A stretch of DNA of 34,031 nt, from the NCBI GenBank assembly GCA_021795215.1, contig JAJYPS010000020.1, positions 1-34,031 of the forward strand. Direction: 5' to 3'. The notes under the pieces are model-generated. The model had not been told where the DNA came from and did no database searches. It worked only from the letters and a program-made list of their open reading frames with translations. A program made the position numbers and the translations under genes. Shown one piece after another: positions 1-34,031 of this stretch. The DNA is from Actinomycetes bacterium. Its GTDB lineage: Bacteria; Actinomycetota; Acidimicrobiia; Acidimicrobiales; JAKAOS01. Position 1 is the stretch's first letter, and every line of letters starts with the position of its first letter.

Positions 1-283
1 CGGCGGTGGTGACCCAGTAGCCCTTGCCGTCCGGCGTGGGCGCCATACCTACGACGGCGGACGGGGGATGGACCGACGCCGGTGAGCCGTACCAGGTGGC
101 GTCGCCGTAGTTGTAGACGTTCCCTCCGGCGGTGGTGACCCAGTAGCCCTTGCCGTCCGGCGTGGGCGCCATACCTACGACGGCGGACGGGGGATGGACC
201 GACGCCGGTGAGCCGTACCAGGTGGCGTCGCCGTAGTTGTACACGTTCCCTCCGGCGGTGGTGACCCAGTAGCCCTTGGCAGT
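1..283. repeat. 126-bp tandem repeats inside the S53 peptidase gene
   Basis: Copies begin at 1, 127 and 253. The first two are identical except for one base (116 versus 242); the third matches for only about 26 bases before diverging. Each unit is exactly 42 codons, so copy-number change keeps the frame. The array continues past the left edge. The near-identity suggests recent duplication or gene conversion. Confidence 0.95.
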
Positions 284-2494
284 GCTGTACGCCACAGAGC
301 TGGTCACGGTGGCGGAGACGGACGCCGACAGAGCCGCCCCGCTGCCGTAGGGAACGGACAGGATCCCCCCGAAGGTGCCGCCTGTGTCGGACTGGATCGA
401 GACCGACACGCTGCAGCTGCCCCCCGCTGGCAGGTCCGTCGGGCACGTGTCGGCCGAGACGGAGAACGGAGACCCGACAGTGGGGGCGCCGACCGGCACC
501 GTGTGGGACGTATGGTTTGCCACGAGAGCCGACGCCGATCCGGCGACCCCCGCCGCGGTGTGCAGGGAGAGGCCGGACGGCGAGAGGGTGACGGCGGAGG
601 TGCCGCACAGGGCCTGTTGCAGTCCGGCCGCATTCGGCGCTCCGAGGCCGGTCACCATGTCGTATCCCGGTCCTGCCGGGTACCCCGGGCCGCCATCGGC
701 GTTCGAGCCGCTGGTGACGTCGGTCAGCACGCCGGTTCGACCCGCCTGTGCAGCGTCGTAGAGCGCGGGCGCGACGAACCCCAGCGACGTGCCACAGGCC
801 TGCTGCACCACTCCCGACAGCGCCGCCCACAACGGAGCCGCCAGGCTGGTGCCTCCTACTGCGCCCCATCCCGGCGGCCCACATGCGGAGTAGGTGCAGT
901 AGAAGTAGTAGGGCGTTCCAGAGGGCGACGCCGAGGCTGCCACGTCGGGAACCTCTCGCATCCGGTTGGGATAGGCGGCTTCGCTGACGCCGGGAGCGAC
1001 CTGCCAGGAGGGCCGTGACCAGTACTGGGATATGCCTCCGCCGGAACCACTCCAGGCGACTTCGCTGGACCGTGTGCCAGAAGAGTTGAGCGAGAGGTTG
1101 GTCCCCCCCACTCCCGTCACCCAGGGCTGGCTGGCAGGGTCCTCCACCGATGCGGTCATTGGGCCGGACCCGCTGTAGTTGCATCCCGAAGCGCCCCAGT
1201 CACCCGACGCAGCGAAGATCGACTGGCCCTGTGCGGCCGCCTGTGCGAAAAAGGTGCTCTCGGCCTGCAGGTAGCTGTTGCCCTGCCCCTGCTCGCAGCT
1301 GTCCCACGACGTGGACACGATCTGAGCGGTGTCCTGGTTGACGATGGCCGACCAGATGTCCCAGGGGTTGGGACCGTTGTAGACCTGCACCGTCGCTCCC
1401 GGCGCGACGGCTGCAGTCGCCTCGATGTCCGATATCGGCTCTATGGCCATCGGACCCATTGCCGCTCCTCCGTCGACGGGCACGTTCACCACCGAAGTGT
1501 GCAAGCCGCAGTCCGATTCGAAGGTGCTGACATCCTGGGACTGGTACCCGGACAGTTCGAAAAGGGCGATGGTGACGCCACTTCCCGTCAGCCCTGCGGA
1601 GTAGAGCGACGACGCCTGGTAGGCGCCGAGCGACGGCACCGGGCTGCCGCCGATCGGCCCGCACGTGACGGGGCCGGCAGGAGGAGGAGAAGAAGAAGCG
1701 ACAGCACCCGTCGGCAGGCTGGCCGGCGCCAGCCCGGCAGGCATGCTGGCCGGCGTGTCGCCGGGTGTCGAACCGTCCCGGTAGCTCGAACCGCTCGGGA
1801 CCACTGGTCGTCGGCCGAGAACGTAGTTGGGGTGGATGCCCAGCACGTCGGACAGCCCTACCACCGTCGCCACGTGCGACGCGATCTTCGAGGGCAGCGT
1901 CGCCGGGGTGACGTTCGAGTATCCCTCGGTCGTCATGCTGCTCGCTAAGGGGGCGCCCCCGCGGAACTTGACCCGGCGGAAGGACGTATGAAGGGTGGCA
2001 CCGATCGCCGACACGGTGCCGGAGACGGGGATGTACAACCGGTCGGCGGCCACGGGTCCGGGCGTGAGGGCCAACGAGCGGAGCGCGGAGGTGACCGACG
2101 CGATCTGGCTGGGGGTCGCGCCGAACCGAGGCCCGAACTGTCCCCGGGCAAGGAACCGGTGGTAGTTGGGGCTGCCCGGTGAGTAGGCGGAGCGGAGGAA
2201 CGCGGCCAGCCCGACGGGGTCCCGCGGCCGGAGCACGATTCCGAGGTGTAGCACGGTCGCCGGAGGCAGCAGGCCGGACGCGACCGCCCCTCGAGGCAGA
2301 GGCGCCGGGCCGGCTACGACTCGAGGCGCCGCCCCGGCGGAGCTCGATGGGGTGCCAGCGGCGGCAACCGGGACCGCCGCGACCGCGGGCAGGATCGACA
2401 GGACAGAGACGAAGGCGGCGGTGAGAAGCCGAGCTGACCACTTGGGAGACGGAGAGCGCCCTCCCCGGGGTCCGTGGCCCCGGCGACGACGCAT
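1..2494 (-). CDS. Secreted S53 (sedolisin/kumamolisin) serine-carboxyl peptidase with C-terminal repeats, partial
   Basis: Reading from the ATG at 2494 the frame stays open to the window edge (about 831 codons), so the C-terminus is missing. Residues 1-48 form a signal peptide: arginine-rich start, hydrophobic core LLTAAFVSVLSILPAVAAV. A pro-kumamolisin activation domain follows from about residue 80. The catalytic domain carries the Glu/Asp pair E352 and D356 (EPISDIE), the oxyanion Asp D432 (ASGDWG) and the catalytic Ser S550 (GGTSLAAP), then a calcium-site-like YPAGPGYDMVTGLGAPN. From about residue 735 come 42-residue repeats of the GYWVTTAGGNVYNYGDA type, which I associate with surface proteins of Acidimicrobiia. 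The family consists of secreted endopeptidases active at acid pH. No clear Shine-Dalgarno precedes this ATG; the start was chosen because it opens the signal peptide. Confidence 0.9.
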   Translation of the reverse strand, partial: MRRRRGHGPRGGRSPSPKWSARLLTAAFVSVLSILPAVAAVPVAAAGTPSSSAGAAPRVVAGPAPLPRGAVASGLLPPATVLHLGIVLRPRDPVGLAAFLRSAYSPGSPNYHRFLARGQFGPRFGATPSQIASVTSALRSLALTPGPVAADRLYIPVSGTVSAIGATLHTSFRRVKFRGGAPLASSMTTEGYSNVTPATLPSKIASHVATVVGLSDVLGIHPNYVLGRRPVVPSGSSYRDGSTPGDTPASMPAGLAPASLPTGAVASSSPPPAGPVTCGPIGGSPVPSLGAYQASSLYSAGLTGSGVTIALFELSGYQSQDVSTFESDCGLHTSVVNVPVDGGAAMGPMAIEPISDIEATAAVAPGATVQVYNGPNPWDIWSAIVNQDTAQIVSTSWDSCEQGQGNSYLQAESTFFAQAAAQGQSIFAASGDWGASGCNYSGSGPMTASVEDPASQPWVTGVGGTNLSLNSSGTRSSEVAWSGSGGGISQYWSRPSWQVAPGVSEAAYPNRMREVPDVAASASPSGTPYYFYCTYSACGPPGWGAVGGTSLAAPLWAALSGVVQQACGTSLGFVAPALYDAAQAGRTGVLTDVTSGSNADGGPGYPAGPGYDMVTGLGAPNAAGLQQALCGTSAVTLSPSGLSLHTAAGVAGSASALVANHTSHTVPVGAPTVGSPFSVSADTCPTDLPAGGSCSVSVSIQSDTGGTFGGILSVPYGSGAALSASVSATVTSSVAYSTAKGYWVTTAGGNVYNYGDATWYGSPASVHPPSAVVGMAPTPDGKGYWVTTAGGNVYNYGDATWYGSPASVHPPSAVVGMAPTPDGKGYWVTTA

Positions 2495-2569
2495 GAGATC
2501 TATGTCGGCGGCCGTGCGGCAACACTTGAGTCGGCAGGCTCCCTCCGCCGAACCGCTCGGGTGCTGGCC

Positions 2570-2854
2570 TCAGAGGTCCAGCACGTCGTGCGCCGCGCCG
2601 TCTTCGGGAAGCTCGGTCACCGCCGCAACGACGAAGCCGCTCAGGCTCTGCACCTCCTGGGCGAACCCGACCAAATCGAACGCTCCTCTCCCCGGTTCCA
2701 TCTGGACCAGCAGCCCCACGTTGGCGCCCGGCAGCGCCTCGTTCCCGGCGACTTCCCCATACACCTGGATGTGGAAAATCCCGTATTTTGCCGCTATGCG
2801 CATAATGTCGGGACGTAGCCGCCGAAGGACAAGCAGAATGGAAGGCACCGACAT
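2570..2854 (-). CDS. Degenerate MNT-type nucleotidyltransferase-like protein
   Basis: A 94-residue product whose layout follows small minimal nucleotidyltransferases (MntA-like, polymerase-beta fold): a helix with RPDIMRIAAKYGI, then VYGEVAGNEALPGANVGLLV, then MEPGRGAFDLVGF and VVAAVTE. In active relatives the corresponding segments read G-S-x-A-x-G and D-x-D, with a third Asp before V-V-T-E. Here they are GE at 33-34, N45/G47 and A77, so every catalytic position is lost. No HEPN partner gene lies beside it. It may be an inactive regulatory remnant or a decaying gene. Family assignment is by pattern only. Confidence 0.55.
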   Translation of the reverse strand: MSVPSILLVLRRLRPDIMRIAAKYGIFHIQVYGEVAGNEALPGANVGLLVQMEPGRGAFDLVGFAQEVQSLSGFVVAAVTELPEDGAAHDVLDL

Positions 2855-2990
2855 AAAACCGAAGTGTACGAAGTAATTGCGAACTTTGCAGGTCTGTCTC
2901 AGAGTGCAGCCGTGCCAGCACTACGCTGATCGGCGCGAACGGACAGAGGAGGGCTGAATCATCTACCCCACGGGAATTGCCTCGCCGCCC

Positions 2991-3179
2991 TTGACCGCGG
3001 CCCTATTCGACCTCAGCCATCCGGCTACATACCTCCACTGGGGGGTCCTCCTCGTGTCGGTTCCCAACCTGGTGGTGGTCGCCGTGATGGTTCTTCTGTT
3101 CGGGCTCGCCCTGGCTCTGCCGTTCCCGGGGAGGGAGCGGAGCCCAAGGCGCCAGGTGCCAGAGAGAGGTAAGCGGTGA
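2991..3179 (+). CDS. Small single-span membrane protein preceding cytochrome b
   Basis: A product of about 62 residues with one membrane helix (GVLLVSVPNLVVVAVMVLLFGLALALPF) and a short basic tail. Its stop overlaps the GTG start of the cytochrome b gene, so the two are translationally coupled. The TTG at 2991 is the first ordinary start codon, but the only strong Shine-Dalgarno (GAGGAGGG near 2946-2953) lies about 38 bases upstream. The frame is open from 2958, where ATC codons sit at good spacing. The true N-terminus could therefore be about 11 residues longer with a rare start. It is probably a small accessory subunit of the cytochrome b module; function unknown. Confidence 0.6.
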   Translation: MTAALFDLSHPATYLHWGVLLVSVPNLVVVAVMVLLFGLALALPFPGRERSPRRQVPERGKR

Positions 3180-3880
3180 ACCAGTCCCAGGTGCGGCCGG
3201 ATCGACAGGCCTCCGGCTCGCAGCAGGAGATCGCAGGCTCCGGCATCCCGCTGACGACCAGGCTGCGGAACGTCTGGCTGAGATACCTTCCGCCGGAGAA
3301 GATGCTGCCGGACCACCAGCCGGCGTACGTGGCATCGTGGGTGTACGTCTTCGGAGTGCTCACGCTGTCGGGGCTGCTGGTGGCGGTCCTCTCGGGGCTC
3401 TGGATAGCGGTCGAGGGACCTACCTGGTGGCATATCAGTGCAGTAGGCCACTTCGTGAACTCGCTCCATCTCTGGAGTGTCGAGCTTTTCATGGGGTTCA
3501 TGGCGCTCCATCTCTGGGCCAAGTTCTGGATGGCAGCTTGGCGAGGTAAGCGCTCGATGACGTGGATCAGCGGCGTGGCAGCGTTCCTAGTGTCGATAGT
3601 GGAGGCCTTCACCGGCTACCTGTCGCAGACCAACTTCGACTCGCAGTGGGTGTCGTTCGAGTCGAAGGACGCGTTCAACGGCTCGGGCCTCGGGGCCTTC
3701 TTCAACGCTATGAACTTCGGGCAAGCTCTAATGCTTCACATCGTGCTGCTGCCGCTCGTGCTGGTCTCGATCGTGGGTGTCCACCTCCTGCTGGTCCGCC
3801 TTAAGGGCGTGGTCCGGCCGTTCCCCGGTCGCAAGGTGGCAACGGGTGCGCCCGTGGACGAACCGGGGCGCGGGCTGTGA
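3176..3880 (+). CDS. Cytochrome b/b6 N-terminal-type diheme subunit
   Basis: A 234-residue protein with four predicted membrane helices and the two bis-histidine heme pairs of the cytochrome b N-terminal domain: H98/H112 in helix 2 (13 residues apart) and H188/H203 in helix 4 (14 apart, as in b6-type proteins). NFDSQWVSFES lies between helices 3 and 4. The GTG start overlaps the preceding stop, and the stop overlaps the next GTG. It would pass electrons between quinol and another carrier across the membrane. No Rieske protein or cytochrome c1 gene is next to it, so a canonical bc1 complex is not encoded here; the redox partner is unknown. Confidence 0.88.
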   Translation: MNQSQVRPDRQASGSQQEIAGSGIPLTTRLRNVWLRYLPPEKMLPDHQPAYVASWVYVFGVLTLSGLLVAVLSGLWIAVEGPTWWHISAVGHFVNSLHLWSVELFMGFMALHLWAKFWMAAWRGKRSMTWISGVAAFLVSIVEAFTGYLSQTNFDSQWVSFESKDAFNGSGLGAFFNAMNFGQALMLHIVLLPLVLVSIVGVHLLLVRLKGVVRPFPGRKVATGAPVDEPGRGL

Positions 3881-4911
3881 GCACGCCGGCGGCCCGGCAG
3901 GGCTCTCGGAGGGAACGGAGGCTGGAGCAGTCGAGGCTGGAGGCCAGCCCGTGGACCGGACCCAACCGCCACTACGACATCATCGCGGAGCTTGGTGTCG
4001 CTTTCGTAGTGATAACGATCTTGACGGTCGCCCTGGCTCTGGCGTTCGGCTCTCCGGACCAGCAGCCGGTCACTCTGAAAGGATGGGCCGACACCACGCC
4101 GCGGCAGTTCCTGGCGATCTCCCTCTCGGAACTGGAGGGAAGCAGTATCTCCGCCCGGTATGGGCCGCCATACAATCACGGCACCGGATCGGTCCAGCAC
4201 CTCGGCCCGGTCTCTCCTCAGCGGCTGTTCGGTGTGCACTATCCGCTCAACTCGGCCCATGACTTCGTCCTCGACCCCTTGGCGCTGGTTCCGGGCAATC
4301 AGTCGCTACACTCCGCGCTCGCTTCGTATCGCCGCGCACCGGCTGCGGTCCGGGCGGGCTGGGAGAAGGCCTACGCGGCGGCACTGCACAACGGCACCAC
4401 CCTCTCGGCTCTGGGAAAGAGCGGCCGTAGCTACGGCCCTGTCGGGCCGATCTTGGACAACCTGCTGGACCTGGCGAAGAGCGGGGCGCTGGATGCCGCA
4501 CTGGTGTCCCACGGGGCCTTCTACACCCAGAACTACACAAAGCCGATCATGTTCCTCGGCGACAGCACGGCCGCCGGCGACAAGTCGTACTGGGCTTCGG
4601 TCGTGAGCGGGGCTCACCTCTTGGGAAACCAGTGGGGGATGATGAACGAGACCGGGTCCTGGCCGGGTCAGCCGTGGCTGTGGCTCTACACGCTCTGGTA
4701 CCAGGTGCCCCCGATGAGCAGTTCTCCCAGCGGTGACCTGATGGTGGTGACCATCATGGGCGTGCTCAGCGTGGGCCTCCTGCTCGTTCCGTTCATTCCG
4801 GGGGTCCGGTCCATACCCCGATGGCTGCCTGTGCACCGGGTGGTCTGGCGAGAGTGGTACCGGTCGCAGGCGGCCTATCAGGACACCCCCGGTTCGCCTC
4901 GGGCCGAATGA
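3877..4911 (+). CDS. Cytochrome b-associated membrane protein with large extracytoplasmic domain
   Basis: A 344-residue product with a basic cytoplasmic N-terminus, a membrane helix at about 37-57, roughly 210 polar residues, and a second helix near 275-300 (LMVVTIMGVLSVGLLLVPFIPG). The C-terminal section (WLYTLWYQVPPMSS, then a helix, then IPRWLPVHRVVWREWYR) resembles the last part of cytochrome b C-terminal subunits, but no heme-binding CxxCH or paired His is visible. It is coupled by overlap to cytochrome b upstream and to the regulator downstream. Most likely the quinone-site partner of the cytochrome b protein in an actinobacterial variant complex; moderate certainty. Confidence 0.7.
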   Translation: MSTPAARQGSRRERRLEQSRLEASPWTGPNRHYDIIAELGVAFVVITILTVALALAFGSPDQQPVTLKGWADTTPRQFLAISLSELEGSSISARYGPPYNHGTGSVQHLGPVSPQRLFGVHYPLNSAHDFVLDPLALVPGNQSLHSALASYRRAPAAVRAGWEKAYAAALHNGTTLSALGKSGRSYGPVGPILDNLLDLAKSGALDAALVSHGAFYTQNYTKPIMFLGDSTAAGDKSYWASVVSGAHLLGNQWGMMNETGSWPGQPWLWLYTLWYQVPPMSSSPSGDLMVVTIMGVLSVGLLLVPFIPGVRSIPRWLPVHRVVWREWYRSQAAYQDTPGSPRAE

Positions 4912-5681
4912 GTGGCACAATTGCATCGATGATGTCGATGCCGCCTGGGCCCGGCATACAGGTCCAGGCCAAAGCCCTGGGGGATCCGAGCCGCTACCGG
5001 ATATTCCGCTACATCCTGGATGCGCCGGAGCAGGTCAGCGTAGCGGAGTTGACCAGCTACACCCAGCTCAACCACAACGCCGTGCGCCAACACCTCGCCG
5101 TGCTCTGCGACGCGGGACTGGTGCTTGCCGGCCTGGAGCAGCGGTCCAAGCCTGGCCGTCCACGCCTGCTCTACTCTCTCAATCCCGAGGTCGCAGGGGC
5201 GTGGGGAACGTCGGGGCCTTACGAGTACATCGCCCAACTCCTGGCCGAAATGGTGAGGACAGGCGACGACCCCGAGACGGTCGGCAGGAGAGCCGGGCTG
5301 GCGAGGTCGACGGACACTCGGGACCGGGCACCGGATGGCCTGGCTGCCAGCCTGATCATCCGGGAGGAGCTGGAACGATCGGGGTTCCGTCCCCGGTCAC
5401 GTCTCACGGACGACGGGGAGGAGCTGTTGCTCGGCCGTTGCCCCTACGCCAGCGTCGCCGCAGCCAGTCCGGACTCGGTTTGCGGTCTGCACCTCGGCAT
5501 TGCAAACGGCCTTGCCGAGGGAATCGGCGGCGTGAAAGTGGCCGACCTCAAGCGGTCCAACCCCTACCAGGGGGGGTGCCGCCTCTCTCTGATAGTTACC
5601 GAGCCGGGGCCCGATGCGACCGAGGCAGAACCGGGGGCCCCGGAGGCCCTTCCAGCTTCAGCTCAACGCTCCCAGCACTGA
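4908..5681 (+). CDS. SufR-like winged-helix regulator with three-Cys/His motif
   Basis: The ATG overlaps the stop of the preceding gene (ATGA). Residues about 20-95 form an ArsR/DeoR-type winged helix (ALGDPSRYRIFRYIL, then NHNAVRQHLAVLCDAGLV and GRPRLLY). The C-terminal part has C178 (RCPY), C192 and H195 (VCGLHLG) and C224 (GGCRL), the arrangement seen in SufR-type regulators that bind an Fe-S cluster. Longer starts exist upstream, but the overlapping ATG fits the coupling seen at the previous junctions. It probably controls the cytochrome b genes in response to redox or Fe-S status; the ligand is inferred, not shown. Confidence 0.78.
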   Translation: MSGTIASMMSMPPGPGIQVQAKALGDPSRYRIFRYILDAPEQVSVAELTSYTQLNHNAVRQHLAVLCDAGLVLAGLEQRSKPGRPRLLYSLNPEVAGAWGTSGPYEYIAQLLAEMVRTGDDPETVGRRAGLARSTDTRDRAPDGLAASLIIREELERSGFRPRSRLTDDGEELLLGRCPYASVAAASPDSVCGLHLGIANGLAEGIGGVKVADLKRSNPYQGGCRLSLIVTEPGPDATEAEPGAPEALPASAQRSQH

Positions 5682-6209
5682 AGCCAGCAGGACTATCACC
5701 ACCGACAGAGAGAGGGTGACAAGAGCGACAGCCCGGGAAAGCGTTGGCGATCGCTTCCTCGCCACGACGCCGTGCAGCGCTCCGACGGCGAACACGACTA
5801 CCACGAGCGCCATCTTCGCTGCGAGCACCTGCCCGTAGGCAGTGGCGAAAAGGGTCGGCAAGGACACCCCGTGGTGCCATGCGAGCAGAAGGCCCGTCAC
5901 GACCAGTACCGGCAGCAGCGCTACGGTGGTCAGTGCACCGAACCGCCTACCGGTTGCCGCGGCGAGAACCCGGATGGTGCCGGCATCGGCGTTCCGACGC
6001 AACTGCGGCATGACAACCGCTGCGAGCATCACCTGTCCTCCTACCCACACAGTTGCGGCCATGAGGTGCAGGAAGAGGACGGACGTCCAGAGAAACGCTC
6101 CCACCTTCAGGTTCGGACCGCCCGGAACGCGGGCTCGTGGGACCACTCGTGCGGGCGACGGCCCCCTACTCTGTGCGACATCAATGCATGCTCCAACCGG
6201 TACTGGCAC
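5658..6209 (-). CDS. CopD-like integral membrane protein
   Basis: A 183-residue frame with about four membrane helices starting at FLWTSVLFLHLMAATVWVGGQVM, whose FLHLMAATVWVGG motif is typical of CopD/DUF2269-type copper-resistance and heme-associated membrane proteins. The first 35 or so residues are polar, Pro/Arg-rich and unlike the family, so the true start may be an internal GTG near residue 36. It converges on the SufR-like regulator with a 24-base overlap. A role in copper or heme handling is possible but not demonstrable from sequence. Confidence 0.7.
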   Translation of the reverse strand: MPVPVGACIDVAQSRGPSPARVVPRARVPGGPNLKVGAFLWTSVLFLHLMAATVWVGGQVMLAAVVMPQLRRNADAGTIRVLAAATGRRFGALTTVALLPVLVVTGLLLAWHHGVSLPTLFATAYGQVLAAKMALVVVVFAVGALHGVVARKRSPTLSRAVALVTLSLSVVIVLLASVLGALS

Positions 6210-6257
6210 AACTCCGGGCCCCTCGCTCGATGAAGTTCCGGGGCACCCTGTTCCTGT

Positions 6258-6878
6258 TCAGATGCGGGGAAGCCCGCGTCCTCCTGCCTTGTCGGCCCTC
6301 ACGCTGACCAACTGACATACGAGTGCCAGTCGCTCCCCTGTCGGCCCCTTGAACTTCAGCCAGTAGCGACGTTTCCCCGGCAGCCCTACGACGGCTTCCA
6401 ACATCGGCCCGCGGCCCCGGTACTTCACCACTTCTGCACCCAGCGCCGCGATCGTAGAGCGTCCGGTTCCCCGGATCACCCATGTACCGCCTTCGCCGAA
6501 GTCCAGGCCACACGTGCCCACTCCGTCGAGCCCGGCCACCACGGAGCACAGGATCGCCTTCTGCACGGCGATCCGACGCAACTTGCGTTCCCATGCCTCC
6601 GTCTGCAGCCTCACCTCGTCCCGCAGAGCCTGACGCATGCGCCTCTCCAGCTCGCGCCGGTCCTGCCTCCGGGGAACCGCCTGTGACGCCTGCACCGGCC
6701 CCTCCCGAGCTTCGGCACGCCCGCTGGCTTCCACGCTGTCGGACGAACCCACGCCTTGACCAACCTCTTCGGCCGCCTCGTCCACTTCCGGAACCTCTCC
6801 TCCCGGAGTAGGTCGTCCCGTCTGGCTCGCCGTCGGGTGGTCCGGCCGCTCCTGGCCACTGTGATCGCTGCCTGGCAT
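6258..6878 (-). CDS. Hypothetical protein, coiled-coil N-half and compact C-terminal domain
   Basis: The ATG at 6878 was chosen because GGGAGGGG lies just upstream; a longer frame begins at 6914. The N-terminal part is acidic and polar (low complexity), followed by an Arg/Glu-rich helix (RRELERRMRQALRDEVRLQTEAWERKLRRI). A folded-looking C-terminal domain of about 100 residues follows (SVVAGLDGVGTCGLDFGEGG, then WVIRGTGRS and YWLKFKGPTGERLALV). I recognise no family. An overlapping minus frame (6181-6906) looks less protein-like. Confidence 0.5.
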   Translation of the reverse strand: MPGSDHSGQERPDHPTASQTGRPTPGGEVPEVDEAAEEVGQGVGSSDSVEASGRAEAREGPVQASQAVPRRQDRRELERRMRQALRDEVRLQTEAWERKLRRIAVQKAILCSVVAGLDGVGTCGLDFGEGGTWVIRGTGRSTIAALGAEVVKYRGRGPMLEAVVGLPGKRRYWLKFKGPTGERLALVCQLVSVRADKAGGRGLPRI

Positions 6879-7012
6879 TGCCCCTCCCGATCCCCTGGCC
6901 GAGCACCAGAGCACAACGCTACGACCGGACTACCTCTGGTTAGTACTTCACCGTAGCCGACAAAGCCTTCTGTGCGCCGATCCGGCTCCTGTCATTACTC
7001 TCGAAGAGCTTT

Positions 7013-7288
7013 CTACCGGAGGGCAGCTTCCGGGCTTACCTCGTCGCAGTCGGAGCGGCGAGGTAAACCGTCCTCTCCCTGGTCGAGCTGCCATTCGACG
7101 GTAAAACCCTCCGCATCCCCACCAACGAGCACGGACGACCGCAAGTCGACGACCCCGGGAGCCTCCCCGTCTGTCGCTCCGCTCCACGTCCCGATCACGA
7201 AAGCCCCTCCGTTCCGTGAACGGCGTACCGGACGAACCGGCAGCACGCCCATCGGTATGAGCAGTACATACCGATAGACCCGCACCAA
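7013..7288 (-). CDS. Small hypothetical protein
   Basis: A 91-residue frame starting at TTG (7288) or the next codon GTG. It has a hydrophobic start (RYVLLIPMGVLPVRPV) and a moderately acidic remainder containing GAFVIGTWSG and GFTVEWQLDQGEDGL. Composition is plausible for a protein, but there is no recognised domain and no clear ribosome binding site. It lies in an otherwise gene-poor stretch between two better-supported genes. Confidence 0.3.
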   Translation of the reverse strand: MVRVYRYVLLIPMGVLPVRPVRRSRNGGAFVIGTWSGATDGEAPGVVDLRSSVLVGGDAEGFTVEWQLDQGEDGLPRRSDCDEVSPEAALR

Positions 7289-7407
7289 TCGGACCCCCGC
7301 CGCTAAACAGACATGCTAGCCCAGACGAGTCGTCTACCTGCCTCCGATTGTCAAGATGCGACATTCGAGGGCTTTCGCCCAGCGCCTTGCCTGTGTATCC
7401 TTCTGTC

Positions 7408-8037
7408 ATGGCATCTTTGGGTACTCCTCCAGGCCGCGGCCACGGCCCGCAGGACGCCGTGGTAGTGCCTCCCCTCGTCGGCCTCGACACTGCCCGGGCG
7501 CGGGAGGTCGCCCATGCGGCCGGACTGTTCCTGGAAAATCTGAACCCGGACGGCCCTCCCCTGGAGTCGGGGATAATCATGAACCAGCAGCCGTCTCCCG
7601 GCGCTGTGGTCAGACGCTTCAGCCGGGTGGTGGGATGGGCGGCGGAAGGCCTGTTCCAGTTCCCCTCCGTCCAGGGTTGGACCCGTCCCGCGGTCAATCC
7701 CGACACGGCCGACCTGTTCGCAGAGCGAGCCCTCTTCGCGGAGATGGACGCCTTGGCCGAACTGGCACCGCTCGGCGAGCTGAGCGAGTTCGACGTGCAG
7801 GATGCGAATCAGGACGGTTCGGGACCTCCTTCTCCGCCTTGGCGTGACGACGAAGATGGGGGCGGCGACGACGGCCCGGACGATCCTCCGGGCCTCGGGG
7901 GCCCCGACGATTTCGGGGGCCCCTGGTGGGGTCCCGGTGGAGGTGGGCCACCGTCGGGTGACCGAGAGCCCCGCCGTCCTTTCCCCAGCCACGATACGGG
8001 CCTGTTCGCCTTGGAGGTGGCCGAGGAGACGAGCTGA
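7408..8037 (+). CDS. PASTA-domain protein with acidic Gly/Pro-rich tail
   Basis: The product from the ATG at 7408 is 209 residues. Residues about 18-77 match a single PASTA domain: VVVPPLVGLDTARAREVAHA, then GLFLENLN, then GIIMNQQPSPGAVVRRFSRV. A middle segment is helical and acidic, residues about 140-185 are Asp/Gly/Pro-rich and probably disordered, and the tail ends with GLFALEVAEETS. No signal peptide or membrane helix is visible and no Ser/Thr kinase is adjacent, so it is an isolated cytoplasmic-looking PASTA protein. The 21-residue-longer frame from 7348 is less likely. Confidence 0.65.
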   Translation: MASLGTPPGRGHGPQDAVVVPPLVGLDTARAREVAHAAGLFLENLNPDGPPLESGIIMNQQPSPGAVVRRFSRVVGWAAEGLFQFPSVQGWTRPAVNPDTADLFAERALFAEMDALAELAPLGELSEFDVQDANQDGSGPPSPPWRDDEDGGGDDGPDDPPGLGGPDDFGGPWWGPGGGGPPSGDREPRRPFPSHDTGLFALEVAEETS

Positions 8038-8092
8038 GCGCCAATCCGGCCCGGCGGGCACGGCGCCAGTCAGCCTGCTTCCTCCGAAAGGC

Positions 8093-8120
8093 GAGCTCCT
8101 CCGACCGGTCGGAGGAGCTC
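8093..8120. terminator. Perfect 28-bp palindrome between convergent genes
   Basis: Each arm is 14 bases (GAGCTCCTCCGACC and its exact reverse complement) with no spacer. It sits 55 bases after the PASTA gene stop and about 50 bases beyond the convergent fabL-like stop. It could act as a bidirectional hairpin terminator, but there is no T-run on either side; a protein-binding site is the alternative. Confidence 0.5.
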
Positions 8121-8126
8121 AGCGAG

Positions 8127-8180
8127 GGTCGGGGGCTCAGAGAAGGTCGAGGGCTCAGAGAAGGTCGAGAGCTCAGTGAA
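8127..8180. repeat. Three tandem 18-bp units overlapping the fabL-like 3' end
   Basis: Units GGTCGGGGGCTCAGAGAA, GGTCGAGGGCTCAGAGAA and GGTCGAGAGCTCAGTGAA occupy 8127-8144, 8145-8162 and 8163-8180. The last one contains the stop codon of the minus-strand reductase gene. A degenerate fourth unit overlaps the palindrome at 8107-8126. Confidence 0.85.
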
Positions 8181-8892
8181 GCAGGTGCCGCCCTCCGTCC
8201 AACACTATGGTGGCGCCGGTCACCATGGAAGCGTCCGCTGAACAGAGCCACGCAACGGCGCCAGCCACGTCGTCCGGCGTGACGAGACGGCGCATCGGGG
8301 TGTTCTCGCGGATGTCCCGCTCCAAGCTGTCCCACTGGGGAAGCCGCCGGGACGATCGTGTGTCGACCAACCCGACCGAGACCACGTTCACCCGGGTCGA
8401 GGGAGCCAGCTCGACCGCCAGATACCGCGCCAAAGCTTCCATAGCAGCTTTCGCCGCCCCCGCCGCCGCGTAGTCTGGCACATAACTGACGGAGCCGGGG
8501 CTTGTCAGAGCCACTGCGCACAGCGGTCGGAGCGAGGCGACCAGTGTGACAAGCGGCAGTGCAGAGACCTGGAACGACCAGCTGAGATGCTTCGGCGTCA
8601 GGTCGGCTACCGGTCTCATCACTGCGGACGCTGCCGTACCGACGAACGCTTCGATCCCCGACGTGCGGTCAAGGACCGTCTCGACGAGCTTCTCGGTCTG
8701 AGACGGTCGGCCGAGATGTGCGCGCACCACCGCGGCCTCCCGGCCGAGCGCCCGTACTTCGGCAGCCGCAACTTCGGCCCTGCTCACTCCACGGAACGTA
8801 TGAAGCACGACGTCGTAACCGTCCCGAGCGAACCTCGTCGCGACCGATCGGCCGATGTCGCCCGATCCTCCAGTAACCATCACCCACGCCAA
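8173..8892 (-). CDS. fabL: FabL-type NADPH enoyl-ACP reductase (SDR family)
   Basis: A 239-residue SDR protein with the Rossmann motif TGGSGDIG (7-14) and a catalytic pair Y141/K148 spaced Y-x6-K, as in enoyl reductases, not the classical Y-x3-K. The C-terminus (ENTPMRRLVTPDDV, then ADASMVTGATIVLDGGRHLL) resembles Bacillus FabL. It would reduce trans-2-enoyl-ACP in fatty acid elongation. Length fits the family (about 250). It stands alone, with no other fab gene visible. An SDR of other specificity is possible, but the spacing argues for enoyl reductase. Confidence 0.72.
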   Translation of the reverse strand: MAWVMVTGGSGDIGRSVATRFARDGYDVVLHTFRGVSRAEVAAAEVRALGREAAVVRAHLGRPSQTEKLVETVLDRTSGIEAFVGTAASAVMRPVADLTPKHLSWSFQVSALPLVTLVASLRPLCAVALTSPGSVSYVPDYAAAGAAKAAMEALARYLAVELAPSTRVNVVSVGLVDTRSSRRLPQWDSLERDIRENTPMRRLVTPDDVAGAVAWLCSADASMVTGATIVLDGGRHLLH

Positions 8893-9365
8893 GGTTCGCC
8901 TTCCGCCGTTGCCTCTCGTCCGCCTCCGGCATGATCCCCGCAGTCCAGCGGCCGCCCAAACCGGCCCAGCTTTGGTTACCGGACAGACACTCAGGTTTTA
9001 CCTTCCTCGACAGTACCGACAACGTCACCGACGAGGCCGACAGGACCGACGAGGCCGACAGGACCAACAACGTCACCGACGAGGCCGACAGGATCGACAG
9101 TACCGACGAGGCTGACCGGCGGCCGGCCGGCGGGCGGGCACGCTCTCGCCAACTGCGTCCGAGCAACTGCACCCGAGCAGCAGAACCGGTACTTCGGAGG
9201 GGGAGGACGGAAGGGAACCGCTGCCGGTCGATGTCCATACCATCGGCCAGGGGACCCTTGGCCAGGAGACCATCGGCAGGCGGAGGAAGAGCGCACGGAG
9301 ACGACCGAAGACCGGATGTGCTGCGACAGGCCATAGGGAATGCCTGCCGCCCCAGAGAAGTGGCC
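8893..9365. other. Gene-free stretch upstream of the sHdr locus
   Basis: About 600 bases separate the divergent fabL-like start from tusA. Long frames cross it on both strands, but they read through tandem repeats and look like composition artefacts. Besides the repeat, promoter and inverted repeat listed separately, I see a GC-rich self-complementary patch near 9117-9140 and nothing else recognisable. Confidence 0.6.
9008..9116. repeat. Imperfect tandem repeat upstream of tusA
   Basis: A core GACGAGGCCGACAGGACC-like unit recurs four times, alternating with ACAACGTCACC blocks at 9018-9047 and 9066-9095. The remaining copies are at 9048-9065 and, degenerate, at 9096-9116. The units read TDEADR in one frame, but that frame has no independent support as a gene. 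Confidence 0.8.
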
Positions 9366-9394
9366 TTGACGCCGGACCCGTCCAGTGTTAGAAC
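9366..9394 (+). promoter_or_regulatory. Candidate sigma70-type promoter for the sHdr operon
   Basis: TTGACG (9366-9371) and TAGAAC (9389-9394) are separated by 17 bases. The -35 element matches consensus at five of six positions and the -10 at four. Predicted transcription would start near 9400, about 90 bases before tusA and right at the inverted repeat. Prediction by eye only. Confidence 0.45.
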
Positions 9395-9405
9395 ACGGAA
9401 GCAGT

Positions 9406-9443
9406 ACGTTCGTATGTGCGCCGATTCGCACGTACCCGAACGT
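9406..9443. promoter_or_regulatory. Inverted repeat, likely operator in front of tusA
   Basis: Left arm ACGTTCGTATGTGCG (9406-9420), six-base spacer, right arm CGCACGTACCCGAACGT (9427-9443). The arms pair with one mismatch and one two-base offset. It lies just downstream of the candidate -10 and 50 bases before the tusA ATG, where a repressor would block transcription. The ArsR-family protein at 27454-27813 is one candidate binder; that link is inference. Confidence 0.55.
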
Positions 9444-9492
9444 CAGTCGGCACAAGAGGCTCTAACGAGCCGGGGGAACCAAGGGGGGATGG

Positions 9493-9729
9493 ATGTCCGA
9501 CGAGCCAGCGTCCGTTTTGGACTGCACAGGCATGCAGTGCCCGTTACCGGTCATCAAGACCGCGCAGGCCATGAAGGGTATAAACGTAGGTGACGTCTTG
9601 GAGCTTCTCGCTACGGACCCCGGCGTCGAACCCGACATGAAGGCTTGGACCGGTCGAACCGGCAACGAGCTCGTCAGCCTGACTCAGGAGAACGGCGTCT
9701 TTCACGTTCGCCTCCGGCGTGCCCGCTGA
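9493..9729 (+). CDS. tusA: TusA sulfur carrier protein
   Basis: A 78-residue protein with the TusA signature CTGMQCPLPVIK; Cys16 (CPLPV) is the persulfide-carrying residue. The ATG follows AAGGGGGG at good spacing; another ATG at 9489 is out of frame. TusA delivers sulfane sulfur between rhodanese/DsrE-type donors and acceptors in the cytoplasm. As the first gene of the sHdr locus it should feed sulfur toward the sHdr/LbpA machinery. Confidence 0.93.
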   Translation: MSDEPASVLDCTGMQCPLPVIKTAQAMKGINVGDVLELLATDPGVEPDMKAWTGRTGNELVSLTQENGVFHVRLRRAR

Positions 9730-9819
9730 TCCCTTCGGCCAATCCGGCTTCAGCCGTACCCGGCGCATTCGGACACGGCTTACGTTCCGCTCAGACTCCC
9801 TGACTTAAGCGAGGCACAA

Positions 9820-10209
9820 TTGTCAATGTGGACAGGCGAAGGTGACGCCAAGATCCTCTACGTTCAGACCCACGGTGTGAACGACCCGGGCCGTTCGGCC
9901 ACGCCCTTCTTCCTGGCGGCCTCGGCCGCTGCGATGGACGTCGAAGTCGGCATCTACTTCACGATGTACGGACCTCAGCTGCTCCAGCGGGACGTCGTGG
10001 ACAAGATCGGCCCGAAGGGCGATCGTGGCCAGCGTTTGTCCTACTTCATCCGCCAGGCGACCGACCTCGGCGTGCATCTCTGGGTCTGTCAGCCCTCTCT
10101 GGACCTGAACGACCTAACCCAGGAGGAGCTTGTGGAGGGCGTCGGGATGATCGGCGGCGCCGCCTTCAACGACCTGGCCATAGAAGCCGACGCAGTCGTC
10201 TCCTTCTGA
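9820..10209 (+). CDS. DsrE-family sulfurtransferase
   Basis: A 129-residue DsrE/DsrF-like protein: KILYVQTHGVNDPGRSATPF at the N-terminus, then EVGIYFTMYGPQLLQ, and the conserved Cys90 in HLWVCQPSLDLNDL, followed by GAAFNDLAIEADAVVSF. The TTG at 9820 has AGCGAGG five bases upstream; the ATG at 9826 is the alternative. DsrE-type proteins bind persulfide sulfur on the conserved Cys and exchange it with TusA. It sits between tusA and sHdrC1. Assignment to the DsrE3 group is likely but not proven. Confidence 0.85.
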   Translation: MSMWTGEGDAKILYVQTHGVNDPGRSATPFFLAASAAAMDVEVGIYFTMYGPQLLQRDVVDKIGPKGDRGQRLSYFIRQATDLGVHLWVCQPSLDLNDLTQEELVEGVGMIGGAAFNDLAIEADAVVSF

Positions 10210-10231
10210 CAGCATAGGAGCGATCACTTCC

Positions 10232-10951
10232 ATGGCGACTATCACGATGGATCCCTACTACAAGGCTCCCAAGGTTGCGGGCTTCGCCGACGTCCCCGGC
10301 GAGGAGAAGGAACGGCTGATCGCCGAAGTCGTGGCCGATCCCCGGTTCCACGACTATCTCTACGGCTGTTACGAGTGCGGGATCTGCGTGGCAGCATGTC
10401 CGTCGGCCAGGTTTTACGACTTCAGTCCTCGCCTGATAGCGCAGGCAGCCGCCCGTCGCGACGTCGAGCTGATGTTCCAGCAGATGCAGGAGGACATCTG
10501 GGAGTGCTCCCAGTGCTTCTCCTGTCTGAGGTGCCCCAGAGGCAACAACCCCGGCGGCATCATCACCGTCATGCGGGAAGTAGCGGTGAACAACGGGCTC
10601 GCATCGGCGCGAGAAGCCCTCGAGGGCTACTCCCGGATCATCTACAAGATCATGTCGACAGGCACCCAGGTCTCGCCGGACATGCTCCAGCCCGACGCCT
10701 TTCCCGACTGGGGTCCCGAAGTCGCAGACGTCTCGGAGAGCCTCGCACTGTGGAGGCGCGCACTACCGCCCGAGACGCACCACACCACCACGACCGGCTG
10801 GGCGGTGGCCGATCGCACTCTCATAGAGCTGTACCTCATCTGGCTCGAAACCGGAGCCTTGGACATGATCAGTCAAGTCGACGAGGGCTTACACATGATT
10901 CTCGAAGAGGTCATGGAGGAGCGCTTGGAAGAGGAGGGGATCGAGCGATGA
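10232..10951 (+). CDS. shdrC1: sHdrC1, iron-sulfur subunit of the sHdr complex
   Basis: A 239-residue HdrC-type protein with two cysteine clusters: C46/C49/C52/C56 (CYECGICVAACP) and C92/C95/C98/C101 (CSQCFSCLRCP). The first is a classical ferredoxin motif; the second has the unusual last spacing CxxC. The rest is helical, with an acidic C-terminus (EEVMEERLEEEGIER). The stop overlaps the ATG of the next gene. HdrC subunits carry electrons between the HdrB catalytic subunit and the flavin subunit HdrA. Confidence 0.9.
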   Translation: MATITMDPYYKAPKVAGFADVPGEEKERLIAEVVADPRFHDYLYGCYECGICVAACPSARFYDFSPRLIAQAAARRDVELMFQQMQEDIWECSQCFSCLRCPRGNNPGGIITVMREVAVNNGLASAREALEGYSRIIYKIMSTGTQVSPDMLQPDAFPDWGPEVADVSESLALWRRALPPETHHTTTTGWAVADRTLIELYLIWLETGALDMISQVDEGLHMILEEVMEERLEEEGIER

Positions 10952-12138
10952 CCACCGTACCCGTAGAGATGATCAAGACGAAGAAGGAACGGTTCGACCG
11001 GGTGCCGGACAGGCGATCAGCCGACTTCCACGAAGAGCTGTTCCGCTTGGAGGACGCCGGCGAGCTGATCGTGCAGCGGGTTCCGGAGGACTTCGTGGCG
11101 GTGCCGACGAAGTACGGCGTCACGAAGAAGATCCCCCGAGGCCACCTCTGGCACCACAAGTCCTGCGGTCAGTGCGGTCACATACCCGGCTACTCGACTT
11201 CCATCTACTGGATCATGCGCAAGCTCGGGTACGACTACCACGATCCGCGGGACCAGACCTCCTGCACGGCGTGGAACTACTACGCCAGCGCAACGTCGAA
11301 CCAGGCAGCGCAGGCGGCCGTGGCGCTGCGCAACTTCGCGGCAGCCTACGAGACCGGCTACTTCCCGCTCATCCACTGCGGTACCTCTTACGGGCACTAC
11401 AAGGAGGTGCGGGCGGAGATCATGCGGCACCCGGAGCTGCGCGCACAGGTACGCAAGGTGCTCGAGAAGCTCGGCAAGCCGCTGGTGATGCCGGAGGAGA
11501 TAGTCCACTACTCGGAGTACCTGTACGCGTTGCGGGACGAGATCAAGCAGAACCAGGTGCGGGACTTCTCCGGGATCGGCGTGACTGTCCACCCTGCCTG
11601 CCACTACTACAAGCTCGTTGAAGGCGACGCCATCTACGACCCCGACGTCTACCAGGGACAGCGTACGGCGGTAGTTACGGGCCTGGCGACGGCACTGGGT
11701 GCCGACGTCAGGGAGTACTCGACGTGGTTCGACTGCTGCGGCTTCGGCTTCCGCCACATCCTGGTGCAGAGAGACTTCACGCGGTCGTTCGCCACAATGC
11801 GCAAGATCGAGGTGATGAAGGAGGAGGCCAACCCCGACGTGGTGCTGACTCACGACACCGGCTGTGTGACGACTCTGGACAAGAGCCAGTTCGCGGCGCA
11901 GGCCCACGGTCGCAACGTTGGTGTGCCAGTGATGTCCGAGGCGCAGTTCGCCGCTCTCGCCATGGGGGCTCATCCCTTCAGGGTGTGCCAGCTGCACTGG
12001 CACTCGGCCAACTACCGGCCGCTCCTGGAGAAGATGGGCATCGACTGGGAGAAGGCCTGGGCGGAGTTCCAAGACGAGGTGGGGCGTCTCGAGAGGAACG
12101 AGAAGGAGTTCTCGACCTGGGAAGACGTGGGCGTCTAA
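10948..12138 (+). CDS. shdrB1: sHdrB1, CCG-domain subunit of the sHdr complex
   Basis: The start at 10948 (ATGA overlap with sHdrC1) gives 396 residues. The second half has a CCG-type motif: C218 (HPACHYYKL), C263-C264 (FDCCGFGF) and C306 (HDTGC), the ligands of noncubane clusters in HdrB. The first half keeps C73/C76, C106 and C144 but no CC pair, so that CCG motif is degenerate. HdrB is where disulfide or sulfane chemistry occurs in the family. In the sulfur-oxidising version the substrate is thought to be sulfur bound to lipoylated LbpA. Confidence 0.9.
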   Translation: MTTVPVEMIKTKKERFDRVPDRRSADFHEELFRLEDAGELIVQRVPEDFVAVPTKYGVTKKIPRGHLWHHKSCGQCGHIPGYSTSIYWIMRKLGYDYHDPRDQTSCTAWNYYASATSNQAAQAAVALRNFAAAYETGYFPLIHCGTSYGHYKEVRAEIMRHPELRAQVRKVLEKLGKPLVMPEEIVHYSEYLYALRDEIKQNQVRDFSGIGVTVHPACHYYKLVEGDAIYDPDVYQGQRTAVVTGLATALGADVREYSTWFDCCGFGFRHILVQRDFTRSFATMRKIEVMKEEANPDVVLTHDTGCVTTLDKSQFAAQAHGRNVGVPVMSEAQFAALAMGAHPFRVCQLHWHSANYRPLLEKMGIDWEKAWAEFQDEVGRLERNEKEFSTWEDVGV

Positions 12139-12246
12139 CCAGTACCGGGGCGGGCCGGATCGGTATCGCCCGTCCGGGTCGAACACGAAGTAGGTCGGCT
12201 GCTAGTCAGGCGGCGTATCTGTGGTGACGTGCATGAGGCAGACAGA

Positions 12247-12292
12247 ACGGGCGCGCCCGTGAAACGGGGAGAGCCGGTGACGATTCACCGGC
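12247..12292. promoter_or_regulatory. Two hairpin-forming elements in the sHdrB1-sHdrA spacer
   Basis: A perfect 14-bp palindrome ACGGGCGCGCCCGT (12247-12260) is followed by a perfect hairpin GCCGGTGA-CGAT-TCACCGGC (12273-12292). The second ends nine bases before the AAGGAGA ribosome site of sHdrA. This 173-base spacer is the largest gap within the core sHdr genes and may hold an mRNA processing or attenuation element. Confidence 0.5.
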
Positions 12293-12311
12293 GGAGTACA
12301 TAAGGAGAGCA

Positions 12312-13373
12312 ATGTCCAACCAGAGCGTGGTGGTCATAGGAGGCGGCCCGGCAGGACTCAGGGAAGCCACCACCGTGGCGGAGCTCGGCCAGCAGGTGAC
12401 GTTGATAGAGAAGAGGTCCTACCTCGGTGGGATGCCTATCGCCGAGAACTACTCGAACCTCACCCCGTACTTCATGCAGGCGGACGAGGCGATGGGGGCG
12501 ATCATCTCTCATCTGCAGTCGCTCGACGGCGTCACGATCATGACCGACACCACGGTCACCGCCTGTACGGGCGAGGCGGGAAACTTCTCCCTGGCAGTGC
12601 AGGGCAAGGACGGTCCCGCCTCGGTGGAAGCGGGCGCAATTGTGCTCGCCACCGGCTTCCAGCACTTCGACCCGGGCCGCGAGACGCAGCTCTACGGCTA
12701 CTACGAGTTCCCCGACGTGATCGCCCTGCAGGACCTCGAGGCGATGATGAAGGAGGGCAACATCGTCCGTCCTTCCAACGGCGAGCCTCCCAAGCGTGTC
12801 TGCTTCGTTCAGTGCGTCGGCAGTCGTGACCGCCAGATCGGTAACGAGTACTGCTCCAAGGTGTGCTGCGGTATCGCTTCCAAGGAGGCGATAGAGATCC
12901 GAGAGGCGCTGCCGGACACCGAGGTGTTCATCTTCTACATCGACATGCGTATGTACGGCTACTGGGAGAGCCAGATCTACTGGCCGGCGCAGGAGAAGCA
13001 CCACGTCCAGTACGTCAAGGGCATCATCACCGAGGTCCTTCCCAAGAACGGCCAGCTGTTGGTGCGGGGAGAGGACACGACGATGGGCCGCCCGATGGAG
13101 GTCATGATGGACATGGTCGTGCTCTCCGTCGGGATGGAGCCGTCGGTCGGCACCCGCGAGATGTCGGCCCTGCTGGGGGTGAAGCAGAACAAGTACGGCT
13201 TCGTCGAGGCCGTCAACGCCCCGCTGGACACGGTGACCACCAGCCAGGCCGGGATCTTTGCCGCAGGTGCCGCCCTGGGGCCGGCCGACTTGGAGGACTG
13301 CACCTCGAGCGGCGGCTTGGCGGCAGCAAAAGCCATCGGGACGATCAGACGATCGATGGCCGTCGCGGGCTGA
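12312..13373 (+). CDS. shdrA: sHdrA, flavin and Fe-S subunit of the sHdr complex
   Basis: A 353-residue HdrA-type flavoprotein. VVVIGGGPAGL (7-16) begins the FAD-binding fold, ATGFQHFDP is the second dinucleotide-fold element, and C164, C168, C181 and C185/C186 (CFVQCVGSRDR, then YCSKVCCG) form the HdrA-characteristic cluster site. The C-terminal GIFAAGAALGPADLEDC closes the FAD domain. It is shorter than methanogen HdrA, as in other sHdr systems. AAGGAGA precedes the ATG. It would collect electrons from sHdrB/C and pass them on, here plausibly to EtfAB. Confidence 0.92.
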   Translation: MSNQSVVVIGGGPAGLREATTVAELGQQVTLIEKRSYLGGMPIAENYSNLTPYFMQADEAMGAIISHLQSLDGVTIMTDTTVTACTGEAGNFSLAVQGKDGPASVEAGAIVLATGFQHFDPGRETQLYGYYEFPDVIALQDLEAMMKEGNIVRPSNGEPPKRVCFVQCVGSRDRQIGNEYCSKVCCGIASKEAIEIREALPDTEVFIFYIDMRMYGYWESQIYWPAQEKHHVQYVKGIITEVLPKNGQLLVRGEDTTMGRPMEVMMDMVVLSVGMEPSVGTREMSALLGVKQNKYGFVEAVNAPLDTVTTSQAGIFAAGAALGPADLEDCTSSGGLAAAKAIGTIRRSMAVAG

Positions 13374-13416
13374 AGTACCGCAGGAGGCTCGGTCACCGGC
13401 GCTGGAGGGGGGTGTG

Positions 13417-14157
13417 ATGGCAGGACAAATCGTAGATACGCCAGTTGCGCGGGACTTCGTCTCGGAGGTTCTGGCAAGAGTGGCTCCGGAGGAGTTGGCA
13501 TCCATAGCCGACTCCGCCCAAGCGAAGTCGGATGCCGTCCGCTCCCTCCTGACGGACGGAGCGGCGCGTCTTGGGCGTCCCGACCTCCGGCGCTTGTTGC
13601 GCAGCTCTTTCGTGACCCGCAGGCGTGCCGACGCCATCCTCGACTCGGTAGGCCACCAGGAGCTCGGCGCTGCCATCGACGCGCTGCTGCAGGGTTGGGG
13701 GGATCTGCACGAGAGGCTGTCACCGCTCACCGACATCCTTCACGCGTTCCCGGAGGCTGCCGCCGATCTCCCGTTCGAACTGCTCCGCTTCGGCGAGCCC
13801 GAGCGCTGGTGGCCGTGGACTCGTTGGATGTGGGATCCTCGCTCGGACACCGGCGCCTTACGGCTGCTGATCGTCGACGAAGTGGATCTGTTCGGCGCTA
13901 CCCGCGAGGACACGTACCACCGGGTGGGCGAGGCGATGGCTGTGGTCGAGGGCACTGCCCGCGCTGCCGGTCTGGGCGCCATCACCGGCGGCCAGTTCGG
14001 GGTAGACGTGTTCCTCGGCTGCGTCTACGGCGTCTACATGTACACGGTCCTGCGGCTTCGGATGAGTCAAGAGTTCAATCGCATAGTTCCCGAACTGCCG
14101 GAGTTGGTCCGGCGTCTTTTAGGGGTCCACAACCCGGAGGTTCGCTCATGCCAGTAG
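13417..14157 (+). CDS. Conserved sHdr-associated protein of unknown function
   Basis: A 246-residue protein placed exactly where sHdr loci carry a conserved hypothetical gene between sHdrA and the second HdrC/B genes. It has helical N- and middle parts, then a Trp-rich stretch (ERWWPWTRWMWDPRSDTGAL, residues 129-148) and a hydrophobic Gly/Tyr segment (ITGGQFGVDVFLGCVYGVYMYTVLRLR). No cofactor motif is visible. The ATG at 13417 has GGAGGGGGG upstream; GTG at 13414 is an alternative. Its end overlaps the next gene by 10 bases, implying coupling. Confidence 0.82.
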   Translation: MAGQIVDTPVARDFVSEVLARVAPEELASIADSAQAKSDAVRSLLTDGAARLGRPDLRRLLRSSFVTRRRADAILDSVGHQELGAAIDALLQGWGDLHERLSPLTDILHAFPEAAADLPFELLRFGEPERWWPWTRWMWDPRSDTGALRLLIVDEVDLFGATREDTYHRVGEAMAVVEGTARAAGLGAITGGQFGVDVFLGCVYGVYMYTVLRLRMSQEFNRIVPELPELVRRLLGVHNPEVRSCQ

Positions 14158-15488
14158 GAGGACGCAAACAAGAACCGGCTGCGTTCGAAAAAGAGGAGGC
14201 GGTCGTCCGCTCCACCATCTCCGGGCGGGAGTGGGAGCTACCCGGAATGTGGAACCGGATGTTCGAGCCGAGGGTGCTGAGTGGCTACACCTCCGGCGGG
14301 TTTGCCAAGATCTCGGCCCAGCCGGGCGGTGAGTCGCTCGAATGGTGTTACGGCTGCGGCAAGTGCGTCCCGGTTTGCCCGGTGGACATGGTGGGAGAGT
14401 ACGGCCCGCGAAAGATCCACCGGAAGGTGCAGACGGGAATGGATCTGTTCTCGTCGCCCGACCTGTGGCTGTGCACCACTTGCGCCAACTGCTTGCGGGT
14501 GTGCCCGAAGCAGGTGAACATGATCGACATCATGCCGGCGGCCCGAGAGGTGGCCGTTGCCGACGGCAACGTGCCGAACGAGCTGCAGGACGTGTTCGAG
14601 AAGAGCTTCCGGTACGGCAACGCCCTGGGCGAGAACGCCCGGCGCCGCCACGCGTGGGCCAAGGATGCCGGCGTGCCGGTGAGGGTGCTGGCCAACGATC
14701 CAGGCCCGGTCGACGTCCTCTTCTACGTGGAGGACTACTGGAGCTACCATCCCCGCGGCAAGCAGGCGGCGCAGGCGTTCGCGCGGGTGGCCACGGTGGC
14801 GGGTGTCGACTGGGCGATCCTCGGGCCGGAGGAGAAGACCCTCGGAGACTCCCAGCGGCTGGCAGGCGAGAAGGGTCTGTTCGAAGCCCTGATGGACGAC
14901 GTGACAGCGACGTTGGACCGCTACGAGTTCGCGAGGATCGTCACGCCCGACCCGCACGGCCTGAACGCGCTGCGCAAGGAGTACCCCAAGAGGGGCCACA
15001 CGTACGACGTGTCCCACTACACGCAGCTCCTGGCGCCTCTGGTGGACAGGCTTCCGCTGGTCAACCGGATCGAGAAGAAGGTCACCTTCCACGACCCCTG
15101 CTACTTGGGCCGTCACAACGGCGAGTACGAGGCGCCGAGGCGTCTGCTGGAAGCGATCCCCGGCTTGGAGCTCGTGGAGATGCTGCGCTGCAGGGAGAAC
15201 GGGTACTGCTGCGGAGGTGGAGGCGGCGGAATGTGGCTCGACGGTTTCACGGCCAACCACACCAGCGAGCGGCTGTCGGAGCGACGCGTCCGCGAGGCCG
15301 CCGAGACGGGGGCGGACATCCTTGCCGTCTGCTGTCCGTACGAGGTCTCCCGGTTCGAGGACGCGGCAAAGTCCACCGGAAACGAGCACTTGAAGGTGCT
15401 CGACATCATCGAGCTGCTGGACGAGGCGATGGGCGGCAAGGACGCCGTTGCATCCCTGGCCGCTTCGGGGGAACCGGTTGCCCGCTGA
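14148..15488 (+). CDS. shdrB3: Fused HdrC-HdrB (HdrD-type) protein, sHdrB3-like
   Basis: A 446-residue soluble fusion. The N-terminal ferredoxin part has C67/C70/C73/C77 (CYGCGKCVPVCP) and C109/C112/C115/C119 (CTTCANCLRVCP). The C-terminal HdrB part has HDPCYLGRHN, the CC pair in YCCGGGGGG and VCCPYEV. The start (14148, CCGGAGG upstream) overlaps the preceding gene. It replaces the separate sHdrC2 and sHdrB2 genes of type I sHdr clusters, which together with etfAB and the EMO-like gene points to a type II layout. It shares many motifs with the C-terminal half of the EMO-like protein downstream. Confidence 0.87.
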   Translation: MPVGGRKQEPAAFEKEEAVVRSTISGREWELPGMWNRMFEPRVLSGYTSGGFAKISAQPGGESLEWCYGCGKCVPVCPVDMVGEYGPRKIHRKVQTGMDLFSSPDLWLCTTCANCLRVCPKQVNMIDIMPAAREVAVADGNVPNELQDVFEKSFRYGNALGENARRRHAWAKDAGVPVRVLANDPGPVDVLFYVEDYWSYHPRGKQAAQAFARVATVAGVDWAILGPEEKTLGDSQRLAGEKGLFEALMDDVTATLDRYEFARIVTPDPHGLNALRKEYPKRGHTYDVSHYTQLLAPLVDRLPLVNRIEKKVTFHDPCYLGRHNGEYEAPRRLLEAIPGLELVEMLRCRENGYCCGGGGGGMWLDGFTANHTSERLSERRVREAAETGADILAVCCPYEVSRFEDAAKSTGNEHLKVLDIIELLDEAMGGKDAVASLAASGEPVAR

Positions 15489-16647
15489 GGAACGCCTACG
15501 GGTCATCGACTTCGGCTACGTCTCCCCGCTGCGATCACAGACCCTGTGGCACGCCGTCGCGATGGGCGTATCCGACGGCGCGGCACCTCCGACGCTGTCG
15601 TTCGCCCGTCCGACCGCGCCCTACGTCGGCATCGGCTATCACCGAAGCCTGCAGGAGGTCGACACCGATGTATGCGCTGCAAAGGGCCTGCCGGTCTATC
15701 GCCGGATGGTAGGTGGCGGCCCCGTCTACCTGGACCAGAACCAGCTGTTCTTCCAGATCACGATCCCTGCGCGCCAGGTGGTAGGCGTTCGCAGCGCTGC
15801 GCTGCGGAAGCTGCTCGGCCCTGCGGTCGCTGCCTTTCGCGCGGCAGGGATCGACGCCCAGTTGGACGCTGCCACCGAGATCGTGGTGGGAGAGCGCAAG
15901 GTCTGCGGCCACGGCGCAGGACAGATAGAGGAAGCGGTGACAGTCGTCGGCAACTGCATCGAGTCGTTCGACCATGAGGAAGCGGTATCGACCTTGCGAC
16001 TGCCCGACGACCGCATGCGGTCGGACGTGCTCGCCGCCATGCGGAGCTACGTGGGGCCCCCTGAGGGAACTCCGGCGATCGACTCGACGTCGTTCACCCA
16101 CGCAGCCGCGGGCGCGTACGAGAAGGCACTGGGTCTGACTGCGTCGCCGGGACAGCTGACCGATGCCGAGCTGGCTCACCTGGATCGGCTGGACGACATC
16201 TTCGTCAGCCCGCGTTGGATCTCGTCGGGCGACGCGGAGGCCGCCGACGAGCCGGCCGAGGTGGCGGCGCCGGACATCCGGCGCTACGAACCGGCACGGC
16301 GGGACGCCGTCGACGGCGGCTGCCGCCAAGTCAAGATAAGGGGCGGTGTCTACGTGTTCAGAGCTGCCACCGAGGCAGCGGTCGCCCGCGGGACCGTGGT
16401 GGGGGGCCGCATTCGCCACGCAAAGCTGCGGCTGCGAGGATCGAACGCCCTGCAACCGGATCTCGAGGAAGGCGAGCTGCAGAATCTCCTGGGGGTGTTG
16501 GAGGCGAAGCTGGAGGGGCTGGGGCTCGGTGAAGCCGCCGACGTCCTCCGGTCCGTCGGCGCCGGCGGTTCCGAGTGGCGAGTGGCGTCGACGTTGGCGG
16601 ACACACTGGATCTGGTGGATAGGACTGGCATGGAGGCTGGGCGATGA
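15478..16647 (+). CDS. Lipoate-protein ligase for sHdr lipoyl carriers (sLpl-like, copy 1)
   Basis: The start was taken as TTG 15478, overlapping the previous gene by 11 bases with GGGGGA upstream; this gives 389 residues. Ligase motifs are RRMVGGGPVYLDQNQLFF (75-92) and GERKVCGHGAGQ (138-149, with K141 in the substrate-activating position). A C-terminal accessory domain from about 265 (VKIRGGVYVFRAATEAAVARG) resembles the LplB domain, so A and B parts are fused as in sLpl(AB). It would attach lipoate or octanoate to the LbpA proteins of this locus. The stop overlaps the next ATG. Confidence 0.82.
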   Translation: MPAEERLRVIDFGYVSPLRSQTLWHAVAMGVSDGAAPPTLSFARPTAPYVGIGYHRSLQEVDTDVCAAKGLPVYRRMVGGGPVYLDQNQLFFQITIPARQVVGVRSAALRKLLGPAVAAFRAAGIDAQLDAATEIVVGERKVCGHGAGQIEEAVTVVGNCIESFDHEEAVSTLRLPDDRMRSDVLAAMRSYVGPPEGTPAIDSTSFTHAAAGAYEKALGLTASPGQLTDAELAHLDRLDDIFVSPRWISSGDAEAADEPAEVAAPDIRRYEPARRDAVDGGCRQVKIRGGVYVFRAATEAAVARGTVVGGRIRHAKLRLRGSNALQPDLEEGELQNLLGVLEAKLEGLGLGEAADVLRSVGAGGSEWRVASTLADTLDLVDRTGMEAGR

Positions 16648-17126
16648 CGCTTACCGAACGGGTGAAGGGCTACGAGCTCAGGCTGGATCTCAGCTACGAC
16701 CCGGCGAGCGACCTGTGGGTCGACACATCCGGCTGCACCGACGCGAGCGGATCGCCGGGCTCGGGCGTGGTGGTCATCGGCCTCGATCCTTTGGGGGCCG
16801 AGACGTCCGGCACGCTGGCTCAGCTGTCGTTGGCAGCTCCGGGAGCCGAGGTGAGGCGGGGAGGTCCGCTCGGGTCTCTCGAAGCCGAGAAGTTCGTCGG
16901 GCCCCTGCTCGCTCCGTTGTCGGGCACCTTGGTGGAGGTCAACTCCGAAGCGTTGGCGCAGCCAGCGAAGGTGCACCACGATCCATACGGCACGTGGCTG
17001 GTCAAGCTTCGGCCGTCGGACCTGGGCGCGGACCTCGACACGCTGGTGAGGGGCGAGGCGACGGTACGCGAGTGGTTCGAGTCCCGTGTGGACGACTACC
17101 GGCGTCAGGGAGTGCTGGCCGAATGA
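16644..17126 (+). CDS. lbpA: LbpA-like lipoyl carrier, divergent copy 1
   Basis: A 160-residue GcvH-fold protein. The lipoyl-lysine turn is SLEAEKFVGPLLAPLSGTLV with K83 as the predicted attachment site, followed by VNSEAL and HHDPYGTWLVKLR as in H-proteins. The N-terminal half is divergent and lacks the usual aromatic H-protein start. LbpA proteins carry sulfur bound to their lipoyl group into the sHdr complex; they do not serve glycine cleavage. ATGA overlaps tie it to the ligase upstream and the radical SAM gene downstream. Confidence 0.85.
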   Translation: MTLTERVKGYELRLDLSYDPASDLWVDTSGCTDASGSPGSGVVVIGLDPLGAETSGTLAQLSLAAPGAEVRRGGPLGSLEAEKFVGPLLAPLSGTLVEVNSEALAQPAKVHHDPYGTWLVKLRPSDLGADLDTLVRGEATVREWFESRVDDYRRQGVLAE

Positions 17127-18106
17127 CGGTCACGTCCTCCCCCACGTTCGACTCGCGTCGGGAGCACTTCGGCAACGCGATGGAGTTCTACGCTCCCGGC
17201 CTGAAACGCTGGCAGACCGACGAGTGGACTCCCACGAACTCGCGGCGGTTCCTCCCCGTGTCCGTCACCGGTTCGGCGTGCGCCCTTCAGTGCGACCACT
17301 GCCAGACGAAGGTGCTGGACGGCATGATCTCGGTGCGTGCCGGAGGGAACCTGTTCGACCTGGCGAAGAGCCTCAGAGAAGGCGGCAGCGAAGGGATCCT
17401 CGTGTCGGGGGGCTCGACCAGGAGCGGCGGAGTGCCTTTGGAGAAGCACCTGGTGCACGTTCCCCGGATCAAGGACGAGCTGGGGATGCGGGTGATCGCC
17501 CATTCGGGCGTGGTCTCCCCCGCCCTGGCCGAGTCACTTGCCGACGCCGGTGTGGACGGCGTCATGCTGGACATCATCGGCGCGGACGACACGATCCACG
17601 ACGTGTACCACCTTCCCCTCACCACGGCGGACTTCGAGACGTCGCTGTCTCTGTTGTCCGAGCGGGGTCTCCGCATCATCCCCCACATCGTGCTCGGGCT
17701 CCACTACGGCAAGTTCCTCGGCGAGCACAACGCTTTGGACATGATCGCCCGCTACCCGGTGTCCACTCTGATCCTGGTGGTGCTCACGCCTCTGGTCAGC
17801 ACACCGATGGAACATCTTCCACCACCGCCTCTCGACGACGTGACGAGCTTCTTCGCAACGGCGAGAGAAGCGATGCCCACCACCAAGGTCAATCTCGGCT
17901 GTGCCAGACCGATGGGCCCCATGAAGAGGCATCTGGACGAAGCTGCGGTGGACATCGGGCTGAACGGCATCGCCTATCCGGCCGAGGGGATCATCGCCTA
18001 TGCAGCAGCAAAGGGCCTGGAGCCGCGCTGCTACGAGTGGTGCTGCTCGCTGACCTGGACCGGCGAAGAGGGCGACAAGTGGAGCGAAGTGAGCCTCAGC
18101 GCATGA
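17123..18106 (+). CDS. lipS1: Radical SAM lipoyl synthase component (LipS1-like)
   Basis: A 327-residue radical SAM protein with C53/C57/C60 in CALQCDHC (CxxxCxxC) binding the SAM cluster, then GILVSGGSTRSGG and VMLDIIGADDTIH typical of the biotin-synthase-like barrel, and further Cys near the C-terminus (CYEWCCSLTW) that could bind an auxiliary cluster. LipS1 and LipS2 together insert the two sulfur atoms into protein-bound octanoate, replacing LipA. Which radical SAM gene here is LipS1 and which is LipS2 was judged by order and general look, so the numbering could be swapped. Overlaps both neighbours by four bases. Confidence 0.78.
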   Translation: MTVTSSPTFDSRREHFGNAMEFYAPGLKRWQTDEWTPTNSRRFLPVSVTGSACALQCDHCQTKVLDGMISVRAGGNLFDLAKSLREGGSEGILVSGGSTRSGGVPLEKHLVHVPRIKDELGMRVIAHSGVVSPALAESLADAGVDGVMLDIIGADDTIHDVYHLPLTTADFETSLSLLSERGLRIIPHIVLGLHYGKFLGEHNALDMIARYPVSTLILVVLTPLVSTPMEHLPPPPLDDVTSFFATAREAMPTTKVNLGCARPMGPMKRHLDEAAVDIGLNGIAYPAEGIIAYAAAKGLEPRCYEWCCSLTWTGEEGDKWSEVSLSA

Positions 18107-19377
18107 GCGCCGGCGCTACCACCCTCACCGGGCCCGAGTTGCACGCCCCTGCTCCGGAGAGCTTCCAGCCCATCGGGGCGGGTGCCGCCGAGCCGCCGAC
18201 TTCTTCGCAGAGGATCGTCCGGCTGCTGACAGACGACGGTGTGTCCGCCAAGGACGGCCTGGCGCTGGACGAAGCGCTGATGCGATCCCACGGGTCGCCC
18301 TCAGTCCTCCCCGGGTTGCGTGGCGCCGCCACGTCGCCCGGTCGCCCGGATGACGGATGCCCTCCGCCGACGGTACGCCTTTACACGTACGCCGACCACT
18401 GCGCTCTCGTGGGCCGCTACCAGAACGTGGACGCCGAAGTGGACATGCAGGCCGCTGCCGATCGTGGGCTGACCGTCGCCCGGCGACCCACGGGCGGCGG
18501 CGCGATACTCATGGGCGCGCAGCAGCTCGGTGTGGCCGTGGTGAGCCGGGCCAACGCATCCGAACGGCCTCGGACGGTCCTGGCCCGGATGGCTCAGGGC
18601 GTCGTCAAGGGCCTGGCTCTGGCCGGCGTGGAGGCGACGTTCAAGGGCAAGAACGACCTCGAGGTGGACGGCCGGAAGATCGCCGGGCTCGGGCTGTACT
18701 CCGACGGGAAGGGCGCCCTGCTGTTCCACGCCAGCGTGCTGGCCGGTCTGGACATCGAGTTGATGCTGTCGGTGCTCCGGATCCCGGCATCGAAGCTGGG
18801 GCGCAAAGGCGTGGCAACGGTCGCCGACAGGGTCACGACTCTGTCGGACCTCACCGGAGAGCCGTGGGACGGCGCCCGGCTCCGGCCACTGGTGGCGGCA
18901 GGGTTCGAGGACCTGCTCGGGTCGCCACTCGAGCCGTCGAGGCCGAGCGACGTCGAGCTGTCGCTCGCCTCCGACCTGGCCGAGAGCAAGTACGGCAGCG
19001 ACGCATGGACCCGTGAACGCCACGCGTCACGTGACGCTGTCGGCACTTCGACAGCTGCTACGGCGGTCGGCACGGTCTCGTGTCAGCTCGCACTGCAAGG
19101 CGACGTGATAAAGAGCGCCCTGCTGGGCGGTGACTTCAACGTGATGCCGTCGGAGCTGATGGCCGCGGAGAAGGCGCTCCGCTGGCAACGCGTCGACAGC
19201 CGTATCCTGCTGCCTCGCCTGGAGAAGGCGCTGGAGGGCTCCTCCGTCGTCGCGCCCGCTTCCCTCTTGGACGCTGTCCTGGCCGCAGCCGCCGACGCGA
19301 GCCAGGTGCAGACCGCGGTCGAGAGCGCGGCACCCCGTCGCACCGGTTCCTGCTACTTCCCGGAGGTTTCCAGATGA
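18103..19377 (+). CDS. Lipoate-protein ligase, second copy
   Basis: A 424-residue LplA-type ligase: RRPTGGGAILMGAQQLG from residue 127, GKNDLEVDGRKIAGLG (182-197, K192 as activating lysine), LFHASVLAGLDI and KLGRKGVATVADRV. A C-terminal accessory domain runs to the end (LALQGDVIKSALLGGDFN). Its first 85 residues are a Pro/Ala-rich, poorly conserved extension. It is more like canonical LplA than copy 1 and sits between the two radical SAM genes. Having two ligases may reflect octanoate versus lipoate transfer, or different carrier targets. Four-base overlaps on both sides. Confidence 0.82.
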   Translation: MSAGATTLTGPELHAPAPESFQPIGAGAAEPPTSSQRIVRLLTDDGVSAKDGLALDEALMRSHGSPSVLPGLRGAATSPGRPDDGCPPPTVRLYTYADHCALVGRYQNVDAEVDMQAAADRGLTVARRPTGGGAILMGAQQLGVAVVSRANASERPRTVLARMAQGVVKGLALAGVEATFKGKNDLEVDGRKIAGLGLYSDGKGALLFHASVLAGLDIELMLSVLRIPASKLGRKGVATVADRVTTLSDLTGEPWDGARLRPLVAAGFEDLLGSPLEPSRPSDVELSLASDLAESKYGSDAWTRERHASRDAVGTSTAATAVGTVSCQLALQGDVIKSALLGGDFNVMPSELMAAEKALRWQRVDSRILLPRLEKALEGSSVVAPASLLDAVLAAAADASQVQTAVESAAPRRTGSCYFPEVSR

Positions 19378-20465
19378 CCACCATCCCGCTGCCCGTCGTC
19401 AAGACGGATGCCCAGATCAGCCCCGACTGGGTGCGTATCTCGGGAGCGAGCGCCATTGCTCTCCGGTTCCAGTCCGGACGATTCTCACGGGATTTCGACT
19501 TCGGCGGCATCAACCTCCTCCTCAACTACGACGACGGCTGCAAGTCGGACTGCTCCTACTGCGGCTTGGCTCGCACGCGGCCGGGCACCTACGAGGACAA
19601 GTCGTTCATCCGTGTCGACTGGCCGCTGGTTCGCACCGACGACCTCGTCGACCGTATGGCGAAGCAAGCGGACCGGCTGACCCGGCTCTGCATATCGATG
19701 GTGACCAATCCATTCGCCTACAGAGACACCTGCGAGATAACCGAGCGGATACGCGCCAAGGTGAAGACGCCCCTGTCCATCCTGGTGGCTCCCCCGACAC
19801 TGAACAGGCGGAAGCTGGAGCATTTCGCCGAGATCGGGGTGGACATGATCGGCATCGGCCTGGACGCTGTCACGGAGGAGCTGTTCCGGACCCACAGGAC
19901 CGACGTACCGGCCGGTGGTGCCGGCCTCAGCTGGGAGAAGTACTGGTCGATCGTCTACGACGCCCGTGACATCTTCGGTCCGTGGAAGGTCAACTGCCAC
20001 ACTCTGGTCGGTCTGGGAGAGTCCGACAGGGACATGGTCGACACGTTCCTCCGTCTCCGGGACAGGCAGATCTTCTCCTACCTGTTCTGCTTCAACCCGG
20101 AGCCGGACAGCCGTCTGGGATCGTACCCGAAGTCCCCGATCACCCGGTGGCGACGGATTCAGCTTGCCAAGCATCTCGTCGAGACCGAGGGGTTCGGCTC
20201 CGAGCAGTTCGGGTTCGACGACGAAGGGGCTCTCGTACGCGTGTCGGGTCCTGCGTCGATCGTGCAGCAGGCCGTGGAGAGCGGGGTGCCGTTCATGACC
20301 GACGGCTGCCCCGGAGAGGAAGGGGAACCGGGCTGCACGCGTCCGTACGGTTCCTACCGCCCGAGTGAGTCGTACCGAGACTTCCCGTTCCGGCCGACGC
20401 CGGACGACACACAACAGATCCGGGCCGAGATGGCTCTGGACGACGTCTTCGAACCAGTGGGGTGA
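19374..20465 (+). CDS. lipS2: Radical SAM lipoyl synthase component (LipS2-like)
   Basis: A 363-residue radical SAM protein with C56/C60/C63 (CKSDCSYCG). The biotin-synthase-like core includes LCISMVTNPFAYRD, DMIGIGLDAVTEELF, VNCHTLVGLGESDRDMVDTF and FSYLFCFNPEPDSR. The C-terminal part has TDGCPGEEGEPGC with two Cys that may hold the auxiliary sulfur-donor cluster. It partners with the other radical SAM gene of the operon in making the lipoyl group on LbpA. Start ATG overlaps the ligase stop. Confidence 0.8.
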   Translation: MTTIPLPVVKTDAQISPDWVRISGASAIALRFQSGRFSRDFDFGGINLLLNYDDGCKSDCSYCGLARTRPGTYEDKSFIRVDWPLVRTDDLVDRMAKQADRLTRLCISMVTNPFAYRDTCEITERIRAKVKTPLSILVAPPTLNRRKLEHFAEIGVDMIGIGLDAVTEELFRTHRTDVPAGGAGLSWEKYWSIVYDARDIFGPWKVNCHTLVGLGESDRDMVDTFLRLRDRQIFSYLFCFNPEPDSRLGSYPKSPITRWRRIQLAKHLVETEGFGSEQFGFDDEGALVRVSGPASIVQQAVESGVPFMTDGCPGEEGEPGCTRPYGSYRPSESYRDFPFRPTPDDTQQIRAEMALDDVFEPVG

Positions 20466-20470
20466 ATCAG

Positions 20471-21250
20471 ATGCGGATCGTGGTAGCCATGCGCCAACTA
20501 GCGGACCTAGTTGAAGAGTTGGAGGTGGACGACAGCGGCACGGACATCGATCGGGAGTTCGTCAAGTTCGTGGCGAACGAGTTCGACGAGTCGGCTCTGG
20601 AAGAGGCTCTGCTCATCAAGGAAGGTGTCGGAGCGGACCAAGTGGAAGTGGTAGCCGTCGCCCTGGACGAGCCGGACGTGGACCAGACGCTCTACACGGC
20701 ACTCGCGAAGGGTGCAGACAAGGCGGTCAAGTTGGCCGGCGTACCGGAAGGCTGGGTGTCGTCCCATACCAGGGCCTCGGCGATCGCCAAGTGGCTGGAG
20801 AGCCAGCAGTGGGACCTGGTCATCACCGGCGTGCAGGCTGCCGACGACCTGGACGGGCAGGTGGCGGGACTTCTCGGACGGATGCTCGGCGTTCCCCACG
20901 TGGCTGTGGTCGTCAGCGCGGTCCCCGAGGGCAACGTGGTGAAGGTCTCCCAGGAGCTGGGCGGCGGCACGGTGGCGGAGGAGGAAGTCGCCATGCCTGC
21001 CGTTCTCGGTGTCCAGGCAGCGCGGCAATCGCCTCGCTACGCACCCATCACCCGCATCAGGCAGGCGATGCAGGCCGGCGGACTGAGCGAGGAGACCGTC
21101 GAGGTGTCCGGAGACGGGGGAAGGCCTACGGTGCGGAGGCTCTACGCCCCGGAGAAGAGCGGCCAGGCGGAGATGTTGACCGGGAGCGCCGCCGACGTGG
21201 CAGACAAGATCATCGAGCTGATCCGGGCCAAGGGCCTGGTCAAGTCCTGA
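20471..21250 (+). CDS. etfB: Electron transfer flavoprotein beta subunit (EtfB-like)
   Basis: A 259-residue EtfB with VVAMRQLAD, NEFDESALEEALLIKE, TALAKGADKAVKL, GVQAADDLDGQVAGLLGRMLG and a C-terminal ADVADKIIELIRAKGLV that contacts EtfA. The ATG at 20471 is preferred over GTG 20462. It follows lipS2 by five bases and precedes etfA by 13. In type II sHdr loci EtfAB is proposed to accept electrons from the sHdr complex and pass them to EMO. Confidence 0.9.
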   Translation: MRIVVAMRQLADLVEELEVDDSGTDIDREFVKFVANEFDESALEEALLIKEGVGADQVEVVAVALDEPDVDQTLYTALAKGADKAVKLAGVPEGWVSSHTRASAIAKWLESQQWDLVITGVQAADDLDGQVAGLLGRMLGVPHVAVVVSAVPEGNVVKVSQELGGGTVAEEEVAMPAVLGVQAARQSPRYAPITRIRQAMQAGGLSEETVEVSGDGGRPTVRRLYAPEKSGQAEMLTGSAADVADKIIELIRAKGLVKS

Positions 21251-21263
21251 GGGGGCCGAACTG

Positions 21264-22226
21264 ATGGCGAACGACGTGCTGGTGGTGGCTGAGCGCTCCG
21301 GCGGCCAGCTGACCGACATTACATACGAACTGCTGGGCAAGGCCAAGGAGCTGGCCGGTGCTGCCGGCGGCCGCGCAGCCGTGGCTCTGATCGCCGACAG
21401 CTCCGGAGTGGACTCCCTGGGTGCTGCGGATGTGGTGTACACCGTGGAGGGACCCGGCCTGGAGGGCTACTCGCCCGAGGCGTTCGAGAAGGCGCTGGGG
21501 GCGGTCGTCGACGCCGCCGACCCTCGCCTGGTGCTCATGGGAACCTCCACACTGGGCCTGGACCTGGGGGGCTCCCTGTCGGTCTCGTGGGGTGCTCCGC
21601 TGGCGTCCTACGTGATCGGCCTCGACACGGAGGGCAGCGACATCGTCGCCACTTCCCAGCTCTACGGCGGCAAGCTGCTGGCAGAGGCGGTGATCGACGG
21701 CCCCAAGGCCGTGTGCACCGTGATCGGCGGGTCGTTCCCCGCCGATGCCGGCCGAGCGGGCGGCTCCCCCGAGGTGGTCCAAGTCGACGCCCCTGCGGGT
21801 CTGTCCGAGCTGAAGGCGCGCTTCAGCGCCCTGCGTGAGCCGGACCGCTCCGGAGTGGACATCACGACCGCCGACCTACTGGTGTCGGTCGGACGCGGCA
21901 TCGGCAGCCAGGACAATCTGGAGCTGGTGGAGGAGCTCGCCGGAGCACTCAACGCTCCCCTGTCCGCCTCGCGGCCGATCATCGACCAGGGATGGCTGCC
22001 CAAGCCGCACCAGGTCGGCAAGTCGGGCCAGAAGGTGAAGCCGAAGGTGTACCTGTGCTTCGGCATATCCGGTGCGCCGGAGCACCTCGAGGGAATGCGC
22101 AACGCAGACACGATCATCGCCTGCAACACCGACGAGAACGCGCCGATCTTCGACGTGGCGCACTACGGCACCACCACGGACCTGTTCGATCTGGTGCCCG
22201 AGCTGGTGGAGCGCCTGGGATCATGA
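21264..22226 (+). CDS. etfA: Electron transfer flavoprotein alpha subunit (EtfA-like)
   Basis: A 320-residue EtfA. The C-terminal FAD domain is clear: LLVSVGRGIGSQDNLELVEE, ASRPIIDQGWLP, HQVGKSGQKVKPKVYLCFGI, SGAPEHLEGMRNADTIIACN and DENAPIFDVAHYG. It forms the heterodimer with EtfB; FAD is bound by this subunit. The stop overlaps the start of the EMO-like membrane oxidoreductase, an adjacency that supports direct electron transfer between them. Confidence 0.92.
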   Translation: MANDVLVVAERSGGQLTDITYELLGKAKELAGAAGGRAAVALIADSSGVDSLGAADVVYTVEGPGLEGYSPEAFEKALGAVVDAADPRLVLMGTSTLGLDLGGSLSVSWGAPLASYVIGLDTEGSDIVATSQLYGGKLLAEAVIDGPKAVCTVIGGSFPADAGRAGGSPEVVQVDAPAGLSELKARFSALREPDRSGVDITTADLLVSVGRGIGSQDNLELVEELAGALNAPLSASRPIIDQGWLPKPHQVGKSGQKVKPKVYLCFGISGAPEHLEGMRNADTIIACNTDENAPIFDVAHYGTTTDLFDLVPELVERLGS

Positions 22227-24439
22227 CGTTGGACCCGACGCTCGCCCTGGTGGAGACCAGAAAGGTCTTCGCAGGAGAGGGCACCGTCGCCCAGGCGGTG
22301 TTCTACGGCCTGTCCGTGCTCACCATCGCGACGTTCTTCACCGGCATCGTGCTGAGGGTCCGCAAGTACGGTCGTGGCCGCCCGGCCCGGGAGGGGCGGT
22401 GGATGCGTCCCTCCCACCGGGAGGACGTGCCGGAGGTGACCACCAAGCCGAGCTTCGCAAAGGGCTTCTGGACAGTCGCCACCAACCGCACCATCAGCCG
22501 CGACCAGCCGAGCGTCGGTATGGCCCACCTCCTCGTCTTCTGGGGGTTCCTGGGCCTCTTCGCCGCCACCACGATCCTCAGCCTCGACTACGACATCCTG
22601 GGCAACGTCAGCCCGCTGCTGGTGGGCCACACGGTCAGCTTCTTCCACGGCCCCTTCTACCTGGCCTACAACGCAGTGTTCAACCTGGCCGGAGTGATCG
22701 CAATCCTCGGCACGGCCCACCTGATGGGCCGGCGTGCGAGCCACAAGGAGCCACGCCTCGACTACACCAGGGCGTTCAAGCCGGAGGAGGGCTACTCCCG
22801 CAAGCGCTTCATGCAGGGCGACTGGCTTTTCCTGTGGCTCCTGATGGCCCTGTTCGTGACCGGCTTCCTCATACAGGGACTGCGCATCGACGAGGCTCAC
22901 TTCCCCGGCTTCGAGCGGTGGACCTGGATGGGCTACCTGACCGGCCTGGGCTGGAACGCAGTCGGCGTCGGGCCACACCTTGCGGCCCACGTCCACCCTT
23001 GGTTGTGGTGGTTCCACATCCTGATGGCGCTGGCATTCGTCGCCTACGTGCCGTTCTCCAAGGCCAACCACATGATCGCCTCCCCGGCCAACCTGGTGGT
23101 GAACGATCCGGCCAACACGCGTCGCCTTCCGTCACCTCCCAGCGGTCACCCGGGGTACACCTCGCTGGCCGACTTCACCCCGAAGGAGCTTCTAGGCCTG
23201 GACGCATGCACCAAGTGCGGACGGTGCCACTACGTCTGCCCTGCCCGGACCGCGGGAGCGCCCCTGTCTCCCAGGGACCTGATCCTCGACCTGCGCCAGT
23301 GGGTCAATCGTCAGGAGCACATACCCGTGGTGCTCGACCAGGAGGAGCGCCCGGCTGCTACCGGCCCTCTGGCTGCCAACGGCTCCACTGCCGTCGCCGG
23401 CGACGTCATCGCACCGCTGACGCTGTGGTCCTGCACCACCTGCATGGCCTGCGTGGAGGTGTGCCCGGTCGGGATCGAGCACGTGCCCAGCATCATCCAG
23501 ATGCGACGCAAGCTCGTCGATGAGGGCACGATGGACGCGACGCTGCAGTCGGCCCTCCAGAACATTGCCCAACAGGGGAACTCGATGGGCAAGTCGGCGA
23601 GGATGCGCGCCAGGTGGACCAAGGGCCTCGACTTCACGATCCCGGATGCGCGCAAGGAGCCGGTCGAGTACCTGTGGTTCGTCGGCGACTTCGCGTCCTT
23701 CGACGACCGGCTGCAGGGGCTTTCGCGCACACTGGCCGGCATCCTGCACCACGCGGGGATCAGCTTCGGCCTCCTCTACGAGGACGAGCGCAACTCCGGC
23801 AACGACGTGCGCCGGGTGGGCGAAGAGGGGCTGTTCGAGATGCTGGTCGAGCACAACCTGGCAGCACTGGCCAAAGCCGACTTCCAGACGATCATCACCA
23901 CGGACCCCCACACCTACAACACACTGCGCAACGAGTACCCGTCCTACGGGCTCGACAAGCCGGTGCGCCACTACAGCGAGGTGCTGACGGACCTGGTTCT
24001 TTCCGGCAGGCTGCCGATCAAGCCGCTCGGCGGCCACGTCACATACCACGACCCTTGCTACCTGGGCCGATACAACCGGGTGCTCGATGCGCCACGCGCG
24101 CTCATCGAAGGGTTGGGCTGCGAGCTGGTCGAGATGCCCCGAAACCGTACCGGGTCGTTCTGCTGCGGTGCGGGCGGGGGACGGATCTGGATGGACGATT
24201 CCTTCCTGGAGGAGCGGCCCAGCGAGAACCGCATGAAAGAAGCGGTCGCTCTCGGAGTGGACACCTTCGTCGTCGCCTGCCCGAAGGACTTCGCCATGTT
24301 CTCCGACGCCGTCAAGACGACTGGCAACGAAGGCAAGATGACCGTGGTCGACATCGTCCAACTGGTGGACCGAGCGCTCGACCGGGATCGACTGCCCAGT
24401 CTGCAGGCAGCCCAGGCAGCACCCGAGCCGACGGCATGA
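22223..24439 (+). CDS. emo: Membrane HdrE/HdrD-type ETF:menaquinone oxidoreductase (EMO-like)
   Basis: A 738-residue fusion. Residues 1-285 hold about five membrane helices (near 24-46, 100-122, 145-168, 200-222, 256-278) of the NarI/HdrE b-type heme domain, with His in the helices (for example H102, H136, H142, H256, H258, H265). Then come two [4Fe-4S] motifs, C329/C332/C335/C339 (CTKCGRCHYVCP) and C404/C407/C410/C414 (CTTCMACVEVCP). An HdrD-like CCG domain follows (HDPCYLGRYN, SFCCGAGGG, ACPKDF). This architecture matches EMO proteins that move electrons from EtfAB to menaquinone. Coupled by overlap to etfA and the zinc-finger gene. Confidence 0.88.
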   Translation: MTLDPTLALVETRKVFAGEGTVAQAVFYGLSVLTIATFFTGIVLRVRKYGRGRPAREGRWMRPSHREDVPEVTTKPSFAKGFWTVATNRTISRDQPSVGMAHLLVFWGFLGLFAATTILSLDYDILGNVSPLLVGHTVSFFHGPFYLAYNAVFNLAGVIAILGTAHLMGRRASHKEPRLDYTRAFKPEEGYSRKRFMQGDWLFLWLLMALFVTGFLIQGLRIDEAHFPGFERWTWMGYLTGLGWNAVGVGPHLAAHVHPWLWWFHILMALAFVAYVPFSKANHMIASPANLVVNDPANTRRLPSPPSGHPGYTSLADFTPKELLGLDACTKCGRCHYVCPARTAGAPLSPRDLILDLRQWVNRQEHIPVVLDQEERPAATGPLAANGSTAVAGDVIAPLTLWSCTTCMACVEVCPVGIEHVPSIIQMRRKLVDEGTMDATLQSALQNIAQQGNSMGKSARMRARWTKGLDFTIPDARKEPVEYLWFVGDFASFDDRLQGLSRTLAGILHHAGISFGLLYEDERNSGNDVRRVGEEGLFEMLVEHNLAALAKADFQTIITTDPHTYNTLRNEYPSYGLDKPVRHYSEVLTDLVLSGRLPIKPLGGHVTYHDPCYLGRYNRVLDAPRALIEGLGCELVEMPRNRTGSFCCGAGGGRIWMDDSFLEERPSENRMKEAVALGVDTFVVACPKDFAMFSDAVKTTGNEGKMTVVDIVQLVDRALDRDRLPSLQAAQAAPEPTA

Positions 24440-24756
24440 ACTGCCCTTGGTGCGCCTTCCAAGGCACGCCTCGGGGTCTCCATGCCCATCTCGCCGAAGC
24501 GCACCCCGAGGGGGTCCGCTTCGAGACACGTGGCAACCGTCGGGTGTATGTGGTGGAATGCCCTATATGCCATTCGGGCTACGACCAGGCGATCAAGCCC
24601 GGCCTGGACGATCCGGAGTTCCTGGTGGAGTTCGAACGGGAGATACGGCTGGTCGGCTTCGACATGATGGTGAACCATCTGCTCGGCGAGCACCCCGAAC
24701 AGCAGCAAGAGGCCGGTTCATCCGAACCGGCGGAAACTACGCAAACCAACGACTGA
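24436..24756 (+). CDS. Small protein with two C2H2-type zinc-finger-like motifs
   Basis: A 106-residue soluble product with an internal echo: CPWC (C3/C6) with HLAEAHPE (H18/H23), and CPIC (C42/C45) with HLLGEHPE (H81/H86). Each set reads C-x2-C ... H-x4-H; the second has a 35-residue loop between Cys and His. This predicts two zinc sites made by duplication. The acidic tail (QQQEAGSSEPAETTQTND) looks disordered. It overlaps the EMO-like gene by four bases and sits nine bases before lipoyl carrier 2. Role unknown; an assembly or regulatory factor for the locus is a guess. Confidence 0.75.
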   Translation: MNCPWCAFQGTPRGLHAHLAEAHPEGVRFETRGNRRVYVVECPICHSGYDQAIKPGLDDPEFLVEFEREIRLVGFDMMVNHLLGEHPEQQQEAGSSEPAETTQTND

Positions 24757-24765
24757 GGAGGACGG

Positions 24766-25206
24766 GTGGCCACCGTCAACAACTGCAACATTCCCGACGA
24801 GCTGTACTACGTCGTCGAAAAGCACGTCTGGGCCCGCCCGGAGGGTGACCTGGTGGTTGTCGGACTGAGCGACGTCGCTCAGAACATGGCGAAGACCATC
24901 ATCTCCGTGTCGGTGAAGGCGGCCGGCAAGCCGGTCAAGAAGGCGCGCAGCATCGCTACCGTGGAGAGTGGGAAGTGGGTGGGCCCCGTGCCGAGTCCCG
25001 TCGCGGGTGAGGTGGTGGAAGTCAACGAGTCACTTTCGAGCCGTCCTGCGACCATCAACGAAGACCCCTACGGCGCCGGATGGATCGCGAAGATCCGAGC
25101 GTCCGACTGGGCCGCCGACTCTGCCGACCTGGCGACCGGCCCGGATGGCATCGAGCGGTACCGCCAGTTCCTCGACTCCGAAGGCATCTCCTGCACCACG
25201 GAGTAG
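24766..25206 (+). CDS. lbpA: LbpA lipoyl carrier, copy 2
   Basis: A 146-residue H-protein-like carrier, the most canonical of the three. It has LYYVVEKHVWARPEGDLVVV, GLSDVAQNMAKTIISVSV, and the lipoyl turn ATVESGKWVGPVPSPVAGEV with K70 as attachment site, followed by NEDPYGAGWIAKIR. A Cys four residues from the end (GISCTTE, C143) lies where carrier 3 has a CxxC. GTG start with GAGGAGG upstream. No gcvT or gcvP is nearby, which supports a sulfur role over glycine cleavage. Confidence 0.9.
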   Translation: MATVNNCNIPDELYYVVEKHVWARPEGDLVVVGLSDVAQNMAKTIISVSVKAAGKPVKKARSIATVESGKWVGPVPSPVAGEVVEVNESLSSRPATINEDPYGAGWIAKIRASDWAADSADLATGPDGIERYRQFLDSEGISCTTE

Positions 25207-25297
25207 GTCTCGCACCGAGCAGTTCCCGACCCGCCCGAGCACTGGCAAGCGGAGCAGTCCATCCATCGGATCACACGACGATCACCGGAGGTGGCAG

Positions 25298-25819
25298 TTG
25301 AACGATCCATCCCGCAGCGTCGCTTCCGGCAAGGGGATGCAACCCGTCACCGGAGGTCTCGACGCGGGCGCACCCAACTGGGCCGGATGTGCCGTACCGG
25401 ACTCGCTGCTCTACGACCTGGTGCACGACGTGTGGGTCTCCCTCGACGACGACGTGGCCACCATTGGCATGACGGACGTGGCCCAGACCAGGTGTGGCCG
25501 GTTGGTCCAGCTGTCCTGGAAACGTCCCGGATCGCCTATAAAGCGGGGGCGGCCACTGACCGCCATCGAGAGCGCCAAGTGGGTGGGACCGTTCGTCAGT
25601 CCCTTGTCCGGCGAAGTGATCGCGAACAACCAAAGCGCTTTCGCGGAGGACGTGGCGGTGGCGAACCGGGATCCTTACGGACGCGGGTGGCTCTACCGCA
25701 TCCGGGCGGACTTCCTTGCGGAGGAACGGCAGGCACTGAGCGACGGAGCCGCCGCCTTCGAGCACTATCGGGCCGTCATCGACCAGAACGACATCCGCTG
25801 CTTCCGATGCGCAGAATAG
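25298..25819 (+). CDS. lbpA: LbpA-like lipoyl carrier, copy 3, with C-terminal CxxC
   Basis: TTG start with GGAGGTGG upstream gives 173 residues. After a 30-residue polar extension comes the H-protein fold (LLYDLVHDVWVSLDDDVATI, GMTDVAQTRCGRLVQLSW). The lipoyl turn is AIESAKWVGPFVSPLSGEV with K94, followed by NRDPYGRGWLYRIR. Unlike the other carriers it has Cys at 31, 66, 168 and 171, the last two as RCFRCAE at the C-terminus. Gap of 91 bases after carrier 2. The CxxC could interact with the lipoyl dithiol or with a partner protein. Confidence 0.85.
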   Translation: MNDPSRSVASGKGMQPVTGGLDAGAPNWAGCAVPDSLLYDLVHDVWVSLDDDVATIGMTDVAQTRCGRLVQLSWKRPGSPIKRGRPLTAIESAKWVGPFVSPLSGEVIANNQSAFAEDVAVANRDPYGRGWLYRIRADFLAEERQALSDGAAAFEHYRAVIDQNDIRCFRCAE

Positions 25820-26104
25820 CCACGGATATGCCCAGTGCACTTCGTTCGGCCCTTCGCCCAAAGACCAGTTGACCGGCGACCCTGGGCGCGCGAGCATTAC
25901 CCTGAGAAGTCGTAGCGCGATTCACCCGACAAACGAAGGGCAAGAAGCGCCCGGTAAGAGCCAACAGCAGCGTGCGTGACGAGCAGCAGCGTGACGAGCA
26001 GCAGAGCCGAAGCAGAGTGGCGGACGGCAGGACCAATGTAGGACCGGGAGCGGGCACCGTTCCCGGAGCAGTTCCGGCGAAGTACGTTCAACGGAGGGGG
26101 AGAC
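25820..26104. repeat. Spacer with 15-bp tandem repeat before the second dsrE-like gene
   Basis: This 285-base spacer contains CGTGACGAGCAGCAG twice in tandem (25975-26004), with partial copies on either side, and a strong GGAGGGGGAGAC ribosome site for the following GTG start. I see no convincing promoter or terminator in the rest. Confidence 0.7.
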
Positions 26105-26611
26105 GTGTCCGAGTCGACACTGGACCAGACATCAGCGCAGAAGCGCATGGCACTCATTTGTTGGAGCTCCGATCTGGATCGGGTGTGGCCTACCCTCATC
26201 CTGTCGACGACGGCAGCAGCGTCAGGTCTCGAAGTGGACGTGTTCTTCACCTTTTGGGGACTGCGGGTGCTCCAGCGCAACGACAAGCGAGTCACGGGTA
26301 CCAATTGGATGCAGAAGATGGAGTCCATGGTGGACCGAGGCGGCACAGACCACCTGAAGTTGGGCAAGATCCATATGGGTGGGATGGGAACGACGATGAT
26401 CAAGAAGCTCGCCGACCAGTACAACGTGGCGTCGACAACAGAGCTTCTCGAAATGGCCAAGGATCTGGGCGTGAGGATGACTCCATGCCAGATGACGATG
26501 GACCTGTACGGACTGAGCAAGGACGACCTTATCGAAGGCATCGAGCCCCCGGCCGGCGCCACCAGCTACATCGACATGGCGGCCAACGCCGACATCAGCT
26601 TCCTGATCTGA
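26105..26611 (+). CDS. DsrE/F-like sulfurtransferase, second copy (DsrE3A-like)
   Basis: GTG start after GGAGGGGGAGAC; 168 residues. It has the DrsE_2-type layout: MALICWSSDLDRVWPTLILS (C19), GLEVDVFFTFWGLRVLQRND, MGGMGTTMIKK, and C128 in VRMTPCQMTMDLYGLSKDDL, ending ANADISFLI. Family members bind persulfide on the conserved Cys of the TPCQM-type motif and trade sulfur with TusA. It shares only general fold with the first DsrE-like protein, so the two are not recent duplicates. Confidence 0.85.
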   Translation: MSESTLDQTSAQKRMALICWSSDLDRVWPTLILSTTAAASGLEVDVFFTFWGLRVLQRNDKRVTGTNWMQKMESMVDRGGTDHLKLGKIHMGGMGTTMIKKLADQYNVASTTELLEMAKDLGVRMTPCQMTMDLYGLSKDDLIEGIEPPAGATSYIDMAANADISFLI

Positions 26612-26637
26612 CGACTCAGCTTCCTGATCTGACGACT
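26596..26637. repeat. Perfect 21-bp tandem duplication across the dsrE-like stop codon
   Basis: CAGCTTCCTGATCTGACGAC plus T occurs at 26596-26616 and again at 26617-26637. The first copy encodes the last residues and stop (SFLI-stop); the second lies after the stop and is untranslated in this frame. Confidence 0.95.
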
Positions 26638-26714
26638 CTCCGACCGCTACCGGGTCGGCGTGCCAGCGTCGGCTTTGAGGCGCCCGCCGGAGTGCTGGTG
26701 CTCGGAGCGCTCGC

Positions 26715-27413
26715 TTGACGTCAGGCACTGCCGAAGCGACCACCGGTGCGGCTCCCGTCGAGCCGGTGGTCGCCTTCTGGTCGGACGACTTGGTGTTGCA
26801 GCGCAACGTGAAGCGAGCAGTTGCCGACCTGGGCATGGAGGTCCGGCCGTGGGAGGCTGCACGGGAGATCCGGCCATTGGTGCTGGTCGTGGACCTCGAT
26901 CGGGAAGGTGCCTTGGATACGGTCGCCCGGCAGCGGGCTGCGCTCCCCCAGTCGATCATCGGTGGACACCTGGCACAACCGGACCGTTCGCTGTGGGAAG
27001 CGGGCGAGAGGGCGGGCTGCGACTTCGTGTCCAACCGGGGCGCCTTTGCGCGACAGCTTCGCCAGCGGTTGGACCAGCCGGGCGCCCTGAGCGGACGGCA
27101 CCGACTTGCCCTGTGCGATGCGTCGGATGTCGCCGGACGGCTGGGGCTGGTAAAGCGCATACCGGAGAGCCCGCTCGGTCCGGTTGCCCTGTGGAACAGC
27201 GGCGGGATGCTGTCCTGTAGCGGAGACCGCTGCCCCCATGCAGGGGCCACCCTCTCCGAAGGAGAGATGGCGGACGGAGTGGTGACCTGTCCTCGCCACG
27301 GCAGCCAGTTCGACGTTTCGACCGGCGAACGGCTCAGAGGGCCGGCCGACGTCGGGATCGAGGTCTACGACGTCATCGAGGACAGCGGCCGGATATGGGC
27401 CGTCTGGTCCTGA
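26715..27413 (+). CDS. Receiver-like domain fused to a Rieske [2Fe-2S] domain
   Basis: TTG start, 232 residues. Residues about 17-120 look like a degenerate receiver-type alpha/beta domain (PVVAFWSDDLVLQRNVKRAV, LVLVVDLDREG, QSIIGGHLAQPDRSL, GCDFVSNRGAFARQL). Residues about 128-232 form a Rieske ferredoxin domain with complete ligands C173/H175 (RCPHAGATL) and C192/H195 (CPRHGSQFD). No signal peptide or membrane helix, so it is cytoplasmic. It is the last gene of the sHdr strand. Possible roles are electron carrier or redox-sensing adaptor; the N-terminal domain family is uncertain. Confidence 0.75.
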   Translation: MTSGTAEATTGAAPVEPVVAFWSDDLVLQRNVKRAVADLGMEVRPWEAAREIRPLVLVVDLDREGALDTVARQRAALPQSIIGGHLAQPDRSLWEAGERAGCDFVSNRGAFARQLRQRLDQPGALSGRHRLALCDASDVAGRLGLVKRIPESPLGPVALWNSGGMLSCSGDRCPHAGATLSEGEMADGVVTCPRHGSQFDVSTGERLRGPADVGIEVYDVIEDSGRIWAVWS

Positions 27414-27416
27414 GCG

Positions 27417-27451
27417 TCTCCCGGAGGAGTTTCCGGGGTCCGGTCCGGAGA
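27417..27451. terminator. Stem-loop between convergent Rieske and ArsR genes
   Basis: TCTCCCGGA (27417-27425) pairs with TCCGGAGA (27444-27451) apart from one bulged base, and internal CCGG repeats can extend the stem. It fills the 40-base gap between two convergent stops, so it may end transcription from both sides. No T-run. Confidence 0.35.
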
Positions 27452-27453
27452 CT

Positions 27454-27813
27454 CTACTCGTAGCGAGAGCGGAGCGCCTGCCGGCGGGTCAGCTCGTCGG
27501 CCATCACTTCCCTGAGCGTATCCACCGCTTCGAGCACCTTCGGATGCCGCAAAGAGTAGATGACGGTGTTGCCGTTCCGCTCCGCCTCGACCAGGCCCCG
27601 GTCCCGGAGCACCGCCAGGTGTTGAGAGGTGTTGGACTGCGGCGCACCGAGCAGACGAGAAAGCTCCCCCACGGTGCATCCCCGGTTCCGGAGCGTGTAG
27701 AGGACCATCAGCCGCTTCGGGTCGTTCAGGGCTTTGCACATGGAGGCCGAGAGCTCGTCCAATTCCTGGCGCAGCTGCGGACCCAAGATGTCGACCGCGC
27801 TCAAGGGAGTCAT
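27454..27813 (-). CDS. ArsR-family winged-helix regulator
   Basis: A 119-residue protein (start ATG 27813) with a standard ArsR fold: MCKALNDPKRLMVLYTLRNR, GCTVGELSRLLGAPQSNTSQ, HLAVLRDRGLVEAERNGNTVIYSL. It has two Cys, C26 and C46, both near the first helices; the C-terminal second Cys typical of persulfide sensors of the SqrR/BigR type is missing. ArsR-type repressors control many sHdr and sulfur oxidation loci, and this one lies directly after the locus in the opposite direction with an inverted repeat upstream. A sulfur-responsive role is therefore plausible but the sensing chemistry is open. Confidence 0.85.
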   Translation of the reverse strand: MTPLSAVDILGPQLRQELDELSASMCKALNDPKRLMVLYTLRNRGCTVGELSRLLGAPQSNTSQHLAVLRDRGLVEAERNGNTVIYSLRHPKVLEAVDTLREVMADELTRRQALRSRYE

Positions 27814-27828
27814 GGTTGAACAGTACTC

Positions 27829-27853
27829 CAACTCCTGCGCATGTGCAGAGTTG
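27829..27853. promoter_or_regulatory. Inverted repeat upstream of the ArsR gene, likely autoregulatory operator
   Basis: CAACTCCTGC (27829-27838), GCATGT spacer, GCAGAGTTG (27845-27853). The arms pair fully except for one extra base. It ends 16 bases before the ArsR start, where a self-repressing operator would sit. It shares ATGTGC with the repeat upstream of tusA but is otherwise different. Confidence 0.5.
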
Positions 27854-27991
27854 ACCACGTGCGGATATCGCTCGAATTGCTCAGCAGCACCCAGTCCAAT
27901 GCCGGCTTCGAGTCGCCGCCGTTGTCGAGGAGCGGGGCGCCCGGCAGGCGGCACTGCGTCAGCGTCGGCGAGAGAGCGAGGGCGGGCGCGG

Positions 27992-28627
27992 TCACCCCCG
28001 CGGTTGCGAAGTGAGTCGCAGGTACGGCTTCAGGGCGCGGAATCCCTGGGGGAACCGCTGCTCGGCTTCCTCGTCCGAGACGGAGTTAGAAATTATGACT
28101 TCGTCGCCCGGTCGCCAGTTGACCGGGGTGGCCACTTGGTGCCTCTCCGTCAATTGGAGCGAATCGAGTGCTCGCAGGATCTCGCCGAAGTCCCGGCCGG
28201 TGCTAGCGGGGTAGGTGATGATCAACTTCACCTTTTTGTCCGGTCCGACTATGAACACAGACCTGACCGTCAGCGTGTTGCCCGCATTCGGCGGGATCAT
28301 CCCGTAGAGATCGGCCACCTTGCGATCCGGATCGCCGATCATTGGATAGTTGACCGCGTAGCCCTGGGTCTCCGCTATGTCGGACTCCCACTCCCGATGC
28401 GTCTCGACGGGATCCACGCTCAGACCGATCACTTTGGTGTCCCGTTTGTCGAACTCCGGCTTCAGACGGGCTACCTCCCCCAGTTCCGTGGTGCAGACGG
28501 GCGTGAAATCCTTCGGATGGGAGAAGAGGACGGCCCAGTGACCGTCGATCCACTCGTGGAAGCTGATCGGGCCATCCGTCGTGTCGGCCTGGAAATCGGG
28601 GGCCGTGTCGCCGAGCTGAACACTCAT
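27992..28627 (-). CDS. 1-Cys peroxiredoxin (Prx6 type)
   Basis: A 211-residue peroxiredoxin with the peroxidatic Cys45 in HPKDFTPVCTTELGE, PVETHREWESDI and a Prx6-type C-terminal domain (TPVNWRPGDEVIISNSVSDE). No resolving Cys is visible. It reduces peroxides and possibly persulfides in the cytoplasm. It lies upstream of the ArsR gene on the same strand (178-base spacing), so shared regulation is possible. GAAAGGCGAGG precedes the ATG. Confidence 0.93.
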   Translation of the reverse strand: MSVQLGDTAPDFQADTTDGPISFHEWIDGHWAVLFSHPKDFTPVCTTELGEVARLKPEFDKRDTKVIGLSVDPVETHREWESDIAETQGYAVNYPMIGDPDRKVADLYGMIPPNAGNTLTVRSVFIVGPDKKVKLIITYPASTGRDFGEILRALDSLQLTERHQVATPVNWRPGDEVIISNSVSDEEAEQRFPQGFRALKPYLRLTSQPRG

Positions 28628-28892
28628 CGAACCTCGCCTTTCGATCGCAAGTGGTCACGCCGGTTGGCGCGAGACTGCCTGGAGGCACCGTAGCTGCGGC
28701 CCGCGACGCTGTCCATACCCCCCCGCACCGGGTGACACCCCGTGCCCGCGGCCGATCCCCTCGAGCCTGGCGGGGCCCCGAAGTAGACGACGGCACCGCC
28801 CACCTCCTACTTGCGCAGCGCCTCACCGGCAACAGCAGCCTACCCGGAGCAGGCCCACCCGGAGCACCGCCCCGCCCGGCCGGCACACCCCG
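28628..28892. other. Spacer between peroxiredoxin and diguanylate cyclase genes
   Basis: No frame with protein-like composition is evident in these 265 bases. An imperfect inverted repeat around 28731-28751 (GCACCGGG ... CCCCGTGC) and two CCCGGAGCA copies near 28840-28860 are the only patterns noted. The peroxiredoxin promoter should lie in the lower-coordinate part. Confidence 0.4.
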
Positions 28893-29936
28893 TCAATCCC
28901 CCTTCCCAGGCCCCTGCCGGCCCTGTTTTGCCCGGTACATCGCCTGGTCGGCCCGCCTGAGCATGCTGCCGGTCTCCTCCCGGCCGTCCCAGGTGGCGAC
29001 ACCCATCGAGCAGCTCACGTCGTAGGGCAGCACCTGCTGGAGGCGGTCCGCCAGGCGCCGCACTCCCTGAGCGTCCGAGCCGGGAGCTATGACTGCGAAC
29101 TCGTCCCCTCCGAGCCGTGCCACGAAGTCTCCCCCCTCGCGCAGCGCGGCGCCCCACGCTTCGGCGACCCTGCCCAGAAGCAGGTCGCCTTCGTCGTGGC
29201 CGAAGCGGTCGTTGACGGACTTGAACTCGTCCAGGTCCATGACGACCACCGAAAGCTGGGTGCCGCCGCGTCGGGCGCGTTGCAGCTCCTCTTCCAACCT
29301 CTCGTCGAAGCACCGCCGGTTGGCCAGCCCGGTGACCGGGTCCTCACGAGCTTCGAGGCGCAGGGCGCCGACTAGGCCCGACGTCACCGCCCCGGCGAGC
29401 GCCGCGGTCCCGATCACTATCATCCAAGCCGCGGCAGGGCTCCCGGCCACCGGAGAAGCCACGAGTGCCACCGCGTAGAGCACCCCGGCGAAAGCCACGT
29501 GCGTCGCTGCGACCAGCGGGCGGAAGTACATTCCCACGAAGATCGCCACCCACACGTACAGGGCGCTGAAAGGGATCCTCTGGTCGATGCCGACCGTGGT
29601 GAGACTGGTGATGAGCACTGTCCCCAGAGCTACGTCGATGTTCAGCACCCACGCCGGGAGCAACCTTCCAGTGACGAGGCGTATCGCCCCTGCCGCGGTG
29701 AACACCGCGGTCACTCCGAGTATTAGGTCGAGGTTGTGGAGGTTCAACCGCAGGACCAGCATCACGGCTCCCATCAGTATCGCGGATGCGACCCAGAAGA
29801 GAGCGATGCTCTTGCTGGGCTCCGACAGGACGATCCTGGACCAGCGAACGAGCGCTTCCCCCAGAGTTAGCTTGCGCCTCTGCCCGAAGGGCGATGCCCC
29901 CGGTGGCTTCGGCGGCTCCCCCGGCTCTCGGGTCAT
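28893..29936 (-). CDS. Membrane diguanylate cyclase (GGDEF domain)
   Basis: From ATG 29936 the product is 347 residues: a basic cytoplasmic start, about six membrane helices between residues 43 and 190 forming a sensory region of no known family, and a GGDEF domain (DPVTGLANRRCFDERLEEEL, VVVMDLDEFKSVNDRFGHDE, RLGGDEF with GGDEF at 276-280, ending MLRRADQAMYRAK). The active site is intact, so it should make cyclic di-GMP. The usual RxxD inhibitory site is absent (R266-EGG-D270). The frame extends to 30008, but the start at 29936 is coupled to a mini-ORF with a good ribosome site. Confidence 0.87.
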   Translation of the reverse strand: MTREPGEPPKPPGASPFGQRRKLTLGEALVRWSRIVLSEPSKSIALFWVASAILMGAVMLVLRLNLHNLDLILGVTAVFTAAGAIRLVTGRLLPAWVLNIDVALGTVLITSLTTVGIDQRIPFSALYVWVAIFVGMYFRPLVAATHVAFAGVLYAVALVASPVAGSPAAAWMIVIGTAALAGAVTSGLVGALRLEAREDPVTGLANRRCFDERLEEELQRARRGGTQLSVVVMDLDEFKSVNDRFGHDEGDLLLGRVAEAWGAALREGGDFVARLGGDEFAVIAPGSDAQGVRRLADRLQQVLPYDVSCSMGVATWDGREETGSMLRRADQAMYRAKQGRQGPGKGD

Positions 29937-29950
29937 CGATGCACGTCCAT
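29933..29950 (-). CDS. Five-codon mini-ORF upstream of the diguanylate cyclase
   Basis: ATG-GAC-GTG-CAT-CGA-TGA encodes MDVHR. A GAGGAGA site lies about four bases before it, whereas the cyclase ATG has none. The mini-ORF stop overlaps that ATG (ATGA). It may serve as a translational coupler; alternatively the cyclase starts further upstream and this is chance. Confidence 0.35.
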   Translation of the reverse strand: MDVHR

Positions 29951-30025
29951 CGTCTCTCCTCACGGCAACCGGGCCGCAAGATGCTCCGGCGGGCCCAGGG
30001 GGTCCCATACCCTGGCCGTGAATGT

Positions 30026-30040
30026 CGGTAATCTTTACCG
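30026..30040. promoter_or_regulatory. Short inverted repeat between livF and the cyclase gene
   Basis: CGGTAA-TCT-TTACCG is a perfect inverted repeat with a three-base loop. It sits about 90 bases upstream of the cyclase start at 29936 and just beyond the livF stop. It could be an operator for the cyclase gene or a weak terminator for livF. Confidence 0.35.
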
Positions 30041-30092
30041 CATCTTGAGAGATTTGGTGTACCGGCAGATGACTTGTCCGCCCAATGAGGGA

Positions 30093-30803
30093 TCAGTTCA
30101 AGCCGAAAAAGGCATCGTGCATCGCCGTGTCGCTCTCGAGGTCGGCAACGGAGCCGGTAAAACGAGCTCTGCCGCCCTCGAGCACGTACACCCTGTCGGC
30201 CGGACCGAGGAAGGCGACGTTCTGCTCGGCGACGAGGAGGCTGACGCCGGAGGAGCTCAGCTGGTCCAATGTCGACACCACCTGGGACACGAACAGAGGC
30301 GACAGCCCCGAGGACGGCTCGTCCATCACGACCAGCCTGGGGTTCGCCACGAGCGCCTTGGCTATGCCGACCATCTTCCGCTGTCCTCCGGAGAGGCTGC
30401 CCGCCCGGGTGCGACGCCTCTGCGCCAGGTCAGGCATGGTGTCGTACAGCTCTGCCGCCCGCTGGCGCGCCCGCCGTCGCCCTACCGGCCAGCCACCCAG
30501 GAGCACGTTCTCCTCCACCGTCAGGTCGCCGAACACCGCCGACTCGCTCATATACCCGATCCCCAGCCGGACCCGCTCGTCGGTCCGCAGATGGTGAATG
30601 GGCCTGTCCTCGAAAGTGATCGCTCCCGCGGGCATGGCAACCAGCCCCAGCAGGGCGCGCAGCAGAGTCGTCTTTCCCGCTCCGTTGGCCCCCAGGAGCA
30701 CCACGTTCTCGCCGGAGCGGACTTCGACCGTGACATCCCAGAGAACCTGCATGGTCCCGTAGGACGCGGCGATCCCCTCGGCGGACAGCAGGGGCTCAGG
30801 CAC
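30093..30803 (-). CDS. livF: Branched-chain amino-acid-type ABC transporter ATPase LivF
   Basis: A 236-residue ATPase with Walker A GANGAGKTT, Q-loop region SESAVFGDLTVEENV, signature SLSGGQRKM, Walker B LVVMDEPSSGLSP and switch His replaced by Gln (VAEQN), as is normal in LivF. It overlaps livG by eight bases. It energises uptake of branched-chain amino acids or a related substrate (amides and urea are alternatives). Confidence 0.93.
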   Translation of the reverse strand: MPEPLLSAEGIAASYGTMQVLWDVTVEVRSGENVVLLGANGAGKTTLLRALLGLVAMPAGAITFEDRPIHHLRTDERVRLGIGYMSESAVFGDLTVEENVLLGGWPVGRRRARQRAAELYDTMPDLAQRRRTRAGSLSGGQRKMVGIAKALVANPRLVVMDEPSSGLSPLFVSQVVSTLDQLSSSGVSLLVAEQNVAFLGPADRVYVLEGGRARFTGSVADLESDTAMHDAFFGLN

Positions 30804-31524
30804 CGCCGAGAAAGACCTTCACTACTTCGGGGTCCTGCGTCGCCGCCTGCAGGGAGCCGGTGAAGATGGGGCTGCCGGCATTGAGGACCACGACGGTCTC
30901 CGTCAGCTTCGCCAGGAAGCCGAGAAGGTGCTCGACCACGATCATCGCCATGCCTGTCGATGCCAACTCGGTCAGCATCACTGCCATCTCGTCAAGCTCC
31001 CCAGGACCGAGACCCGCTCCCAGCTCGTCCACCAGGAGCACCTTCGGTCCGGTGGTGACCGCCCGGGCCAGGTCCAGCCGCTTCTGCTGGCTGGCGTTCA
31101 GCTCCGAAGCCCTCCTGTGCTCCATCCCGGCGATGCCGACCGTGGCCAGCAGCTCCTGCGCCGTCCTCACCCCACCGCCCGCGTGGCGGTGAGCCACGGC
31201 CAGGTTCTCGAGAACGGTCAGGTCCTTGAACGGGCGCGGGATCTGGAACGTCCTGTTCAGTCCCATCCGGGCAAGCCGATGCGGCGCCCAGCCGGTAACC
31301 TGCCGACCGCCGAGGACGACAGCGCCCCGGTCCGGCTTGTACAGGCCGGACACGACGTTGATCAACGTCGTCTTACCGGAACCATTCGGGCCGACGAGAC
31401 CCAGCACTTGTCCGGGAGCCACCTCCAGTGCGACCCCGTCCAGCGCAGTGAGGGCACCGAACGACCTACTCAGGTCGTTCACCGCGAGCACCGGCTCGAG
31501 TCCCTCGGCCGTCCGCTCCCGCAA
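30796..31524 (-). CDS. livG: Branched-chain amino-acid-type ABC transporter ATPase LivG
   Basis: A 242-residue ATPase (TTG start) with Walker A GPNGSGKTT (45-53), NRTFQIPRPFKDLTVLENL, and Walker B VLLVDELGAGLGP. The signature region reads ELNASQQKRLDLARA in place of the usual LSYGQQ, a departure from typical LivG, but the general ATPase residues remain. Located three bases after the livM stop and overlapping livF. Confidence 0.91.
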   Translation of the reverse strand: MRERTAEGLEPVLAVNDLSRSFGALTALDGVALEVAPGQVLGLVGPNGSGKTTLINVVSGLYKPDRGAVVLGGRQVTGWAPHRLARMGLNRTFQIPRPFKDLTVLENLAVAHRHAGGGVRTAQELLATVGIAGMEHRRASELNASQQKRLDLARAVTTGPKVLLVDELGAGLGPGELDEMAVMLTELASTGMAMIVVEHLLGFLAKLTETVVVLNAGSPIFTGSLQAATQDPEVVKVFLGGA

Positions 31525-31527
31525 GGG

Positions 31528-32637
31528 TCAGGCCCTCCGTCGCCGGATGCTGCGTGCCACCCCGGCCAGCCCCCCTGGTACGAACAGCACCAGAGCCACG
31601 ATCAGCAACCCGTAGATCCCCTGCGCGTACTGCGGATCGGACACGCCTATCGCCTGGTACAGGCCGAAGAGCACGGCCGTCCCGACCAACGGCCCCCACG
31701 CCGTGCCCACACCGCCGAACAACGCGAACACGATGGCGAACACGCTGGTGGAGATGCCGAACACGGCCGTCGGATAGAACACCGACACTCCCCAGGCGAA
31801 CACGGCGCCCGCCGCCCCGGCGAGCGCCGACGAGATCAGCCACGCGAGCATCCTCTCCTTCACCACGTCCACACCGGCTGCAGCCGCACTCACGGGGTCG
31901 TTCCGGATGGCCCGGAGCGCCAGGCCGAAGCGGGATCGCCTCAGGTAGACGACTACTGCCATGGACAGCCCCACCATCACCAGGCCCGCCACGTAGTCGG
32001 CGCGAGCGTTGTAGACGGAGCCGAGGTCGATGCCGTAGGGCCCCTTGGTGATGCCCGCCAGCGACGGGTTGGAGATGACGCTCTCGACCGCCAGAGCCGC
32101 GGCCAGCGTGGCGATGGCGAAGTAGGCGCCGGACAGGCGCAGAAGCGGGGACAGCAGCAGCCCGAGCAGGACCGCACCCGCCGCCCCCACAACGACGCCA
32201 ACCGGGGCCGGGACGCCGGTGTCCAGGATGGCCAGGGACGAGGCGTAGGCGCCAACCCCGAAGAAGCCGACGTACCCGAAGGGCAGATACCCCGTGAAGC
32301 CGTAGATCACGTTCACACCCTGTGCCAGCACGACGTAGACCATCATCGTGACCAGGAACAGCAGGTTGGGATAGAGCTTCGGCGCCACGGCGAACAGCGC
32401 TACGGGTATCGCCACCGCAACGAAAGGAGAGGCCCAGCGCAGGAGCGTCCCCCTTGACCTGGGAGACCTCTGCGATCCCAGCTTGGAGCCGGCTGCGGGG
32501 GTGCCCTCGCTTCCGGCAGCTGCTCCGGCCGGGCGGACCGCCGGCACATCGACCGCCGGCACGTCGGCAGCCGGGGTGGAGGTGCCGCGGTCGACTGCCT
32601 CCGGCGTGGCGGGATCGGGGTCGGTCTGCTCAGGCAC
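31528..32637 (-). CDS. livM: Branched-chain amino-acid-type ABC transporter permease LivM
   Basis: A 369-residue permease. The first 65 residues are Pro/Ala/Asp-rich and probably disordered, an extension not usual in LivM. Multiple membrane helices follow with the family landmarks NVIYGFTGYLPFGYVGFFGV, YFAIATLAAALAVESVI and RRSRFGLALRAIRNDPVSAA. It overlaps livH by eight bases. Confidence 0.92.
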   Translation of the reverse strand: MPEQTDPDPATPEAVDRGTSTPAADVPAVDVPAVRPAGAAAGSEGTPAAGSKLGSQRSPRSRGTLLRWASPFVAVAIPVALFAVAPKLYPNLLFLVTMMVYVVLAQGVNVIYGFTGYLPFGYVGFFGVGAYASSLAILDTGVPAPVGVVVGAAGAVLLGLLLSPLLRLSGAYFAIATLAAALAVESVISNPSLAGITKGPYGIDLGSVYNARADYVAGLVMVGLSMAVVVYLRRSRFGLALRAIRNDPVSAAAAGVDVVKERMLAWLISSALAGAAGAVFAWGVSVFYPTAVFGISTSVFAIVFALFGGVGTAWGPLVGTAVLFGLYQAIGVSDPQYAQGIYGLLIVALVLFVPGGLAGVARSIRRRRA

Positions 32638-33508
32638 GGCGGGCGGACCTCCCCAACAGACCGGAGGGCCTGGTCAGCATGACGACCAGCAACAGGACGT
32701 AGGGTACGAGGTCTGCCCAGGACGACAGGTATGTCTGGGTCAGTTCGTAGGCGATCCCGTAGACGACGCCCCCGACGAGCGTGCCGAGGGGATTCCCGAG
32801 CGATCCGAGCACGATCACGGCGAAGGATATGACGGTCAGGCCGACACCCTCCGACGGAGACGCTCCGCCGAAGAGGAAGATGCCCAGCACGCCGGCCATG
32901 GCGGCCAACGCAAGGCTCACGCCGAACGACAGCGACGACACCCTCTTGACGGCGATCCCCACCGCTGCGGCCTCCTGCGGATCGGCCATCACGGCCCTCG
33001 TAGCCCGACCCAGCGGGCTGCGGTAGAGGTAGAGGAACAAAGCAGCGAGGATGGGCAACGACACGATGGCCGAGACGACCAGTGTGCCGGGATAGGTCTG
33101 GCCTGCGATGGTCATCGGGTGACCCGCGAGCGACGAAGAGGGAAGCGACCGCTGGTTGTTCGACAAAGTCAGCGCGGCGGCCGCCTCGATGGTCTGGGAT
33201 ATGCCGAAGAACAGCACCAGCGACAGCATCTCCGGGTCGTCCGATCGGCTCAGGCGGGGTGTGACGGCCTGGAAAAGCAGGAATCCGGCAGCCACCGCAA
33301 GGGGGACGACGATCAAGAGCGTCACCAGGGGCGGTACGCCGAAACCGTAGTACAGCTCCCAAGCTCCGAAACCGCCCAACATGACGACGTCACCGTGGGC
33401 CAGGTTGACGATGCGCTGCATCCCGAACGCAAGGTTCAAACCCGAGGCGAGCAATGCGTAGAACACCCCGAAAAGGAGGCCAGACACCAGCGCGTACTCC
33501 AGGAGCAT
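32630..33508 (-). CDS. livH: Branched-chain amino-acid-type ABC transporter permease LivH
   Basis: A 292-residue permease with GLLFGVFYALLASGLNLAFG, QRIVNLAHGDVVMLGGF (the hallmark LivH segment), SPLGRATRAVMADPQEAAAV and a C-terminal helix run. The ATG lies 76 bases after the binding-protein stop. Forms the membrane channel with LivM. Confidence 0.93.
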   Translation of the reverse strand: MLLEYALVSGLLFGVFYALLASGLNLAFGMQRIVNLAHGDVVMLGGFGAWELYYGFGVPPLVTLLIVVPLAVAAGFLLFQAVTPRLSRSDDPEMLSLVLFFGISQTIEAAAALTLSNNQRSLPSSSLAGHPMTIAGQTYPGTLVVSAIVSLPILAALFLYLYRSPLGRATRAVMADPQEAAAVGIAVKRVSSLSFGVSLALAAMAGVLGIFLFGGASPSEGVGLTVISFAVIVLGSLGNPLGTLVGGVVYGIAYELTQTYLSSWADLVPYVLLLVVMLTRPSGLLGRSARRA

Positions 33509-33584
33509 TCAGGTCACCAGCTGCCCAGCCATAGCGGAGAGCCGAACCGCCGCCGAGTTCCTGCGAGCCACCCTGGGCCGTCCA

Positions 33585-34031
33585 CTACGGCGCAGGGTAC
33601 ACCGCTTTGGCCGTCGCCGAAGACGGCGGGTACACCATCTCGATCTTGGTGGTGGACCCGCTGGGCACCATCTGGGAGACCGGCAGCAGCTCGCCCACCT
33701 GCGCCCCCTGGCTGTTCAACCGGAAGTTGCCTTCGATCGTCTTCATGGTGGCGGACGCCTTGCCGAGGCCATTGCGGATCGACAGCTGGGTGAACGACGA
33801 AGCGTTGGCCAGGGCCGCCTGGATCGCCACCCCGGTGTTGTAGCCGGCGACGTTGAGGAAGTTCACGCTGGAGGGAGCCGAAGGGGCGAACGCCTTCTCG
33901 AACGCGGTCGTGCCCAGGCCGATGGTGACGTTGTTGTGGACCAGCTGCGGCGGGTTGCCGTAGGAGAAGGTGTAGGACATGCCCTTCTGGCCCACGTTCT
34001 GCTCGATCAGGTGGTGCAGCTGCCCCGGGAA
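33585..34031 (-). CDS. ABC transporter substrate-binding protein, C-terminal part (LivK-like)
   Basis: The frame is open to the right edge, so only the last 148 residues are present (FPGQLHHLIEQN onward). It contains YNTGVAIQAALANASSFT, IRNGLGKASATMKTIEGNFR and QMVPSGSTTKIEMVYPPSS, the last region typical of periplasmic binding proteins of the leucine/amide type. Position upstream of livHMGF supports the call. Substrate cannot be told from this part. Confidence 0.85.
   Translation of the reverse strand, partial: FPGQLHHLIEQNVGQKGMSYTFSYGNPPQLVHNNVTIGLGTTAFEKAFAPSAPSSVNFLNVAGYNTGVAIQAALANASSFTQLSIRNGLGKASATMKTIEGNFRLNSQGAQVGELLPVSQMVPSGSTTKIEMVYPPSSATAKAVYPAP

Follow-up and report, generated by a model that had tools for sequence, protein, structure and literature searches.

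Gene content of the cluster in the window

The window, i.e., the whole 34,031-nucleotide stretch of DNA analysed, comes from a genome of 2.6 Mb in 152 contigs and carries a full gene cluster comprising TusA, DsrE-type, shdrC1, B1, A, H, fused B3, LplA-like, lbpA1, lipS1, sLpl and lipS2, continuing with etfB, etfA, EMO, a zinc-finger gene, lbpA2, lbpA3, DsrE3 and a Rieske-domain gene (Table 1). By the definition in PMC11582611, a type II sHdr system has shdrC1B1AHB3 together with etfAB in a single syntenic cluster, and the interval 10232-22226 contains each of these elements (HdrC, HdrB, HdrA, H, the fused C2B2 protein (B3), EtfB and EtfA). The EMO-like protein matched PDB 9ojn ('Iron-sulfur-binding reductase', an EtfD/EMO-type Etf:menaquinone oxidoreductase) with a phmmer value of 1.7e-73. 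The gene beside DsrE3 (26715-27413) encodes a protein that ends in a Rieske domain and has no Pfam match in its N-terminal part, and was kept in most of the sHdr loci examined. Two more GcvH-family proteins are encoded outside the cluster (G000:C116:7118-7474 and 34012-34332), giving five in the genome.

Table 1. Features of the sHdr cluster in the window, and of the additional open reading frame found in five related loci.
Feature	Coordinates	Strand	Basis or remark
shdrC1	10232-10951	+	Pfam, NCBIfam
shdrB1	10969-12138	+	Pfam, NCBIfam
shdrA	12312-13373	+	Pfam, NCBIfam
shdrH/hyp	13612-14157	+	No Pfam match; named by position and homology among loci
shdrB3, fused C2B2	14247-15488	+	Pfam, NCBIfam
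lbpA1 and lipoate assembly genes lipS1, sLpl, lipS2	16644-20465	+	Pfam, NCBIfam
etfB	20462-21250	+	Pfam ETF
etfA	21264-22226	+	Pfam ETF_alpha and ETF
EMO-like membrane Fe-S quinone reductase (EtfD-like)	22223-24439	+	phmmer, Pfam; stop overlaps zinc-finger start
zf-Di19-like double C2H2 zinc-finger protein, 106 aa	24436-24756	+	Translation, homologues, alignment, Pfam zf-Di19
Predicted zinc site 1: C3, C6, H18, H23 (C-x2-C-x11-H-x4-H)	24442-24504	+	Invariant in 16/16, except C6 (15/16)
Predicted zinc site 2: C42, C45, H81, H86 (C-x2-C-x35-H-x4-H)	24559-24693	+	Invariant in 16/16
Insertion in finger 2, about residues 50-73, lengthening the helix	24583-24654	+	zf-Di19 score without insertion; low-confidence models
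lbpA2, GcvH-like lipoate-binding protein	24766-25206	+	Pfam GCV_H; always next gene downstream of the zinc-finger gene
lbpA3, second GcvH-like protein	25361-25819	+	Pfam
DsrE3-like sulfurtransferase	26105-26611	+	Pfam DrsE_2; kept in synteny block
ArsR-type gene	27454-27813		Window
~140-aa ORF	L002:9573-10004	+	Weak HTH_20/MarR_2 matches
~140-aa ORF	L003 ~9585-10004	+	Weak HTH_20/MarR_2 matches
~140-aa ORF	L010 ~9565-10003	+	Judged by size, place and reading by eye
~140-aa ORF	L012 ~9010-9534	-	Judged by size, place and reading by eye
~140-aa ORF	L046:3734-4099	-	33% related to the L002 ORF

The zinc-finger gene and its predicted ligands

The 106-aa translation of the zinc-finger gene reads MNCPWCAFQGTPRGLHAHLAEAHPEG...ECPICHSGY...DMMVNHLLGEHPE... 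A preliminary description had placed a gene of this length here, overlapping the EMO-like gene, and the gene proved to be real: its ATG start and the TGA stop of the EMO-like gene (24439) share the bases ATGA, and lbpA2 begins 9 bases past its stop. Sequence and profile scans found homologues in two Amycolatopsis genomes and in other genomes of the phylum. Purifying selection acts on the gene, with a dN/dS of ~0.22 between the two Amycolatopsis copies and of ~0.12 between the window and G396, the latter at a dS near saturation. None of 200,000 shuffled versions of the protein, and no other among the 199 ORFs of the window, had the double C-x2-C...H-x(3-5)-H pattern.

Alignment of 16 homologues revealed that C3, H18, H23, Y38, C42, C45, V73, H81 and H86 were invariant, while C6 was kept in 15 and replaced by D in L053, where site 1 is broken. 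The eight proposed ligands were eight among the ten most conserved columns. H16 varied, with Q and I at this position in homologues, making it an unlikely zinc ligand and leaving C3/C6/H18/H23 and C42/C45/H81/H86 as the ligand sets. The protein was earlier predicted to hold two zinc sites, a prediction to be given up if the Cys/His ligands were not conserved; conservation of all eight in 15-16 of the 16 homologues supports two predicted sites, arranged as the two CPxC...H-x4-H units of zf-Di19. Further conserved positions in the insertion and helix of the second finger (K/R54, F62, E65, I70, V73, D76 and position 78) suggest a binding surface. All 16 homologues are acidic (pI 4.6-6.4).

Relationship to the zf-Di19 family

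The family zf-Di19 (PF05605) was the top Pfam match for 13 of the 16 members (E < 0.01). The intact window protein scored 21.6 bits, below the curated cut-off of 27.5, so that the whole protein falls outside the family as curated. When the residues separating CPxC from the final helix were deleted from four members, the window protein rose to 31.0 bits and the three homologues to 40.3, 38.2 and 29.3, all above the cut-off, whereas a control deletion taking H81-x4-H86 from the window protein gave 24.4 bits, still below it. These scores are best matched by a protein with two C2H2 fingers of zf-Di19-like type, the second finger being enlarged by a predicted insertion of ~21 residues that hides the protein from Pfam.

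The internal duplication that had been proposed for the two fingers found partial support. The zf-Di19 profile matched two stretches in three of the four insertion-less members, and finger 2 without its insertion aligned to the first-finger part of the profile. Direct alignment of the halves was weak, as 43-74 of 2000 shuffles scored equally high, and lent no support to a recent internal duplication; the spacings of the two fingers also differ.

AlphaFold models were of low confidence (pLDDT 59.7 and 56.4) because only three sequences served as input. They have in common a helix at 12-22, strands at 27-32, 35-41 and 48-53, and a long C-terminal helix. Foldseek searches with the low-confidence model gave no match below E 0.17, a profile search of PDB sequences gave only marginal zinc-binding matches (KCMF1 among them), and NCBIfam and PHROGs searches gave nothing convincing.

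Conserved position between EMO and lbpA2

The order etfBA-EMO-zinc finger-lbpA2 was found in 17/17 zinc-finger loci from diverse actinobacteria, including G397, where a contig break splits the zinc-finger gene. Conversely, 17 of the 18 actinobacterial clusters examined (etfBA/EMO with sHdr or adjoining cluster genes) contained the gene, the exception being G450. The zinc-finger gene is therefore a regular member of the actinobacterial type II sHdr cluster, and its coupling to EMO and lbpA2, as first suggested from the window, holds throughout these loci. Its mid-operon place, with ATGA overlaps in several loci and a short gap to lbpA2, would suit coordinated synthesis with EMO and LbpA2. An overlap with the EMO reading frame, as seen in the window, is not general, since an ORF of ~140 aa intervenes in five loci.

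In those five sHdr loci (Table 1), the ~140-aa ORF that separates the zinc-finger gene from EMO is winged-helix-like; it is missing from the window and may be a second unrecorded component.

Co-occurrence with sHdr

Among 396 genomes across the phylum, the zinc-finger gene was present in exactly the four with sHdrB1 at ≥74% identity, the same four being returned by single-sequence and profile searches. Two more profile matches at E ~0.009 lay inside much longer open frames (664 and 780 residues), and a fifth genome, G005, had a 41% sHdrB1 relative without the zinc-finger gene. Among 248 genomes of the order, sHdrB1 was found in 14, of which 13 had the zinc-finger gene, compared to 0 of the 234 others. 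Homologues scattered mostly outside sHdr loci would have spoken against an sHdr link; across the phylum and the order they were instead confined to genomes with sHdr. The formal co-occurrence probabilities of 1e-9 (phylum set) and 9e-21 (order set) ignore shared ancestry and thus overstate independence.

The sHdr cluster was patchy within lineages: in the order of G001 a single genome out of 16 had it, and in the class of G025 a single one out of five. This distribution speaks for transfer of the cluster as one unit. The plasmids searched held no zinc-finger match, including three Acidithiobacillus plasmids with sHdrB1 homologues.

Which genes the zinc-finger gene follows

Several loci in which parts of the cluster are missing or replaced served as natural controls. 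Besides EtfBA, genome G073 encodes a same-family EMO (58.7% identity) but neither sHdr nor the zinc-finger gene, ruling out that the gene follows EMO alone. More broadly, EMO/EtfD family members, mostly 33-42% identical paralogues, occurred in 54 of 149 genomes, and the zinc-finger gene only in the sHdr-positive ones. L048 lacks lbpA3, and L011, L050 and L051 have clusters without lip genes; all four retain the zinc-finger gene. In G005 (L057), an sHdr-like and LbpA-like locus had no detected Etf/EMO and no zinc-finger gene. Together with the plasmids, these controls tie the gene to the complete type II sHdr-Etf-EMO-LbpA2 unit, and not to EMO or LbpA alone.

The cluster of G450 (L058; genome 85% complete) looks complete for sHdr, EMO and LbpA2, with ~100 bases between EMO and lbpA2 and no zinc-finger gene, indicating that the gene is not strictly required. 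Its EMO is of another subtype, closer to general EtfD paralogues. Such EMOs also occur in L047 and L049, where the zinc-finger gene was kept (two of the three loci with swapped subtype), so that the EMO subtype does not explain the loss.

Three further observations concern these loci. The presence of the other EMO subtype in L047, L049 and L058 suggests EMO displacement within the cluster. The G073 locus (L094, reverse complement 1195-8292) has trimethylamine-dehydrogenase-like and GcvT-like neighbours, named from sequence by eye, and apparently represents the same EMO/EtfBA electron branch serving methylamine oxidation. L057, from a 1.3 Mb genome, is a divergent locus with an HdrB of ~40% identity and LbpA-like, LipS1, LipS2 and ligase genes.

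Proposed role and alternative explanations

The zinc-finger protein is probably an overlooked accessory part of the actinobacterial sHdr/lipoate sulfur-oxidation machinery. Actinobacterial type II clusters nearly always contain the gene, and where it occurs it always lies at the emo-lbpA2 boundary, which points to the electron exit from the sHdr complex. Judging from sequence and gene context, there is about an even chance that it is a core accessory protein of type II sHdr, an acidic cytoplasmic protein-binding adaptor at the junction between LbpA2/sHdr and EtfBA-EMO. Two zinc ions, predicted from the ligands, would hold a zf-Di19-type C2H2 finger pair, whose second finger, enlarged by the conserved insertion and long helix, may offer a protein-binding surface. 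Such a small acidic protein would most likely bind other proteins in the cytoplasm. The putative site of action is where the sHdr complex and lipoylated LbpA2 would hand electrons to EtfBA and membrane-bound EMO, an interface that the protein might dock, stabilise or assemble. The Di19 domains of RNF114 and related ligases bind protein modifications and ADP-ribose (PMC12583694), and offer a precedent for a role other than DNA binding. By likeness to this ADP-ribose binding, a stronger version of the adaptor can be drawn, in which a bacterial zf-Di19-type protein would be an essential type II sHdr subunit and a specific bridge from LbpA2/sHdr to EtfBA-EMO, maybe reading a nucleotide or flavin group there; this version seems unlikely.

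The foremost rival, itself rather unlikely, is an assembly or insertion factor, i.e., a zinc-stabilised chaperone maturing EMO (Fe-S or heme) or the lipoylation of LbpA2 without being a subunit of the working complex. A gene lying exactly between emo and lbpA2 would suit it, as would the loss in one lineage (G450), expected of a helpful yet dispensable factor; the gene is however absent beside the close EMO relative of G073, whose cofactor needs are presumably the same, and is present whether or not the cluster has lip genes. A coexpressed, autoregulating protein that binds DNA to control the shdr operon, with its cysteines as sensors of sulfane sulfur or redox state, appears still less probable. 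In its favour, C2H2 and plant Di19 proteins frequently act as transcription factors, five loci have a winged-helix-like ORF next to the gene, and sulfane-sulfur repressors are already known to control sHdr operons (PMC12423496). Nevertheless, the acidity of all 16 members disfavours nucleic-acid binding, the gene is buried mid-operon in the emo-lbpA2 interval in all loci, the ligand patterns are those of C2H2 fingers with no added reactive cysteine pair, and the cluster has its own ArsR-type gene (Table 1), as ArsR-like genes also occur near several related loci.

Two other explanations are very improbable. Cys-rich fingers could relay metal or sulfane sulfur to LbpA2/DsrE3 instead of holding structural zinc, in keeping with the adjoining sulfur carriers and transferases (TusA, DsrE-type), but all four conserved cysteines are C2H2 ligands and the alignment holds no free conserved cysteine. 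Least probable of all is a passenger gene riding a mobile sHdr cassette with no role in sulfur oxidation: the patchiness of the cluster noted above would allow it, and it is opposed by the fixed position, purifying selection, ligands kept over deep divergence and retention of the gene through EMO swaps.

Comparison with known systems

Type II clusters differ from type I in the presence of etfAB. The window cluster corresponds to Group III of Cao et al. (2018), which was described from Actinobacteria and Firmicutes (PMC6067878). As far as the excerpts of PMC11582611 and PMC6067878 go, type II/Group III clusters resemble the window in having shdrC1B1AHB3, etfAB and several lbpA genes together; the Group III figure legend of PMC6067878 names 'Hyp' and Etf only and no zinc-finger component, whereas the window cluster has one. 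The open-licence full-text literature on sHdr, LbpA, Etf, EMO and Acidimicrobium likewise yielded no description of a zinc-finger component of sHdr, an unlisted mention being possible, and 'zinc finger' was absent from the sHdr papers found, in agreement with the preliminary description, which knew of no sHdr function for the protein. Within the scope of these tests, what is new is the pairing of an already known finger type with an already known pathway, together with the insertion and the fixed association. The searches covered EMO-only and type I settings and did not find the gene there, and it provides a single-gene marker for type II sHdr in actinobacteria.

A works-like comparison is offered by Methanosarcina mazei MtrR (PMC13370731), which is small, has no transmembrane segments, and docks on a membrane energy complex to tune it; at 49 aa against the 106 aa of the window protein, it is a parallel to the proposed mode of action and not zinc-finger kin by any claim made here. 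Kinship lies with zf-Di19 (plant Di19, RNF114/RNF166 and KCMF1-type E3 ligases), with which the window protein has the twice-repeated CPxC...H-x4-H in common. It differs from that family in ~21 extra residues in finger 2 and in being a stand-alone bacterial protein encoded in a sulfur-oxidation operon, and would be unusual as a Di19-like zinc finger within a bacterial redox operon.
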